The position numbers and the translations under genes are program-made. Below, in pieces: positions 1-64,000 of a DNA stretch of 64,000 bases. Origin of the DNA: Piscinibacter sp. (lineage in GTDB: Bacteria; Pseudomonadota; Gammaproteobacteria; Burkholderiales; Burkholderiaceae_C). The notes beneath the pieces are model-generated. The model had not been told where the DNA came from. It searched no databases and worked only from the letters and a program-made list of their open reading frames with translations. The DNA is taken from contig JAGOAS010000017.1 in NCBI GenBank assembly GCA_017983795.1, positions 38,163 to 102,162 on the forward strand. Reading direction: 5' to 3'. Every line of letters begins with the position of its first letter. The stretch's first letter is position 1.

Positions 1-82
1 CTTGCGCGAGCTGATCCACGTCGACTCGTCGGTGTTCGACCTGGTGCTGGGCGAGCGAGGGATGCAGCGGGGCGGGGCGTGA
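1..82 (+). CDS. 3' end of an unidentified gene cut by the window edge
   Basis: Only the last 26 codons are visible, ending VLGERGMQRGGA before a TGA at 80-82. The stop overlaps the GTG start of the following methyltransferase gene (GTGA, 79-82), so the two are probably translationally coupled. The fragment is too short to assign a family. Confidence 0.6.
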   Translation, partial: LRELIHVDSSVFDLVLGERGMQRGGA

Positions 83-864
83 CCGACGTGCTGCGTTACG
101 ACGAGGCTGCGACGCGCCGGCTGCTGGCGATCTACGAGACACCCGACGTCGCCGCGCAGCGCGAGGCCTTCGTGCGGGCGCTGGCGCTGCAGCCTGGCGA
201 ACGCGTGCTCGACGTCGGCGCCGGGCCCGGCCTGCTGGCGGCGCTGATCGCCGACACGGTCGGGCCCGGCGGCTTGGTCTGCGGCGTCGACATCAGCGCC
301 CCGCTGCTCGCCGCCGCGCGCAGCCAGTGCGCCGGCCGGCCGCAGCTGCGCTTCGCCGAGGGCGATGCGACGAGGCTGCCGGCGGACGATGCGGCGTTCG
401 ACGTGGCCATCAGCACGCAGGTGCTGGAGTACGTCGCCGACGTCGACGCGGCGCTGGCCGAGATGCAGCGCGTGCTACGCCCCGGTGGCCGCGCGGTGAT
501 CGTCGACACCGACTGGGACTCGATCGTCTGGGCCGCGCCCGATGCGCCGCGCTGCGAGCGCGTGCTGGCCGCGTGGGAGGCCCACGCGGCCAACGTGCAC
601 CTGCCGCGCTCGCTGGCACGCCGGCTCGACCAGGCCGGCTTCGCGTTGCGCGACGTGCAGGTGCTGCCGCTGCTGAACGCGACGCACCGCGAAGACAGCT
701 ACAGCCACCGCATGGTCGGCCTGATCGCCGACTTCGTCGCGCGCTGCGGCGGCGCTGCCGCCGAGGACGCGCGCGCCTGGGAGCGCGACATGTCGGCGCA
801 GGCCGCGTCGGGCAGCTGGTTCTTCAGCCTGAACCGCTATCTGTTCCGCGCCGACAGGAGGTGA
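79..864 (+). CDS. class I SAM-dependent methyltransferase
   Basis: A 261-residue protein with a class I methyltransferase fold. The glycine-rich SAM motif VLDVGAGPG lies near residues 43-51, an acidic strand end (CGVDIS) near residue 70, and a later motif LRPGGRAVIVD near 134-144. The overall pattern resembles UbiE/Methyltransf_11 enzymes. It starts at a GTG that overlaps the stop of the upstream gene. The substrate cannot be told from sequence; small-molecule methylation in the cytoplasm is the usual role. A glutamine amidotransferase follows 43 bp downstream on the same strand. Confidence 0.85.
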   Translation: MTDVLRYDEAATRRLLAIYETPDVAAQREAFVRALALQPGERVLDVGAGPGLLAALIADTVGPGGLVCGVDISAPLLAAARSQCAGRPQLRFAEGDATRLPADDAAFDVAISTQVLEYVADVDAALAEMQRVLRPGGRAVIVDTDWDSIVWAAPDAPRCERVLAAWEAHAANVHLPRSLARRLDQAGFALRDVQVLPLLNATHREDSYSHRMVGLIADFVARCGGAAAEDARAWERDMSAQAASGSWFFSLNRYLFRADRR

Positions 865-907
865 ACGTGGCGTTGTGGTCGTTGACTTCCGGTGACGAGG
901 AGACCGC

Positions 908-1636
908 ATGAAGATCCATTGCCTCCAGCACGTGCCATTCGAAGGGCTGGGGAGCATCCAGGGCTGGGCGCACTCGCGTTCGCACGCACTCGCAGTGACG
1001 CACTTCTTTCGAGGCGCGACCCTGCCGCCGGCCGAGCAGGTGCGGCTGCTGGTGGTGCTCGGCGGGCCGATGAGCGTCCACGACGAGGCCAGATACCCGT
1101 GGCTCGCCGACGAGAAGCGGTTCGTCGAACGCGTCGCGGCAGCGGGCGGGCACGTTCTCGGTGTGTGCCTGGGCGCGCAGCTCGTTGCCTGTGTGCTCGG
1201 CGCCCAGGTGCGAGCCAATCCGGAAAGGGAAATCGGCTGGCTTCCCGTCGAGACGACGCCCGCGGCTCGCTCGACCACGTTGTTCGGGGCGTTTCCCGAG
1301 CGAATACTGGCCTTCCACTGGCATGGAGAAACCTTCGACATCCCTACGGGCGCCCTGCACGTGGCCCGCAGCGCGGGCTGTGCCAACCAGGCGTTCGTCT
1401 ATGACGAGCGACTCGTCGGCTTGCAGTTCCACCTGGAGATGACCCCAAGTGGAGCAAGGCAGATCATCGCCGCGTGCGGCGCCGAGAGCATGGTGGCCAG
1501 CCGATACGTCCAGCAGCCGTTAGCGATGCTCGGTCACCCGCATCGCTTTGGCGACATCAACGTTGCGATGCACGAGCTGCTCGATCGGTTGTCGCAAGCG
1601 GCCACGTCGGCACGGCGCCTGGCCGGCGTCACTTGA
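908..1636 (+). CDS. class I glutamine amidotransferase (GMP synthase-like domain)
   Basis: A 242-residue stand-alone GATase1 domain. The nucleophile elbow GVCLGAQ puts the catalytic Cys at residue 87. The remaining triad residues are His175 and Glu177 in LQFHLEM. An oxyanion-type LGGPMSV segment sits near residue 51. Proteins of this kind hydrolyse glutamine or act as gamma-glutamyl hydrolases on small peptides; no synthetase partner is encoded nearby, so the acceptor is unknown. A GAGGAG ribosome site precedes the ATG. The stop codon directly abuts the ATG of the following solute-binding gene, suggesting co-transcription. Confidence 0.85.
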   Translation: MKIHCLQHVPFEGLGSIQGWAHSRSHALAVTHFFRGATLPPAEQVRLLVVLGGPMSVHDEARYPWLADEKRFVERVAAAGGHVLGVCLGAQLVACVLGAQVRANPEREIGWLPVETTPAARSTTLFGAFPERILAFHWHGETFDIPTGALHVARSAGCANQAFVYDERLVGLQFHLEMTPSGARQIIAACGAESMVASRYVQQPLAMLGHPHRFGDINVAMHELLDRLSQAATSARRLAGVT

Positions 1637-3088
1637 ATGGGCTCTTCGCGCATGCGCGCGCGACTTTCCGAGGAATCGCCGATGCCCTTGCTGCTGAACA
1701 ACCCGCGTTGCGCCGAAACGGCCCGGGGCATTCGAGCCAGCGCCGTGCACTCGGCCGCGGCCAAGGCGTCACGCAGGTTCGTTCTGGTCACTGCCGGCGC
1801 ATTGATCGCCGCACGGCTTGGCTTTGCACAGCCGGCCTCCGCCCGCCCGCGGGTCGTCGGATTGCTCGAATACGGTACCGCCGCAGCCTTCGAACGGCAA
1901 CTCGCGGCCTTCGAGCAGGGGTTGCGCGACTCCGGATTCGAGCGCGGCCGCAATCTGCTGATCGAAGCCCGGTACGCCGAAGACGACTATCGCAAGCTCA
2001 GCCGCCTGGCCGAAGACCTGGTGCGTTCGAAGGTCGAAGTGATCTACGCCCCGCTGGCCTGGTCGGTGCAGGCGGCGAAGGACACCCGGTCCGCCATTCC
2101 GATCGTGTTCTCCGGCGTCAACGACCCCGTAGCGCTGAACTTCGTGAAGTCGCTGGCGCGACCCGGTGGAGCGATCACTGGTGTCACCGTCGTCAGCCAT
2201 GAGCTGACCGCGAAGCGCGTCGAACTGATGCGCGAGCTGTTTCCGCTCGCAAGCCGGGTCGGGGTCATCTACGACGAGGAGATGGCGAGGGCTTGCCAGA
2301 TCGAAGTCGACGACATCACGGCGGCCAGCAAGCGGCTCGGCGTCGAGGTGCGCAGGTTTCCCTACGTTACGCGCGCGGACCTTCCGGGCGCATTCGGCGA
2401 GGTGCAGCGCAACAAGATCGCGGCGCTGCTCGTTCCGACGACGCTGGAGACGCGTCGGGTCGGCGCCGAGCTGGCGGCGCATTTGTCGACTGCACAGGTG
2501 CCGATGATGCATGCCGGCAGCGCACCTGTCGAAGCCGGAGGATTGATGTCGTACGGCCCCCCTGCCGGCTGGGCCGAGCGGCGCGCCGCGCAGTATGTCG
2601 CGCGAATCCTGAACGGTGTGCGCCCCGACGATCTGCCGGTCGAGACGCCGAGGACGTACGAGCTGGTTATCAATCTGAAGGTTGCGCGGGCGATGGGAGT
2701 CGCGATCCCGAACTCCATCCTGCTGCGTGCGACGCGCGTCATCGAGTTGCAGCGCCTTCGCATGCCCACGCGCTGGCGTCGTGACGGCCGCGTGGGCCGC
2801 CGCGCCAGGGCGACGGCGCTGTGGTGTCATGTCGCAGTACGACCGCGCACGCGGTTCATGCCTCGCAGGGGCCACTCGGCTGGCTACAGGCGATGCGCCT
2901 CGAGGGTTCGCCCGCGCGTCCGCTTGTCGCTCAGCGCAGCTTCCAGCACCTGTGCCAGCGTGCCCATACCGGCCTCGATCTGCGCGCGGTCGAACGCGGC
3001 GAACCCGAGCACCAGGCCGCTCGGTGCGGGGGCCGCGATGCGGTGGGCCGAGAGCGGCCGCGTTTCGACGCCGGCCGCGACCGCTTGA
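1637..3088 (+). CDS. TrpX-like ABC transporter solute-binding protein with run-on C-terminus
   Basis: Residues ~65-370 match the ABC_sub_bind (TrpX/YtrF-like) family: RPRVVGLLEYG opens the first lobe, IPIVFSGVNDPVA and GAITGVTVVS are typical, and the family-like end PNSILLRATRVIE lies at about 2707-2746. Family members usually stop right there. Here the next codon is TTG, and the frame continues for about 114 Arg/Ala-rich residues into DNA antisense to the mocR-like gene. An SRRFVLV segment before a hydrophobic stretch suggests a Tat-type signal, so the true start may be the ATG at 1682. No permease or ATPase gene is adjacent. Binding is inferred to be periplasmic with unknown ligand. Confidence 0.75.
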   Translation: MGSSRMRARLSEESPMPLLLNNPRCAETARGIRASAVHSAAAKASRRFVLVTAGALIAARLGFAQPASARPRVVGLLEYGTAAAFERQLAAFEQGLRDSGFERGRNLLIEARYAEDDYRKLSRLAEDLVRSKVEVIYAPLAWSVQAAKDTRSAIPIVFSGVNDPVALNFVKSLARPGGAITGVTVVSHELTAKRVELMRELFPLASRVGVIYDEEMARACQIEVDDITAASKRLGVEVRRFPYVTRADLPGAFGEVQRNKIAALLVPTTLETRRVGAELAAHLSTAQVPMMHAGSAPVEAGGLMSYGPPAGWAERRAAQYVARILNGVRPDDLPVETPRTYELVINLKVARAMGVAIPNSILLRATRVIELQRLRMPTRWRRDGRVGRRARATALWCHVAVRPRTRFMPRRGHSAGYRRCASRVRPRVRLSLSAASSTCASVPIPASICARSNAANPSTRPLGAGAAMRWAESGRVSTPAATA

Positions 3089-4401
3089 CGCGCGATCCAG
3101 ACATCGTCGCACGCCTCCGGGAGAAAGGCCGCGGTATCGAGCCCGGTCGTGATCGGCAGCACCGCGAGCAGCCCGCCCAGGCGCCGCGTCACCGCATCCT
3201 CCAGCGCAGCGGCGCGCTCGCCGTAGGCGAGCCGCATGCGCCGGATGTGGCGGCCGTAGTGGCCCTCGACGATGAATTCGTGCAGCACCGCCTGCGGCAG
3301 CAGCGACACGTGGCGCGCGGTGAGCGACAGCGCCGCCGCGAAGGGATCGGCCAGCCAGCGCGGCACGACCGCATAGGCCAGCCGCAGCGAAGGGAACAGC
3401 AGCTTGCTGAACGATCCGGCGTAGATCACGCAGTCCTGGGTATCGAGGCTCTTCAGTGCCGCCAGCGGGACACCCGTGTAGCGGTATTCGCTGTCGTAGT
3501 CGTCCTCGATCACGCAGGCGTGCGCGCGCCGCGCCCAGTGCAGCAGGGCCATGCGCCGGCCGAGCGCGAGCGGGACGCCGAGCGGCGACTGCCGACCGGG
3601 GGTGACATAGGCCAGCCGCGCGCTGGGTGCCAGCCGGATGCCGGCCTCGACGTCGACGCCCTTGCGGTCGACCGGTACGCCGACCACGCGCGCACCGGCG
3701 GCCCGCAGCACGCGCAGCGCGCCGGGGTAGCCGGGGTCCTCCATCCAGACGTCGTCGCCCGGATCGAGCAGCAGGCGGGCGCACAAATCGAGCACCTGCT
3801 GCACGCCGCCCACGATGATGACCTGATCGTCGCTGCAGTCGATGCGCATCGTGTAGCGCAGATGTTCCGCGATGGCCTGGCGCAGCGGTCGATAGCCGCG
3901 TGCCTCGCCGTCGGCCAGCATCGCGCGCTGCGACAGGCGCGAGCGACGTGCGGCGATGCGGTTCCACAGCGCGAACGGGAACGCGTCGAGGTCGGGTTGG
4001 TTCGGCCGGAACGGCCGCGCCGGCTGCGCCTGGCCGCTGAGCGGGAACGGGCTCGCCGCCAGCAGGGCGCCGCGCTGCGAGAGCCGGCCCGCCACCGTCG
4101 CGGCCCTGGCTGCGCCCGCTGCACGCTCGCGCGGCACAGGCAACTGCGCGCAGACGAAGGTGCCCCTGCCCACGGCGCCGGCCAGGTAACCTTCGGCGGC
4201 CAATTGCGCCAGCGCGGCGAGCACCGTGCCACGCGAGACACCGAGCTGGCGCGCGAAGTCGCGGCTGGGGGGCAGGCGTGCGCCAGCGGCGAGGCGGCCG
4301 GCATGCACGGCGGCGCGGATCTCAGCGTACAGCCACCCGTGCCGCGGCACGCCCGCCGGGCGGGGCCCCAATGCGAACTCGATGTCGGCGGCGCGGCGCA
4401 T
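2884..4401 (-). CDS. MocR/PdxR-family transcriptional regulator (GntR HTH plus aminotransferase fold)
   Basis: A 505-residue two-domain protein. Residues ~15-80 form a GntR winged helix (ARLPPSRDFARQLGVSRGTV, then GYLAGAVGRGTFV). Residues ~120-490 are a fold-type I aminotransferase domain with IEDDYDSEY and the PLP-lysine segment SFSKLLFPSLRL. MocR proteins sense PLP or an amino compound and activate divergent genes. The gene is transcribed away from the SnoaL-like gene, with a palindrome in the shared upstream region. Its 3' end is overlapped antisense by the run-on tail of the solute-binding gene. Confidence 0.9.
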   Translation of the reverse strand: MRRAADIEFALGPRPAGVPRHGWLYAEIRAAVHAGRLAAGARLPPSRDFARQLGVSRGTVLAALAQLAAEGYLAGAVGRGTFVCAQLPVPRERAAGAARAATVAGRLSQRGALLAASPFPLSGQAQPARPFRPNQPDLDAFPFALWNRIAARRSRLSQRAMLADGEARGYRPLRQAIAEHLRYTMRIDCSDDQVIIVGGVQQVLDLCARLLLDPGDDVWMEDPGYPGALRVLRAAGARVVGVPVDRKGVDVEAGIRLAPSARLAYVTPGRQSPLGVPLALGRRMALLHWARRAHACVIEDDYDSEYRYTGVPLAALKSLDTQDCVIYAGSFSKLLFPSLRLAYAVVPRWLADPFAAALSLTARHVSLLPQAVLHEFIVEGHYGRHIRRMRLAYGERAAALEDAVTRRLGGLLAVLPITTGLDTAAFLPEACDDVWIARQAVAAGVETRPLSAHRIAAPAPSGLVLGFAAFDRAQIEAGMGTLAQVLEAALSDKRTRGRTLEAHRL

Positions 4402-4415
4402 GGGTTACCGAAGCA

Positions 4416-4444
4416 GATTGGTCCAATCATTCTGCGCTGATTGG
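4416..4444. promoter_or_regulatory. probable MocR operator (palindrome plus direct half-site)
   Basis: The 89-bp region between the divergent mocR-like and SnoaL-like genes holds a perfect palindrome GATTGG-T-CCAATC at 4416-4428. A second GATTGG follows at 4439-4444, 23 bp after the first, and CCAATT lies at 4459-4464. MocR regulators typically bind repeated half-sites just upstream of the divergent gene, so this is the natural operator. The assignment rests on position and symmetry only. Confidence 0.6.
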
Positions 4445-4490
4445 AGCTTCCGGAAATGCCAATTCGAGATGCAAGATGCGCTCCATCCAT

Positions 4491-4952
4491 ATGTTCGAAG
4501 ACACCATGGACCCGCACACCCGCGAGGCACGACAGGCGCTGATCCGGCGCCACGTCGAGGCCGAGAACGCGCACCGGATGGACGACACGCTGGCCACGAT
4601 CCACCCCGACTGCGTCTTCGAGGACGTGGCGATGCAGCGCACCTGGCGTGGCCACGCCGGCGCGCGCGAGTACTACCGCATGTGGTGGGACGGCCTGCGC
4701 ATCGTCGTCACGCCGGGCGCGGACGACCGGCGCATGTGGACCGATGACGGCACCTTCGTCGCCGAGACGCGCTTCACCGGCGTGCACGCCGGGCCGTTCC
4801 TCGGTGTCGCGCCGACCGGGCGTACCGTCAGCTTCCGCTTCGTCGTCTTCGTGCCGTTTCGCGACGGCTTGATGGCCGGTGAGCGCTTCTATTACGACCT
4901 GGACGGCCTGCTGCGGCAGCTCGGTGTCGCGCGAGCGCCGCTGACCACCTGA
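4491..4952 (+). CDS. SnoaL-like / NTF2-fold protein
   Basis: About 153 residues with the pattern of the SnoaL/NTF2-like alpha+beta barrel: an N-terminal helix ending HRMDDTLATIHPDCVFEDV, then AREYYRMWWDGL, and C-terminal strands RTVSFRFVVFVPFRDGLMAGERFYYD. Such proteins bind or isomerise small hydrophobic substrates. The start is uncertain: ATGs at 4476, 4491 and 4506 are in frame, and 4506 has a GAAG five bases upstream. It is divergent from the mocR-like regulator and followed by an AhpD-like gene, so the pair may be MocR targets. Confidence 0.75.
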   Translation: MFEDTMDPHTREARQALIRRHVEAENAHRMDDTLATIHPDCVFEDVAMQRTWRGHAGAREYYRMWWDGLRIVVTPGADDRRMWTDDGTFVAETRFTGVHAGPFLGVAPTGRTVSFRFVVFVPFRDGLMAGERFYYDLDGLLRQLGVARAPLTT

Positions 4953-4972
4953 CGGCGAACCAGGAGATGCCG

Positions 4973-5437
4973 ATGACAGCACGCTTCGACCTGCGCGCGG
5001 CCAGCCCCGAAGGCTTCGCCGCAATGACAAGGCTCGGTGCGTTCGTGCACGGCTGCGGCCTCGACCACGCGCTGCTGGAGCTGGTGAAGATTCGCGTCTC
5101 GCAGATCAACGGCTGCGCCTTCTGCATCGACATGCACGTCACTGCGGCGCGCCGGCTGGGGCAGGACGAGCAGCGCCTGCACCTGCTGGCCGCCTGGCGC
5201 GAGGCGCCGGTCTTCAGCGCCGCGGAGCGCGCTGCGCTGGAGTGGGCCGAGACCCTGACGCGCCTGCCCGACGGCGAAGTGCCGGATACGGCGTATGCGC
5301 AGGCGGAGGCCCAGTTCTCGACGCAGCAGCTCGCCAACCTGACGCTTGCCGTGGCCGAGATCAATGCCTGGAACCGCCTGATGATGGCCGCGCGCACGCC
5401 GCCGTTGAGCGTGACCAGCGCTGCACGTAGCGCCTGA
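4973..5437 (+). CDS. AhpD-like / carboxymuconolactone decarboxylase family protein
   Basis: A 154-residue all-helical protein with the AhpD core: LELVKIRVSQINGCAFCIDMH carries the redox pair Cys-x-x-Cys and the following His near residues 43-52. The C-terminal helix has the family-typical LTLAVAEINAWNRL. AhpD-like proteins are peroxidase partners or decarboxylases. The ATG at 4973 is preferred over the one at 4967 because AGGAG (4962-4966) is correctly spaced only for the later one. It follows the SnoaL-like gene by 20 bp and is probably in the same transcript. Confidence 0.85.
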   Translation: MTARFDLRAASPEGFAAMTRLGAFVHGCGLDHALLELVKIRVSQINGCAFCIDMHVTAARRLGQDEQRLHLLAAWREAPVFSAAERAALEWAETLTRLPDGEVPDTAYAQAEAQFSTQQLANLTLAVAEINAWNRLMMAARTPPLSVTSAARSA

Positions 5438-5502
5438 GCGCCGCGACCTGCCGAGTGCCGGCCGTCCGTTGCTTCGTTGCCGACCGCCGGAGCTGCAAAT
5501 CG

Positions 5503-6195
5503 ATGACCGGAGCCAACTCTCCCGCTCGGACCGTCGTGGTCGGCGCTATGGCCGGCCTGGCGACATGCGCTGTGTACCCCGCGCTGATCGTCGGTCGCCT
5601 TCCGACCCTGGCCGCCGTTGTCCTCGCGGCCGCGATGGGACCGCTTCTCACGATCGCCAGCATCGGCCTGCGTGAGTTCCTCAACCTCTTCCGGCCGCGC
5701 CTCACCGCCGACTTGGGGGCGATCTTCAACGCGCTGGCGGCCGCGCTGCTCACCGCGATGCTGCTGGTGCAGTTCGCAGTCGGCATCAAGACCGCCGACG
5801 AGCCGCCTCGCGAAGCGGTTGCCGTCTGGCTCGGCCTCGACATGGCCTGGGACGTGTACCTCGGCCTCGGGACTCTGTTCTTCGCGATCAACGCCCTCGG
5901 CCATCCGCGTCTCGGGCGCATCGTCGGCGCGCTCGGACTGGTCAGTGCTTCCGGCCTGCTCGCGTTGAACCTCTACAGCTTTCCCACGCCGCCGGCCGGC
6001 GCGGGGCTCCCCGACTTCGGTCCGGTGACCGGCGGCTGGTATCTGCTCGTCAGCCTCCTCCTGCTGCGCTCCCGCCGCTGGGTTGATGAGGCGACTCGCC
6101 CCCCGGATGGCGCGCACCAAGCGACAGGGGACCGCACACGAACTGGTTGTAGTTCGCCAGATACGACATCCCGAGCGGCTTGCGAAGTCCGGTGA
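5503..6195 (+). CDS. integral membrane protein, function unknown
   Basis: About 230 residues with roughly six hydrophobic segments, including TVVVGAMAGLATCAVYPAL, VVLAAAMGPLLTIASIG, FNALAAALLTAMLLVQFAVG and LVSASGLLALNLYSF. No catalytic motif is seen. The ATG at 5503 follows a GGAG ten bases upstream; an in-frame ATG at 5455 would add a polar stretch. The last ~45 residues are polar and low in coherence and overlap by 146 bp the 3' end of the convergent gene, so the native C-terminus may be near residue 185. Family not recognised. Confidence 0.65.
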   Translation: MTGANSPARTVVVGAMAGLATCAVYPALIVGRLPTLAAVVLAAAMGPLLTIASIGLREFLNLFRPRLTADLGAIFNALAAALLTAMLLVQFAVGIKTADEPPREAVAVWLGLDMAWDVYLGLGTLFFAINALGHPRLGRIVGALGLVSASGLLALNLYSFPTPPAGAGLPDFGPVTGGWYLLVSLLLLRSRRWVDEATRPPDGAHQATGDRTRTGCSSPDTTSRAACEVR

Positions 6196-6748
6196 ACAGA
6201 TACTCCTCCAGGCGAAAGCCCTCGATGTCGCGAACCGCGCCAAACGCCAGCTCGTCGCGAAATCCGAGCAGGGCGACGAACTCGTCCACGTTGTATCGAT
6301 TGTGGTAGACCCTCAGCCAGGGGATCTTGTCGGCGAGTCTCGCCACGCGATCGCTGCGAAGTCTCGAGTACTCCCGTCTCGCCTTGGTCCCGACGAGGCC
6401 GTGCGCGACGACGATGTGGCGCCACAGGTCCGAGTACTCGCCTACGCGAAGGCCGCTCTCCTCGTTGCAGAAGATCTCGAAGTACGGTTCGGGGCCGAAC
6501 TGGATCGATGCGATGCGATCGTCGCGCCGTGTCTTCATGATCGACTGGGCCGCATCGTTGTGATGCTTCTCCGACGTCCACTCCGTCACGGTCCAGATGA
6601 CGTGGGGCTGGATAGTGCATTGAACGAACATCCGGAAGAGAACGCCCTTGTCCAGCGTGAACTCGCTTTCTGCGCTCGCCAGCGCCGACAGCGTCTCGCG
6701 GAGCTGTCCTTCGGCGACGAACGACGTGCAAATGGAGAAGACCGACAT
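6050..6748 (-). CDS. unrecognised cytoplasmic protein
   Basis: About 232 residues with balanced composition, unlike its antisense frames. It reads as a genuine soluble protein, with segments such as IWTVTEWTSEKHHND, YSDLWRHIVVAHGL and GFRDELAFGAV. The N-terminal part (LRETLSALASAESEFTLDKGV) faintly recalls antibiotic-biosynthesis-monooxygenase-like ferredoxin folds, which is only a guess. The start at 6748 follows from sequence character; an in-frame ATG at 6781 has a GAAG upstream. The C-terminal ~48 residues run antisense to the convergent membrane protein gene, suggesting a lost stop in one of the two. Confidence 0.55.
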   Translation of the reverse strand: MSVFSICTSFVAEGQLRETLSALASAESEFTLDKGVLFRMFVQCTIQPHVIWTVTEWTSEKHHNDAAQSIMKTRRDDRIASIQFGPEPYFEIFCNEESGLRVGEYSDLWRHIVVAHGLVGTKARREYSRLRSDRVARLADKIPWLRVYHNRYNVDEFVALLGFRDELAFGAVRDIEGFRLEEYLFTGLRKPLGMSYLANYNQFVCGPLSLGARHPGGESPHQPSGGSAAGGG

Positions 6749-6781
6749 GCCGTCTGGTTGCGGTTCACAGCACGCGGTCAT

Positions 6782-7414
6782 TCTGCACTTCGATGAGCCG
6801 ATTGCGTAGGGCCGGGTCGACGGATCGCGTCCCGAGCGGCTGAGCCTGATCGAGCTCGTTCGCGACGAGCGGCGAATCGGTCGCGTCCGCTGTCAATACA
6901 CCTCGAGATGTCCCGACCGCTGTCGCGCCTGTCCAAGATCGCCGTGACGAGGGCAGCGGCTCGTGATCGCGAGGGCCGCCGCGCTGCGCGTAAAATCGGC
7001 GATGCGCAGCCGGATGCGATCGGCAAGACGGTCGTGGTGCGTGGACGCGCTGTCTCCAGTCGTTCTGGAGCTTCCGCTTCGCGATGGCGCACATCGTGTC
7101 CGGCAAGCGCGCCGGGGTCGATCGCTGGGTGTTTCCTTGCCGATGACGCGACCCCGCGAGTGAAGGGTAGGCGGTTTGGACTTGACCCGGTTCAAGGATG
7201 GTTCGCGATGCGCAGGCTACAGAGCGGGCTTGCCCCCGGGACCGGCGTGCAACGCTCCGGGTGCGTCGCAGGGGGTGGATGCGTCCGAGATCGGGCTCAC
7301 GGTTCACGCGGTCACGGCGCATCGTGCCGTCTGGCGGGGGACGATGGATGTGTGGTGGGGTGTTTGCCGCGCGCGTCGCGCGCCGACGACCCGGCGCTCT
7401 GCGGTCCGGACGTG
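6782..7414. other. 633-bp stretch without a convincing gene
   Basis: No frame on either strand has convincing protein character across this interval. On the minus strand, short stretches in different frames (MCAIAKRKLQND near 7090, DRLADRIRLRIADF near 7020, DPALRNRLIEVQNDRVL near 6800) look more protein-like than their surroundings. They could be the remains of a small gene broken by frameshifts. The right part contains the upstream region of the BTAD regulator; I see no heptamer repeats like those found elsewhere in the window. Confidence 0.4.
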
Positions 7415-10400
7415 ATGAGCGCTGAGCTTCGGGCACAGCAGCCGGGCAGCGAGCCGCGCATGTTCGTGCTCGGCCCACCCGAGTTGCGCGCGGCCGCGGC
7501 GCCGGCATTCGCGCCCGAGCGGCGCTTTCAGCTGCTCGCCGTGCTGGCCGTGCGCTCGGGCCAGTGGATGACGCGCGACGAACTGGCGTCACTGCTGTGG
7601 CCCGAGCATGCCAACGCCGACGCGCGCCGCAACCTGCGGCACGTGATCTTCAAGGCGCGCGCGCTGCCGGGGGTTGACGGCATCGACGCGTCGGAGCACG
7701 CGTTGCGCTGGCGCGTGAGCACCGATCTGCTGGCCTTCGAGCAGGCCTGGTCGGAACGAGATGCGCTCGTGGCCAGCGCATGGCGTCGTGGTGCGCTGCT
7801 CGACGGCATCGACGATCCGGCCAATGCCGCGCTCGGCGAGTGGCTGGCAGCCGAGCGAGCGCGATTCGATTCCCGATGGCAACAGGCTGCGCACGCTGCG
7901 CTGGGCGCATCGACGACCGCGCCGCAGCGTGCCGACATCGCGCAGCGGCTGCTCGAGGTGGATCCGCTCGACGAGTCGGCGTTGAGCGCTTTGCTGCAAG
8001 CCGAGATGGCGCTCGGGCAGCGCGCCGCGGCCGAGCGCCGGTACCGCGACTACGCGCATCGGTTGGCCGCCGAACTCGGCGTCGAGCCCTCGCGCCGGCT
8101 GCGCGATCTGTTCGCGCCGACCGCCGTTGCGGCCGACACGTCGAACGCTGATCGTCGGGCACCGCCGGAGGCCGCGCTCTTCGTCGGCCGGCGCAGCGAG
8201 CTGGCCGAACTCAATGCCCTGCTCGCGACGGCCGAGTGCCGGCTGGTGACGATCATCGGCCCGGGTGGCATCGGCAAGAGTCGACTCGCGGCGCAGGCGC
8301 TGAGGCGCATCGCGACCGAGCCCGGCACCGGGGTCTGGATCGAGCTGCAGGACCTGAGCGAGGTCGCGGCGCTGAGCGCGCGGCTGGCGCAACGGCTCGG
8401 CGTGACGCTTGCCGATGCGCACGATCCGCTCGAGCAGATCGGCCGCCACGTGGGATCGGGCCGCCTGTGCTGCGTGCTCGACAACGCCGAACACCTGGCC
8501 GAGCTGCCGGCCTGGGTCGAGCAGTTGCTGGCCGCGGCGCCGTCGCTCGTGCTGCTCGTGACGTCCAGGTCGCGGTTGCACCTCGCCGCCGAACGGCCCT
8601 TCACGCTGACCGGCCTTGCAGTGCCCGACGAGGACAGCCGCGACCTCGAGGCGGCGAGTGCGTTCGATGCGGTGCGTCTGTTCGAGGCGCGGGCGGCGGC
8701 GGCTCAACGCGGTTTCGAGCTCGCGCGGCACCTGCCGGCGGTGATCGAGATCGTCGAGGCCACCGGCGGCATGCCGCTGGCCATCGAACTGGCCGCAGCC
8801 TGGGTGCGGCTGCTGCCGCCGGAGGAGATTGCACGCGAGCTGCGCGATTCGCTCGACCTGCTCGAGCGCGATCCGGCGTCGCCCGGCGCGCCGGCGCGGC
8901 CCGAGCATCGCAGCCTGCATGCGGTGCTCGAGCGGACCTGGCAACTGCTGGCGCCGGCCGAGCGCGACGCGATGGCGGCGCTGGCGGTGTGCCGCGGCGG
9001 CTTCACGCGGGCCGCGGCGGCTGCCGTGGCGGCTGCGCCGCTGCCGTTGCTGTCGTCGCTGGTCGACAAGAGCCTGCTCGCGGTCGACGAGAACGGCCGC
9101 TTCGGCATGCACCCGCTGATCGCGGCCGAGGCGGCGGCGCGGCTGGCGGCCGACGGCGCGCGCGGGCGAGCGTGCCGCGATCGGCATGCGGCGTACTTCG
9201 CGGAGCAACTGGAGACTCTGGTGCGGCGCGCGGGTGCCGACCATTCACCCGTGGCCGACGGCGTGGAGCACGACTTCGCCAACTGTGCGGCGGCGTGGAC
9301 GCACGCCATCGGCTGCGCGGCGGGCGGGCTGGTCGCGCGCAGCGTGGAGGCATGGCGCGTGTACTTCGAGTCGCGTGGCGAGCCGGCCCGTGGCGTGGCG
9401 CACTTCCGCGCGGCGCTCGGCGTCGTCGCGGCCGAGCGCGGGGGCGACGCGTTGGGTGCGCGACTGCGCGCCGCGCTGTCGCGGTTGCTCTACCGACAGG
9501 CCGACTTCGACGGCGCGCTGTCGGTGGCACGCACCGGTGCCGATCTGGCGCTGCGCAGCGGCGACCGCCGCGCGTTGGTCGCATGCCTGTCCAATGCCGG
9601 CAGCGCGCTGTGCGCGATGGGGCAGTGGACGCAGGCGAGGCAGCCGTTCGAGCACGCGCTGGCGATTGCGCGCGAGGACAGCGTAGCGGTCGAGATCGGC
9701 ACGGCGCTGACCAACCTGGGCATCGTGGCCAAGAAGGACGGGCGCTACGACGACGCGCTGAGCTGCTACGCGCAGGCCATCGACATCGAGCGCGAGCTCG
9801 GGCATCACATGGCCGTCGTGCGCTGCCTCAACAACATCGCCGGCGTGCACATGGAACGTAACCAGTGGGCCGAGGCGCGCCCGTTCATGGAGCGCGGGCT
9901 GCGTCTGTGCGAGCACCACCGGCTCGGCACGATGACGCCGTATCTCGCGTTCGGGCTCGGTGCCGTGCAATTCGAACTGGGCGATCTGGATCCGGCCGAG
10001 GCGCGCCTGCGCCAGGCGCTCGAACACGCGCGCAGTGGAGAGATCCCGGTGGTGGCCATCCTTGCCGAGGCCAACCTGGCGCGCGTCGCAGCGCGGCGCG
10101 GCGATTTCGTTGCGGCGGGCGAGCGGCTGGCGGCTGCAGCGCGCGAGGCGTCGGAGCGCGGCTGGACGAATCAGCTGCTGCACCAGGCGTTGTTCCTCGG
10201 CGAATGCTGCATGCTCGCCGGCGGGCGCGAACGCGCAGCGCGGCTGTGGCAGATGGTAGCGGCGCATCCGGGTTCGGAAGCCGGCCTGCGCGACAGCGCG
10301 CTGCGCTGGCAGGCCGCGCTGGCGCTGCCGAACGACGAACTGGACGCCGCACAACGCGACCCTCCGACGCTCGAGGCGACCGTGGATTGCCTGCTGCGCG

Positions 10401-10438
10401 GCGGCGACCTCGTCGACGCAGCCGGCGCCGTGCGTTGA
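7415..10438 (+). CDS. BTAD/SARP-type transcriptional regulator with NTPase and TPR domains
   Basis: A 1007-residue protein. Residues ~15-100 form an OmpR-like winged helix (TRDELASLLWPEHANADARRNL), and ~105-235 a bacterial transcriptional activator domain (BTAD; ALLQAEMALGQRAAAERRYRDY). An NTPase follows with Walker A GPGGIGKS at 282-289 and a Walker B-like CCVLDNAEHL near 354-363. From ~640 there are repeated TPR-like helices (ALTNLGIVAKKDGRYDDALSCY). This is the AfsR-like large SARP layout. SARPs bind 11-bp-spaced heptamers, and such heptamers flank the exported-protein operons 2 kb downstream. The start is ATG 7415 or the adjacent GTG 7412. The paralogue at 38741-41455 has the same order of domains. 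Confidence 0.9.
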   Translation: MSAELRAQQPGSEPRMFVLGPPELRAAAAPAFAPERRFQLLAVLAVRSGQWMTRDELASLLWPEHANADARRNLRHVIFKARALPGVDGIDASEHALRWRVSTDLLAFEQAWSERDALVASAWRRGALLDGIDDPANAALGEWLAAERARFDSRWQQAAHAALGASTTAPQRADIAQRLLEVDPLDESALSALLQAEMALGQRAAAERRYRDYAHRLAAELGVEPSRRLRDLFAPTAVAADTSNADRRAPPEAALFVGRRSELAELNALLATAECRLVTIIGPGGIGKSRLAAQALRRIATEPGTGVWIELQDLSEVAALSARLAQRLGVTLADAHDPLEQIGRHVGSGRLCCVLDNAEHLAELPAWVEQLLAAAPSLVLLVTSRSRLHLAAERPFTLTGLAVPDEDSRDLEAASAFDAVRLFEARAAAAQRGFELARHLPAVIEIVEATGGMPLAIELAAAWVRLLPPEEIARELRDSLDLLERDPASPGAPARPEHRSLHAVLERTWQLLAPAERDAMAALAVCRGGFTRAAAAAVAAAPLPLLSSLVDKSLLAVDENGRFGMHPLIAAEAAARLAADGARGRACRDRHAAYFAEQLETLVRRAGADHSPVADGVEHDFANCAAAWTHAIGCAAGGLVARSVEAWRVYFESRGEPARGVAHFRAALGVVAAERGGDALGARLRAALSRLLYRQADFDGALSVARTGADLALRSGDRRALVACLSNAGSALCAMGQWTQARQPFEHALAIAREDSVAVEIGTALTNLGIVAKKDGRYDDALSCYAQAIDIERELGHHMAVVRCLNNIAGVHMERNQWAEARPFMERGLRLCEHHRLGTMTPYLAFGLGAVQFELGDLDPAEARLRQALEHARSGEIPVVAILAEANLARVAARRGDFVAAGERLAAAAREASERGWTNQLLHQALFLGECCMLAGGRERAARLWQMVAAHPGSEAGLRDSALRWQAALALPNDELDAAQRDPPTLEATVDCLLRGGDLVDAAGAVR

Positions 10439-10504
10439 GGTGCGATCGCCGCTAGAGCGTGCCTGCGCTTCGCGTCGACACGGGCTCGGGCCGGGCCTGC
10501 ATAC

Positions 10505-10993
10505 CTATCGGGGAGTCGACGTGCACGGCCGCCCGGAGGCGGTGCTGCGGGTTTTCTTGATGGCCTTCGAGGACGTGCCCGACGACGTGCAGGGTGCGCC
10601 CGAGCTGCCGGCGCTGGATTGCGAGGAGGACGAGCCCGTCGTGCTCCGGCTGCCGCCCTGCGACGTGCTGGTTCCGGTGCGCGAAGTGCTCGAGGACTTC
10701 TTCTTGATCACGAGGGGTTCGAGCCGTGGCAGGCCGCTGCGCGTCTCGTAGGTGTCGGTGTAGGGGTTGTAGTACTCGAAGTCGCCGTTGCTCTGGCCGC
10801 TTCGGCACGACGCCTGGAACGGTCGCACCGAGTTGTCGGTGCTGCCGTCCTCGTTGGTCGTGTAGACCGTGACGGTGCAAGTCGAGCTGCTGCCGGAGGT
10901 GTCACCGGCGGCAGCGAGGAGCGGCACCGGCACCGCCCACAGCGCCGTGGCGACGAAAAGGGCGGCAGGAAATGAATGCGGTACGTTCTTCAT
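10505..10993 (-). CDS. small exported Ser/Thr-rich protein
   Basis: 162 residues. A signal peptide is clear (MKNVPHSFPAALFVATALWAV... cut after LLAAA). The mature part begins with a compact segment (CTVTVYTTNEDGS, NPYTDTYETRSGLP) with two Cys, then a Ser/Thr/Gly-rich tail (~residues 95-145) that is probably disordered. GGAGAGA lies just upstream of the ATG. It is the last gene of the minus-strand operon of island A, 83 bp after the Cys-rich protein. The family is not recognised; an extracellular or periplasmic location is inferred. Confidence 0.75.
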   Translation of the reverse strand: MKNVPHSFPAALFVATALWAVPVPLLAAAGDTSGSSSTCTVTVYTTNEDGSTDNSVRPFQASCRSGQSNGDFEYYNPYTDTYETRSGLPRLEPLVIKKKSSSTSRTGTSTSQGGSRSTTGSSSSQSSAGSSGAPCTSSGTSSKAIKKTRSTASGRPCTSTPR

Positions 10994-11076
10994 CGAGATC
11001 TCTCCTTCAAAGTGACGCGGCGGCAGGGCATGGCCACAGCCATGGCCCTGGGACCGCGAGTGGCGAGCGGAAGCGT

Positions 11077-12003
11077 CTACTGGCAGGCACGAAGCGTCTC
11101 CCGGGCGGCGAGCGCGGCGGCCGCTTCGGTGGCGTTGAGCGCGCGCGTCTGACCCGAGCAGCACTTGTTGCCGTCCTCTGGCGGCACCAGGGAGTTCGCG
11201 GGCGCGCAGAAGAGGGCGAACTCGACGACGCCGGTGCTGTTGCCGCGGATGAAGTCCACGGTGCGGCGCCAGGACAGCCCCTTGGTCGTCAGGCGCACGG
11301 CCTTGTTCCACGCGGCGACGCAGGTCTGATCGCGCGCGGCCTCGGCCTGGTGCAAAGGGTCGAAGTCGCAGGTCATGCCGCTGCGGTGGCCGAAGCAGCA
11401 CTGGTCATGGTCCCAGCTGCCGCCGTTGATGAAGCAGACGCCGGCCCTGCACAGCGCGGCGCCGGGAATATCGGCCTGTGGCTGGCCGCATTCGGCGCCG
11501 ATGGCGCCGAAACAAAACTCCGTCTGCGCGATGGGGATCGCCGGCAGCGGCGACACGGAAGTCGTGACGGGAAGATCGCGGATTCGAGGGCGGGTCAGTG
11601 CGGAGTCGGGTCCAGTCGACGGGCACGACGGTCCGCCGGAGGCGGGGAGTGCCAGGTTGATCCGCAGCACGGACACACTCGGCGATGCCGGTGAAAACGA
11701 ATTCCGCGTTCCACGGCCCGACTGGTTCGCCGTTGCCACGAACGGTTCGCGAGGCACGGAGGCGAAGCGCACGTTGCCCTGGTTGTCGGTCGTGCCCTGG
11801 TTAAAGATGTTGGGAGCGTTGGTGATCCCGATGCAGACCGTGGCGTTGGCCACCGGAGCGCCGGCACGCGTGACGCGAACCGTCAGGCCGCCGAGCGGGT
11901 TGGCCGGCGGCGATTGTGCGGACGCGATGGGCGGCGCGATCGACAGCGCAGCGAGCACGCAGGCAGCATGCAGCCACGCCGTCCGTCTCGGTTTCTTGTT
12001 CAT
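11077..12003 (-). CDS. exported Cys-rich protein with a carboxypeptidase-regulatory-like N-domain
   Basis: 308 residues. The signal peptide ends near IASAQ (residue ~30). Residues ~35-110 (LGGLTVRVTRAGAPVANATVC, then GTTDNQGNVRFASVP) look like a transthyretin-like beta-sandwich of the CarboxypepD_reg type. The C-terminal half has about ten Cys, including FCFGAIGAECG, GSWDHDQCCFGHRSG and KCCSGQ, and should be disulfide-rich. GAGGAG precedes the ATG, which also overlaps (ATGA) the stop of a 40-residue upstream gene. Function unknown; export follows from the signal and Cys pattern. Confidence 0.75.
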   Translation of the reverse strand: MNKKPRRTAWLHAACVLAALSIAPPIASAQSPPANPLGGLTVRVTRAGAPVANATVCIGITNAPNIFNQGTTDNQGNVRFASVPREPFVATANQSGRGTRNSFSPASPSVSVLRINLALPASGGPSCPSTGPDSALTRPRIRDLPVTTSVSPLPAIPIAQTEFCFGAIGAECGQPQADIPGAALCRAGVCFINGGSWDHDQCCFGHRSGMTCDFDPLHQAEAARDQTCVAAWNKAVRLTTKGLSWRRTVDFIRGNSTGVVEFALFCAPANSLVPPEDGNKCCSGQTRALNATEAAAALAARETLRACQ

Positions 12004-12122
12004 CTCTTGCTCCTCACGGGGTTGTGGGCGGCTTGGAAGCCAGCGGACCCAGGCGCCGGTGGCGGCGGTTTGGCGGCCCGGGCACCGTCGGCTTCGGCTC
12101 CAGGATGCCGTGGGTCCGTCAT
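12000..12122 (-). CDS. 40-residue coupled small protein
   Basis: A 40-codon frame starting at ATG 12120-12122 behind AAGGAGAGACC and ending in a TGA that overlaps the next gene's ATG by the ATGA arrangement (12000-12003). The product starts MTDPRHPGAEADGARAAK and has a run of four prolines; it has no signal peptide or membrane segment. The good ribosome site and exact coupling argue that it is translated, as a peptide or as a leader tuning expression of the Cys-rich protein. No family recognised. Confidence 0.55.
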   Translation of the reverse strand: MTDPRHPGAEADGARAAKPPPPAPGSAGFQAAHNPVRSKR

Positions 12123-12179
12123 CGAGGTCTCTCCTTCTCGTGAAAGGTTCGCCGAGCGCCCCTGCGACCACCGCACTGG

Positions 12180-12629
12180 CTAGCGAGTGGCGAGCCAGTT
12201 GACCGTGAAGCTGGCGGCCAGGCTCTCCGAGCCGTAGTACGCCCTGGCAGTGAACGTCTTGGATCGGATCTTGGCGACTGAACCGGAGGTGGTGACGGTG
12301 AAAGCGGCCCTGTCCTGGCCGGCCAGCACCTTCACGAACGGTGGCATGACGACACCGTTGAGAACGAAGCCAATGCCCTCGGTCGCCTGGGCGCCGTCCA
12401 GGCCGAGGCTTACTTGCATGTCGCTGGCCGCGGGGCGTGCCAACTTCACCGTACCGGTGAACTTGGTGCCTGCGACTGCGCTTGAAGGGCTGATGGTGAG
12501 GGTATTGAGCCATTTGACCGTCAGCCCCTGCGGCAGCTTGGTCACCGGCGTCTGGGCCTGTGCTGCGGGATGCAGGCTCGCGCCCAGCAGCAGGAAGGCG
12601 ATTGAGAGCAAACGCGAATTGCGGTTCAT
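12180..12629 (-). CDS. small exported Ig-like protein
   Basis: 149 residues. The signal peptide (LLSIAFLLLGASLHPAAQA) is cut near residue 25. The mature ~120 residues form one beta-rich domain (LTISPSSAVAGTKFTGTVKLARPA, FVLNGVVMPPFVKVL, SKTFTARAYYGSES) with the rhythm of a bacterial Ig-like fold and no Cys. A GGAAG ribosome site lies upstream. It is the first gene of the minus-strand operon, with a SARP-like promoter about 115 bp upstream. A role as an adhesive or structural exported domain is only inferred. Confidence 0.75.
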   Translation of the reverse strand: MNRNSRLLSIAFLLLGASLHPAAQAQTPVTKLPQGLTVKWLNTLTISPSSAVAGTKFTGTVKLARPAASDMQVSLGLDGAQATEGIGFVLNGVVMPPFVKVLAGQDRAAFTVTTSGSVAKIRSKTFTARAYYGSESLAASFTVNWLATR

Positions 12630-12744
12630 GAGTTCTTCCTTTCATTCAAGACACTCCAGACACGGACTCGGCAAATCGCCGGGTCATCGCGGTCATGGCA
12701 CTTCCTCGCATCGGTCTCACACGACCGAATGACCCAGGCGGTCA

Positions 12745-12776
12745 ACCATAGAGCGCGGGCGTTTGCTCAGCGTTTG
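12745..12776 (-). promoter_or_regulatory. SARP-type promoter driving the minus-strand exported-protein operon
   Basis: Read on the minus strand, CAAACGC heptamers lie at 12770-12776 and 12759-12765 (11-bp period, TGAG between). They are followed by exactly 8 bp and then TATGGT at 12745-12750, a good -10 hexamer. Heptamer direct repeats 8 bp upstream of -10 are the known layout of SARP (BTAD regulator) sites. The 18-bp block is the exact reverse complement of the block at 12809-12826. Confidence 0.7.
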
Positions 12777-12808
12777 CCGGTGGCGCGCAGCCCGCCAGCG
12801 TGCGCCGA

Positions 12809-12840
12809 CAAACGCTGAGCAAACGCCCCGCCGATAGCGT
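12809..12840 (+). promoter_or_regulatory. SARP-type promoter driving the plus-strand exported-protein operon
   Basis: CAAACGC at 12809-12815 and 12820-12826, then 8 bp, then TAGCGT at 12835-12840. The same geometry and almost the same sequence recur at 24565-24596. A transcript from here would begin near 12847, just before an in-frame ATG at 12850 whose GGAGG would lie upstream of the transcript. This supports ATG 12913 as the start of the first gene. Confidence 0.7.
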
Positions 12841-12912
12841 GGAGGTGCGATGCAAGCCACAGCGGCACACAGCGACAACAAGCCCCGTCGATCACCTCAG
12901 AGGAGAGCGAAC

Positions 12913-14259
12913 ATGAGTCATCCTTGCCTTGCCGAACCAGCGAATCGCGCGTCATCGACGCGGCGCATCGCCGCAGTCCTCGCAGCACTGGCGGCCGCGG
13001 CCGCGTGGCTGCCCGGAACCAGCGTGGCGGCCGTCGAGTTCGTCACGACGGTGGGCACGTGCAACAAGGTGGACACACCAAGCGACGGCAAGGACCTGTC
13101 GGTCCAGGCCGGCAACAACCTGCGCTTCGAAGTCTGGGGCGACGGCATCGACGTCAATCCGTCGGTCCGCTGGACGGTCGACGGCGGCCCCAACGACAAC
13201 CTCGTCACGGCGCGGATCGTGAAGCCGCACAGCGGCGTCGAGAACCTGGGCCGCGGCTGCAGGATCGCCAAGGGTTCGGTGGAAGTGGAGGTGGACTCGC
13301 CCGACGAAGCCGGGGCGACTCGTCAGCGCTCGCTGTGGTTTCGCATGCCGCTGGGCGACGAGTCGCGTCTGCAGATGCGCGTGGTGCCGTTCCGCACGCC
13401 CGTGTGGACATTTGCGGATGAGCGTCCGGCACAGGGGGCGGCATTCTTTCGACGGGCTCTGACACAGAGCCCCGCCGATTGCCTGACCAGGAGCGGCGGT
13501 ACCGTGGTGCGGGATCTCAATGATACGCGCATGACGATCACGCTGCCGCCGGGCGCCAACGGTGACACGAGCAACTGCACGCTGGAATTCAGGACCAGCG
13601 TCAGCCCGGCGGATAGCCCCGAGATCGATATCCAGCAGGAGTTCGGCTACACCGTGAGCTCGCCGGCGCACATGAGGCTGGTCAGCGGCGATAACAGGGC
13701 CGCGGGGGCACTGGCCACGCGAGTCATTCGGTTCACCGGGGACGTGGCCAACATCCGCAACACACGAGCCACGCGCACGTCGACGCTGACGATCGCCACA
13801 CCCAATCCAAACAGGGCCGACACGCTGACGCTGGTGATCAACCCGCCGGCGACAGCGAACGGATTCGCGCAGGGTTGCGTGTGCCGCAACGCGCAGACCG
13901 GCGACACCATCAACGTGAACGACCTGTTCCAGTGCGAGCTCCGGCTCGCGCAGCCGCCGGCGGCAGCAGGTCAGCTTGTCAGCATCGAGGCACAGGACCG
14001 GATGTGTGTGGCCGCCGGCTCGAACGACGTGACCTACAGCAGCGCGAGCGGCTTGGGCAGTTTCAACGCACCAGCGACTGGCACGTTCCACTCGATTCCG
14101 TTCCGTGCGAACGGTGGCAACACCTCGGTGAATCCGCCCACGCCTTGCGCCAGCCGCACGTCACCGGTGGCGCACACGCTGAAGTTCTGGGTCGGTCAAC
14201 GTGGAGCGGCGTCGGGGCAGGCCTACACCCAGTGCCAGATCCGGATTCGCCAGCCATAG
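12913..14259 (+). CDS. large exported protein of unknown function
   Basis: 448 residues. The N-terminus has a STRRIAAVLAALAAAAAW signal segment cut near SVAA (residue ~40), possibly Tat-type. The mature protein is beta-rich with scattered Cys pairs (VGTCNKVDTPSDGKD, GCVCRNAQTGDTINV, FQCELRL) and several repeats of Ig-like rhythm. AGGAGAG upstream fixes ATG 12913; an in-frame ATG at 12850 lies too close to the predicted transcription start. It opens the plus-strand operon with the secretin-like lipoprotein and the CARDB protein. The family is not recognised. Confidence 0.75.
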   Translation: MSHPCLAEPANRASSTRRIAAVLAALAAAAAWLPGTSVAAVEFVTTVGTCNKVDTPSDGKDLSVQAGNNLRFEVWGDGIDVNPSVRWTVDGGPNDNLVTARIVKPHSGVENLGRGCRIAKGSVEVEVDSPDEAGATRQRSLWFRMPLGDESRLQMRVVPFRTPVWTFADERPAQGAAFFRRALTQSPADCLTRSGGTVVRDLNDTRMTITLPPGANGDTSNCTLEFRTSVSPADSPEIDIQQEFGYTVSSPAHMRLVSGDNRAAGALATRVIRFTGDVANIRNTRATRTSTLTIATPNPNRADTLTLVINPPATANGFAQGCVCRNAQTGDTINVNDLFQCELRLAQPPAAAGQLVSIEAQDRMCVAAGSNDVTYSSASGLGSFNAPATGTFHSIPFRANGGNTSVNPPTPCASRTSPVAHTLKFWVGQRGAASGQAYTQCQIRIRQP

Positions 14260-14316
14260 CCGATCGACGGCCGGGCGACTGCCGATCCTCGAACTCGTCA
14301 AACACCGGAGACACGC

Positions 14317-16113
14317 ATGCACCTCGCACTTCGTTCATTGCCGCGATCGGTGATCCGGGCCCCGCGCCAGATGACCGCGACCGCGGCGGCCCCGATGGCC
14401 AGCCTGGCCGTGCTGATCGCCCTCGCAGGCTGCGCCACGCCGGGGCCGGCGGGCCTCGCGCCGCCCGCGAGCGGGCCGGGCGGGCGCAACGCGATTGCCG
14501 CCGCGCTGCACGACGGCAAGCCCGACGCGGCGCGCAAGCTGCTCGCCTCGGCGCTGAGAGCCGAACCGCGCAACGGCTACCTGCATCTGCTCAACGGGCT
14601 GACCTATCAACTCGCCGACCCTTCGCCGCAGTCGGCCGAGCTGGCGCAGGTGGGCTACGACGCCGCAGTGAAGTTCGCGCCGGGCTACTTCTGGTCGCAC
14701 TACTATGCCGGCCTCGCCAAGTTCCAGCAGCAGGACTACTCGGCAGCGGCCGAGGAGTTCTCGTGGGCGATCCTCGACCGGCCCGATCAGCCGCAGGCAT
14801 TCGCGGGCCTGGCCGCGGCGGCCTACTATGCCGGTGATCTGGGCGTCGCGCGCCTGGCCGCCGAGAGGGCCATGGCGCTGGCACCCGAAGACCCGGCGGC
14901 GCTGCGGTCGGTCGCGTATGTCGCGGCCGCCAGCGGCGACGAGGGGCAGGTGACCCAGCTGACCCGAAAGGCGCGATCGCTGTCGCCCAAATCGGGTGGA
15001 CTCGTGGCCGACCAGTCGCGCCTCGCGCTGCTGCTGCGCACCGCGGCGGCCGAAGGGCCGGCGCAGCGTGGTGGCGCCCAGCTGACCCAGGCGCAGCCCG
15101 CCTCAGGCGACGCGCAGCCGGCCTCCAGTGACGCGCAGCCACCGGCGGGCGTCGCGCAGCCACCGGCCGGCGACACACCGTCGACGGCGTCGAACCTGCA
15201 GCAGGTGATGGTCGAGGTCACGCTGCTGCTGAGCCAGACGGCAACCACCGACACCGTCGGCATCAACCTGCTCGACGGGCTGAAGCTGCAGTTCAGCGGC
15301 GACAACAGGACCACACGCAACCACGCCACGGGAGCGGCCGACACCTTCAGCCGCGTGATCACGTCGGCGCTCGGTGTGCCGCAGATCACCTACAGCCTGA
15401 ACCTCTTCAACACGCACGACGACTTCTACGATGTCGTCGTGCGCCCGTCGCTCGTGGCCTCGCTCGGCCAGCAGTCGGAGTTCTTCATCGGGCGCAACCT
15501 GAGCGTCAGCGTCAGCGGCATCAACGCGGGCGCGCTGCAGACGATCGACGTGGGCACGTCGGTCAAGCTCACGCCGCTCGAGATCACGGCCGAACGCACG
15601 AAATTCCGCGTCGACACCGTGCGCTCGTTCTTCGTGCCCACGTCCAGCGGCACGTTCGCGCAGTCGGTCACCACGTTCAAGCAGACCGTCGGCGCGACGG
15701 CCGAGGTCGAATTCGGCAAGACGCTGATCCTCTCCGGGTTGTACGAGGCGGTGAACGTGGGGTGGACCTCGAAGGTGCCTGTGCTCGGCGACATTCCGAT
15801 CGGCAACCTGCTGTTCAACGAGCGCTCCAAGACCCAGAACCGCGATGCCGCGATCGTGCTCGTGACTCCGCGCCTGACGGGCACGCTGGACACCGACAGC
15901 CACGAGTTCCGCGCCGAGACGCTGAAGCGACTGTTGTCGCTGTGGAAGGACGTGGTCGAACCGCTGGCCAGTACCGACGCGTTGACCGAAACGCTCCGGA
16001 AGAAGACCTTGAGGCACTTCAGGCCGCAAAGCGGCGATCTGACGCTGCCGGCTGCAGCAGACCCGGCGACGGCCCGTCTGGCGATCGGCGACACGTTGGG
16101 GCGCTTGAGGTAG
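14317..16113 (+). CDS. secretin-like outer-membrane lipoprotein with TPR domain
   Basis: 598 residues. A lipobox LAGC (Cys39 from ATG 14317, or Cys21 from ATG 14371) follows a hydrophobic stretch. Residues ~60-245 are TPR-like helices (SAAAEEFSWAILDRPDQPQAFAGLAAA). Residues 259-286 are a 4x7-residue AQP repeat linker. Residues ~290-540 match the secretin core: VMVEVTLLL, VEFGKTLILSGLYE, then VPVLGDIPIGNLLF and AAIVLVTPRL. Secretins form outer-membrane gates for type II/III secretion or type IV pili, but no other machinery gene is present. It may gate or pilot the exported proteins encoded beside it (inference). Confidence 0.85.
   Translation: MHLALRSLPRSVIRAPRQMTATAAAPMASLAVLIALAGCATPGPAGLAPPASGPGGRNAIAAALHDGKPDAARKLLASALRAEPRNGYLHLLNGLTYQLADPSPQSAELAQVGYDAAVKFAPGYFWSHYYAGLAKFQQQDYSAAAEEFSWAILDRPDQPQAFAGLAAAAYYAGDLGVARLAAERAMALAPEDPAALRSVAYVAAASGDEGQVTQLTRKARSLSPKSGGLVADQSRLALLLRTAAAEGPAQRGGAQLTQAQPASGDAQPASSDAQPPAGVAQPPAGDTPSTASNLQQVMVEVTLLLSQTATTDTVGINLLDGLKLQFSGDNRTTRNHATGAADTFSRVITSALGVPQITYSLNLFNTHDDFYDVVVRPSLVASLGQQSEFFIGRNLSVSVSGINAGALQTIDVGTSVKLTPLEITAERTKFRVDTVRSFFVPTSSGTFAQSVTTFKQTVGATAEVEFGKTLILSGLYEAVNVGWTSKVPVLGDIPIGNLLFNERSKTQNRDAAIVLVTPRLTGTLDTDSHEFRAETLKRLLSLWKDVVEPLASTDALTETLRKKTLRHFRPQSGDLTLPAAADPATARLAIGDTLGRLR
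15091..15174 (+). repeat. four 21-bp tandem repeats coding the secretin-protein linker
   Basis: Four in-frame 21-bp units, each starting GCGCAGCC, encode a seven-residue AQPAxxx motif (AQPASGD, AQPASSD, AQPPAGV, AQPPAGD). They form a flexible proline-rich linker between the TPR and secretin parts. Copy number may vary between strains. Confidence 0.85.
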
Positions 16114-16316
16114 TGCGGGGCGTGGACAGGGCCTCGTGCCGGCGCAGCCTCGGGGGAGGCCCGATTACCCGGCACGCCATGCATGGGGACTGCATCGATG
16201 AGGGGAAGACCCTGTACTTCCGGTGCCAAAGGGGTTGGGGCTCGGGCCGTGAAGCTCGCGCGCCGCGATGGCGGCGCCGTGCCGGGGGCAAGGCCAACGG
16301 ATTGCAGAGGCGGACC

Positions 16317-16553
16317 ATGAACGAACCTCGGTTGTTTCTCGTGCGGGTCTGGCAACACCTGAGCCAGTTCCGCGCCGCCGTGCGCGGCCTGGACCAGGAC
16401 GAGCCGCGGCTGTTCCACGAAGCGCAACAGCTCGGCGAGTTCTTCCGCGCGGCGAGCGAGGCCGGGTCAGCAGCGCCGGCCGAACGCACGGCAGGCGAGC
16501 CTGGCGAAGCGACGAGCGCATTCGAACCGAAGAAGCCGGAGAGTCGACCGTGA
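16317..16553 (+). CDS. small acidic protein, unknown
   Basis: 78 residues starting MNEPRLFLVRVWQHLSQFRAAV, then a helix-prone Glu/Asp/Gln-rich middle and a polar Ala/Glu/Pro tail. It has no signal peptide or Cys, so it is probably cytoplasmic. AGAGG lies eight bases before the ATG; an in-frame ATG at 16180 would add an Arg-rich stretch that looks non-coding. It sits between the secretin-like gene and the CARDB gene on the same strand, so a role as an accessory or regulatory peptide of this operon is possible. Confidence 0.6.
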   Translation: MNEPRLFLVRVWQHLSQFRAAVRGLDQDEPRLFHEAQQLGEFFRAASEAGSAAPAERTAGEPGEATSAFEPKKPESRP

Positions 16554-16618
16554 ACGCGCGCGCGCCGTGCGCGGGGGCGGCCCCATTCGAGAGCAACGGC
16601 GCAAGAAAGGAGACGGCC

Positions 16619-18034
16619 ATGATGGCTGCTTGCAGGCACACAGATCGACGCGGTTTCCCGGCAATCAGCGGGCGGGCGAGCCGGCGGGCCGCGCTGGCGG
16701 CGGCATTCGCCGCGGCGGCGATGCTGGCGCCCGGGCTTGCCCGTGCCCAGTCGGACCTCGCGGTCACGATCACGCAGGGAACCGCCAACCCGGTGCCCAC
16801 CGGTGCGCCGGTGACCTACGCCGTGACGGCGCGCAACATCGGCACCGCGCAGTCGTCGCCGGTGCAGGTTCGCCTCGAGCTGCCCACCAGCCTCACCACG
16901 CCGACCGCCAGTGGATCGGGGTTCACCTGCAGCTCGAGCACCGCCGGCACGTTGCGCACCTTCAGCTGCTCGAGCGGCGTCCTGGCCAGCAACCAGTCGC
17001 GTTCGCTGTCGTTGTCGGCCACGGCGCCGGGCACGATCAGCGGCGACAGCCAGACGCTCACGGTCAAGGCCATGGTCAACCCCAACGACCTGGCGCGCGA
17101 GCAGGGCCGCACGGCCAACAACACCGCAACGGTGTCGACCGTCGTCCAGACGCTGCCCGATCTGGCACCCTCGTGGGCGGGGTCGAGCACCACTGCCAGC
17201 CCAGGGGCCGACCTGATGTTCGAGCTGACGCTGCGCAACATCGGCAACCGCGCCTCGGGCGACGCCGTGCTCAAGGTGAGCATCCCGGTGGGGCAGCTCA
17301 GCTTCAGCCGCTTTGCCAACAGCCAGTTCGACGGCGGATGCAGCCCGCCCGATGCGCAGGGCAAGTTCACCTGCCGGACGTCGACCGTGCCGGCAGGCGG
17401 CTCCCGGCGTGTGCAGATTTGGAGCAGGACAAACAACCTGCTCGAAGGCGGCGACAGGCTGCTCTCGCAGGCCACCGCGGAGCTTCGGATCGGCCTGCCC
17501 TCACTGACTCCAACCGGCGGCAGGACGGCGGCAGAGGTTCGACCCTTGGGCACTTCGGAGCGCAACGAGCGCAACAACACCTCCAGCCTCGTCACCACCG
17601 TCAGCCCCAGCGTCGACCTGCAGGTGGAGCTCGCGCGCTCGAGGGTGTTCAACTGCGGCGACCGGCGCACGGTGGAGCTGGTCTATCGTGTCAGCAATCG
17701 GGGGTCGGGAACCACCACCCGGAACACGCAGCTCCAGGTCGCCAGGAGCAGCGCCTGCGGTCTCAACGCCTACCTGTCCACTGGAGTCGCCGGCTGTTTC
17801 TGCCTGACGTCGACTCTGCCGGAGCACCACGCCCAGAACTGCAGCTTCGGCGCGACCAGCCAGACCTGCCCGATCAACACGCTGGCCGCCGGCGCAACGC
17901 GCGAGTTCACGCTTTACGTCGAGGGCGCCGCGGGGCAGAACAGCGTCCAGGTTCAGGCCACGGTGGACCCCGCCAACGTGCTGCCGGAGAGCAACGAGCA
18001 GAACAACCAGATCGCCACCACGCACCCGCTGTAG
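16619..18034 (+). CDS. exported protein with CARDB/DUF11-type repeats
   Basis: 471 residues. A long signal with SRRAALAAAFAAAAMLAPGLARAQ (residues ~22-45) suggests Tat or Sec export. Three beta-sandwich repeats follow (~50-165, ~172-325, ~335-465), each ending in the CARDB/DUF11 signature: EQGRTANNTATVST, SERNERNNTSSLVTT and LPESNEQNNQIATTH. Such domains are cell-surface or adhesion modules. AAAGGAG precedes ATG 16619. It closes the plus-strand operon of island A. A CARDB protein also occurs in island B (34186-35430), one of several parallels between the islands. Confidence 0.85.
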   Translation: MMAACRHTDRRGFPAISGRASRRAALAAAFAAAAMLAPGLARAQSDLAVTITQGTANPVPTGAPVTYAVTARNIGTAQSSPVQVRLELPTSLTTPTASGSGFTCSSSTAGTLRTFSCSSGVLASNQSRSLSLSATAPGTISGDSQTLTVKAMVNPNDLAREQGRTANNTATVSTVVQTLPDLAPSWAGSSTTASPGADLMFELTLRNIGNRASGDAVLKVSIPVGQLSFSRFANSQFDGGCSPPDAQGKFTCRTSTVPAGGSRRVQIWSRTNNLLEGGDRLLSQATAELRIGLPSLTPTGGRTAAEVRPLGTSERNERNNTSSLVTTVSPSVDLQVELARSRVFNCGDRRTVELVYRVSNRGSGTTTRNTQLQVARSSACGLNAYLSTGVAGCFCLTSTLPEHHAQNCSFGATSQTCPINTLAAGATREFTLYVEGAAGQNSVQVQATVDPANVLPESNEQNNQIATTHPL

Positions 18035-18092
18035 CAGCGCCGATGGGTTGGCGGCTTCGGCGGCAGGCGCGGCCGGCCGCACGCAGGAGGCA

Positions 18093-18704
18093 TCAGCCGC
18101 CGGCCGGCCGCCGTGCGATCACGGTGGAGAACCGCTTCACCGTGCCCCCCGGTGCGTCGAAGCTTTGTACCCGCTCGACCAGCAGTTCCCAGCCGTCGAA
18201 TTCGCCGCAAAGCGCGTCGGGGGCGAACAGGCAGTAGGGGTCGTCGCCGAAGGCCGCGCGCCAGGTGGTGCCCTCGATCAGCACGTTGACCGCCGCGATG
18301 CCGCCCGGGCGCACCGCGTCGCGCAGCTGCACGAGCTGGCGCTGCGCGATCGCACAGTCGAAGTAGGACAGCAGGCCGATCGAGACCACCGCGTCGGAGG
18401 CGTGCGGCGGCGGCACGTGATCGCGCAGGTCGGCCACCTCGGCGCGCAGTGCCAGTGATCGCGCGGCCGCTGCAGCGCGCAGACGGTCGATCGCGCAGGC
18501 GCTCGCGTCCAGCGCCAGCACGCGGCAGCCACGCTCGGCGGCGGCCAGCGCCAAGTTGCCCAGGCCGCAGCCGGCGTCGAGCACGCCGCCGTGCAGATGC
18601 GGCAGTGCCTCGGTTTCGAACGGGTTCAGCTCGAACTCGCACGCCTCGGCCTGGCGCCGGAATTGCGCGTCGAAGAAGCGCACGCTGCTGGCGGCCGTGT
18701 TCAT
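18093..18704 (-). CDS. SAM-dependent methyltransferase (TehB-like)
   Basis: 203 residues with the SAM-binding motif VLDAGCGLGNLA near residues 41-52, the acidic strand end VLALDAS, and the later VRPGGIAAVNVLIEGTTW near 135-150. The last is typical of TehB/Methyltransf_11-like enzymes, whose members carry a similar NVLIEGTTY segment. TehB methylates tellurite or selenite, but related enzymes vary. The start is ATG 18704 (MNTAASSVRFFDAQF). It converges with the CARDB gene, 58 bp away. Confidence 0.85.
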   Translation of the reverse strand: MNTAASSVRFFDAQFRRQAEACEFELNPFETEALPHLHGGVLDAGCGLGNLALAAAERGCRVLALDASACAIDRLRAAAAARSLALRAEVADLRDHVPPPHASDAVVSIGLLSYFDCAIAQRQLVQLRDAVRPGGIAAVNVLIEGTTWRAAFGDDPYCLFAPDALCGEFDGWELLVERVQSFDAPGGTVKRFSTVIARRPAGG

Positions 18705-18780
18705 GTCGAGACGATGCCAAAGCCATCGCGGCTGCCTTCGCTGGCACGCACCGGTGAGAACCCCAGCGCGCGCCTCGCTG

Positions 18781-19362
18781 TCACTGACAGCGCCTGCACT
18801 TCTCCAGCACCAGTTCGCCGGTCGGGAAGCCCATCCGCAGCAACGGCCAACCCGTGGCATCCCGGTCGAGCGTCAGGCTGTGGCTGGCGGGAGCGACCGG
18901 AGCAGGGTCCAGGTACTGGTTGTTGCCGCACGAGTCCATCTTCGAGAAGATGGCCTTGCCGGGGTTGAACGTGGGTTCCGGGCCCGCACCGCTCAGCGTG
19001 CCGGTTTCCTGCCAGCGGGCGGTCCGGAAGCAGTTGCCGCCGAAGTACGCCTGCGCGAGGTTCCAGTGATGCTCGTAGCGCCCGTCGGGCCAGAAGTAGA
19101 AGGCGATGCCGAGCGAACCGTCACCTTGCGGCGTATCGCCGAAAGGGCCGGAATAGAAGGGGGGCACATAGGTCAGCACGGTCTCCCACTGGCCGCGCAG
19201 TTCCTCGGGTACCGACGCCGCCTGTTGGGGCTCTGCCGTCAGCCCCTGCGTCGGGTCGGACGAGCCTCCGCCTCCGCAAGCGGCGATGGCAAGGATCAAG
19301 GGCAGCAGCCAGGCGCGCTTCGTCCAACGGCTCGGCCCCACAGGGTTGGTGTTCGTTTGCAT
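18781..19362 (-). CDS. small lipoprotein, function unknown
   Basis: 193 residues. A lipobox LAIAAC (Cys29) is followed by GGGGSSD, a usual outer-membrane lipoprotein tether. The mature part has beta-like segments with aromatic residues (LGIAFYFWPDGRYEHHWN, GGNCFRTARWQETGT) that look like a small lipocalin or calycin-type barrel; this is an impression, not an identification. ATG 19362 is chosen because GGAGG sits five bases upstream, overlapping an unused in-frame ATG at 19374. It follows the repeat protein gene by 15 bp and is probably co-transcribed with it. Confidence 0.7.
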   Translation of the reverse strand: MQTNTNPVGPSRWTKRAWLLPLILAIAACGGGGSSDPTQGLTAEPQQAASVPEELRGQWETVLTYVPPFYSGPFGDTPQGDGSLGIAFYFWPDGRYEHHWNLAQAYFGGNCFRTARWQETGTLSGAGPEPTFNPGKAIFSKMDSCGNNQYLDPAPVAPASHSLTLDRDATGWPLLRMGFPTGELVLEKCRRCQ

Positions 19363-19377
19363 GCAAGCCTCCATCGT

Positions 19378-19785
19378 TCAGCGACGCTCCGGCGACGCGG
19401 CGCCGGCAACCGTGTAGTGCTTCGAGCGCAGCAGCGGCCACACCACCGCCGCGATCAGCGGGTCGGCGCCGGCACCTTGCGGCAGCGCGGGCGGGGCCCA
19501 GTTCGGTTCGTGGGCCAGCATCCGTGCGAAGCTCTCGAGGACCGGGTCGCTCGGTCGGCTCATGCGGATGGACGTCGTGCCCTCGCGAACCGGGACGACC
19601 AGGGCGGCGATGAGCGGATCGGCCGGGCCGATCGGGACGGCGGGCGCGCCGGCGGATGCCGGTTCGACGGCCAGCATGCGTTCGAAGCCCGCATGCAGCG
19701 GGTCGGCGATGACGGACGATGCGGCGAACGCGAGCGCGACGGCGGCGCAGCCGGTTTCGAGGAACGATCGAATCTTCGTGAACAT
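19378..19785 (-). CDS. small exported protein with two internal repeats
   Basis: 135 residues with a signal peptide cut near VIA-DPLHAG (residue ~27). The mature part consists of two similar ~45-residue units: FERMLAVEP...ADPLIAALVVPV and FARMLAHEP...ADPLIAAVVWPL. AGGAG precedes ATG 19785. It lies upstream of the small lipoprotein gene and downstream of the hybrid kinase gene, all on the minus strand, with 185 bp separating it from the kinase. Family not recognised. Confidence 0.65.
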   Translation of the reverse strand: MFTKIRSFLETGCAAVALAFAASSVIADPLHAGFERMLAVEPASAGAPAVPIGPADPLIAALVVPVREGTTSIRMSRPSDPVLESFARMLAHEPNWAPPALPQGAGADPLIAAVVWPLLRSKHYTVAGAASPERR

Positions 19786-19970
19786 GATGGGTCTCCTGGG
19801 TTTGCCGGATCGAGCAGCGAGCCACAAGGGGTTGTCGATCTGCGGTGCGTGCATCCTCGGCCGCGCCGGTATCAATCGCGTTTCGCTGCGAGCGCCGTCG
19901 TCGTTTCATTTGTTCCGCGTGCCAAGGCGCGTGCCGCGCGTCCGGAACGACCGGCGTCGCGGGCGTTGCG

Positions 19971-22778
19971 CTACCGCGCGGGAGCCTGGAGCGCCGCGGT
20001 GCAGCGCCGCACGCGCTGCACAAGGTCGGCGGCGCTGAAGGGCTTGTCCAGCCCGTCGGCGCCGCTCTCGCGGCGGAATTCGCTCGCCAGCGGCGACAAG
20101 GTATCGCCGGTGACGAAGACGAAACGCCCGGCCAGTTCGTGGTCACGTTCGCGGATCGCGCGCCACAGCGCGCGTCCGTCGAGGTCGGGCATCCGAAGGT
20201 CGGAGACGACGGCGTCGAAGCGCCCCTCGTCGAGCAACGCCAGGGCCACCGCGCCCGACTCGGCGATGGCCACTTCGAAGCCTGAGGCCTCGAGCGCGTC
20301 GCGCATCATCGCCGCCAGCTCGGGCTCGTCGTCGACCACGAGCACGCGGCCCGCGCCGCCGGTGGCCGCCAGCGTCTCGACCGCCGGCGCCGGCTCGACC
20401 GGCGGCGCGACGGCGGCGTGCAGCGGCAGCTCGAGCCGGAAGCACGCGCCGCGACCGAACGGCGATTCGGCTTCCAGCCGCAGCGACCCGCCATGCTCGA
20501 TCGCCACCGAACGCGCCACCGCCAGCCCGACCCCCGTGCCGACGCCTTCGGCCTTGGTGGTGACGAACGCCGCGAAGATGCGCTCGCGCTCGGCTTCCGG
20601 CACACCCAAACCGTTGTCGGCTACGCGCAGCCAGATGCGCTCGGCGTCGCAGCCCGATTCGATGCGGATGCGCCGCGGCGGGTCGACCGACATCAGCGCC
20701 TGCTGGGCGTTGACGATCAGGTTCAGCAGCACCTGCCCAAGCTTGTCGGCGTCGGCGAGCAGCGGCGGCAGATCGGGCTGCAGCTGCTGCTCGAGTTCGA
20801 TTCCGCCGGTGCGCAGTCCGTACTGCAGCAGGTCGACGGCACCGAGGGCCAGGTCGTTCAGCCGCACCGCCGTGCGCACCGCCGGGCGGCTGCGCGCCAT
20901 CGCCAGGAAGCTGCGCACGATGCGGCCGCAGCGCTCCGCGGCTTCGCGAATGCGAGTGGCGTCGGCGCGCAGGGCCGGATCGCCGCACTTGTCCTCCAGC
21001 AGGCTGGCGCGGCCCATCACGATGGCCAGCGGGTTGTTCAGCTCATGCGCCACTCCGGCCAGCAGGCTGCCCATCGCGGCGAGCTTCTCGGCCTGGCGCA
21101 GCGCCTCGCGCTGACGCGCGATCTCCTCGTTGGCGGCGCGGCGCTCGCTGACGTCGACCAGCGACGCGGTCACGCATGTCTCCTCGCCGCATTGGGTCTG
21201 CCACAGCAGCACGTCGACCGGGAACTCGCTGCCGTCGGATCGTCTGGCGGTCATCTCGACGCGGCGTCCGATCAGGTGCGGCTCTTCGCCGCGGCGCAAG
21301 CGTCGCAGGTCCTCGAGATAGGCGTCGCGCACGCTGTCGGGCACGATCGTTCCGCCGGCGGGACGCCCGAGCATCTCCTCGCGGGTGCGTGCGAACATGC
21401 GCTGCGCGGCCGGGTTGAACTCCAGGATCACGCCCTGCGAGTCGGTCGTCACGACGGCGGCGAGCGCATGGTCGACGATGGCCGACTTGAGCGCCTCGGT
21501 TCTCTGCTCGCGCGCTGCGGCCTCGCGCCAGGCGGCGAAGGTGTCGCGCGTCAGATGCAGCCACGGCGCCCAGTCGGCCGGCACTTCGGGCTGCGGCGCG
21601 TTCGCGTCGGCCGCCTGCCGGTGCAGGTAATCCACCAGCCGCAGCGACGGCTGCCCGAACTGGCGCCAGATCCAGGCAGCGATGGCGAGGAACAGCGCCA
21701 GCAGCGAAACGCCGGCGGCGATGTGGGGCCACATGCCCATCAGCAGGTCCCGGCGCAGTTCGGCTCTGTCGATGGCGTGCAACGCGACCCACGGTGCGAC
21801 CGCCGATGGGCGGGCGGCGACGAGCGCCGCCCCGATTGGCTGCGCGAGCGGCGCCACCAACGCCGTTGCCACGCGTTCGCGCTCGAATCGCGGCGGCGCC
21901 TCGGCAGCGGTCACGGCGTTGGACGCTGGAGCCTGCGCGACATGGTCCACCAGCACCCGGCCGTCGCCGTCGACCACCCAGAAGCGCCCGCTGGCGGCAT
22001 CGAACTCGACGGCATCGAGTGCCGCCAGCGACGCGTCGGCTACCAGCAGACGCCGCCCCGGCGCCGCCGGCACCGGCACGGCCAGCGTGATGCGGCGCGG
22101 CCGGTCGGCACCCGCCTGGGCGCGCCAGCGCACTTCATCCTGAAAGGCGCTTTCGTCCAGAAGGCCCGCCTTGCGGGCGACGTCCTGCAACGCCTGCTCC
22201 ACCGCTGGCGCCGACAGCTCGGACAGCCACTGCGACGACGCGACCCAAGGATAGATCCAGACTTCGCCCGCCTCGACGTCGACATGGGTGACGCGGCTGA
22301 ACCGGCCGCCGCGCAGCATCGTCAGTCGCGCCTGCTCGGCGAAGAGGGCGGCGCGCTCGACGCTGGCGGCGCGGCGCGTGGCATCGCTCCACCACCGGCC
22401 GGCGAGAATGACCTGCGGCGCCACGTCGCGCAGCAGCGAGGGCAGCGCATCGAGCGAGTACGTTCCGCTCGCATCCGGCGCGAGCGAGCGTTTGTCCACT
22501 TGAACGTCGCGTCCAATGAACCCCGGCGCGCGCGCGGCGACGCCAAGGCGCAGCAGGTCCTCGCGCATGCGGCCGAGCACGGCGTCGAGCTGCGTGACGC
22601 CGCGCTCGGTGCGCATCGCGAGCTGGCGTTGCGCGGCCCCCTCGAGGATCTCGTACTGCAGCGTCAGCGCATAGACCGCAGCCGCCAGCGCCGGCGCCCC
22701 CAGCGCCAGCATCAACCAGGCATAGCGCCGGCGCAGCCGTCGCACCGAACGCGGGTGCACCGGCTGCGGGGCGATCAT
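19971..22778 (-). CDS. membrane-bound hybrid sensor histidine kinase with PAS domain
   Basis: 935 residues. Transmembrane segments lie near 20-40 and 352-372 and enclose a ~310-residue extracytoplasmic sensor. A PAS domain spans ~425-545. The HisKA H-box AGVAHELNN gives phosphoacceptor His578. The ATPase has N-box QVLLNLIVNAQQAL, G1 VADNGLGVPE and G2 GTGVGLAVA. A C-terminal receiver (~810-930) has phosphoacceptor Asp860 in SDLRMPD and a KPF motif. Its ATG overlaps (ATGA) the stop of the response regulator gene upstream, so the two form a system. The signal is unknown; an envelope cue is likely. Confidence 0.9.
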   Translation of the reverse strand: MIAPQPVHPRSVRRLRRRYAWLMLALGAPALAAAVYALTLQYEILEGAAQRQLAMRTERGVTQLDAVLGRMREDLLRLGVAARAPGFIGRDVQVDKRSLAPDASGTYSLDALPSLLRDVAPQVILAGRWWSDATRRAASVERAALFAEQARLTMLRGGRFSRVTHVDVEAGEVWIYPWVASSQWLSELSAPAVEQALQDVARKAGLLDESAFQDEVRWRAQAGADRPRRITLAVPVPAAPGRRLLVADASLAALDAVEFDAASGRFWVVDGDGRVLVDHVAQAPASNAVTAAEAPPRFERERVATALVAPLAQPIGAALVAARPSAVAPWVALHAIDRAELRRDLLMGMWPHIAAGVSLLALFLAIAAWIWRQFGQPSLRLVDYLHRQAADANAPQPEVPADWAPWLHLTRDTFAAWREAAAREQRTEALKSAIVDHALAAVVTTDSQGVILEFNPAAQRMFARTREEMLGRPAGGTIVPDSVRDAYLEDLRRLRRGEEPHLIGRRVEMTARRSDGSEFPVDVLLWQTQCGEETCVTASLVDVSERRAANEEIARQREALRQAEKLAAMGSLLAGVAHELNNPLAIVMGRASLLEDKCGDPALRADATRIREAAERCGRIVRSFLAMARSRPAVRTAVRLNDLALGAVDLLQYGLRTGGIELEQQLQPDLPPLLADADKLGQVLLNLIVNAQQALMSVDPPRRIRIESGCDAERIWLRVADNGLGVPEAERERIFAAFVTTKAEGVGTGVGLAVARSVAIEHGGSLRLEAESPFGRGACFRLELPLHAAVAPPVEPAPAVETLAATGGAGRVLVVDDEPELAAMMRDALEASGFEVAIAESGAVALALLDEGRFDAVVSDLRMPDLDGRALWRAIRERDHELAGRFVFVTGDTLSPLASEFRRESGADGLDKPFSAADLVQRVRRCTAALQAPAR

Positions 22779-23518
22779 GCGCCGCCTTCCGGCACGAACA
22801 TGTAGCCGACGCCGCGCACGGTCTTGATCACCTCGGGCTTCTCGGGGTTGCGCTCGACCTTGCGGCGCAGGCGCATGATGCGCAGATCGATCGAGCGGTC
22901 GAACACGTCCCAGCTGCGGTTGTGTGCGCGCTCCATGATCTGGTCGCGGTTCAGCGGTCGGCCCGGGTTGCGCGCGAACAGCAGCATCAGGTCGAGCTCT
23001 GACGCCGTCAGCACGACTTCGCGGCCCTCGGCGTCGAAAAGCCGGCGCTTGTCGAGGTCGAGCCTGCAGGTGCCGAACGCCACCTGGGTCGACGCGGGGA
23101 CGGCGCCGGTCCGGGGCGCCACCGGCGCCGGAGCGACCGCCTGACCGTGCTGCATTCGGCGCAGCAGGCTCTTCACGCGCGCCAGCAGCTCGCGCAGCTC
23201 GAACGGCTTGGCCAGGTAGTCGTCTGCGCCGACCTCGAGGCCGACGATGCGGTCCACGGCCTCGGAGGCCGTGCTCAGCATGACGATGCCCAGACCCGGA
23301 TGCTCCACTCGCAGCCAGCGCGCCAGCGACAGGCCGTCCTCCCCCGGCATGTGGACGTCGATGACCGCCACCTGCGGTACCTCGGCCGCGACGATCGCGC
23401 GCGCCGTGGCCGCATCGTTCGCGGTCCGCACGCGCAGACCCTGCCGGCCGAAGTACTCGCTGAGCAGGCTCAGCAGCTCGGCCTCGTCGTCGACCACCAG
23501 CAGCGACGGCGGCGTCAT
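22775..23518 (-). CDS. OmpR-family response regulator
   Basis: 247 residues. The receiver domain (1-125) has acidic DDE at 10-12, phosphoacceptor Asp54 in VIDVHMPG and the KPFELREL segment. A Pro/Ala linker leads to a winged helix (~150-240) with LTASELDLMLLFARNPGRPLNRDQIM and FDRSIDLRIMRLRRKVE, ending in the canonical IKTVRGVGYMF. It precedes and overlaps the hybrid kinase gene by 4 bp and is its likely partner. GGGGGA lies six bases before the ATG. Targets may be the nearby exported-protein genes, but no site was identified. Confidence 0.92.
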   Translation of the reverse strand: MTPPSLLVVDDEAELLSLLSEYFGRQGLRVRTANDAATARAIVAAEVPQVAVIDVHMPGEDGLSLARWLRVEHPGLGIVMLSTASEAVDRIVGLEVGADDYLAKPFELRELLARVKSLLRRMQHGQAVAPAPVAPRTGAVPASTQVAFGTCRLDLDKRRLFDAEGREVVLTASELDLMLLFARNPGRPLNRDQIMERAHNRSWDVFDRSIDLRIMRLRRKVERNPEKPEVIKTVRGVGYMFVPEGGA

Positions 23519-23840
23519 GCCGGTCCCCCTGATCGAAGTCGCGGGTAGGGAACCAAGAAGTCTGATCGCCGCCAATCGCGTTGTTCTTGACCATGCCCAA
23601 ACACAGGGCAGGGAATCGTGATCCGCGCAAGCGGGACGTCGGCCGGACACCTGAGGGCCGACAGCCGAGGACCGAACAAATGAAACGAGGTCGCCCGCGC
23701 GGCGAAGTGTTCCTGATACGCACGCCGCCGACGATGTGCACACCGACGATCGACCGCCCCGCCTGACGCACCCAGCCGATCCGGTCACCGCGGGAGCGCC
23801 GCGTCGGGGCACACGCGTCCAACAAGCCGAGGAGAACCTC
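23519..23840. other. 322-bp divergent intergenic region
   Basis: This lies between the response regulator (minus) and a membrane protein (plus). No frame has protein character beyond short Arg/Pro-rich runs, and no heptamer pairs or clear inverted repeats were seen. It should hold the promoters of both flanking genes. Confidence 0.4.
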
Positions 23841-24407
23841 ATGTCGAACTTCGTTGTATTCCTTCATGTCGCGAGCGCCGCTCTGCTGATGGGTGGCGCG
23901 GTCGCCTCGCGTCTGGCCGAGCGCGCCGTCGGCGCGGCAAACGATCTCGCGACGCTGCGTGGCGCACTCGACGTGCTGCGGCGCATGTCGCGTATCAACC
24001 CGGCGCTGGCGCTGCTGCTGCTCGCCAGCGGCGCGTGGCTGGGCCGCCATGGGATGTGGGCGACGCCGTGGTTCCTGCTGGCGGTCGCTAGCTGGTTCGC
24101 CAACCTGATCCTGGTCGCACGCTTCGTCTTGCCGCACCAAAGGACGCTGGGCATGGCGGTTGACCGTGCGAGCGAAGGGCCGGTCCCGCCCGCGGTCGAC
24201 GCGCAGCGCAGCGCGAGCGCGCCGGCATACGCGCACGACGCGATGATCGGCCTGGATTTCGGCGTGCTCGTGCTCATGATCGTCAAGCCCGGCATGGAAT
24301 GGGCGCTCGCCGCACCGGTGCTCGGCGCGGCGCTGATGGTCACGATCCGGCGCGCCGGCCGGGCGGCGGGCGACTCGCAGCTCGTGCCGGCTGCTCCTGC
24401 CCGCTGA
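23841..24407 (+). CDS. DUF2269-like integral membrane protein
   Basis: 188 residues with about four membrane helices: FVVFLHVASAALLMGGAVAS, ALALLLLASGAWLG, TPWFLLAVASWFANLILVARFVLP and a final one around GALMVTIRR. The opening helix with its conserved His and following Gly-rich stretch resembles the DUF2269 group of small membrane proteins. AGGAGAA precedes the ATG. It sits alone between the two-component system and the large Ig-like lipoprotein. Function unknown. Confidence 0.7.
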   Translation: MSNFVVFLHVASAALLMGGAVASRLAERAVGAANDLATLRGALDVLRRMSRINPALALLLLASGAWLGRHGMWATPWFLLAVASWFANLILVARFVLPHQRTLGMAVDRASEGPVPPAVDAQRSASAPAYAHDAMIGLDFGVLVLMIVKPGMEWALAAPVLGAALMVTIRRAGRAAGDSQLVPAAPAR

Positions 24408-24564
24408 CATGGTGCGGATGGCCGCGCGCTGGCCGGCGGCGCGCGCGGCGAGCACGTCGACGCGGCTGTCGCCGACGCAAGGCGCTTCCCCCGGCGCGGT
24501 GTTCACTCCTGTCCGCGCGCGCAGCGTGCCTTCGCGTCGCGCAGTCCGGCCGGTTCGGCGACGA

Positions 24565-24596
24565 CAAACGCTGCGCAAACGCCGCCCAGGTAGCGT
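24565..24596 (+). promoter_or_regulatory. SARP-type promoter upstream of the large lipoprotein gene
   Basis: CAAACGC at 24565-24571 and 24576-24582, then 8 bp, then TAGCGT at 24591-24596. Spacing and hexamer are identical to the promoter at 12809-12840, 11.8 kb away, and similarity continues into the following bases (GTGCAG against GTGGAGG). The ATG of the lipoprotein lies 58 bp past the hexamer. Confidence 0.7.
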
Positions 24597-24654
24597 GCAG
24601 TGCAACGCAGCCGGAGCCGATCGAGCGACGGGTCAGGCACAGGAGACGGGAATC

Positions 24655-26904
24655 ATGAGGGGCATCAAGGCACTGTTGGCGTTGTCATTGACGGGATTGC
24701 TCGCTGCCTGCGGCGGCGGCGGCAGCTCGACTGCCGAGCCCGATCCGGCGGTGGCCAAGGTCGAGATCCGCGAGACCGGCGCGCTGCTCACGGCGGCGGG
24801 GGCCAACCGGCAGCTGAGCGCCGTGGCTACCGATGCGCAAGGGCGTGTCGTCGACGTCGAGTTGACCTGGAGCTCGTCCAATGCCGCCGCGGTCGCGGTG
24901 GACGGCAAGGGCCAGATCACGGCCGCCGCTGGCACCGGCTCGGCACAGATCACCGCCGAGGCCAAGGGCGTGCGCTCGACCCCGCTGCTCGTGGCGGTGG
25001 TGACACCGCCCGCGGGTGCCATGCTGCTCACCGACGCCCAGATCGTCGGCGACCCGGTGGAGACCGACCCAAACGCCGCACCGAGCTTTGCCAACACCTA
25101 TCGCGTCGTGCTCAGCGGCATGGTCGCACCGGCGGTAGGCCAGTTGCTGATCAATACCGAGTCGAAGTCGGTGGCCGGTGAAGTGGTCGCCGTCGACAGC
25201 TCTGGCGGCACGCATACCGTCACGCTGAAGCTGGTGTCGGCTCGCGTGCTGTTTCCGAATCTGAACCTGAGCGAGACCTTCGACCTGTCGCGCGCGCCGG
25301 TGGAGTTCCCGGCCGAGCTGGCGGCGAAGTACGACATCACCCGCATCGGCAACACCTTCACCTTCACGCCCAGGCCTGGCGCGTTCGACGCGGCCACGCT
25401 GCGCGAACGTGCACTGGCGGCCACCGGCACTCGTGCGCTGCCGCCGTTCACCTCGTGCGACACGTCGATGACCTTCGCCGGCACCCCACTGCCGATCGCG
25501 CTCTCGGCGCCGCCGCTGTTCAGCATCACGATCAACCCGTCGCTCGACGTGCTGTACACGCCGGCCAACGGGCTCGAGCGCTTCGTCGTGCAGGCCGAAC
25601 CGGTGGTCAGGGTCGAAGGCGGGCTGAACGTGACCGCCGCCTTCGAAGGCAAGATCGACTGCAAGCTCGAGCTGTTCGTCTTTCGCGTGCCGGTGGGCGG
25701 TGCGCTGTCGCTGATCGTCGGCGGCCTGGTGCCGGTGGGCGTGGGGCTGGAGGCCGGCGGCAAGATCACCGTCGCGACGATGGGCATCGGCAGCAAGGTC
25801 GAGGCCAAGGCGAAGGCGCAGGTCGGGCTGGCGTGCCCGAACGGCGCGAACTGCGAGTTCGTGCGCTCGCTGGGCGACTTCGGTCTGACCTACACACCGA
25901 CCGTCGACCTGCCCAGCATCGGCGACATCCGCGTCGAGCCCACGCTGATGGCCTACGGCTACGTCAAGGCCGAGATCGGCAATCCGTTCCTGCGGCGGAT
26001 CCGCTTCGAGGCTTTCACCGCGCGCGCCGGCGGCAAGCTCGCCAGCAGCTTTGCGCCGATGATCAGCCAGATCGCCGACACCGGCTACAAGTCGGACTAC
26101 AAGGTCTCGCTGGAGGCCAGCGCCGGCGTCGGGGCGGACCTCGAAGGCGCGCTGAGCCTGCTGGGTTTGAGCGGCGTGTCGGCATTGGAACTGACGATCA
26201 GCAACGACATCGCCAAGTCGCCTTCGGCGACGGTCACGGCCAACCAGGTCACGTTCAGGGCCGGCGACACGGTGCGCTTCAACGTGCACGTCGACCCGGC
26301 AAGCAAGGACTTCTTCCCGGGCATCGGACCGTACAACATCAGGGAGGTGCTGCTGGTACGCAAGAACGGTCTGGACACAACGGTGGTTGGCAGCGCCACC
26401 GCAGCGGCCCCGCAGACCGAGTTCACGATCCCCTTCGCCGCCACGGACTTCGGCTCAACCAGCGAGTTCACCGCCTTCGTCGTGACGACGCTGATGCCGG
26501 CGCGGTTGGCGGCGCTCGAGCTGGGTCAGCCGGCAACCGTGGTGCTGCTGGAAGGCGATTGGCTGGCGGTCTGGACGTGCGTGCTCGACCATCCCGACGA
26601 TCCGCCGGGTTCGCCGTGCGACTGGTGGTATCGCCTCGACGTGACGCCGCGGGCCGTGACGAAGAACGCCAGCGGCGGCTTCGATCCCGTTCCCGGCCTG
26701 AGCGTCGCGGTCAACGGCGATGCCTGCATCGCGGCAACCGGCAGCGGCCAGACCACGGATGCGCAAGGGCGGTTCGCGATGTCGATGGCGCCGGCAAGCT
26801 TCGCCCCGTCGTGCTACGACGGCGGCAAGGTCCATCTCGTCCTGAGTGCGGAGGGTGGAGGCACGATGTTCGAGACCGACCTCAAGTTCGACCTGGAGGA
26901 TTGA
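24655..26904 (+). CDS. large Ig-like lipoprotein
   Basis: 749 residues. A lipobox LLAAC (Cys19) is followed by GGGGSS. Residues ~35-115 form a Big_2-type bacterial Ig domain (RQLSAVATDAQGRVVDVELTWSSSN, then TAAAGTGSAQITAEAKG). The long middle is beta-rich and lacks recognised motifs, and the C-terminal part has Cys-containing loops (VWTCVLDHPDDPPGSPCDWW). AGGAGA precedes the ATG. It is a probable outer-membrane surface protein, expressed from its own SARP-like promoter and therefore a likely member of the island A regulon. Confidence 0.8.
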   Translation: MRGIKALLALSLTGLLAACGGGGSSTAEPDPAVAKVEIRETGALLTAAGANRQLSAVATDAQGRVVDVELTWSSSNAAAVAVDGKGQITAAAGTGSAQITAEAKGVRSTPLLVAVVTPPAGAMLLTDAQIVGDPVETDPNAAPSFANTYRVVLSGMVAPAVGQLLINTESKSVAGEVVAVDSSGGTHTVTLKLVSARVLFPNLNLSETFDLSRAPVEFPAELAAKYDITRIGNTFTFTPRPGAFDAATLRERALAATGTRALPPFTSCDTSMTFAGTPLPIALSAPPLFSITINPSLDVLYTPANGLERFVVQAEPVVRVEGGLNVTAAFEGKIDCKLELFVFRVPVGGALSLIVGGLVPVGVGLEAGGKITVATMGIGSKVEAKAKAQVGLACPNGANCEFVRSLGDFGLTYTPTVDLPSIGDIRVEPTLMAYGYVKAEIGNPFLRRIRFEAFTARAGGKLASSFAPMISQIADTGYKSDYKVSLEASAGVGADLEGALSLLGLSGVSALELTISNDIAKSPSATVTANQVTFRAGDTVRFNVHVDPASKDFFPGIGPYNIREVLLVRKNGLDTTVVGSATAAAPQTEFTIPFAATDFGSTSEFTAFVVTTLMPARLAALELGQPATVVLLEGDWLAVWTCVLDHPDDPPGSPCDWWYRLDVTPRAVTKNASGGFDPVPGLSVAVNGDACIAATGSGQTTDAQGRFAMSMAPASFAPSCYDGGKVHLVLSAEGGGTMFETDLKFDLED

Positions 26905-26913
26905 AGCGAGGTC

Positions 26914-26941
26914 GCGCGCCGCCGCATTCGCCGCGGCGCGC
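26914..26941. terminator. GC-rich hairpin after the large lipoprotein gene
   Basis: A perfect 9-bp stem, GCGCGCCGC at 26914-26922 pairing with GCGGCGCGC at 26933-26941 across a 10-bp loop, begins ten bases after the stop codon. No T-run follows, so intrinsic termination is not certain. Confidence 0.5.
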
Positions 26942-26976
26942 ACTCCACAGGTGGCCGCGGCCTTCGCTTTACGCGG

Positions 26977-27008
26977 CAAACGCTGAACAAACGTGATGCA
27001 GCGGCTCG
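26977..27008 (+). promoter_or_regulatory. divergent copy of the heptamer pair
   Basis: CAAACGC at 26977-26983 and CAAACGT at 26988-26994 keep the 11-bp period and the TGAA spacer. The hexamer expected 8 bp further (GGCTCG, 27003-27008) is a poor -10. The site is close to the gene's ribosome site (GGAGG, 27017-27021). It may be a weak or alternative promoter, or an operator only. Confidence 0.5.
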
Positions 27009-27027
27009 CAGGAAATGGAGGCATGAC

Positions 27028-27582
27028 ATGAGGAAACCATCTTTCGCGTCTTTGGCGGGTGATCGTCGGTCGTGGCTGCAGGTGACAGCCGCGGCGGTGC
27101 TTGTTGCATGGCTCGCTTGGTCTGCAGTGCCATCCCGGGCCGCCACGAAACCGGACTGGACGGCTTTCAGCGCAACCTTGGCGGGCACGTTCAGCCTGTC
27201 TGGCGACGTCGGCAAATCGGTACTCTTCGCGGTGCAGGAGTCAGGGACAGGCAACGCCCAGGCCGCGCTTGTGTTCACGTACAGGCTGTCCGTGCTGCAA
27301 AACCTGGCGCACGTACCGTCGGGCTGCGGCCCGTCCAGTTCGAGCGCAGTGGACGGGTTCGGCGTGCTTTCGTTCACCGATGGCGACGTGACGTTGAGGC
27401 GTGTCGCAGGAACCTCGTGTTTCGCGTTTCCGACGATCAACGTCGAAGAGCAGTGGGTCGTCAGCAGCGGGACGGGACGCTACGTTGGCGCGAGCGGCGT
27501 TCTCTGGCGCCAGATGATCGGCGACGTGCGCTTCGGCAGCACGAGCGGAAGCCTGCAGGGCATGATCAAGTTCGTTCGGTGA
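27028..27582 (+). CDS. small exported protein, unknown
   Basis: 184 residues. A signal peptide with hydrophobic core VTAAAVLVAWLAWSAV is cut near SRAA (residue ~39). The mature part is beta-rich (SATLAGTFSLSGDVGKSVLFAVQ, GFGVLSFTDGDVTLRRV, GSLQGMIKFVR) with two Cys and recalls small calycin-like exported proteins, without a firm match. GGAGG precedes ATG 27028, and a divergent CAAACGC pair lies just upstream, linking it to the island A regulon. Confidence 0.7.
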   Translation: MRKPSFASLAGDRRSWLQVTAAAVLVAWLAWSAVPSRAATKPDWTAFSATLAGTFSLSGDVGKSVLFAVQESGTGNAQAALVFTYRLSVLQNLAHVPSGCGPSSSSAVDGFGVLSFTDGDVTLRRVAGTSCFAFPTINVEEQWVVSSGTGRYVGASGVLWRQMIGDVRFGSTSGSLQGMIKFVR

Positions 27583-27595
27583 GTGCGCGCCCGAC

Positions 27596-27629
27596 CGGCG
27601 GCGCGGCGGCCACGACTGTCGCGCCGCCG
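27596..27629. terminator. hairpin between convergent genes
   Basis: CGGCGGCGCG at 27596-27605 pairs perfectly with CGCGCCGCCG at 27620-27629. It lies between the plus-strand exported-protein gene and the minus-strand CBS gene, where a bidirectional terminator is expected. No T-run is visible. Confidence 0.5.
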
Positions 27630-27649
27630 CCTTCGGACCTTGGGGTTGG

Positions 27650-28090
27650 TCAGCCGAGATCGCCCGCGATGTAGTGCTCCAATTGATGGATGATGAATTC
27701 CTGCTCCGAGATGATGTCCTTCACCAGGTCGCCGATCGAGACCAAGCCGATCAGGTTGCCGCCGTCGACGACCGGAAGGTGACGCAGCCGTCGGTCTGTC
27801 ATCAGTGCCATGCATTCCTGGTTGGTGTGGTGCGGGTGCACGCATTGCACCGGCGCATGCATGATTTCGCGCGCCGCCGTTCGCTCGAACGACCGGCCGG
27901 ACTGCGCCATCTTGCGGGCGATGTCGCGCTCCGTCACGATGCCTACGACGCGCTCGGCTTCCACTACCAACAGCGCCCCGATGTTCTTGCGCTCCATCAG
28001 CGACGCAGCGTCCCGCACCGAGGTCATCGGATCGATGCTGTGCACTGACTGATCAGCCTTCGACTTGAGGATTTGCACGACGCTTTTCAT
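27650..28090 (-). CDS. CBS-domain protein
   Basis: 146 residues made of two CBS motifs: ~10-65 (HSIDPMTSVRDAASLMERKNIGALLVV, then VGIVTERDIARKM) and ~75-130 (MHAPVQCVHPHHTNQECMALMTDRRLRHLPVV, then LIGLVSIGDLVK). Stand-alone CBS pairs bind adenine nucleotides and act as energy or redox sensors in the cytoplasm. GGAGG precedes the ATG. The C-terminal helix SEQEFIIHQLEHYIAG is typical of this short CBS group. It stands alone here. Confidence 0.92.
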   Translation of the reverse strand: MKSVVQILKSKADQSVHSIDPMTSVRDAASLMERKNIGALLVVEAERVVGIVTERDIARKMAQSGRSFERTAAREIMHAPVQCVHPHHTNQECMALMTDRRLRHLPVVDGGNLIGLVSIGDLVKDIISEQEFIIHQLEHYIAGDLG

Positions 28091-28658
28091 GTTGCCTCCG
28101 GATGGTCGCGCGGCACGGGCCGACGATGATTTCCCCGTTGCCATACTGCGCCACGGGGCGCACGAAATCCAAGCAATCGCCGGGGCGTCCGGAACTGACC
28201 TCCGCTTGGGTCGCAGGGCGAACTGTCCACTGGGAGGGCGTGCCGCCACGGCATCGCAAGGCTGCGTCGGTCGTTTGAGCCGAAACAAGGAAATCGCCGC
28301 GCGCCGCGACGACAGTACTCCTCTGCAAGGCACGCGGGTCCTCGCGGCTGCGGCCGCGGCGTGCCGCGCCGCATCGACCCACGACTCGATCCGCTGCACC
28401 GCATGCTCACGCGACAACCTGATCGATCCATCCTCGCCGGCCGCCCCCGAATCGATCGGGCGACGGCGGCGCCGAACGCCGGCCCGACGCGCCGGCCGTC
28501 GGACGCACTCGATTTCCACGGCCCCCCGGCGCGACGCTGAGGCGCCGCGCGTCGCGCGGCGCTGCCGATCCGCGGTCGCCGTCCACGCACGGCAGTCGCC
28601 AAGTGCCCACGTGAGGCGGGTGATACCGCTTCTTCATCCCCTCTTTCGCATCGCCACC
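28091..28658. other. 568-bp stretch without a convincing gene
   Basis: Open frames exist on both strands but are Arg/Pro/Ala-rich with no coherent fold pattern. No tRNA, heptamer pair or long inverted repeat was seen. The left edge should hold the CBS gene promoter and the right edge the promoter of the radical SAM gene. Confidence 0.4.
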
Positions 28659-29834
28659 ATGGATGAACCGATCACGCTTCACCCCACGCAGGCGCCGGCC
28701 CGCGATCCCGCCGCCGACGCCATCGCTGGCCACCGCGTCGAACTCCAGCTGCTGACGACGCTGAAGTGCAACCTCAAGTGCACTTACTGCTCGCTCGGCG
28801 TCGGCGAGGTGCTGGGCTCGCAGACCGAGGTGCGCTACGGTATCGACGAGCTGGCGCGCTTCGCCGAGACGCACCTTGCGGGCAAGGAGGTCTACGTCAC
28901 CTTTTACGGGGGCGAGCCGACGCTCAACCGCTCGATGATGCAGCAGGTGATGGAGCGCTTCGCGCATTGGCGCTTCCAGCTACAGACCAACGGCACGCTG
29001 CTCGACGACGTGCCTGCAGGCGTGCTGGCGCGGCTGTCGAACGTGCTCGTCTCGATCGACGGCGGCGAACACATCACCGACGGCTACCGCGGCAAGGGCA
29101 TCTACCGCCAGGTGCTGAAGAACCTCGAGCGCGTGCACCGCCTGATCGGCGGCACCGTCACCGCGCGCGTCACCTGGGGCAACCCGGCGACGACCTTCGA
29201 GGAGCTCGACGCCCTGGTGGCCGACGGCTCGCCGTTCGATTACCTGTACTGGCAGTTCGTCGCCGACGAGATGTACGCCGGCGACTCGGTGGCGCGGCGC
29301 GAGCAGGTGCTGGTGCGGCTGATCGAGCGCTTCTTCGCGCGCACCGATCGGCTGTATCCGCTGATCCCGCTGATGGGCATCGTGCGCAACAAGCTGCTGC
29401 CGGGCCGCGCGCAGGAGCTGTACGGCGGACGCACGCAGTGCCGCGTGTCGTCGCACCTGCTCAACGTGATGCCCGACGGGCAGATCTATCCGTGCCCCGA
29501 CATGATGTACGTGCCGCAAATGCTGATGGGCAGCGTCAAGGGCAACTGGCTGAAACCGAGCCCGCTGCAGCACACCGACGCGATGCCGTGCCGCGACTGC
29601 GAGGCCTGCGCCTGGTGCCGCGGCAACTGCATGAAGAACCTGTACCTCGGCTACGTGAAGAACGACCTCAGGTACCGGCACAACGTGGTCGAGCCGATCT
29701 GCAGCCTCGTGCGCTTCGTCGGGCGCGAGATCGACCGCCACGACCCGCAGGCCTGGTTCGCCCGGCTGCCGGTGCCGCTGCGGCGGCAGCTCACCGACTG
29801 CGAGGTGTACGAGTACGTCGAGGTGATGCCGTGA
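28659..29834 (+). CDS. radical SAM/SPASM-type enzyme
   Basis: 391 residues. The radical SAM cluster motif is LKCNLKCTYC (Cys-x3-Cys-x2-Cys, ~residues 38-45), followed by FYGGEPTLN. A Cys-rich C-terminal part resembles a SPASM/twitch domain that binds extra Fe-S clusters: RTQCRVSS, YPCPDMMYV, MPCRDCEACAWCRGNCMKN and EPICSL. Such enzymes modify peptides or mature sulfatases; no sulfatase or obvious precursor peptide is adjacent. The start is ATG 28659 (MDEPITLHPTQ). It overlaps the MaoC-like gene by 4 bp (GTGA), implying a joint function. Confidence 0.88.
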   Translation: MDEPITLHPTQAPARDPAADAIAGHRVELQLLTTLKCNLKCTYCSLGVGEVLGSQTEVRYGIDELARFAETHLAGKEVYVTFYGGEPTLNRSMMQQVMERFAHWRFQLQTNGTLLDDVPAGVLARLSNVLVSIDGGEHITDGYRGKGIYRQVLKNLERVHRLIGGTVTARVTWGNPATTFEELDALVADGSPFDYLYWQFVADEMYAGDSVARREQVLVRLIERFFARTDRLYPLIPLMGIVRNKLLPGRAQELYGGRTQCRVSSHLLNVMPDGQIYPCPDMMYVPQMLMGSVKGNWLKPSPLQHTDAMPCRDCEACAWCRGNCMKNLYLGYVKNDLRYRHNVVEPICSLVRFVGREIDRHDPQAWFARLPVPLRRQLTDCEVYEYVEVMP

Positions 29835-30787
29835 GCCGCCATGCGCCACGCGACCGACCCGAGCGGCCGCCGACGGGGCCAGTTGCCGCGCAGGTGCGGC
29901 ACCTGCGGCGACCGCCCGACGCGCGACTGTTCATGGCGCGCGCGTTCCTGCCCAAGAAGAAGCACCGCCTCGAGCTGCCGGCCCTGACGCTGCGCCTGGC
30001 GCCTGCCGTTGCGCCCGCAGCCGACCTCGAGGCCTATCGGGTGCTGACGGGCCAGCGCGCCGGCACCGCTCTGCCGCTGGCCTGGCCTCAGGTGTGGGGC
30101 TTCCGGCTGCAGATGGCGCTGCTCACCGATCGGCGGTTTCCGCTGCCGATCTGGAGCGCGCTGCAGGTGCGCAACCGGCTGCTGCAGCACGAACGCCTGG
30201 CGGCCGCGGAACCCTATGCGATCACCGTGCAGCCCCACGCGCTGCGCCGTCTCGACAAGGGCGTGGAGGTCGACCTGCACTGCGCGCTGCACGACCGCCG
30301 CGATCGGTTGGTGTGGCAGAGCCTGAGCACGTTCTACTGGCGCGGCCGCGGCAGCACGCAGCCCGATGAGCCGTCCTTGCGCGCCGCGAGCCCGGTGCTC
30401 GACGCCGGCGCAGCCGAGGCCGGTCGCTGGCCGTCGGGCCAGGGTTCGGGCTGGCGATTCGGAGCGCTCACCGGCGACTACAACGGCCTGCACTGGAGCG
30501 ACCGCTACGCGCGCGTGTTCGGTTTTCGGCGTGCGTTCCACCATCCGCCGCGCATCGCCGGGCAATGCCTGGCCCACCTGGCGCTCGACAACGAGGCGCC
30601 ACGGCAGCAGCTCGATCTGTGGATCAAGGGCCCGGTGTTCTACGGCAGCGAGCTCGTGCTGCGCCGGCAACGTACCGGCGATGCCGAATTCTTCGCGCTG
30701 TATGTCGATGCCGATCCGCGAGCGGCCCTGGTCGGCCGTTGGGCACCCGCCGACGCCTCGATCGCGCTCGACGACCTGCGCGTGTAG
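29831..30787 (+). CDS. MaoC-like hot-dog fold protein
   Basis: 318 residues. The C-terminal half contains the MaoC/hydratase-2 signature DYNGLHWSDRYARVFGF near residue 220 (family pattern D-x-N-P-x-H, here with Gly for Pro), then HHPPRIAGQCLAHL. The N-terminal half (~60-190) looks like a degenerate second hot-dog domain, as in double-hot-dog dehydratases. The expected reaction is hydration of an enoyl thioester. The start is a GTG overlapping the radical SAM gene's stop. An in-frame ATG at 29933 is the alternative if the Arg/Pro-rich N-terminus is not translated. Confidence 0.75.
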   Translation: MSRHAPRDRPERPPTGPVAAQVRHLRRPPDARLFMARAFLPKKKHRLELPALTLRLAPAVAPAADLEAYRVLTGQRAGTALPLAWPQVWGFRLQMALLTDRRFPLPIWSALQVRNRLLQHERLAAAEPYAITVQPHALRRLDKGVEVDLHCALHDRRDRLVWQSLSTFYWRGRGSTQPDEPSLRAASPVLDAGAAEAGRWPSGQGSGWRFGALTGDYNGLHWSDRYARVFGFRRAFHHPPRIAGQCLAHLALDNEAPRQQLDLWIKGPVFYGSELVLRRQRTGDAEFFALYVDADPRAALVGRWAPADASIALDDLRV

Positions 30788-30854
30788 ACCGGCACGGCGG
30801 GTAACGTGATGACCTCGCCGACCTCGCCGGGCCCGGCCTCGGCGCCGCGCTCGT

Positions 30855-30941
30855 CGAGCCTGGCTCACCCGGTTGTCGCGGTGGCTGCCGCGGCCGCTCA
30901 CCGACCGCGAAGTGCACCACTACGTTGAGATGATGCTCCGA
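30855..30941 (+). pseudogene. remnant resembling the radical SAM protein's C-terminus
   Basis: This stretch encodes RAWLTRLSRWLPRPLTD followed by REVHHYVEMMLR. It lines up with the last residues of the radical SAM enzyme 1 kb upstream (QAWFARLPVPLRRQLTD, then CEVYEYVEVMP). The frame around it is Arg-rich and broken by stops, so only a fragment remains. It suggests an old tandem duplication of the radical SAM gene that later decayed. Confidence 0.55.
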
Positions 30942-30998
30942 TGCGCGGCGCCGCTGCCGCGCGCCTGCGCGACGACGCCGGCCTGCGGCGCGAGCCGC

Positions 30999-31382
30999 TC
31001 ACGGCGGCGGGCGCGCCGTGATCGCGTACTGCCCGCTCGCGGTGGCCACCGGCTGGCCGTCGCACATCACGCGCGACTCCAGGTGCGCCACCGTGCGGCC
31101 GAGTCGCACCACCGACGTCTCGCAGCGCAGCTCGCCGGCGCGCGCCGCCGCCAGGTAGCCAATCTGCGCGCTGATCGTCGTGCACGACTGGTCCGGCCGC
31201 AGCTGCGGATACACCGCCGCGCCCATGCCGGTGTCGGCCAGCGCGAACAGTACCGCGCCGTGCACGACGCCATGCGGGTTGAGGTGATGGGCGGCGATCG
31301 TCACGGTGCAGATGCTGTGGCCCGGTCGAGACTCGACGATGCGCAGGCCGATGTGATCGGCGAAGGCGTGGGTGGTGCTCAT
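30999..31382 (-). CDS. PaaI-type hot-dog thioesterase
   Basis: 127 residues with the single hot-dog fold of the 4HBT/PaaI group: LNPHGVVHGAVLFALADTGMG (~residues 35-55) carries the family's HG-rich catalytic turn, followed by ISAQIGYLAAARAGELRCET and VVRLGRTVAHLESRV. The expected role is hydrolysis of acyl- or aryl-CoA thioesters in the cytoplasm. The start is ATG 31382. It converges with the MaoC-like gene, also a hot-dog protein acting on thioesters. Confidence 0.88.
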   Translation of the reverse strand: MSTTHAFADHIGLRIVESRPGHSICTVTIAAHHLNPHGVVHGAVLFALADTGMGAAVYPQLRPDQSCTTISAQIGYLAAARAGELRCETSVVRLGRTVAHLESRVMCDGQPVATASGQYAITARPPP

Positions 31383-31461
31383 GGCGCATCGTCGCACGGT
31401 CGCGGACAAGCCTCCGTCGGGCGAACCGGCCTAGACGTCGCGCGCTGTTTGCCCGCGGGCC

Positions 31462-31955
31462 CTACATCGGCCGCTTCGCCAGCACCGCACGCGTGCTCGA
31501 CACCGAGACGCCCTGGCCGAGCCGGCCGCTGGTGCCCACTCCCAGCCCATGCCCTGGCCGGCGGCGCTGACGCCGCAGCCGTGCTCGGTGCCGGCGCTCA
31601 ACGTGGCGGCACTCACGGGAAGACCGAAGGGACCGATGATCTGCGCCGGCGTCGGCGACGCGAGTTCACTCAGGTGCCGTCGCCGAGCTGCCCCACATTG
31701 TTGTGGCATCCGGCCGTCGATCGTGACCGCGCAGGTGTGGTTGTATCCGGTGCTGACCTGCTTGTAGGGACGGCCGCCCGCCACGGCCGAGGGGACCCCG
31801 GCCATGTTGTCCACGACACCCGCGTTGGATGCCGGAATCAACGTCGGGCGGACCCAGCGTGGATCGGGTGTCTGTTGCCACGACAGCATTTCGCCGTCGC
31901 GACCCAGCCCGAGCACCACGACGCCGGGCCGGCGCACCAGCGGCGCCGGCCGCAT
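31462..31955 (-). pseudogene. RCC1-repeat protein, frameshifted and truncated
   Basis: The stretch encodes RCC1-type repeats in shifting frames. Around 31740 one frame reads GYNHTCAVTIDGRM; the next reads CHNNVGQLGDGT; the first frame then resumes with LSELASPTPAQIIGPFG. Near 31550 GTEHGCGVSAAGQGM is followed in another frame by GVGTSGRLGQGV and ends AVLAKRPM at a TAG (31462-31464). At least three frame changes are needed, and the 5' end is missing. RCC1 repeats form beta-propellers, often in exported proteins. It lies directly downstream of the island B operon. Confidence 0.75.
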
Positions 31956-31962
31956 TGCAGCC

Positions 31963-33498
31963 TCATCGCCTCAGCGGCCTGCACGCGGCCACCAGCCGCC
32001 GCGCCCGCAAGGCCTCGCAGCGCTCGAAGCCCATTGACGTCGCGCAGACGAAGCGCAGCTCGCCGTCGCGCTCGCTGCACGACAGCGACGCCAAGTCACG
32101 CCGCAGCTGCGCATTCGGCACCTGCGCTACCGGCAGCTGGAGAGGGGAACGCACCGGCGACACGTCGAGTTTCGGCGGCTCGTGCCCGGCGCGGGCCGGC
32201 GATGCATTGAACCTCGGCAGCGGGTCGACTTTCGACGGCACCACGTTCATCGCCGGCGTGCCGGCGATCGACGCGACGAGTCCGCAGCTCTGCCCCACAG
32301 TGGACATGAACGGCTTGCACAGCGCATGCGCCTGCTGCGACGGGCAGCCCAGGTTAGGGCAGATGCTGCCGACCAGCTTGGCGTCGCGGAAGGCCTGCGC
32401 GAACGCCGACTGGTTGGCCTGCCAGAACGTGTTCTTGCACCAGTTGAAGAGCGTGTCGAGCTTGAGCGCCGCGGCCTGCGCGGCATGGGCATTGACCCAG
32501 CGCGTCACGTGCGAGTAGCCGAGCGTCGAGAAGCGCTGGTTGCAGTACAGCGGTACCGACGAGGATGGCAGCTTCTTCGTGTCGCCCTTGTAGCGCGACC
32601 ACGCATCGGCTGCGGCAAGGTGGATCGAGCCCGCGATGTTGAACTGCTGGCGCTCCTTGATCAGCTCGGGCATGACGACCTGGGCCATGTGCTCCGACCA
32701 CACCGTGTCGAGCGCCTTGTCGAACACGCCGGCCGCGGTCTGGATGTCACCGGCGGCGTAACCCTGCGCCTTGGCCTGCACGCTGATCGCGTCGACCAGC
32801 TTGGCGAGCGCCCACAGGTCCTCCGACTCGATCGCGATCAGCCCGTCGGGTTTCAGGCGCGGCGCGAAGAACTTCTCGTACGCGAGCTGCGACTTCGGCT
32901 TCTTGGGCGCGCTGCCGCCGCCGCAGCCGCCGAAGACCTGGCCGAGCGACGCGCAGTAGGCGCCCTTGGCTGCCCCGTAGCCCGTCTCGCCGACATCGGC
33001 GAAGAACTCGGCCACCTGCTTGCCCCCGGCATAGACGTCCTTGGCCAGCTCGACGATCTCGGCGACGATGGCGCAGGCGTCGGCGCCACCGAGCAGCACC
33101 TGCACGACGGCGCAGGTGGCCGCGGCACCGAGGTGATAGGCCACGCCCCAGTAGTCGTGCCCCCGGTAGGCGATGTAGGCATCGACCCCCTGCCAGAACG
33201 ACGACGGAATGCCGGCTTCGTTCGATGCCTTCTTGCCCAGCGGCGTGTCGTGAAACTTGTCGACGCAGACGACCGGGTCGACCTTGCCGTCGGCCAGGCA
33301 GTTGAACAGGCCCTTGGATGCCTTCAGATCCGCCGCGGCGACCGGCAGCGTGTTGGGCGGCGCGGCGTGCTCGATCTTCGCGTAATCGGAAATGAAGCTG
33401 TCGAGCGTGTCGGCGCGTGCCGGCAGCGACGCCAGCGCGGCCAGCACCAGCACCGTGCCCCAGCGCAGCGCGTCGGCGGTCCCGAACCGGCCGCTCAT
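31963..33498 (-). CDS. exported Cys-containing alpha-helical protein, unknown
   Basis: 511 residues. The signal peptide (WGTVLVLAALASLPARA) is cut near residue 29. The mature part is mostly helical with paired Cys (LFNCLADGKVDPVVCVDKF, AATCAVVQVLLGGADACAIV, GSICPNLGCPSQQAHALC), a Gly/Lys-rich break GGCGGGSAPKKPK near 200, and a C-terminal polar region. Its ATG overlaps the upstream gene's stop (ATGA). It is the last intact gene of the island B operon. Function and family not recognised. Confidence 0.75.
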   Translation of the reverse strand: MSGRFGTADALRWGTVLVLAALASLPARADTLDSFISDYAKIEHAAPPNTLPVAAADLKASKGLFNCLADGKVDPVVCVDKFHDTPLGKKASNEAGIPSSFWQGVDAYIAYRGHDYWGVAYHLGAAATCAVVQVLLGGADACAIVAEIVELAKDVYAGGKQVAEFFADVGETGYGAAKGAYCASLGQVFGGCGGGSAPKKPKSQLAYEKFFAPRLKPDGLIAIESEDLWALAKLVDAISVQAKAQGYAAGDIQTAAGVFDKALDTVWSEHMAQVVMPELIKERQQFNIAGSIHLAAADAWSRYKGDTKKLPSSSVPLYCNQRFSTLGYSHVTRWVNAHAAQAAALKLDTLFNWCKNTFWQANQSAFAQAFRDAKLVGSICPNLGCPSQQAHALCKPFMSTVGQSCGLVASIAGTPAMNVVPSKVDPLPRFNASPARAGHEPPKLDVSPVRSPLQLPVAQVPNAQLRRDLASLSCSERDGELRFVCATSMGFERCEALRARRLVAACRPLRR

Positions 33499-34160
33499 GG
33501 CCGGCTGCCAGCTGCGGGCGCCGGCGTGCGCAGTCCCGTCTGCGCCGCCAGCTCGCGCTTGAGCGCGCCGACCGTGACGCGCCGGCCAGAGGGCGACTCG
33601 ATCAGGGTGTCGTCCGGCCGCGCGAGCACGGCGCCCCAATCGGTCTGCGCGTCGATGCGGATCGCCGGGCGCGGCGAGAGCCGGGGGCCGGGGCTTGCTG
33701 CGATCGAACGCCCGAGCTGCCGTTCGGCGCGCGGCATCACGAAGCGCAGCTGTTCGGCGGTGAGCGTGCGGCCCGAAGGCAGCTGCAGCACGTCGGTGCC
33801 GGGCCGGCGCAATGCGGCGGCGATGTCGTCGGTACTGCGCAGCGGCGTCGCGCCGGCGCGGGCCGGGGCGGCGCGCAGCCCGCGCGGCGGCGGCGTCTCG
33901 GTCCGGCGCAGCCGTTGCGCGACAGCGTCGAGGCGACGCAGGTCGCCCACGCGCGTGCGCCGCCCTGGCGCCAGCTCGACCAGGTCGCTGTCGGCGCGGC
34001 CGGCCAGCGAGCGCACGGTCATGCCTGGCGTGTACGCGATGACGGCCACCGGCGCGGCGCGCGCCGGCGTTTCGCCGGCGGCGCTGGCCGCGGCGCAGGC
34101 CGCGAGCATCGACACGGTCAAGACGCCGCAGCGCATCGCGATCAGGGGGCGTGTTTGCAT
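33495..34160 (-). CDS. exported protein with three short internal repeats
   Basis: 221 residues. The signal has a lipobox-like MLAAC (Cys22). Three related units follow: DLVELAPGRRTRVGDLRRL, TDVLQLPSGRTLTAEQLRF and DTLIESPSGRRVTVGALKR, each a short beta hairpin plus helix joined by Pro/Arg-rich linkers. Similar repeats could bind a polymer or a partner protein, which is speculation. GGAGG precedes the ATG. It overlaps the following gene by 4 bp and lies 25 bp after the CARDB gene. Confidence 0.7.
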   Translation of the reverse strand: MQTRPLIAMRCGVLTVSMLAACAAASAAGETPARAAPVAVIAYTPGMTVRSLAGRADSDLVELAPGRRTRVGDLRRLDAVAQRLRRTETPPPRGLRAAPARAGATPLRSTDDIAAALRRPGTDVLQLPSGRTLTAEQLRFVMPRAERQLGRSIAASPGPRLSPRPAIRIDAQTDWGAVLARPDDTLIESPSGRRVTVGALKRELAAQTGLRTPAPAAGSRP

Positions 34161-34185
34161 CGGTGTGCCTCCGGTCCGGTCCCGT

Positions 34186-35430
34186 TCAGCGCGTGGCCGA
34201 CGGCATGCGCAACCGGCCCTGCGCGGGCGCTGCGGTGCCGTCGTGCGCCGGGCTGAAGCGCAGGTTGTCCGTGGCCGCCGCCGTCGCCGCAGGCGGCGGC
34301 ACGCCACCGCAGGGGCCGGCGACGCTGACCGTCAGCGTGATCTCGTTGTTGGCTTCGCTCGCCTCCTTCAGCTGGTCCAGCGGGTCCAGCCGCAGGCGCA
34401 GCTTGTTCGCGCCCGTTCGCAATCCGATCGTGTCGACACGGCTGACCGTGGCGCCGGCAACGATCGCCGGCGTGGGTGCCACCAGCGCGTCGAGGTTGCC
34501 GTCGATCGTCCACCGGCGTTGCGACGGCGGGCTGTCCGCGGCGCCGAGGTTGCGGATCTCGTGTTCGAAGGCAACCTGGCACACGCCGTTGGCGGCCGCG
34601 CGCACGTCACCAGCGCTCAGAGCGAGCATGCCGCCCGACGCGGCGCTGTGCCTGCCGGCGACGACGACCCGCGCCCCGCTGGCCAGGTCGGGCAGCGGGG
34701 CATCCGCTGCGGGCGGGCTCGACAGTCGGCGTCCGCCCTGGTCCGTCGCGCCCGCGCCATTTGGCGTCGTCGCCACGGCGGCAGCCGGCGGCGGCTTGCC
34801 CAGATTGCCCTGGGACGCGTCGTTCGGCTGCGCACGCGGTGGTGCCGGCTGTCCCGACATCGACGTCAGCTTCTTCGTAGCCGCCAGCTGGTTCACCTGC
34901 GCGCCGGTCGTGGCCTGCTTCAGCAGCGGGCGGTCCTTGTCGGCGGGCACCGAGAAGCCTGACCAGTCGGTGAGGTTCTTGAACTCGAGCCGCACGCACT
35001 GTGCGTTGTGCGCGACCGGGTCGCCCATGCACTTGAAGCCGGAGCGCAGGCTGCCCGAATGCTTTTTCTGCGGATCGGCGAGCTGAACCAGCTCGTCCAG
35101 CCGGCTCGAACCCGCATGCCAGGTCACACGGGCCTCGGCCCAGAGCGACCGGTCGTCGGTCTTGCTCGTCTGCAGGCCGCCCTGCATGTGATCGACCCAG
35201 ATCCTGCAGATGCCGTCGAACCAGTATGTGCGCGTGCGCGCAGCGGTATCGTCGGTCACCTGCTTCAGCTTGAAGGTCCCGCAATCGGCCATGTGCCGGA
35301 CCAGATGTGTCTTGTCGACATTCTTGGTCGTGCTCGAGAAGCCGACGGCTGTTGCCGGCGGCGGCACGCATAGCACGGCCGGCAGCAGCGCTGCGCAGAC
35401 GAGGCGAGGTCTCAGGCGATCGCGCGTCAT
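34186..35430 (-). CDS. exported protein with C-terminal CARDB domain
   Basis: 414 residues. The signal peptide is cut near PATA (residue ~28). The N-terminal domain (~30-165) has Cys residues and an FDGICRIWVDHMQGG segment. A low-complexity Pro/Ala/Gly linker spans ~185-265, and a CARDB fold occupies ~275-375 (CQVAFEHEIRNLGAADSPPS, then TGANKLRLRLDPLDQLKEASEANNEITL). CARDB domains are surface adhesion modules. It starts at an ATG overlapping (ATGA) the stop of the 41-residue gene. Its counterpart in island A is the CARDB protein at 16619-18034. Confidence 0.8.
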   Translation of the reverse strand: MTRDRLRPRLVCAALLPAVLCVPPPATAVGFSSTTKNVDKTHLVRHMADCGTFKLKQVTDDTAARTRTYWFDGICRIWVDHMQGGLQTSKTDDRSLWAEARVTWHAGSSRLDELVQLADPQKKHSGSLRSGFKCMGDPVAHNAQCVRLEFKNLTDWSGFSVPADKDRPLLKQATTGAQVNQLAATKKLTSMSGQPAPPRAQPNDASQGNLGKPPPAAAVATTPNGAGATDQGGRRLSSPPAADAPLPDLASGARVVVAGRHSAASGGMLALSAGDVRAAANGVCQVAFEHEIRNLGAADSPPSQRRWTIDGNLDALVAPTPAIVAGATVSRVDTIGLRTGANKLRLRLDPLDQLKEASEANNEITLTVSVAGPCGGVPPPAATAAATDNLRFSPAHDGTAAPAQGRLRMPSATR

Positions 35431-35552
35431 GGCAGCACCTGCCTCGCGCTCTGCCCGCCCTGGTTGGCATGCACTGCGAGCTGCCGGCTCAGCGCGCGGA
35501 TCACGATCGCCGCATCCCCCGGCGACCTCGGAAACGAACGGTCATGTGTCAT
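35427..35552 (-). CDS. 41-residue coupled small protein
   Basis: A 41-codon frame beginning at ATG 35550-35552 behind a strong GGAGG (five-base spacing) and ending in TGA overlapping the CARDB gene's ATG (ATGA, 35427-35430). The product (MTHDRSFPRSPGDAAIVIRA..., ending GGQSARQVLP) has a short helix-prone middle and no signal peptide. It resembles the 40-residue gene at 12000-12122 in position (directly before an exported protein) and coupling, but not in sequence. Confidence 0.6.
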   Translation of the reverse strand: MTHDRSFPRSPGDAAIVIRALSRQLAVHANQGGQSARQVLP

Positions 35553-35564
35553 CGCATCCTCCGT

Positions 35565-36302
35565 TCAGGGTTCGAACCGTCTGGCCAGCTGCAGCACCGC
35601 CTCGTCGATCGCGGCGCGCAGCGCCGAGTCGGCTCCCGCGCTGCGGCGTTGCTGGGCCTGGACCTCGGGCGTGTAGGGCGACGACTTGCCGCGCTGCGCG
35701 AGCACGGTGCCGATCAGGCTGCTGGTGCCGCTGACCGAGGCCTCGTCGCTGCGGATCGACTTGCGCACGCTCAGCGCATCGACGATGTCGCCGTTGCCGG
35801 CGTCGACGATGCGCACGTCGATGGCGATGCCGTCGCGCGTGCTGCCGCCGCCGATCTGCGCGCCGGCGACGCCGATGCCGCCCGAGCGCTGGCGTTCGCC
35901 CGGGTTGAACTCCGACAGCGTGGCCTCGAACACGTACTGCGCGCCGCGCAGCCGTTGCGCCGCCGCCTTGCCGCTGGCCAGGCCGCTTTGCTGCAGCTGC
36001 TTCTCGCGCAGCGCGCCTTCGGCCAGGCGTGCACGCTCGACGACGCGAAACTGGCCGCTTTGCACGAGCGCGGTCTTGAACATCTCGGTCGCCGAGCGCG
36101 AGCTCACGCCCGGCAGCTCGCTGCGGAACTCGTAGATCGTCACCGCCACGCGCTCGCCGGGCTTGCGCGGCAGCTTCTTCAGCGCCAGCGCGCCGGCGCT
36201 TGCCTCGGCCTGCGCCGGCTGCGCCAGCGCGCCCATCGTCTGGTTGCAGCCGGCCAGCGCCACGGCAATGGCCCCTGCGAGCATGCGAAAGCGGTGTGTC
36301 AT
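35565..36302 (-). CDS. CsgG/HfaB-family outer-membrane lipoprotein
   Basis: 245 residues. The lipobox LAGC places the lipidated Cys at residue 19. The family core is visible: RVAVTIYEFRSELPGVSSRSATEMFKTALVQSGQFRVVER, then LAEGALREKQLQQSG and YVFEATLSEFNPG, the pattern of CsgG and HfaB (curli export channel or holdfast anchor). CsgG forms a nine-membered outer-membrane pore, but many relatives are non-pore assembly lipoproteins. No curlin or CsgE/F homologue is seen. It lies in the middle of the island B operon of exported proteins. Confidence 0.88.
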   Translation of the reverse strand: MTHRFRMLAGAIAVALAGCNQTMGALAQPAQAEASAGALALKKLPRKPGERVAVTIYEFRSELPGVSSRSATEMFKTALVQSGQFRVVERARLAEGALREKQLQQSGLASGKAAAQRLRGAQYVFEATLSEFNPGERQRSGGIGVAGAQIGGGSTRDGIAIDVRIVDAGNGDIVDALSVRKSIRSDEASVSGTSSLIGTVLAQRGKSSPYTPEVQAQQRRSAGADSALRAAIDEAVLQLARRFEP

Positions 36303-36326
36303 CGCGGTTCCTTTCGGGGAGTGCCC

Positions 36327-37034
36327 TCAGGGCGTTCGCCACGGCCAGGGGTTGCCGGTGAGCGATCGGAATGCGGCGTCGAACGCGACGGGTGACACAG
36401 CATCGGCCATGCCCGCGGCCAGCAGCGCGAGACCGATCGCGCCGAGCAGCACGCCGGCCAGACGGGTCGTCAGGTCGTTCAGCACGTTCAGCATGCGGCG
36501 CGCGGGCGGGCCGCGACGGTCCGCGAAACCGATCAGCAGGCCGAGGCCGGTCAGCGTGAACCACACGCCGAGCGGCAGCAGCGCCAGGCTCGGCCGCGCG
36601 AGCATGGCCTCGCGCAGGTGCCCCGGCGTGAGGCCCAGTGTCGAGGCCAGCACGAGCGCGAGCACGCACAGGCCAACCCAGGCGAGCGCGGCGCCGAACG
36701 GTACCGCTGCCGCCCCTTCGTAGATGACGAAACGCGCGTCGCGCCGCATGAAGCTGCGTGCAAAGAACAGCAGCCGTCGCTCCACGGCAGCGAGCAGGCC
36801 GACGGCGACGGCCACTGCGCCCAGCGCGGCCAGCCCGATGGCGAGCCAGGCTGGGCGCCCGAAGTGAAAACCCGCCAGCGCGATGCCGCAGGCCACCAGC
36901 GGCGCCACCAGATACAGCGCCACGATGCGGCGTTCGATCTGCGCCGCCTCGGCCGCCGACGCCGGGAAGCGCCCACCGCTGAACGGCAGCGGCGGGTCGG
37001 CCGGGCCGCTGGCTGCGAGCGTGTCGCGGTTCAT
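36327..37034 (-). CDS. polytopic membrane protein, unknown
   Basis: 235 residues with about five to six membrane helices: IVALYLVAPLVACGIALAGF, LAIGLAALGAVAVAVGLLAA, VPFGAALAWVGLCVLALVLA, LALLPLGVWFTLTGLGLLIGF and AGVLLGAIGLALLAAGMAD. No catalytic motif is seen. The start is ATG 37034 (MNRDTLAASG) without a strong ribosome site. It lies between the CsgG-like gene and an exported protein gene in the island B operon, so an inner-membrane component of the same system is likely. Confidence 0.75.
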   Translation of the reverse strand: MNRDTLAASGPADPPLPFSGGRFPASAAEAAQIERRIVALYLVAPLVACGIALAGFHFGRPAWLAIGLAALGAVAVAVGLLAAVERRLLFFARSFMRRDARFVIYEGAAAVPFGAALAWVGLCVLALVLASTLGLTPGHLREAMLARPSLALLPLGVWFTLTGLGLLIGFADRRGPPARRMLNVLNDLTTRLAGVLLGAIGLALLAAGMADAVSPVAFDAAFRSLTGNPWPWRTP

Positions 37035-37050
37035 CGCGGTCGCCGCGGGC

Positions 37051-37632
37051 TCAGTACTTGATGTCGTCGCGTTTGACGAACGCGGCGTCCTTGCCATTGA
37101 GCGTCACGCCCGACATGCCTTTGGCGCCCGACACCATCACCGACCAGTACAGCTGCGGCTTGCCCGTGGCCTGGCCGCCGACGACGAGCCCGAAGCCGAG
37201 GTCCTTGGCGGCCTTGGCGAACGTGAGCCCCGCCTTGGCCGCTGCGGCCACGGCCTGGTCGCTGTCGACGAAGTCGCCGCCGATGGCGTCGACAGAGGTG
37301 TTGCGCACGTCGGCATCGACCTCGACCATGCCGCCGTCGCGCACGGTCACGATTGCGCTCTTCTTCGCCTTCGGGGAGTAATACGTGCACAGCCAGCTCG
37401 GCGCGCGGCCGTCGGCCTGGCCGCGCAGCGTCGAAACATGCGTCAGCTGGGCGTCGGGCTGCCATTTCGCGGCGGCCGGTGCGGCCTGCGTGATGGCCGC
37501 CTTGGCGGTCTGCGCGGCGTGCACCGCGGGCACGAGAAAGAGCGGCCCTGCGAGCAGCAGCACCATGCGTCGCAGCGCCTGCCAGAGGCCACAACGAGCT
37601 CGAATGTCGAATCGATCGGAGGGTGCAGTCAT
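37051..37632 (-). CDS. exported protein, unknown
   Basis: 193 residues. A signal segment (MVLLLAGPLFLVPAVHAA) is preceded by a charged N-terminus and cut near residue 40. The mature domain reads as one alpha/beta fold (APSWLCTYYSPKAKKSAIVTVRDGGMVEVDADV, YWSVMVSGAKGMSGVTLNGKDA). The combination of SAIVTVRDG and a C-terminal YWSVMV strand recalls small PepSY-like or inhibitor-like domains, without a firm match. GGAG lies upstream of the ATG. It is the third gene of the island B operon. Confidence 0.7.
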   Translation of the reverse strand: MTAPSDRFDIRARCGLWQALRRMVLLLAGPLFLVPAVHAAQTAKAAITQAAPAAAKWQPDAQLTHVSTLRGQADGRAPSWLCTYYSPKAKKSAIVTVRDGGMVEVDADVRNTSVDAIGGDFVDSDQAVAAAAKAGLTFAKAAKDLGFGLVVGGQATGKPQLYWSVMVSGAKGMSGVTLNGKDAAFVKRDDIKY

Positions 37633-37670
37633 CGGAGGTCTCCTGCGTGATCGAAGTGCGTGGCGCGGCT

Positions 37671-37892
37671 TCAGCGCAAGCCGCGCGAAGGCCGCTCGGG
37701 TCCGGTCGACAGCTCGACCAGCCAGCGGATCAACTGATGCAGCGAGGTCACTTCGCGCGGTCGACCGTCCCGTTCGATGACCGCCTGCCAGCGCCCCTTG
37801 CAGTGCTGCAGTTCGATGTGCAGCGCAATGTCGCAGTCGAGATTCGCCGCGCTGGCCACGGTGTCGGCGACGATCGGCCTTTCGGTCTTCAC
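37671..37892 (-). CDS. 73-residue protein, unknown
   Basis: A short protein (VKTERPIVADTVASAANLD..., then HIELQHCKGRWQAVIERDGRPREV and SLHQLIRWLVEL). Its mixed beta-alpha pattern without a signal peptide suggests a cytoplasmic protein. It starts at a GTG overlapping the upstream gene's stop (GTGA, 37889-37892), showing translational coupling, and is the second gene of the island B operon. An in-frame ATG at 37913 would put the start inside the upstream gene. Family not recognised. Confidence 0.6.
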   Translation of the reverse strand: MKTERPIVADTVASAANLDCDIALHIELQHCKGRWQAVIERDGRPREVTSLHQLIRWLVELSTGPERPSRGLR

Positions 37893-38629
37893 AGCCGAGC
37901 GACCGCCTTGCACTGCTGCAGCGGCACGTTGTGCGCGGCCAGCACCGTGCCGAGCTTGACTTGCGCATTCGGCGCCAGCGCAGCCTGGACCTGATGCGCG
38001 CCTTGTGCGGGTGCCGGCACGGCGCCGAGCGGTTGCACCGACCAGAGAATGCGGTACCCGGCAGGAACCGATGCCCCGCTCGTGTTGGTCGCCGTCAACT
38101 CGTACATTCGCTTGACCGTTGGGTAACCGCCGCTGGCGACCGGCTTGACACCCTTGGCCGTCAGTGCGCAGGTCAGCATCCCGTCGGGCAGCACCTTCTC
38201 GAGCATCGGCGCATTGCGGACCCTCTCGTGCGGTGCGGCCATGCGCGCCGGCGCTGTCTCACGCTGCGCCGCGGCGGTGCGCGGCGCCGGCGCCACGGCT
38301 CGGGCGCTGTCGGCCGGCTGCGGTGCCACGCGCATCGCCTGGCCCGACTTGGCCTGTTCCTCGTAGTGCTTGATGCAGGCCGCCATGGCCTCCTGCTTCT
38401 TCTGCTGGAATTCCTTGGTGTTGTAGCCCGGCGAGGTAGGCGGGAACTGGTTGCCGATCACCGCCGAGCACATGGCGCTCGGCGTCATCGGGAACGGCTG
38501 GCATCCACCACCGCCGACCGACGGCTGATATCCGGGGGGGCAATCGGCCCAGGCGGCCGCTGTGGCACAGCCGAGCCATGCGAACAGCGATCGCGCAGGT
38601 GTGCGCCTGCGGACGGTTCCGTTCGACAT
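37889..38629 (-). CDS. exported protein opening the island B operon
   Basis: 246 residues. The signal peptide is cut near AAAWA-DCPPG (residue ~28). A Cys-containing Gly/Pro-rich head (DCPPGYQPSVGGGGCQPF), a helical segment with FQQKKQEAMAACIKHYEEQ, an Ala/Pro/Arg linker and a beta-rich C-terminal domain (TVKRMYELTATNTSGASVPAGY) follow. AAAGGAGG precedes the ATG with ideal spacing. The promoter at 38676-38681 with its heptamers lies 47 bp upstream. Family not recognised. Confidence 0.75.
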   Translation of the reverse strand: MSNGTVRRRTPARSLFAWLGCATAAAWADCPPGYQPSVGGGGCQPFPMTPSAMCSAVIGNQFPPTSPGYNTKEFQQKKQEAMAACIKHYEEQAKSGQAMRVAPQPADSARAVAPAPRTAAAQRETAPARMAAPHERVRNAPMLEKVLPDGMLTCALTAKGVKPVASGGYPTVKRMYELTATNTSGASVPAGYRILWSVQPLGAVPAPAQGAHQVQAALAPNAQVKLGTVLAAHNVPLQQCKAVARL

Positions 38630-38675
38630 CGCAGCCTCCTTTCGCCGCCATGCAGCGTCTCGAGCCGATGTGCGA

Positions 38676-38729
38676 ACGGTAAGTCGGTGCGCGTTACCGC
38701 GGCGTCACAACGCCGCGCCACCGGCGTTA
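38676..38729 (-). promoter_or_regulatory. SARP-type promoter of the island B operon
   Basis: Read on the minus strand, TAACGCC (38723-38729), TGACGCC (38701-38707) and TAACGCG (38690-38696) are spaced 22 and 11 bp apart. They are followed by exactly 8 bp and TACCGT (38676-38681). The geometry matches the island A promoters, but the heptamer sequence differs (T[AG]ACGC against CAAACGC). The site lies between the operon and the BTAD regulator gene at 38741-41455, the natural candidate to bind it. Confidence 0.68.
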
Positions 38730-38740
38730 CAGCGCTGGCG

Positions 38741-41455
38741 TCAGCCGCTGCGCAAGCGGTCCAGCTCGGTGCGCCATGTCGCGGCCTCGTCGTGCGCGCC
38801 CGCGCCGGCCAGGCGTTCGGCGAGCATCTGCGCGAACGCGCGCTGCAATGGCAGGCTGTCGATCTCGCGCGCCTCGGCATGCGCCTGCCGCAGCGCTGTC
38901 AGCCCGGCGGCAAGGTCGCCGGCCCGAAACGCCAGTTCGGCGCGCGTGGACAACGACAACGCGTGGCCGCGCCGATGTCCGGCGGCCGCGGTGGCGGCGA
39001 TCGATTCATCACACAGCGCCTGCGCGCGCGCGAAGTCCCCGCGTTCGATCGCGCACTGGCACAGCCAGTATGCGCAGTTGGCCGTCTTCAGCGCCGAGAT
39101 GCCGCGATAACGCACGAGCGCGGCCGACAGCGCGGCTTCGGCCTCGTCGATGCGGCCCAGCCCCTTCAGCGCCGCCCCCGACTCCAGCAGCAGCGCCGCC
39201 TCGGCGAGCGTGTCGATGCGGCCGGAAAGGCGCTCGATCGCGTTGCACGCCGTGCGCCAGGCCGCGTCGAAGCGATCGTGTTCGAAGTGATCGACCGCCT
39301 GCTTGACCGCCAGTTCGACCTGCCGCGCCGCGTCGTCACAGTCCACGAGCTCGGCCATCGCGGCGAGTGCCGCGGAGCGTCCGGCGTCGTCGCCGAGATT
39401 GCGCATCAGCTCGATGCGCGCAGCGTGGATGTCGAAGGCTGCCGCATCACCGGCACCATCGGCAAGCGCGAGCTCGTACTGGCGCAGCGCCTCGCGCTGC
39501 GCGTAGACGCGCGCCGCCGCTTCGGCCGCACGCACGCGGTGCGTCACCGCCAGCTCGCTGCGCTGCCCGGCCTCCAGATGCGTTGCCACTTCGGCCGCCG
39601 GCGCGCCGGTGAGCACCATGGCTTCGGCCAGCCGGCGGTGCAGCAGCTTGCGCCGTTCTGTGCCGAGGGCGTCGTCGAGTGATCTGCGGATCAGGTCGTG
39701 CGCGAAACGATAGCCCTCGCCGGCGGCAGCGATCAGGTCGGCCTGCAGCGCCGCGTCGGCGGCATCGACCAGATCGGCCTCGGCGGCATCGGTGCAGGCG
39801 ATCAGCCAGTCGAGCCTGAAGCCATCGCCGGCCAGACAGGCGACCTCGAGCATGCGGCGCGCAGGTTCGCCGAGGCGGTCGATGCGGCGCAGCACCGCGT
39901 CGCGCACGCTCGCGGAGATCGGCAGTTCGCGGTAGTCTTCGGTGTCGGCGTCGAAGGGTGTGGCCCAGCTGGCGCCCTCGCGCCACAACACCCCGGCGGC
40001 GAACAAGTCGCGCAGCGACTCCAGGATGAACAGCGGGTTGCCGGCCGTGGCCGCGTGCAGCCGCTGCGAGAAGATCGCGGCGTCGCGGCCGCCAGACATC
40101 GCGCACACCAGCGTGCGCACCTCGACTGCGCTGAGCGGCGCCAGCGCCACGCGCTGCAGCGCGCCGTCGCGCGCCACCGCCTCCAGTGCCGCGCGCACCG
40201 GCAGGTTGGCGGCCAGTTCGTCGGCGCGCGCGGTGGCCAGCAGGCGGGCACGGTGCGGCCGCTGTGCCAGGTAGGTCATCAGCTCGGCGCTGCTGGCATC
40301 GAACCATTGCACGTCGTCGAACACGATGCTGCCCGCGCCGGCGGCGGTCAGCAGCGCCGCGGCCAGGCCGTCGAGGAACCGCGTGCGCGCTTCGGCCAGC
40401 GGCAACTCCATACGCGTGGGCTCGCCGTCGCCCAGTGCCGGCAGCAGCCGGGCGACCTCGCTGCGCCAGACCGGATCGAGCAGGTCGAACCAGCCGCTGT
40501 CGTCCTGGTAGGCGCGCAGCAACGCCTCGGCCACCGGGAACAGCGGCGTCTCGCGCGACACCTCGCGCCCCTTGGCCACGAGCACACGGCCCTGCGCGCC
40601 CGCGAAGTCGATCGCCAGCCGGCTCTTGCCGACGCCGGCATCGCCCTCGATCAGCACCAGGCCTGGCGCCGATGCAGCCAACTGCTGCCACGCCGCCTCG
40701 CGGCCGACGAGTGGCGAGCGCAGTTCGCGGCTGAGCGGCCCGGCGACGGGCACGCCGGCGGGCGAAGCGCTCCGAATGCGGCGCACCATCTCGTGCGTGC
40801 CGGCGTCAGGCTCGACGCCGAGATCGTCGCGCAGGCACTGGCGAAGCCGAGCGAACAGCTGCAACGCGTCGTCGCCACGGCCCATCAGGTGCAGCAGCCG
40901 CATCGCGTCGCGGTGCGCGGGCTCGTCGGTGGCATCGGCGGCGATCGCCTGCTGCAGTTGCTGCAGCGCGGCGCCCAGGTCGCCGTTGCGCTCGTGCGCC
41001 GCCGCTGTCTGCTGTGCCGCCTGCCGCCACAGCCCCTGCAGGCGCTGACGCTCGACGCGCAGCCAATCGGCGAAGGCCTCGGCTCCGGGCAGATCGAAGC
41101 CGTCCAGCAGCATGGACGGCGGGCTCCGAATCGCACCGCCCGCAAGCTCGTCGCGCCAGCTCGCAACGTCGAGCACGAAGCCCTCACGCAGCGCGAGTGT
41201 CTCCGCGTCGACCACGATCCAATTCGACAGCGCCGTCTTCTGCAGGCGGTGCAGTTCCTGGCGCAAGTTGCGCCTTGAAGCGTCGACGGGCTGGCCGCTC
41301 CACAGCAGCTCGGCCAACGTGCTACGCGCAGCAGGGCCGGCGATTGCCAGAAAGGCCACCAACGCGAGGGACTTGCGGGTCGGCACCGCGACGGGCGTGC
41401 CCCCCACGGCCACGCGCGGGCGACCGAGCAGCGCCAACTCGAGCAGTCCGTCCAT
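38741..41455 (-). CDS. BTAD/SARP-type transcriptional regulator with NTPase and TPR domains (second copy)
   Basis: 904 residues. A winged helix (~5-85) carries STLAELLWSGQPVDASRRNLRQ. A BTAD (~95-225) carries AIAADATDEPAHRDAMRLLHLM and the end DDLGVEPDAGTHEM. The NTPase has Walker A GDAGVGKS at 271-278 and a Walker B-like GSIVFDDVQWFD near 374-385. TPR-like helices fill the C-terminal third. The layout matches the regulator at 7415-10438, but sequence similarity is modest. It sits immediately upstream of the island B operon on the same strand; 111 bp separate its stop from the operon's first ATG. Confidence 0.9.
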   Translation of the reverse strand: MDGLLELALLGRPRVAVGGTPVAVPTRKSLALVAFLAIAGPAARSTLAELLWSGQPVDASRRNLRQELHRLQKTALSNWIVVDAETLALREGFVLDVASWRDELAGGAIRSPPSMLLDGFDLPGAEAFADWLRVERQRLQGLWRQAAQQTAAAHERNGDLGAALQQLQQAIAADATDEPAHRDAMRLLHLMGRGDDALQLFARLRQCLRDDLGVEPDAGTHEMVRRIRSASPAGVPVAGPLSRELRSPLVGREAAWQQLAASAPGLVLIEGDAGVGKSRLAIDFAGAQGRVLVAKGREVSRETPLFPVAEALLRAYQDDSGWFDLLDPVWRSEVARLLPALGDGEPTRMELPLAEARTRFLDGLAAALLTAAGAGSIVFDDVQWFDASSAELMTYLAQRPHRARLLATARADELAANLPVRAALEAVARDGALQRVALAPLSAVEVRTLVCAMSGGRDAAIFSQRLHAATAGNPLFILESLRDLFAAGVLWREGASWATPFDADTEDYRELPISASVRDAVLRRIDRLGEPARRMLEVACLAGDGFRLDWLIACTDAAEADLVDAADAALQADLIAAAGEGYRFAHDLIRRSLDDALGTERRKLLHRRLAEAMVLTGAPAAEVATHLEAGQRSELAVTHRVRAAEAAARVYAQREALRQYELALADGAGDAAAFDIHAARIELMRNLGDDAGRSAALAAMAELVDCDDAARQVELAVKQAVDHFEHDRFDAAWRTACNAIERLSGRIDTLAEAALLLESGAALKGLGRIDEAEAALSAALVRYRGISALKTANCAYWLCQCAIERGDFARAQALCDESIAATAAAGHRRGHALSLSTRAELAFRAGDLAAGLTALRQAHAEAREIDSLPLQRAFAQMLAERLAGAGAHDEAATWRTELDRLRSG

Positions 41456-41487
41456 TTGGCGGACCAGTATGGCGCTGGGCGGGCCCC

Positions 41488-42072
41488 ATGCGCGCTGTCG
41501 CCATGTCCCGGCTTGACCCGGGTCAGAGGATGCCGTGCTCGCCCGCGCCGAAGCGGGTATTCGTCCTCTACCTGCTCTACCTGCTGGTGGTGTATGTCAT
41601 TCTGCCGGGCGTGGGAATCATCCTGGGAATCGGGCTCGCTACCCTGGGCTGCGTGGCTGCGGCTGGCCGGCACGCGCTGGCTGCCCGAGCCGCTGCGCCG
41701 ATCGCCAGGCTGACCGGATCGCGCGGGCTGGGTGAACCTGCCCGCGCGATTCGGGTCGGAGGAGTCATGTGGCTGCTGGTTGCTCGCGAACCCCGGCCGG
41801 ACGCGCCTGACTGGCCCGGCCGGCGCTTGCTCGCGGCCATCGATGCGGTCGCGTGGCCGCTGATGTGGGTGCTGCTGATCCGGCAGGTGCCGGGGCCTGC
41901 GGGTCTGGTCGGCCCGTTCGTGACGGCGCTGGCCGTGCTGCTCGGGCTCGGGCGGCTGCACCGCGTGCTGTGGATCAACCATCGCTACTGGTTCACCACT
42001 TGGCGCTGGGGCAAGGTGCTGGGCGCGATGCTGTTGATCGGCGCAGTCCTGAAGATCGCGATGAGCGCCTGA
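41488..42072 (+). CDS. small integral membrane protein, unknown
   Basis: About 194 residues with four membrane segments: VFVLYLLYLLVVYVILPGVG, an Ala-rich second helix, WPLMWVLLIRQVPG to VTALAVLLGLGRLH, and a last near GKVLGAMLLIGAVLKIAMS. The start is uncertain: ATGs at 41488, 41503 and 41530 are in frame and none has a strong ribosome site. It is divergent from the second BTAD regulator, 32 bp away, so their promoters overlap. Family not recognised. Confidence 0.65.
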   Translation: MRAVAMSRLDPGQRMPCSPAPKRVFVLYLLYLLVVYVILPGVGIILGIGLATLGCVAAAGRHALAARAAAPIARLTGSRGLGEPARAIRVGGVMWLLVAREPRPDAPDWPGRRLLAAIDAVAWPLMWVLLIRQVPGPAGLVGPFVTALAVLLGLGRLHRVLWINHRYWFTTWRWGKVLGAMLLIGAVLKIAMSA

Positions 42073-42114
42073 CCTTTGACGTTGCCAAGCAAAACGTGAA
42101 CGCGGGGCGTGTCT

Positions 42115-42345
42115 TCAGTGCGAGACGACGGGTCGCGCTTCGCTCCATTCATCGAGGTCGGAGCTTCGCCACGCAACTGCGCGGGGACCGAGGCGCACCG
42201 GGCTCGGGAACTTGCGCTCCGCGATGAGCCGATAGATGGTCGACCGTCCGAGGCCGGTCATCCTCATGACGGTGGGCATGCGCAGGAACACTGGCGTCAC
42301 GGCCTCGGTGCGTCGGGGCATTGGTTGAGACGGGTTGCGTTGCAC
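42115..42345 (-). CDS. AlpA-family phage-type DNA-binding regulator
   Basis: 76 residues with the AlpA/Xis-like helix-turn-helix: VMRMTGLGRSTIYRLIAERKFPSPVRLGPRAVAW, then SDLDEW. AlpA proteins activate integrase or excisionase genes of cryptic prophages and integrative elements. It lies 160 bp downstream of an integrase remnant on the same strand and is the second trace of a lost element. It is short but complete. Confidence 0.88.
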   Translation of the reverse strand: MQRNPSQPMPRRTEAVTPVFLRMPTVMRMTGLGRSTIYRLIAERKFPSPVRLGPRAVAWRSSDLDEWSEARPVVSH

Positions 42346-42505
42346 AGGCTGTCTCCGGTGAGAGGCATATCGGCAACTCTAGGATGCAAGCGGGATCGGC
42401 GACGTGCTGGATTCGGGCCGAAATCCTGCGTGGCTCGAGGCCGGCGCGTGAGGGAGCAGGACGCTCGACAGCAGACCCGGCATGCGCGTTCGATGTCGTA
42501 CGGGA

Positions 42506-43012
42506 TCATGAGCTGGTGACCGCATGCGTTCGTCGGGTCCGTCTTGCTGCCGCTTGGGGCAATCTCGTCGAGTCGGTCGTCTGCTTGCCCTTCTCGACCT
42601 TCGCCAGCAGTGCAGCCCAGGCACCGAGTGCAGCGGCCCGCTCAGCGAAGTAGTCGTGTCGGTCGTAGATGCCTTCGACGTTGCCCAACCGCTGCACGGT
42701 GGGCACTTCCAGCAGCAGTGCCTTCTCGGCCTGCTTGGCTGCGGCGACGTCGACGCCGCGTTCGATCTGCGCACGATCCTGCCGGGCCAGCTCGCGCGCG
42801 TCCTTCAGCGACAGTTCCGGATAGCGCCCGAGAACCTTCTCCTTGAAGCGTCCGTTGAGTCGGAAGCGGAGGATCCACGAAGCCTTGCCGGCCTGTGCGG
42901 CGGTGGTGCTCGCGACGAAGGTGAGTCCTTCGCCAACCCCGCGGTCCACCGGGCCGGCGGCAAGCCAGGCCTTGAGCTCGCGGTCAGTGATGGGTCGTTG
43001 CTGTCGGTTCAT
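42506..43012 (-). pseudogene. tyrosine integrase with the catalytic core deleted
   Basis: 168 codons. Residues ~5-85 are the Arm DNA-binding domain of P4-type integrases (ITDRELKAWLAAG, SWILRFRLNGRFKEKVLGRYPELSLKDARELARQ). Normally ~300 further residues with the R-H-R-H-Y catalytic set follow. Instead, after LLLEVPTVQRLG the protein jumps to EGIYDRHDYFAERAAALGAWAALL, which is how such integrases end. An internal deletion joined the two ends in frame, then the frame runs on. It cannot catalyse recombination. Confidence 0.8.
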
Positions 43013-43182
43013 GTCCCAGAGGCTCCTGTGAGGCTGTGGGGTTTTTTGTCGGGTGCGCATGCCAAGAGCGCCGCGAACCCGAAAAACCCCACCATAAACC
43101 CCACAGGTTACGCGCGCTTCGCTGCGACGCCCTGGGACGGCCCGGGACAAAATATCCTTACACGACAGTGGGTTAGCTCAAC

Positions 43183-43209
43183 TTCGGGGACCCCTTGGGA
43201 CCCCCCGAA
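43183..43209 (-). terminator. hairpin just after yicC
   Basis: TTCGGGG (43183-43189) pairs with CCCCGAA (43203-43209) immediately after the stop of the yicC-like gene on the minus strand. The loop contains a repeated GGGACCCC. No T-run follows, so efficiency is uncertain. Confidence 0.45.
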
Positions 43210-43212
43210 AAG

Positions 43213-44154
43213 CTACTCGATGTTTTGCACCTGCTCGCGCAGCTGCTCGATGGCCACCTTCATCTCCACAGAGATGTTGGTGAGCTCCAGCGAGGCCGCC
43301 TTGGAGGCCAGCGTATTGGCCTCGCGCAGCAGCTCCTGGATGAGGAAGTCGAGCCGCTTGCCGACCTCGCCGCCGGCCCCGAGCAGCCGCTCGATCTCGT
43401 CGAGGTGGGCGCGCAGGCGGGCGAGTTCCTCGGCCACGTCGATGCGGATGGCAAAGGCCGCGGCCTCGTTGATCGCGCGCTCCTGCAGCGCTTCGCGCGG
43501 CACGCTGGCCGAGGCGTCGACCACGGCCAGCGCCTCCTGCCAGCGCTCGACGAAGCGCTGCTGCTGGCGCTGCACGACGGCGGGCACCAGCGGCTCGGCC
43601 TGCGTCGCCAGTTCGCGCAGGCGCCGCACGCGTTCCATCAGGATGGCCACGAGGCGCTGGCCCTCGCGCGCCCGCGCGTCGCGCAGGCCGGCGATGCAAC
43701 GCCTGGCCGCCTCGAGCGCGGCCTCGTCGAGCTTGGGGGCCGCCGTGCCGCTGCGGCACCACTGCAGGATCTCGTTGACCGACAGGCTCGCGGCCTTCGG
43801 CAACCAGCCCTGCACCGTGCTCTCCAGCCGCGCGAGGCGGTTCAGCTGTTCGGGCTGGGGCTGCGGCCAGGCGCTGGCGGCCTCGATCTGTGCATTCAGT
43901 CGCAGTTCGATCTTGCCGCGGCGGAACGCGCTGCCAACCAGATCACGCAAGGCGGGCTCGAGGGCGCGGAACTCGTCGGGCAGGCGCAGCACGAGGTCGA
44001 GGAAGCGGCTGTTCACGCTGCGCAACTCGATGCTGACGCTGCCGCCGGCCGAAGGTGCGCGCGGCGTGTCGCTTTGCGCATTTCCGGCCGCGTCGCCTGG
44101 GGCCGCGGAGCCCGCGCTGGCACTGGCGTAGCCGGTCATGCTGTAGACTGCCAT
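43213..44154 (-). CDS. yicC: YicC-family endoribonuclease
   Basis: 313 residues. The N-terminus MAVYSMTGYASA and the segment SIELRSVNSRFLDLVLRLPDE are hallmarks of YicC_N; the C-terminal LDFLIQELLREANTLASKAA and final MKVAIEQLREQVQNIE are hallmarks of the DUF1732 end. YicC proteins are metal-dependent RNases linked to sRNA turnover. The N-terminal loop carries an Ala/Gly/Ser-rich insertion near residues 12-37. It is divergent from a Ser/Thr kinase gene, 29 bp away. Confidence 0.95.
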   Translation of the reverse strand: MAVYSMTGYASASAGSAAPGDAAGNAQSDTPRAPSAGGSVSIELRSVNSRFLDLVLRLPDEFRALEPALRDLVGSAFRRGKIELRLNAQIEAASAWPQPQPEQLNRLARLESTVQGWLPKAASLSVNEILQWCRSGTAAPKLDEAALEAARRCIAGLRDARAREGQRLVAILMERVRRLRELATQAEPLVPAVVQRQQQRFVERWQEALAVVDASASVPREALQERAINEAAAFAIRIDVAEELARLRAHLDEIERLLGAGGEVGKRLDFLIQELLREANTLASKAASLELTNISVEMKVAIEQLREQVQNIE

Positions 44155-44183
44155 TCGCCCATTTCCCCTCGAAAAACTCGATT

Positions 44184-45152
44184 ATGTCAAAGCCCAAACC
44201 AGCACCTTTGCCTTCCGGCACGGTGGTGGGCGGCTATCAGGTCATCAAGAAGCTGGCGGCCGGTGGTTTCGGCGTCGTCTACCTGGCCGAAGACAGTGAT
44301 CGACATCTGGTGGCGCTCAAGGAGTACCTGCCGTCCTCGCTGGCGGAACGCTCCCCGGGCGAACTCACGCCGAGGGTCAAGCCGGAGAAGCAGCCGCTGT
44401 ATCGCCTCGGCCTGAAGAGCTTCTTCGAGGAAGGGCGCTCGCTCGCGCAGATCAGCCACCCGAGCGTGGTCTCGGTGCTGAACTTCTTCCGCGAGAACGA
44501 GACCGTCTACATGGTGATGAACTACCTGCAGGGCGACACCCTGCAGGACTTCATCGTCACCGCGCGCGACCTCAAGCGCGACAAGGTGTTCCGCGAGTCC
44601 ACCATCCGCAGCCTCTTCGACGAGATCCTGCGCGGCCTGCGCATCGTGCACCAGCACAAGATGCTGCACCTGGACATCAAGCCGGCGAACATCTTCATCA
44701 CCAACGACAACAAGGCGGTGCTGCTCGACTTCGGCGCGGCGCGCGAAGTGCTGAGCAAGGAAGGCAACTTCATCCGCCCGATGTACACGCCCGGCTTCGC
44801 CGCGCCCGAGATGTACCGCCGCGACGGCACGCTGGGCCCGTGGACCGACATCTACGCGATCGGCGCCTGCATCTATGCCTGCATGCAGGGCTATCCGCCC
44901 AACGACGCGCCGCAGCGCATCGAGAAGGATCGCCTCGCGCTCTCGCTCTCGCGCCTGCGCAACATCTATTCCGACAACCTGATCGAGGTGACGGAGTGGT
45001 GCATGTCGCTCGATCCGCTGTCGCGCCCGCAGAGCGTATTCGCGTTGCAGAAGGAGCTGGCGCGCGAGACCGAGCGCCGCTACACCAAGCTGAGCTTCAG
45101 CGAACGGCTGAAGCTGCAGATCGAAAACCTGACGACGGGCGCGAAAGCCTGA
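44184..45152 (+). CDS. Hanks-type serine/threonine protein kinase
   Basis: 322 residues forming one kinase domain: Gly-rich loop KLAAGGFGVVYLAED, catalytic Lys46 in VALKEYLP, catalytic loop LHLDIKPANIFI, DFGAAR metal site and the APE-like FAAPEMYRRDG. No transmembrane or sensor domain is attached, so it is cytoplasmic. The PP2C phosphatase gene follows 13 bp downstream, giving a reversible phosphorylation pair. The same pair placed before rph is common in Burkholderiales (recalled, not checked). Substrates are unknown. Confidence 0.93.
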   Translation: MSKPKPAPLPSGTVVGGYQVIKKLAAGGFGVVYLAEDSDRHLVALKEYLPSSLAERSPGELTPRVKPEKQPLYRLGLKSFFEEGRSLAQISHPSVVSVLNFFRENETVYMVMNYLQGDTLQDFIVTARDLKRDKVFRESTIRSLFDEILRGLRIVHQHKMLHLDIKPANIFITNDNKAVLLDFGAAREVLSKEGNFIRPMYTPGFAAPEMYRRDGTLGPWTDIYAIGACIYACMQGYPPNDAPQRIEKDRLALSLSRLRNIYSDNLIEVTEWCMSLDPLSRPQSVFALQKELARETERRYTKLSFSERLKLQIENLTTGAKA

Positions 45153-45165
45153 GCCCGAGGCACGA

Positions 45166-46083
45166 ATGCGTTTCTCGGTGTACCAGGTGAGCCGCAAGGG
45201 CGGCCGCGAGAAGAACGAAGACCGCATGGGCTATTGCTACACGCGGGATTCCGGCCTGTTCGCGCTGGCCGACGGCATGGGCGGCCACCCCGAAGGCGAG
45301 GTCGCCTCGCAGCTGGCGCTGCAGACGCTGGCCGCGATGTTCCAGCGCGATTCCAAGCCGACGCTCGCCGATCCGATGCGCTTCCTCAACGAGGCCATCA
45401 TCGCCGGGCACCACCAGTTGCTGCGCTACGCCACGCAGAAGGCGCTGATCGACACGCCGCGCACCACGGTCGTGGCCTGCCTGCTGCAGGGCAACTCGGC
45501 CTACTGGGCGCACTGCGGCGATTCGCGCCTGTACATGGTGCGCGGCGACAAGCTGATCGCCCGCACGCGCGACCATTCCTACTCCGAACTGCAGGAGACC
45601 ATGAGCCAGGTCGTGCCCATGGGCGAGCGCTTCAACCGCAACGTGCTGTTCACCTGCCTGGGCAGCCCCGGCAAGCCGGTGGTCGACACCGTCGGCCCGC
45701 TGATGCTGCAGGCGGGCGACCGCCTGCTGCTGTGCAGCGACGGCCTGTGGGGCACGGTGGCCGACGCCGAGATCGTCGATCAGCTCTCGCGCAACGCGAT
45801 TTCCGACGCCGTGCCCGAGCTCGTCGAGCAGGCGCTGCGCAACGGCGGCCCGAAGTGCGACAACGTCTCGGTGCTCGCCGTCGAGTGGGAAGCCGCCGAA
45901 GATCACGACAGCGAAATCGGCATCTCCACCCAGTCGCTCGGCGAGGAGGTGTTCGCCTCCACGATCCAGGCCAGCGTGCTCGGCACCGACTCGCCCGACG
46001 AGCTCGACGACGCCGAGATCGAGCGCTCGATCCGCGAGATCAACGAGGCGATCCGCCGCTCGTCGCAGCAGAAGAAGGGCTGA
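45166..46083 (+). CDS. PP2C-family protein phosphatase
   Basis: 305 residues with PP2C metal-binding motifs: [10 protein letters not shown] (first Asp), [36 protein letters not shown] and the final Asp-Asn pair in [11 protein letters not shown]. An extra C-terminal acidic tail (~250-305) may regulate it. It removes phosphates placed by the kinase encoded just upstream. The ATG lies 13 bp after the kinase stop; the rph gene follows after 40 bp. Confidence 0.93.
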
Positions 46084-46123
46084 GCTTCCGGCTGCGAGCC
46101 ACGCGCGCTGCGACAATCGCAGC

Positions 46124-46852
46124 ATGACGTCCTTCCAACGAACAAATGGCCGTGCCGCCGACGCCCTGCGTCCGGTGAGCATCACGCGCCACTACACCCG
46201 CCACGCCGAAGGTTCGGTGCTGGTCTGCTTCGGCGACACCAAGGTGCTGTGCACCGCCTCGGTCGAGGAGAAGGTGCCGCCGCACAAGCGCGGCTCCGGC
46301 GAAGGCTGGGTGACGGCCGAATACGGCATGCTGCCGCGCGCCACCCACACCCGCAGCGACCGCGAGGCCGCCAAGGGCAAGCAGAGCGGCCGCACGCAGG
46401 AGATCCAGCGCCTGATCGGGCGCTCGATGCGCAGCGTGTTCGACCTGAAGGCGCTGGGCGAGCGCACCATCTCGCTCGATTGCGACGTGCTGCAGGCCGA
46501 CGGCGGCACGCGCACCGCCGCGATCACCGGCGCTTTCGTGGCGGCGCACGACGCGGTGAGCTGGCTGCTGGCCGGCAAGAAGATCGCCGCCAGCCCGATT
46601 CGCAGCTTCGTCGCCGCGGTGTCGGTGGGCATCGTCGAAGGCACGCCGCTGCTCGACCTCGAATACGTCGAGGATTCGGCCTGCGACACCGACATGAACG
46701 TGGTGATGACCTCCGAGGGCGGCTACGTCGAGGTGCAGGGCACGGCCGAGGGCGTGCCCTTCACGCACGCCGAGATGGCCAGGCTGCTGGCGCTGGCCGA
46801 CAAGGGCATCCGCGAACTGGTGGCGGCGCAGAAGGCGGCGCTCGGGGTCTGA
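46124..46852 (+). CDS. rph: ribonuclease PH
   Basis: 242 residues, the usual length for RNase PH. It shows [35 protein letters not shown], then [31 protein letters not shown] with the Arg residues that hold phosphate and tRNA, and [19 protein letters not shown]. It trims tRNA 3' ends by phosphorolysis. The next gene (rdgB) starts four bases after its stop. Confidence 0.97.
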
Positions 46853-46856
46853 GCCG

Positions 46857-47486
46857 ATGCGCCTCGTGCTCGCTTCCAACAACGCCAAGAAGCTCGCCGA
46901 GCTGAAGGCCTTGTTCGCGCCGCTGCCGCTCGAGATCGTCGCGCAGGGCTCCCTCGGCGTGGCCGAGGCCGAGGAGCCGCACCACACCTTCATCGAGAAT
47001 GCGCTGGCCAAGGCGCGCCATGCAGCGCGTGCGACGGGCGGCGCGGCGATCGCCGACGACTCGGGCCTGTGCGTCGATGCGCTGGGCGGCCAGCCCGGCG
47101 TGGCCTCGGCGCATTTCGCCGACGTGGTATTGCCGGTGGGCGAGCGCGAAGTGCAGCGCCGCGTGCAGGACGAAGCCAACAACGCCTTGCTGCTGCAACG
47201 CCTGCAGGGCCGGCCCGACCGCCGCGCCAAGTTCGTCTCCACGCTGGTGGCGATCCGCTCGGCCGACGATCCCGAGCCGCTGGTGGCCGTCGGCCGCTGG
47301 CAGGGCGAGATCCTCGCGGCGCCGCGCGGCGCCGGCGGCTTCGGCTACGACCCGCTGATGTTCATTCCGGCGCTCGGCAAGAGCGTCGCCGATCTCGACG
47401 CGGCGACCAAGAACGCCCACAGCCACCGGGCGCTGGCCGCGGCGCAGATGCTGGCGCTGATGCACGAAAGCTGGCACCTTGGCTGA
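46857..47486 (+). CDS. rdgB: RdgB/HAM1 non-canonical purine NTP pyrophosphatase
   Basis: 209 residues. The N-terminal LVLASNNAKKLAELKALFAPL, the segment TFIENALAKARHAARATGGAAIADDSGLCVDALGG with the catalytic acidic residues, and GAGGFGYDPLMFIPALGKSVADL are diagnostic. It removes dITP and XTP from the nucleotide pool. Its end overlaps the likely TTG start of hemW by 8 bp. Confidence 0.97.
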   Translation: MRLVLASNNAKKLAELKALFAPLPLEIVAQGSLGVAEAEEPHHTFIENALAKARHAARATGGAAIADDSGLCVDALGGQPGVASAHFADVVLPVGEREVQRRVQDEANNALLLQRLQGRPDRRAKFVSTLVAIRSADDPEPLVAVGRWQGEILAAPRGAGGFGYDPLMFIPALGKSVADLDAATKNAHSHRALAAAQMLALMHESWHLG

Positions 47487-48687
47487 ATCGACGAGCGAAC
47501 GCCTGGCGCGCTACATGCGGCCGGGCACGCTGATGCTCGCCGCGCTGCCGCCGCTGGCGCTCTACGTGCACCTGCCCTGGTGCCTGAAGAAGTGCCCCTA
47601 CTGCGACTTCAACTCGCACGAGTGGCGTGACGGCGGCACGCCGCCCGAAGCGCGCTACCTCGACGCGCTGCGCGCCGACCTCGAAGCCGCGCTGCCCTTC
47701 GTCTGGGGCCGGCGCGTGGTGAGCGTCTTCATCGGCGGCGGCACGCCCAGCCTGTTCTCGCCCGACGCCATCGCCACGCTGATCGGCGACATCCGCGCGC
47801 GGCTGCCGCTCGAGCCCGGCGCCGAGATCACGCTGGAGGCCAACCCCGGCACCTTCGAGCGCGACCGCTTCCGCGCCTTCCGCGAGGCCGGCGTCACGCG
47901 TCTGTCGATCGGCGTGCAGAGCTTCGACGACGCGCGGCTGCGCGCGCTCGGCCGCGTGCACGACGCGGCCCAGGCGCGCGCGGCGGTGGAGGAGGCGGCG
48001 CGCCACTTCGAGACCTTCAACCTCGACCTGATGTACGCGCTGCCGGGCCAGACCGTGGCCGAGCTTGGGCGCGAGCTCGACGAGGCGCTCGCCTTCGCGC
48101 CGCCGCACCTGTCGGTCTACCACCTGACGATCGAGCCGAATACGCTGTTCGCCAAGCGGCCGCCGGCCGGCCTGCCCGACGACGACCAGGCCTCCGACAT
48201 GCTCGACTGCATCACCGAGCGCACGGCGCGCGCCGGCCTGGAACGCTACGAGGTCTCGGCCTTCGCGAAGGCCGGCCAGCGCTGCGTGCACAACCTCAAC
48301 TACTGGCAGTTCGGTGATTACCTGGGGCTGGGCGCCGGCGCGCACGGCAAGCTGAGCTTCCCGCACCGCGTCGTGCGCCAGGTGCGCTGGCGCGAGCCCG
48401 CGAGCTACATGGACAACGCGCTCGCCGGCACGGCGATCTCCAACGACGAGGAAGTGGCGCGCCGTGCGCTGCCCTTCGAGTTCATGCTCAACGCGCTGCG
48501 CCTGCGCGAGGGCTTCGAACTCTCGCGCTTCGTCGAGCGCACCGGGCTGCCGCTGTCGGCGATCGCCGCGCCGCTGGCCGAGGCGCAGACGCGTGGGTTG
48601 ATCGAGCCGGCGAACGGATGGCTCAAGCCGACGCCGCGCGGCTTCGACTTCCTCTCCGATCTGCAGTCGCTGTTCCTGGCCGACTGA
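47479..48687 (+). CDS. hemW: HemW, heme chaperone (radical SAM fold)
   Basis: 402 residues. The radical SAM motif PWCLKKCPYCDFNSH (Cys-x3-Cys-x2-Cys plus a fourth-position Phe, HemW-like rather than coproporphyrinogen oxidase) is followed by FIGGGTPSLFS and GVQSFDDARLRALGR. The C-terminal HemN-like domain includes NYWQFGDYLGLGAGAHG. HemW inserts heme into respiratory proteins. The TTG at 47479 overlaps rdgB; the ATG at 47515 is an alternative that starts closer to the conserved core. Confidence 0.93.
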   Translation: MAESTSERLARYMRPGTLMLAALPPLALYVHLPWCLKKCPYCDFNSHEWRDGGTPPEARYLDALRADLEAALPFVWGRRVVSVFIGGGTPSLFSPDAIATLIGDIRARLPLEPGAEITLEANPGTFERDRFRAFREAGVTRLSIGVQSFDDARLRALGRVHDAAQARAAVEEAARHFETFNLDLMYALPGQTVAELGRELDEALAFAPPHLSVYHLTIEPNTLFAKRPPAGLPDDDQASDMLDCITERTARAGLERYEVSAFAKAGQRCVHNLNYWQFGDYLGLGAGAHGKLSFPHRVVRQVRWREPASYMDNALAGTAISNDEEVARRALPFEFMLNALRLREGFELSRFVERTGLPLSAIAAPLAEAQTRGLIEPANGWLKPTPRGFDFLSDLQSLFLAD

Positions 48688-48701
48688 TCCTGGTCGACCG
48701 A

Positions 48702-49811
48702 TCAGACGCGGTTCATCGACGCGCCGACCGTGCTGCGCAGCCGCTCGATCAGCTTCCCCGCAATCTGCGTCAGCGGCAGCACCTCGTGCACCGCGCCGTG
48801 GGCGATCGCTTCGCGCGGCATGCCGAACACCACGCAGCTCGCCTCGTCCTGGGCGAAGTTGTAGCTGCCGGCGTCGCGCATCTCGCGCATCGCCTTCGCG
48901 CCGTCGGCGCCCATGCCGGTGAGCATGATGCCCAGCGCGTTCGGGCCGACCACGCGCGCCGCCGACTTGAACAGCACCTCGACCGAGGGCATGTGGCGGT
49001 TGACCGGCTCGCCGGCCTGCACGCGCGCGATGTAGTTGGCGCCGCTGCGCTCCACGCTCATGTGCATGCCGCCGGGCGCGATGTAGGCATGGCCGGGCAG
49101 CACGCGCTCGCCGTCGCGCGCCTCGGCGACGCGGATGCGGCACAAGCTGTCCAGCCGCGCCGCGTAGCTCTTGGTGAAGCCGGGCGGCATGTGCTGGGTG
49201 ATCATCACCGCCGGGCTGTCCGGCGGCAGCTGCACCAGCACTTCCTTGGTGGCTTCGGTGCCGCCGGTGGAGGCGCCGATGAAGACGATCTTCTCGGTCG
49301 AGAGCCGCCCCAGCGAGTGCGTCACGGCCGGGCGCTGCGGCGCCGCCGCGTCACCCGGGCTCGCGTGGCCCGCCGCCGGGCCGGCCACCGGCACGGCCAG
49401 GCGCTTGAGCTGCGCCTTGGCGGCGATGCGGATCTTGTCGGTGATCTCCTCGGCCAGCTGCTTCAGGCCGTCGGCGACGCCGATCTTGGGCTTGGCGACG
49501 AAGTCGACCGCGCCGAGCTCGAGCGCGCGCAGCGTCACGTCGGCGCCACGCTCGGTCAGCGTCGAGACCATCACCACCGGCGTGGGGCGCAGGCGCATCA
49601 GCTTGCCGAGGAAATCGATGCCGTCCATGCGCGGCATCTCCACGTCGAGCGTGATCACGTCGGGGTTGGTGTTGCGGATCATCTCGCGGGCGACGAACGG
49701 GTCGGACGCCGCGCCCACGCATTGCATGTCGACCTGCCGGTTGATGATCTCCGACAGCAGGCTGCGCACCAGGGCCGAATCGTCGACCACCACCACACGC
49801 GTCTTGGCCAT
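48702..49811 (-). CDS. cheB: chemotaxis methylesterase CheB
   Basis: 369 residues. The receiver (1-125) has phosphoacceptor Asp56 in [14 protein letters not shown]. The methylesterase domain (~170-360) has the catalytic Ser in [10 protein letters not shown], the His in [17 protein letters not shown] and the Asp in [10 protein letters not shown]. It demethylates or deamidates chemoreceptors and balances CheR. It is last in the cheR-cheD-cheB set; no CheA, CheW or receptors are in the window. Confidence 0.97.
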
Positions 49812-49835
49812 GTTCTTCGCTCCTCGTGTCGCCGG

Positions 49836-50489
49836 TCAGAACAGGTCCACCGAGCCCGCGCCGCTGGACGGCGGCACCGGCTTCTGCGCGGCGGCACGGT
49901 CCTGCGCGACCAGCGCCTCGGCGTTGGTCGGCGAGAGCCGTTTCACCATCGCCTTGCCGCAATGCGGCAGGAAGCACACCTTGCGCGGGTAGACGTCCAT
50001 CACGTCCTTGGAGACCACCGGGATGCGTTCGGTCTTCAGGTAGTCGAGCACGAACTCGGTGTTGCGCTGCCCGACGTTCATGGTGTTCATGCCCGCGATC
50101 ACCTGGCCGCCGCCGAAGACCTTGGCTTCCAGCGTGCTGCGCGTGGCGCCGCGCTTCATCAGCTCGTTGATCAGCACTTCCATCGCGTAGGAGCCGTAGC
50201 GGCCGCTGTCCAGGCCGTTGCCGGCGCCGTCGGGCAGCATGAAGTGGTTCATGCCGCCGACGTGGGCGTTGCGGTCCCACAGGCAGGCGGCGATGCACGA
50301 GCCCAGCGTGGTCATGACGAGGATGTCCTCGTCGTCGACGAAATACTCGCCGGGCAGGATCTTCACGGCGTCGTTCTTGAAGTGCGCGTCGTAGAAGAAG
50401 AACGAGGCTTCGCCCGGCTTGCGGGCCTGCGCCTTGAGGCGCGCGAGGCGCGAGCCGGCCGCGCTGTTGAGAGGGGAGGCGAGGGCCAT
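49836..50489 (-). CDS. cheD: chemoreceptor glutamine deamidase CheD
   Basis: 217 residues. The catalytic Cys is in TTLGSCIAACLWD and the His in GGMNHFMLP; ATRSTLEAKVFGGGQVI and VGQRNTEFVLDYL are family-typical. CheD deamidates receptor glutamines in concert with CheB and CheR. It starts 4 bp after the cheR stop and is followed by cheB 24 bp later. Confidence 0.96.
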   Translation of the reverse strand: MALASPLNSAAGSRLARLKAQARKPGEASFFFYDAHFKNDAVKILPGEYFVDDEDILVMTTLGSCIAACLWDRNAHVGGMNHFMLPDGAGNGLDSGRYGSYAMEVLINELMKRGATRSTLEAKVFGGGQVIAGMNTMNVGQRNTEFVLDYLKTERIPVVSKDVMDVYPRKVCFLPHCGKAMVKRLSPTNAEALVAQDRAAAQKPVPPSSGAGSVDLF

Positions 50490-50493
50490 GGTG

Positions 50494-51372
50494 TCAGACG
50501 CGCTCGTAGATGGTCTTGCCGCGCAGGCGGAACAGCTCGCGCGAATCGGAGAAGTTCTCGGAGTGCCCGACGTAGAGCAGCCCCTTGGGCTTCATCACCG
50601 CGTGGATGCGCTCGAGCACGCGGCGCTGGGTGGCGGCGTCGAAATAGATCATCACGTTGCGGCAGAACACGAAGTCGAAGGGCTCGCCCAGCGACCAGTG
50701 CGCGGCCATCAGGTTGTGCGTGCGGAACTCGATCAGCTTGGCGAGCTCGGGGCGGATGCGCATGAAGCCGGCGTTCGCGCCGGTGCCGCGCAGGCAGTGG
50801 CGGCGCAGCCGCTCGCTCGAGAGCCCGCGCGAATCGGCCGGGTAGACGCCGCGCGCCGCGGTGGCCAGCACCTTGGTGTCGATGTCGCTGGCGAGGATGC
50901 GCGCGCCGGTGGAGGCACCCAGCGTCTCCTGCACCGTCATCGCGATCGAGTAGGGCTCCTCGCCGGTGGAGGCGGCGTTGCACCAGATGCGCGGGTTGGC
51001 CACGCCGCGCGCCTTCAGGTCGTCGGCGAAGGCGTGGAAGTGATGCTCCTCGCGGAAGAAGGCGGTGAGGTTGGTGGTCAGGCAGTTGACGAACTCCTGC
51101 CACTCGGCCTCGCCGCTCGCGCCGCCGTTCGTCTCCAGCCACTGCAGGTAGCTGCCGAAGCTGCGGTGGCCGGTCTCGCGCAGGCGGCGCGACAGGCGGC
51201 TGTAGACCATGGCCTGCTTGCCGGCGTGCAGGCTGATGCCGGCGCGCTGGTAGATCAGCGCGCGCACGCGCTCGAAGTCGGCCTGGGCGAAGCTGAACTC
51301 CTGCTCCGGCGCGGCCGGGGCTGCCGCTGGGGCGGTGCTCCGGCTCGTGGCGTTGGCGGCGAAGGCGTTCAT
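50494..51372 (-). CDS. cheR: chemoreceptor methyltransferase CheR
   Basis: 292 residues. The N-terminal helical domain includes VRALIYQRAGISLHAGKQAMVYSRLSRRLR; the SAM-binding domain carries IWCNAASTGEEPYSIAM and FDFVFCRNVMIYFD, both diagnostic of CheR. It methylates receptor glutamates. It is first in the cheR-cheD-cheB unit. An Ala/Pro-rich N-terminal extension of about 20 residues precedes the domain. Confidence 0.97.
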   Translation of the reverse strand: MNAFAANATSRSTAPAAAPAAPEQEFSFAQADFERVRALIYQRAGISLHAGKQAMVYSRLSRRLRETGHRSFGSYLQWLETNGGASGEAEWQEFVNCLTTNLTAFFREEHHFHAFADDLKARGVANPRIWCNAASTGEEPYSIAMTVQETLGASTGARILASDIDTKVLATAARGVYPADSRGLSSERLRRHCLRGTGANAGFMRIRPELAKLIEFRTHNLMAAHWSLGEPFDFVFCRNVMIYFDAATQRRVLERIHAVMKPKGLLYVGHSENFSDSRELFRLRGKTIYERV

Positions 51373-51563
51373 CCGTTCTCCCGGGTTCTGGCGGCCGTGG
51401 CGTGGGCTCCCCGGCCGGGGTCTGCCCGGGTTATCGACTCGGCCCGCAAGCTCTTGAGGTCACTCGTCACGCCCGAGAAGGCCGGTCAACACCCGTCATT
51501 TCGAAGCCTGGGCGCCGAAGGCCGCTGCTAGACTGCGATGTAAGCCGGTACCGACTTCAGTTC

Positions 51564-52292
51564 TTGAACGCCCCCACCTCGCCCCCACAGCCCAAGGCCG
51601 GCTCGCTGCGCCTGGACGTGGCGCTGCAGTTGCTGCAGCAGTCGGGGCTGGCCTTGCCCGATACGCGCCAGAGCGATCCGGCCGGCTGGCTGCAGGCCGT
51701 GCTGGACGGGCTGTGCGAGCTCTCCAGCCGCGATGCGCTCACCGGGCTGGCCAACCGGCGCCAGTTCGAGCTGGCGATGGCGCGCGAGATCGACCGCGTG
51801 GCGCGCGCCGGCGAGCCGGCGCTGGTGCTGATGATCGACATCGACCACTTCAAGCGCGTCAACGATACCCACGGCCACCCCGCCGGCGACGTGGTGCTGC
51901 GCGCGGTGGGCCAGGCGCTGCACGAGTGCATACGCCCGATGGACACGGTGGCGCGCTTCGGCGGCGAGGAGTTCGCGATGATCCTGCCCAACTGCCCGCC
52001 TGCCTTCGGCCAGACCGTGGCCGAGCGGGTGCGCAACAAGGTGCAGTCGCGCCCGGTGAGCATTGCGCCCGGCGTCGACGTGAGCGTGACCGTCAGCATC
52101 GGCGGCGCCTTCGCGCCGCAGTGGGTGCGTTCCTCGGCGGCGCTGTGGATCGAGCGCGCCGACCAGCAGCTCTACCGGGCCAAGCAGGACGGCCGCAACC
52201 GCGCCTGCCTCGAGATGCCGCCGGTTTCGCATGTCAGCGCCGAGGAGAAGGGCCTGCTCTTCGGCCACTCCCAGTTCCAGGATCTCGAATGA
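51564..52292 (+). CDS. diguanylate cyclase (GGDEF domain)
   Basis: About 242 residues. A short N-terminal helix (~15-60) precedes a complete GGDEF domain with the catalytic loop RFGGEEFAMIL (~131-141). An inhibitory I-site RPMD lies exactly five residues before GGEEF, so product feedback is expected. It makes c-di-GMP in the cytoplasm. The start is taken as TTG 51564 (NAPTSPPQPKAGS) because no ATG fits the domain start. Its stop overlaps the MinD/FlhG-like gene's ATG (ATGA). Confidence 0.88.
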   Translation: MNAPTSPPQPKAGSLRLDVALQLLQQSGLALPDTRQSDPAGWLQAVLDGLCELSSRDALTGLANRRQFELAMAREIDRVARAGEPALVLMIDIDHFKRVNDTHGHPAGDVVLRAVGQALHECIRPMDTVARFGGEEFAMILPNCPPAFGQTVAERVRNKVQSRPVSIAPGVDVSVTVSIGGAFAPQWVRSSAALWIERADQQLYRAKQDGRNRACLEMPPVSHVSAEEKGLLFGHSQFQDLE

Positions 52293-53083
52293 GCAGCGAC
52301 AGCCCATCGGCCCCGGCCCCGCGCGCGCGCATCCTCGCCGTCACCAGCGGCAAGGGCGGCGTGGGCAAGACCTTCGTCTCGGCCAATCTCGCGGCCGCGC
52401 TGGCGCGCCGCGGCGAGCGCGTGCTGGTGCTCGACGCCGATCTGGGCCTGGCCAACCTCGACGTCGTGCTCAACCTGTTCCCGAAGATCACGCTGCACGA
52501 CGTATTCACCGGCAAGGCGCAGCTCGAGCAGGCCATCCTGCCCGCGCCGGGCGGCTTCTCGGTGATGCTGGCCGGCTCGGGGCTGGTCGAGTATTCGCGC
52601 CTCACGCCCGAGGTGAGCGAGAAGCTGCTCGACGTGATCCAGAAGGTGGCGCCGCGCTTCGACCGCATCCTGCTCGACACCGGCGCCGGCATCTCCGACG
52701 TGGTGCTGTACGCGGTCTCGCTGGCCGACGACGTGCTGGTGGTCGCCACGCCCGAGCCGACCTCGCTGACCGACGCCTACGCCACCATCAAGGTGCTGGC
52801 CACGCAGCAGCAGCGCCACGGCGTGAAGCTGCTCGTCAACCAGACCAGCCGGCTGGGCGAGAGCCGCGTGATCCGCGGCCAACTGCAGCAGGTGGTGGAT
52901 CGCTACGTCACGCCGCAGCTGCAGGAGCCGGGCGTGCCCTTCAAGCTCGAGCTGGTCGGCGAGATCCCGACCGACAGCGCGGTGCGCGAGGCGGTGCAGA
53001 AGCGCCGCCTGCTGATGGAGATGCTGCCCGGCTGCCCGGCGGCGCAGGGCATCTCGGCGGCGGCGGAGAAGCTGCAGTCGTGA
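52289..53083 (+). CDS. MinD/FlhG-like P-loop ATPase
   Basis: 264 residues. The deviant Walker A GKGGVGKT (~21-28), the switch segment LVLDADLGLANLDVVL and LLDTGAGISD identify the MinD/ParA/FlhG group. FlhG controls flagellar number and position; the C-terminus here lacks an evident amphipathic MinD-type membrane helix, which favours FlhG-like. It is coupled to the diguanylate cyclase gene and sits beside cheRDB, consistent with motility control, although no flagellar genes are in the window. Confidence 0.8.
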   Translation: MSSDSPSAPAPRARILAVTSGKGGVGKTFVSANLAAALARRGERVLVLDADLGLANLDVVLNLFPKITLHDVFTGKAQLEQAILPAPGGFSVMLAGSGLVEYSRLTPEVSEKLLDVIQKVAPRFDRILLDTGAGISDVVLYAVSLADDVLVVATPEPTSLTDAYATIKVLATQQQRHGVKLLVNQTSRLGESRVIRGQLQQVVDRYVTPQLQEPGVPFKLELVGEIPTDSAVREAVQKRRLLMEMLPGCPAAQGISAAAEKLQS

Positions 53084-53466
53084 GCGAGGCGAGCGCGTTC
53101 GAACTGCTCGGCGGCGAGGTGGCGGTGCGCGGCATCGTCGACCGCTTCTACGACCTGATGGACCTCGAGCCCGAGTACGCCGCGCTGCGCGCCACGCACG
53201 GCAGCACGCTGGACAGCGCGCGCGACAAGCTGTTCTGGTTCCTGTGCGGCTGGCTGGGCGGGCCGCAGCACTACACCCAGCGCTTCGGCCACCCGATGCT
53301 GCGCGCGCGCCACCTGCCGTTCGCCATCGGCATCCGCGAACGCGACCAGTGGCTGGCCTGCATGAGCCAGGCGATGCGCGAGCGGGAGGTCGATCCGGCG
53401 ATGGCCGAGCGCCTCGCCGAGGCCTTCTTCGGCACCGCCGACTGGATGCGCAACCGCGGCGGTTGA
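53080..53466 (+). CDS. group II truncated hemoglobin
   Basis: 128 residues with the 2/2 globin pattern: ELLGGEVAVRGIVDRFYDLM, then KLFWFLCGWLGGPQHYTQRFGHPMLRARHLPFAIGI, where the proximal His lies in RARHLPF, and the C-terminal helix with ERLAEAFFGTADWM. Such globins bind oxygen or nitric oxide. It starts at a GTG overlapping the ATPase gene's stop (GTGA, 53080-53083). Confidence 0.9.
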   Translation: MSEASAFELLGGEVAVRGIVDRFYDLMDLEPEYAALRATHGSTLDSARDKLFWFLCGWLGGPQHYTQRFGHPMLRARHLPFAIGIRERDQWLACMSQAMREREVDPAMAERLAEAFFGTADWMRNRGG

Positions 53467-53508
53467 CGCCGCGGTCGCGCTTCGCGCGCGATCACACCCA
53501 CCCCGCCC

Positions 53509-53533
53509 AGCCCTCCCCGTCAAGGGGAGGGCT
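53509..53533. terminator. perfect 10-bp hairpin between convergent genes
   Basis: AGCCCTCCCC (53509-53518), loop GTCAA, GGGGAGGGCT (53524-53533). It lies between the globin gene and the convergent Smr gene, whose stop is at 53538, and probably acts as a bidirectional terminator. The CCCTCCCC/GGGGAGGG design recurs in many Burkholderiales genomes (recalled, not checked here). Confidence 0.7.
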
Positions 53534-53537
53534 CCAG

Positions 53538-54188
53538 TCAGACCGACGTCGGCCGCAGCAAGACGATCAGCGCCCCATGCCCGCCGTCCTGCGCGCGCGC
53601 CTGCGTGAAGGCGATCACCTCGTCCTTCTGCACCAGCCAGTTGCGCACCTTGCCCTTGAGCACCGGTTCGCGTCCCGGCGAGCCGTTGCCCTTGCCGTGC
53701 ACGACGCGCACGCAGCGCGCGCCCGCGCGCACCGCATCGCGCAGGAAGGCGGCGAGGCGCTCGCGGGCTTCGTCGCGGCGCAGGCCGTGCAGATCGAGCT
53801 GGGCCTGGATCGCCCACACGCCGCGGCGCAGCTTGCGCACCACCTCGGGCCCGACGCCGCGGCGGCGGAACGACAGCGCCTCGTCGGTTTCGAGCAGCGA
53901 TTCGACGTCGAACTCGTCGGAGATCGATTCGGCCAGCACGGCCGCCTCGTCGCGCTGGCGCTGGCGCGGCTCGGGCTGCGCGCGCGCGGTCGCGGTCGGC
54001 GCACGTGCCGTCGGCCGCAGCGGCACCACGGCGCCGACGCTGCGCGCGAACAGGTCGTGCTCGCGGTGCTGGCGCGCGGCCTCGGCGCGCGCACGCGCCG
54101 CAGCCGCCGCGGCCTCGCGCTCGGCTTCGCGCATCGCCTGGCGCAAGACCTTCAGGTCGGCCAGCGAATGGACCTTGGCCGCGCTCAC
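53538..54188 (-). CDS. Smr-domain endonuclease-like protein
   Basis: 216 residues. A charged Ala/Arg/Glu-rich helical N-terminus (~15-50) and a linker precede the C-terminal Smr domain (~125-215) with [40 protein letters not shown] and HGALIVLLR. Smr domains are DNA- or RNA-cleaving modules linked to ribosome rescue and recombination. The start is a GTG overlapping the radC stop (GTGA, 54185-54188), so the two genes are coupled. Confidence 0.9.
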
Positions 54189-54856
54189 AGCAATCCCCGC
54201 TCGGCGAAGGACACGATCTGGCCGCGGCCGACGACGAAGTGGTCGAGCACGCGCACGTCGACCAGCGCCAGCGCGCTCTTGAGCGACTGGGTGAGGAACT
54301 CGTCGGCGCGCGAGGGCTCGGCCACGCCGCTCGGATGGTTGTGCGCGAGGATCACCGCGCCGGCATTGAGCGCCAGCGCACGCCGCACCACCTCGCGCGG
54401 GTAGACGCTGGTCTGCGTCAGCGTGCCGCGGAACATCTCGTCGAAGCGCAGCAGGCGCTGCTGCGCGTCGAGGAACAGCACCGCGAACACCTCGTGCTCG
54501 CGCGCGGCCAGCTGCAGCTGCAGGTAGTCGCGCACCGCATGCGGCGAATCGAAGGCGGGACGATCGGCCAGGCGCTGCTGCAGCGAGCGCCGCGCCAGCT
54601 CGACCACCGCCGCCAGCTCGGCGCGCTTGGCCGGGCCCAGGCCCTTGATGCGCTTCAGGTCGGCGCTTTCCGCGTGCAGCAGGCCGGCCACGCCGCCGAA
54701 GGCGTCGAGCACCTGCTGCGCGAGCTGCAGCACCGAGGTGCCCTTCAGCCCGGTGCGCAGCAGCAGCGCCACCAGCTCGGCGTCGGCCAGCGCGGCCGGC
54801 CCCTGGGCGAGCAGCTTCTCGCGCGGTCGGGCATCGGGGGGGAGGTGCTTGATCAC
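54185..54856 (-). CDS. radC: RadC-family JAB/MPN-domain protein
   Basis: 223 residues. The N-terminal helix-hairpin-helix region ([24 protein letters not shown]) precedes an MPN domain with the JAMM metal motif [17 protein letters not shown]. RadC proteins are widespread but their role in DNA repair is unproven. It starts at GTG 54856 ([15 protein letters not shown]), close to the promoter region shared with the divergent FKBP gene. Confidence 0.95.
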
Positions 54857-54922
54857 GGTCGGGCGCGCGGCGCGGCACGGGCTCGTAAAATTGCGGCCCA
54901 GTCTACTCAAACGGGCTCTGCC

Positions 54923-55366
54923 GTGAACCTCGTGCAGCCGGGGTCGTTCCTGACCCTGCACTACCGCCTCGCCGGGCCGGACGGCGCCGACATCGTCAAC
55001 ACCTTCGCCGACAAGCCGGCCACGCTCTCGCTGGGCACCGGCGAGCTCGCCGCGGCGCTGGAGCAGCGCCTGCTCGGCCTGGCCGAAGGCACGCGCGCGG
55101 TGTTCGACGTGCCCGCGGGCGAGGCCTTCGGCGAACGCAACCCCGAGCTGCTGCAGCGCGTGAAGCGCTCGCTGCTCGACGAGCTGGGCGACCCCGACCA
55201 GAGCTACAGCGTCGGCGACGTGGTGCAGTTCCCCACGCCCGGCGGCGAGGCGAGCTACGCCGGCGTGGTGCGCGAACTCGGTCCCGACTGGCTGCTGTTC
55301 GATTTCAACCACCCGCTGGCTGGCCGGCCGGTGGTCTTCGAAGTGCAGCTGATCGGGGTGCTGTGA
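54923..55366 (+). CDS. fkpB: FKBP-type peptidyl-prolyl isomerase (SlpA/FkpB-like)
   Basis: 147 residues. [25 protein letters not shown], then [39 protein letters not shown], match the SlpA-type FKBP with its IF-like insert; [35 protein letters not shown] ends it. It catalyses prolyl isomerisation and assists folding in the cytoplasm. The GTG start at 54923 is preferred. It is followed by ispH with TGATG overlap; the fkpB-ispH pair is conserved in many proteobacteria. Confidence 0.94.
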
Positions 55367-56334
55367 TGGCCGCGCCGGAGATCGAACTGCACGAGGTGCT
55401 GCTTGCCGAGCCGCGCGGCTTCTGCGCCGGCGTGGATCGGGCCATCGAGATCGTCGAGCGCGCGCTGAAGAAGTTCGGCGCGCCGATCTACGTGCGCCAC
55501 GAGATCGTGCACAACACCTACGTGGTCAACGACCTGAAGGCCAAGGGCGCGATCTTCATCGAGGACCTGGACGAGGTGCCGCCCGGCGCCACCCTGGTGT
55601 TCAGCGCGCACGGCGTGTCGCGCGCGGTGCGCGACGAGGCGACGCGGCGCGGCTTCTCGATCTTCGACGCCACCTGCCCGCTGGTGACCAAGGTGCACGT
55701 CGAGGTCGCCAAGCTGCACAAGGAGGGCTACGACTTCATCATGATCGGCCACAAGGGCCATCCGGAAGTCGAAGGCACCATGGGCCAGCTCGACGGCGGC
55801 ATCTACCTCGTCGACGACGTGGCCGATGTCGAGGCGCTCGTGCTGCCGCAGACCGAGCGCCTCGCGGTGGTGACGCAGACCACGCTGTCGGTGGACGACG
55901 CGGCCGAGATCCTCGCCGCGGTGAAGCGCCGCTTTCCCAAGGTGCGCGAGCCCAAGAAGCAGGACATCTGCTACGCCACGCAGAACCGCCAGGACGCGGT
56001 GAAGGTGCTGGCGCCGTCGGTGGACGTGGTGATCGTGGTCGGCAGCCCGACCAGCTCGAACAGCAACCGCCTGCAGGAGCTGGCGCAGCGCCTGGGCACG
56101 CCGGCCTACATGGTCGACCAGCCCGACGACCTCCAGGCCGAGTGGCTGGAAGGCAAGCGCCGCATCGGCCTCACGGCCGGTGCGTCGGCGCCGGACATCC
56201 TGGTTCGGCAGGTGATCGAGCGTCTGCGCTCGCTCGGCGCGGTGTCGGTACGAACGCTAGAGGGCGTACAGGAATCGGTTCACTTCCCGCTGCCGATGGG
56301 GCTGGGCGACAAGTCGATGGCCGGCCTCGGCTGA
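55366..56334 (+). CDS. ispH: IspH, HMBPP reductase
   Basis: 322 residues. The three Fe-S Cys are in [24 protein letters not shown] and [18 protein letters not shown] and [13 protein letters not shown] are also diagnostic. It makes IPP and DMAPP in the last step of the methylerythritol phosphate pathway. The ATG at 55366 overlaps the fkpB stop (TGATG); a GTG at 55363 is an alternative. Its 3' end is overlapped antisense by the small FeoB-linked gene. Confidence 0.97.
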
Positions 56335-56464
56335 GGCCGTCGCAGCCGGCGCAGCCACCGGCGCCGCGACGCGCCTTCATGAAGGGGCGCAGCAGCAGCG
56401 TCCAGCCGGCGTAGGCTGCGCAGGCGGCAACGATCAGCGCGGTGATCCAGGTCTGGGCGGCCAC
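56171..56464 (-). CDS. small FeoB-associated membrane protein
   Basis: 97 residues starting at a GTG four bases after the feoB stop. The N-terminal [24 protein letters not shown] is one membrane helix, followed by [14 protein letters not shown], the short Cys pair of the small FeoB-linked protein family. Members usually end soon after the Cys motif; here the frame continues ~50 Pro/Arg-rich residues antisense to ispH, so the tail may be accidental. It probably assists ferrous iron uptake. Confidence 0.65.
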
Positions 56465-56468
56465 GGCC

Positions 56469-58346
<1,878 letters not shown>

Positions 58347-58369
58347 GGGTCGGGTGCGGGCGGCCCGCT

Positions 58370-58618
58370 TCAGGCCTGGGCCGGCTCGATCTCGATGCAC
58401 TCGGCCTCGACGCGGCGCAGCGCGAAGAGGGTGTCGCCGACCTGCACGGCCAGCGGCTCGCGGCCACCCGGGCCGCGGCGCAGCAGGTGCAGCGGCTCGC
58501 CGGGAATGAAGCCCAGCTCGCCGAGGCGGCGCAGATCGCCGGCCTCGAGCTCGGGCGAGGCGCCGCGCAGGGCCTTCACGGTGGCGCGCTCGCCGTCGCG
58601 CAGGTCGATCAGTTTCAT
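58370..58618 (-). CDS. feoA: FeoA, ferrous iron transport accessory protein
   Basis: 82 residues with an SH3-like fold: LRDGERATVKALRG, LRRLGELGFIPGEPLHLLRRGPGG, then VQVGDTLFALRRVEAECIEIEP. FeoA supports FeoB function. A Fur-box-like site lies 15 bp upstream of the ATG, so iron repression of the feoA-feoB unit is likely. Confidence 0.94.
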   Translation of the reverse strand: MKLIDLRDGERATVKALRGASPELEAGDLRRLGELGFIPGEPLHLLRRGPGGREPLAVQVGDTLFALRRVEAECIEIEPAQA

Positions 58619-58632
58619 GCCGCCATGGTATC

Positions 58633-60083
<1,451 letters not shown>

Positions 60084-60087
60084 GCAC

Positions 60088-60894
60088 GTGCAGACCGCGG
60101 CGCTGGCCGACGAGCTGCTCGCGGCCTGGGACGAAGCCCGGCTGATCGATCTGCCGAGCGCGAGGCCGGGCGGGCTGACGCTGGCGCAGGCCTTCGAGGC
60201 GGCCGACCTGCTCCGCGCGCGCCGCATCGCACGCGGCGACGCGCCGCGCGGCTACAAGATCGGCTTCACCAACCGCACGATCTGGCCGCGCTACGGCGTG
60301 TTCGCGCCGATCTGGGCGCCGGTGTGGCGCAGCACGCTGACGCTGCTCGAAGGCAGCGAGGCGACGGTGTCGCTGGCGGGCCTGGTGCAGCCGCGCCTGG
60401 AGCCGGAGATCGTGTTCGGCTTCGCCGCGCCGCCACGCGCCGGCATGTCGGATGCCGAACTGCTCGGCTGCGTCGAATGGGTCGCGCACGGCTTCGAGAT
60501 CGTCCACACCCACTTTGCCGACTGGCGCTTCACGGCGGCGGACACGGTGGCGGACTTTGCGTTGCATGGGCGCCTTGTCGTGGGCCCGCGCGTTCCGGTC
60601 ACGCGCTTCGGCCGGCTCGGCGACGAACTGGCCGGCCTGCAGCTGACGCTGTCGCGCGATGACGTCGACGTCGACACCGGCCGTGGCGCCAACGCGCTCG
60701 ACGGGCCCTTGACGGCGCTGCGGCTGTGGCTCGAAGCGATGGCACAGCACACGCCGCAGTGGAGCGTGCGTGCCGGCGACGTGGTGACCACCGGCACGAT
60801 CACCGATGCCTGGCCGATGGCGCCGGGCCAGGTCTGGCGCAGCCGGCCCGACCATGCAGCGCTTCACGGACTGACGCTGCGCACCGCGCCCTGA
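60088..60894 (+). CDS. 2-keto-4-pentenoate hydratase-like / FAH-family protein
   Basis: 268 residues with the hydratase/decarboxylase pattern: GYKIGFTNRTIWPRYGV, LVQPRLEPEIVFGF with the acidic metal ligands, VAHGFEIVHTHFADWRF and the end VVTTGTITDAWPMAPGQVW. Such enzymes add water to, or decarboxylate, enolic keto acids from aromatic breakdown. It starts at GTG 60088, four bases after the serS stop. No other pathway genes are adjacent, so the substrate is open. Confidence 0.85.
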   Translation: MQTAALADELLAAWDEARLIDLPSARPGGLTLAQAFEAADLLRARRIARGDAPRGYKIGFTNRTIWPRYGVFAPIWAPVWRSTLTLLEGSEATVSLAGLVQPRLEPEIVFGFAAPPRAGMSDAELLGCVEWVAHGFEIVHTHFADWRFTAADTVADFALHGRLVVGPRVPVTRFGRLGDELAGLQLTLSRDDVDVDTGRGANALDGPLTALRLWLEAMAQHTPQWSVRAGDVVTTGTITDAWPMAPGQVWRSRPDHAALHGLTLRTAP

Positions 60895-60969
60895 GCGACC
60901 CGCCCGGCTGCGCTAGAATGCGCGGCTCGGCAACGACCCGCCGAACGCGCCAACAGCGCAGCGAACACC

Positions 60970-61060
60970 GGAGAGGTGGCAGAGTGGTCGAATGCGCCGG
61001 ACTCGAAATCCGGTATACGGTTTCACCGTATCGAGGGTTCGAATCCCTCCTTCTCCGCCA
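60970..61060 (+). tRNA. tRNA-Ser (CGA anticodon)
   Basis: A 91-nt class II tRNA. The acceptor GGAGAGG pairs with CTTCTCC, followed by discriminator G and encoded CCA. The anticodon loop CTCGAAA between CCGGA and TCCGG gives anticodon CGA (reads TCG). A long variable arm (TATACGGTTTCACCGTATC) and T-arm GGGTTCGAATCCC are present. Confidence 0.97.
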
Positions 61061-61068
61061 AACGAACG

Positions 61069-61091
61069 AGCCGCCCGCGAGGCGGCTTTTT
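61069..61091 (+). terminator. intrinsic terminator after tRNA-Ser
   Basis: AGCCGCC, a five-base loop CGCGA, GGCGGCT and a T-run (61087-61091) form a classic rho-independent terminator nine bases after the tRNA CCA. Confidence 0.9.
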
Positions 61092-61202
61092 CGTGGCTGC
61101 GGCATTCACAGATCTTTACCCCCGCGCCATCCCGTCTTCACCCCCTGCGCCGAGCATCTCGCTCCATGGGCCGAACCGGCCTGCTGCAAAGGAGCCAGAG
61201 AG

Positions 61203-61760
61203 ATGTCGCGTATCGAAATCGCCGCCGCCCGCCGCAGCGTGGGCCAGCGCGGCATGAAGTGGATGCTGTCGGGCATGGTGGTCGCGGTGGCGGCCACCTT
61301 CGCCCTGTCGGCCTGGGCCCAGCCCGCCGGCCCGGGGGCCGGCATGCATGGCATGCACGGCATGGCCGAGCCGGGGATGATGATGGGTGGCGGCCGCGGC
61401 GTGGACCGCATGCTCGACGGCCTGAACGCCAGCGAGGCGCAGCGCAGCCAGATCCGGCAGATCTTCAAGGCCGCCGCCGACGATCTGCGCGGCCAGCGCG
61501 AGCAGCGCCGTGCGCTGCACGAGCGCGGCCTGCAGATCTTCGCTGCGCCCACCGTCGACGTCGCGGCCGCCGAGCAAGTGCGCCAGCAGATGCAGGCGCT
61601 GCACGAGCAGGCCAGCAAGCGCATGCTGCAGGCCATGCTCGACGCCGGCAAGGTGCTCACGCCCGAGCAGCGCGCCAAGCTGGCCGAGCGCATGAAGCAG
61701 CGCGGCGAGATCATGCGCGAGCGCATGGACCGCATGCAGCGCGAGCGTCCGCGCCAGTGA
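61203..61760 (+). CDS. periplasmic CpxP/Spy-like protein
   Basis: 185 residues. The signal peptide (WMLSGMVVAVAATFALSAWA) is cut near AWA-QPAG. A Met/His/Gly-rich segment (~47-65; HGMHGMAEPGMMMGGG) follows and may bind metal. The rest is helical with an LTxxQ motif (LTPEQRAKLAERM) and charged coiled-coil-like helices, the Spy/CpxP/CnrX-like layout. Members sense or buffer envelope stress or metal. GGAG lies upstream of the ATG. A response regulator and a sensor kinase follow, as in cpxP-cpxRA or metal-responsive systems. Confidence 0.85.
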   Translation: MSRIEIAAARRSVGQRGMKWMLSGMVVAVAATFALSAWAQPAGPGAGMHGMHGMAEPGMMMGGGRGVDRMLDGLNASEAQRSQIRQIFKAAADDLRGQREQRRALHERGLQIFAAPTVDVAAAEQVRQQMQALHEQASKRMLQAMLDAGKVLTPEQRAKLAERMKQRGEIMRERMDRMQRERPRQ

Positions 61761-61807
61761 TGCGCACGGGAGCTGCCGTCATGGAGCGTGACGCTATGCT
61801 TGGCGCC

Positions 61808-62521
61808 ATGAGCTCACGCGTGCTGCTGATCGACGACGACGCCCGCCTCTCCTCGATGGTGGGCGACTACCTGCGCCACGCCGGCTTCGAGGTGAGCACC
61901 GCCGGCTCGCTGGCGGCCGGCCGCGAGCGGCTGGCCGCGGAGAGCTTCGATGCCCTGCTGCTCGACCTGATGCTGCCCGACGGCGACGGCCTCGACCTGT
62001 GCCGCGAACTGCGCGCCAGCCCGCGCACGCGCGGCTTGCCGCTGCTGATGCTGACGGCGCGCGGCGAGCCGCTGGACCGCATCGTCGGCCTGGAACTGGG
62101 CGCCGACGACTACCTCGGCAAGCCCTTCGAGCCGCGCGAGCTGCTGGCGCGCATCAAGGCGCTGCTGCGCCGTGCCCAGCCGCAGCCGGCCGAGGACGAG
62201 GTGCTGCGCTTCGGCCGCCTCGAGATCGACCTCGGCGCGCGCATGGCGCGCCTGGATGGCAAGCCCTGCGACCTGACCAGCCACCAGTTCGACCTGCTGG
62301 TGGTGCTGGCGCAGAGCCCGGGGCGCGTGCTCTCGCGCGACCAGATCATGGATTCGCTCAAGGGCCACCCGCTGGAGGCCTTCGACCGCTCCATCGACGT
62401 GCACATCTCGCGCATCCGCGCGGTGATCGAGGAAGACCCGAAGACGCCGCGGCGCGTGCTGACGGTGCGCGGCGCCGGCTACGTCTTCGCGAAGAAGCAG
62501 GATGGCGACGACGAATCCTGA
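61808..62521 (+). CDS. OmpR-family response regulator
   Basis: 237 residues. The receiver has acidic DDD at 9-11, phosphoacceptor Asp53 in LLDLMLPDGDG, LMLTARGEPLDRIVGLELGADDYLGKPFEPREL, and a winged helix with LTSHQFDLLVVLAQSPGRVLSRDQIM and LTVRGAGYVF. The start is ATG 61808; an in-frame ATG at 61781 would add nine residues. It is encoded between the CpxP/Spy-like gene and the kinase gene, which starts six bases after its stop. It probably regulates the upstream gene. Confidence 0.95.
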   Translation: MSSRVLLIDDDARLSSMVGDYLRHAGFEVSTAGSLAAGRERLAAESFDALLLDLMLPDGDGLDLCRELRASPRTRGLPLLMLTARGEPLDRIVGLELGADDYLGKPFEPRELLARIKALLRRAQPQPAEDEVLRFGRLEIDLGARMARLDGKPCDLTSHQFDLLVVLAQSPGRVLSRDQIMDSLKGHPLEAFDRSIDVHISRIRAVIEEDPKTPRRVLTVRGAGYVFAKKQDGDDES

Positions 62522-62527
62522 TCGCGC

Positions 62528-63880
62528 ATGAAGTCGCTGTACCTGCGCATCTACCTCACGGTGGTGGCCGTGCTGCTGCTGTTCGCGGCGGTGTCGGGCT
62601 GGGTGTTCCAGCGCCACCTCGAGCAGGAGCGCGTGCGCGTCGAGGGCCTGGTGAGCGACCGCACGGCCGCCTGGGGCGACTTGCTGCAGCGCGCCTTGCC
62701 CGGCGCCGAGGCGCCGGTGGACGAGCAGGCCATGGCCGTGCGCGACTGGTCGCAGCGCTTGCGCCTCGCGCTCGCACTGGACGACCCCACCGGCCAGCGC
62801 ATCGTGGCCACCGATCTGTTCCTGCGCCGGCAGGCGGAGGAGGGCGTGCGCGTGGCCTCGGTGAAGCTGGACGACGGCCGCACGCTCTGGATCGTGCGGC
62901 CGCGCATGCGCCCCGGTGGACCCGGTGGCCCAGGCGGCGAACCGCCGGGCCCACCGCATCGCGTGGGCCGCGGCGGGCCGCCCGACGACATGCCGCTGCC
63001 CTTTGCGCCGCCCGGCTTGCCGCGCGGCCTGGGCGTGGTGGTGTTCCTGTCGGTGCTGTTCGCGGCGGTGGCGGCGGGTGCCTACCCGGTGGTGCGCCGG
63101 CTGACGCGCCGGCTGGAGTCGCTCAAGAAGGGCGTCGAGCGCTTCGGCGCCGGCCAGCTCGACCATCGTGTCGAAGTCACCGGGCGCGACGAGGTGGCTG
63201 CCGTCGCGGCGAGCTTCAACCACGCCGCGGCGCGCGTCGAGGCGCTGGTGCAGTCGAACAAGTCGCTGCTCGCCAACGCCAGCCACGAGCTGCGTTCGCC
63301 GCTGGCGCGCATGAAGATGGCCGTGTCCATGCTGGACGAGGTCGGGCCGGCGCAGCGCGCGCAGCTCAAGCGCGAGATCGAGACCAACGTGGCCGAGCTC
63401 GACGCGCTGGTCGAGGAGGTGCTGCTGGCCAGCCGGCTCGATGCAAGCGAAGCCGTCGACCGGCGCGAGCGCGTCGACCTGCTCGGCCTGGCCGCCGAAG
63501 AAGCGGCGCGCGTGGAGGCCGAGGTCGACGGGCCGGCGCTGCAGGTGCAAGGCGACGAGCGATTGCTGCGCCGTGCCCTGCGCAACCTGCTGGAAAACGC
63601 ACGCCGCTACGGCGGCAGCGACGTGCAGGTGGAGATCGCACGCACTTCCGCTGGCGCCGAACTGCGCGTGTGCGATCGCGGCCCGGGCGTGCCCGAGGCC
63701 TATCGCGAGCGCATCTTCGAGCCCTTCTACCGCTTGCCCGGCCATGCCGAGCAGGCCGGCGGCGTGGGCCTGGGGCTGAGCCTGGTGCGCCAGATCGCGC
63801 AGCGCCATGGCGGCAGCGTGCGCTGCGAGGCCCGCCCGGGCGGCGGCAGCGTCTTCGTCTTCGCCCTGCCGCTGGCCTGA
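62528..63880 (+). CDS. membrane sensor histidine kinase (EnvZ/CpxA-type)
   Basis: 450 residues. Transmembrane helices lie near 8-28 and 168-190. The ~140-residue periplasmic loop ends in a Pro/Gly-rich stretch (~127-165; MRPGGPGGPGGEPPGPPHR). A HAMP domain (~190-245) precedes the HisKA box LLANASHELRSPLARMK with His253. The ATPase has the N-box LLRRALRNLLENARRYG, G1 DRGPGVPEAYR and G2 GVGLGLSLV. It partners the response regulator just upstream. Confidence 0.95.
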   Translation: MKSLYLRIYLTVVAVLLLFAAVSGWVFQRHLEQERVRVEGLVSDRTAAWGDLLQRALPGAEAPVDEQAMAVRDWSQRLRLALALDDPTGQRIVATDLFLRRQAEEGVRVASVKLDDGRTLWIVRPRMRPGGPGGPGGEPPGPPHRVGRGGPPDDMPLPFAPPGLPRGLGVVVFLSVLFAAVAAGAYPVVRRLTRRLESLKKGVERFGAGQLDHRVEVTGRDEVAAVAASFNHAAARVEALVQSNKSLLANASHELRSPLARMKMAVSMLDEVGPAQRAQLKREIETNVAELDALVEEVLLASRLDASEAVDRRERVDLLGLAAEEAARVEAEVDGPALQVQGDERLLRRALRNLLENARRYGGSDVQVEIARTSAGAELRVCDRGPGVPEAYRERIFEPFYRLPGHAEQAGGVGLGLSLVRQIAQRHGGSVRCEARPGGGSVFVFALPLA

Positions 63881-63911
63881 GAATCTGTGAGCGAAACGCC
63901 TTCCCGCGACC

Positions 63912-63937
63912 CGACCATCGCAATGCGAGGATGGTCG
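63912..63937. terminator. hairpin after the sensor kinase gene
   Basis: CGACCATC (63912-63919) pairs perfectly with GATGGTCG (63930-63937) 31 bases after the kinase stop. There is no T-run, so it may be a rho-dependent or processing hairpin. The remaining bases to 64000 hold no recognisable gene. Confidence 0.45.
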
Positions 63938-64000
63938 CAGCTTGGCTGCGACGCGGCTGCTCCTTGTCGGCAAAGAGGCCAGAAGGCGATGCAGTCGATC

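Follow-up and report, generated by a model that had tools for sequence, protein, structure and literature searches.

Two copies of an 18-bp block, CAAACGCTGAGCAAACGC, lie back to back at 12759-12776 (minus strand) and 12809-12826 (plus strand) of the window (the whole 64,000-nucleotide stretch of Piscinibacter DNA that was analysed), both with 0 mismatches. The arrangement is real and conserved, and the explanation that best fits the sequence comparisons is a set of SARP promoters for an AfsR-like regulator that occurs outside the actinobacteria. That the two blocks would be back-to-back sites for the AfsR-like protein encoded at 7415-10438, through which it would activate the neighbouring exported-protein genes, is given a probability of roughly 0.83. 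Most likely, Burkholderiaceae have a lineage of large activators of the SARP type that governs adjacent genes, which here would be those for exported proteins and a secretin.

Each block holds two CAAACGC heptamers with an 11-bp period, and 8 bp separate the end of the second from a −10-like hexamer. For box 1 (12759-12776), which faces the minus-strand operon, this hexamer is TATGGT (12745-12750, minus strand), and for box 2 (12809-12826), which faces the plus-strand operon, it is TAGCGT (12835-12840, plus strand). The exact inverted repeat, the heptamer period and the 8-bp spacing to TATGGT and TAGCGT had all been pointed out in the earlier note, and they were borne out on both strands. Two near-copies overlooked there are present further along the plus strand. 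Box 3 (CAAACGCTGCGCAAACGC, 24565-24582) has 1 mismatch, is followed after 8 bp by TAGCGT (24591-24596) and precedes a lipoprotein gene. Box 4 (CAAACGCTGAACAAACGT, 26977-26994) is degenerate, with 2 mismatches and no −10-like hexamer at 8-9 bp, and its function is doubtful. At up to 3 mismatches CAAACGCTGAGCAAACGC has 4 matches in the window against a mean of 0.09 in shuffles. A consensus sigma-70 scan of 12640-12920 gave no promoter, a result that is hardly informative because the shuffles also yielded none.

By eye, the proteins encoded in either direction have signal-peptide-like N-termini, as had been claimed. On the minus strand the first gene past box 1 encodes an exported 149-aa protein (12180-12629), and the second (11077-12003) an exported protein of ~308 aa with a weak CarboxypepD_reg match; the start of the second gene is inferred because its L006 orthologue comes directly after its box. 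The first gene past box 2 encodes exported protein B (12913-14259, plus strand), which has no Pfam or NCBIfam match and for which the predicted fold has a mean pLDDT of 39.7. Downstream of B, and adjoining it, is a lipoprotein (14317-16113, plus strand) that combines TPR repeats with a secretin domain. The presumed target of box 3 is a lipoprotein with a Big_2-like domain (24655-26904, plus strand), whose relatives in genomes G382 and G320 come after a regulator gene and a box. Past box 4 is an exported 184-aa protein (27028-27582, plus strand). Near this box and protein is also a radical SAM/SPASM protein (28065-29834; TIGR04084-like, below cut-off), which could form a peptide-modification pair with the 184-aa protein.

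The predicted binder of the CAAACGC boxes is a large SARP (AfsR-like) regulator with winged helix-turn-helix, BTAD, NB-ARC/AAA and TPR regions (7415-10438, plus strand). Its BTAD domain, placed after the winged helix, matches PF03704 with 46.4 bits against a cut-off of 22.1. AAA_22 and TPR_12 are above cut-off in the C-terminal part, the NB-ARC match is slightly below (23.1 vs 23.5), and the winged helix matches Trans_reg_C at E 5.4e-4, below its cut-off. The start is probably ATG 7415, since the alignment of homologues sets in at about residue 169 of the 1176-aa ORF. When a profile of 23 homologues was compared with PDB entries, AfsR (8hvr) came top (E 1.2e-4) and EmbR next (3.8e-4); the alignment to the two begins at the winged helix and spans the entire SARP region of AfsR. 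A single-sequence phmmer search of PDB with the regulator gave no match, and against the AfsR equivalog NCBIfam NF053617 it scores 38 bits, far below the cut-off of 1430. With its BTAD, NTPase and TPR regions, and the match of its homologue profile to AfsR, the protein answers to the large BTAD regulator that had been placed nearby in the earlier note.

Relatives were found in Burkholderiaceae and Ideonella records. At 1e-20 there is a regulator match in 110 of 399 family genomes, many of these matches being to the NTPase-TPR part only and uninformative on the SARP head; paralogues were missed in this survey because two candidates per genome were scored. For G100, which has an 86% identical locus, the regulator search yields no more than a C-terminal part at 53% identity and a middle part at 37%, which counts against the reading. 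The former is in a locus of 2880 bases, where it and a relative of the DUF11 protein at 16268-18034 are arranged tail to tail. In a class-wide draw, the regulator has a match at 1e-25 in 3 of 204 non-family genomes, and under the box rule applied to them the 3 loci (3.9-4.0 kb each) are boxless. An Ideonella genome has a second regulator copy (G320:C6:140771-143752, L074) with one in-frame TGA, the DNA-binding part of which is very close to that of the copy at 439494-442436.

Heptamer conservation in orthologous loci had been set beforehand as a refutation test, and both boxes and spacing proved to be kept in L006, L007, L008 and G147, save that one of the three L008 boxes has no −10. The first three came from a search with protein B, with best-segment identities of 86% (L006), 69% (L007) and 54% (L008, Ideonella). 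Exact boxes stand upstream of B or its neighbour in each of them (three, two and three, respectively), and TANNGT is present at 8-9 bp in 7 of the 8. When the sequences preceding B are aligned, neither heptamer varies, and apart from GGAG and the start codon few other blocks are invariant. The window, G382 and G320 share the box with its TA..GT frame ahead of the Big_2 lipoprotein. Two divergent back-to-back pairs are present in G147, and the start-to-start distance of one is 50 bp, as in the window. Over 19 CAAACGC sites in 5 genomes TANNRT is at 8 bp in 13, at 9 bp in 4 and missing in 2, and the latter, box 4 and one G320 box, count against the reading. (G101 and G382, like G102 and G320, were judged by identical coordinates to be the same genomes, and each was counted once.)

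The boxes are confined to few places. The genome as a whole (4,244,547 bases, 45 contigs) has three exact heptamer pairs, none of them outside the window, and when up to 3 mismatches are allowed the 18-mer matches once elsewhere, with 3 mismatches. In the 399 family genomes exact CAAACGCTNNNCAAACGC is present at 23 places in 13 genomes, with 0 for the reversed control. Fourteen of these places are in G000, G147, G320 and G382, the genomes with a clear regulator orthologue, and in all fourteen TANNRT follows at 8-9 bp. The other 9 places, singletons elsewhere in the family, were rejected as sites, 9/9 being without a −10 at 8-9 bp when read by eye. The difference in −10 presence between the two groups has a Fisher p of 1.2e-6, and while the heptamers of CAAACGCTNNNCAAACGC were taken from the window, so that their identity is due to selection, the −10 is outside the pattern. 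The full pattern, AAACGCNNNNSAAACGSN{8,9}TANNGT, has 17 matches in 8 of the 399 genomes (reversed control 0), and 16 are on the same contig as a regulator homologue: 13 at <5 kb, 1 at 14 kb and 2 at 30 kb. The distance of 30 kb between two G382 boxes and the regulator counts against the reading. The 17th match (G016, L139) was rejected as a site; it is inside a reading frame that by eye resembles purF. Of the 8 full-pattern genomes, seven belong to the 110 that have a regulator match (p 6e-4). That 103 of these 110 are without AAACGCNNNNSAAACGSN{8,9}TANNGT counts against, many of the matches there being the NTPase-TPR part alone. Co-occurrence of the boxes with homologues of 7415-10438 across the family supports the view of the earlier note that the layout would be that of SARP sites.

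Related heptamers emerged from a scan of 33 loci (577,396 bases; 29 around regulator homologues and 4 around other BTAD genes), one of which, L138, was known in advance to carry a CAAACGC pair. A motif-free count of 7-mers was made in two sets of 16 and 14 loci, divided by rough kinship, with L113, L114 and L118 excluded. The top period-11 7-mer by loci was GAAACGC in the first set (5/16; 6 cases, and none at seven other periods); in the second it was GGAACGC (6/14; 8 cases vs 1 at other periods). GGAACGC pairs mostly have CACAGT in place of TANNGT. For the class [CG][ACG]AACG[CG] the 33 loci have 30 pairs at gap 4 vs 22 summed over the twelve other gaps 0-12, a count that is partly circular because the class was derived from the same loci, with the gap and spacing peaks unaffected. 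The reversed class gives 1 pair at gap 4 and up to 13 at codon-like gaps. After the 30 gap-4 pairs [TC]ANNGT is at 8 bp in 3 cases, at 9 bp in 15, and at none of 16 other spacings in the range 2-19; the 12 pairs without a strict hexamer count against. The placing of the pairs is directional. Twenty-four are <500 bp from a regulator match (distances being to the tblastn match end rather than the gene end), and 24/24 point away from it, either past the 3′ end or divergently from the 5′ end, while of the remaining 6 one is inside a regulator and 5 are farther off. A strict pair is found in 20 of the 33 loci, and the 13 that are without one count against, though some have near matches and two end shortly past the regulator match.

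The pattern GGAACGSNNNNGSAACGSN{8,9}CACAGT has 19 matches in 12 of the 399 genomes (control 0), and 12/12 belong to the 110 in which the regulator has a match. Thirteen of the matches have a regulator at a distance of 35 bp to 4 kb, in the loci that supplied the pattern; of the other 6, 2 are just 3′ of further homologues and 4 have none in ~1.5 kb. GAAACGC-type sites (L110, L111, L119, L120 twice, L121, L122, L127) lead in 7/8 cases to lipoprotein-like or exported proteins, and several GGAACGC sites to hydrolase-, methyltransferase-, cysteine-synthase-like or small proteins, all these names resting on N-termini read by eye without family search, with the automatic gene choice unsure in some rows. 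In the second regulator group, predicted GGAACGC-type SARP promoters are back to back at L137, 4339 (minus strand) and 4382 (plus strand). Others are at L128, L130, L132 and L133, with hydrolase-, methyltransferase- and cysteine-synthase-like targets (by eye). At L117, 1678 (plus strand), near another BTAD gene in G100, there is a GTAACGC pair with TAGAGT at 8 bp; GTAACGC is a possible fourth heptamer class.

The heptamer classes can be set beside the recognition residues of the regulators. With AfsR numbering checked against the residues named in the available part of PMC10936776, AfsR R87-T88 align to the conserved N-L-R-[HK] of the lineage and R92 to a variable position. Regulators of CAAACGC sites have H88 and K92 (6/6), those of GAAACGC sites have K88 and are without K92 (8/8), and those of GGAACGC or GCAACGC sites have K88 and R92 (10/10), the heptamer labels being assigned by nearness. 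Of the two L127 regulators, one may not go with the site. L138 (CAAACGC pair, N88), L124 (near-match, T88), L115 and L116 were excluded as doubtful. If the −10 occupies −12 to −7, heptamer base 1 would be at −38, the contact base of AfsR R92. On a regulator tree of 41 rows, 17 of them unlabelled, the CAAACGC class requires 1 change, GGAACGC 1 and GAAACGC 2. Descent alone could be sufficient for the residue-heptamer pattern, because the class changes on the tree are few.

SARP targets, in the available part of PMC10936776, have repeats 11 or 22 bp apart with the final repeat 8 bp from the −10. The same part has the SARP dimer contacting sigma region 4, and the NOD and TPR being inhibitory with ATP relieving the inhibition. 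For the window, binding, dimer geometry, activation and signal control are deduced from sequence as follows. Two neighbouring protomers would cover the two heptamers, which are one helix turn apart, and would take the place of a −35 element. The bound SARP would recruit RNA polymerase to the poor −10 hexamer 8 bp downstream, and this recruitment would switch on the two divergent exported-protein operons together with lipoprotein 24655 and perhaps gene 27028. The NTPase-TPR part probably holds the 7415-10438 protein off until a signal is sensed.

The window has another BTAD cluster. A second BTAD-AAA_16 regulator (38741-41455, minus strand), with relatives in G382, is part of a same-strand cluster within 31963-41455 that also holds a CsgG-like lipoprotein (35565-36302) and a CARDB protein (34186-35430). 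Its gene is 26 kb off, and in G382 the gene-B boxes (54.8-55.2 kb) are closer to its relative (67.4 kb) than to the AfsR-like gene (85.0 kb), so that this protein, or an unrelated factor, might be thought to bind the boxes, with the linkage to the 7415-10438 family being hitchhiking. This is unlikely. The region 29500-43500 around the second BTAD gene is without an exact period-11 heptamer repeat, and the protein was rejected as the box regulator; the boxes follow the AfsR-like family over genomes and paralogues, often at <500 bp, and heptamer class tracks the tree of that family.

Location of the box over the −35 region would be equally fitting for repression, with the AfsR-like regulator binding the same boxes to block weak promoters. 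Such a role is decidedly improbable, as no −35 hexamer is seen, the −10 is poor, the fixed 8-9 bp phasing suits polymerase contact and not steric block, and BTAD is the activation domain in characterised SARPs (PMC7040171, in the part available). Very little weight attaches to the possibility that the 24-nt inverted repeat (arms 12757-12780 and 12805-12828, 96% complementary with a 24-nt gap) is a hairpin or the palindromic operator of a dimeric repressor, because single boxes, non-inverted at 24565 and in relatives, retain the same geometry: the direct-repeat period is constant with the −10 at 8-9 bp, while the presence and distance of a partner box vary. Chance or a mobile repeat element is the most remote of the explanations, for though pattern singletons exist in other genomes and CAAACGCN4CAAACGC (middle bases free) is found in 12 of 100 relatives with 3 for its reversed control, the 4 window matches exceed the shuffle expectation of 0.09, two stricter patterns give 0 control matches in 399 genomes, and the boxes are kept down to 54% protein identity.

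Activation by the AfsR-like regulator is, then, the preferred reading, and a broader one may be built on it with odds somewhat better than even. Burkholderiaceae would have an expanded set of self-linked AfsR-type STAND activators, as a rule with outward SARP promoters beside them. The heptamers, ending in AACGC but differing between members (CAAACGC, GAAACGC, GGAACGC), would be matched to the recognition helices, and the promoters would constitute insulated switches for surface or exported proteins and, separately, for a set of enzymes.

SARPs are exclusive to actinobacteria according to the available part of a review (PMC10972967), and to actinomycetes according to that of PMC7040171, where the proteobacterial SMCOG1041 matches are mostly without HTH or BTAD. 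The proteobacterial set with putative regulator, boxes and targets close together contrasts with these statements, as far as the available parts of PMC10972967 and PMC7040171 go. Among the matches listed from the open-licence literature no paper could be recognised as describing a SARP-type regulon from a proteobacterium. With putative regulator, boxes and targets close to one another in proteobacteria, the SARP mechanism could be tested on a beta-proteobacterial polymerase. Targets of an otherwise uncharacterised regulator group can be predicted by the linkage rule, and the way in which heptamer and recognition helix vary together provides a natural data set for SARP specificity.

The closest known system is AfsR of Streptomyces coelicolor (8hvr, 8jke, 8k60), in which the order wHTH-BTAD-NTPase-TPR is the same as in 7415-10438. 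Its sites, in the accessible parts of the literature, are direct repeats 11 bp apart with the 3′ repeat 8 bp from the −10 (here 8 or 9), and, within the same parts, a box over the −35 region is common to AfsR sites and those of the window. In contrast to AfsR, the host here is a proteobacterium, the heptamers end in AACGC, and the boxes are near the regulator and would drive exported proteins, with enzyme-like genes in another clade. Unlike the actinobacterial SARPs in general, the relatives are from Burkholderiaceae and Ideonella, and the predicted targets are exported proteins in place of secondary metabolism. The small SARPs (ActII-ORF4, DnrI, RedD) likewise use heptamer repeats at promoters, often with 4-bp spacers in the parts of the literature available, but they are without NTPase and TPR regions and are actinobacterial. 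HilA, which with EilA and YgeH forms an enterobacterial group, also binds a direct repeat near −35, its box being composed of direct hexamers at target promoters, and it is not known to have an NTPase part. Like the putative activator of the window, HilA of Salmonella is, in the available parts of PMC7232297 and PMC4210603, a proteobacterial activator of the OmpR/ToxR family.
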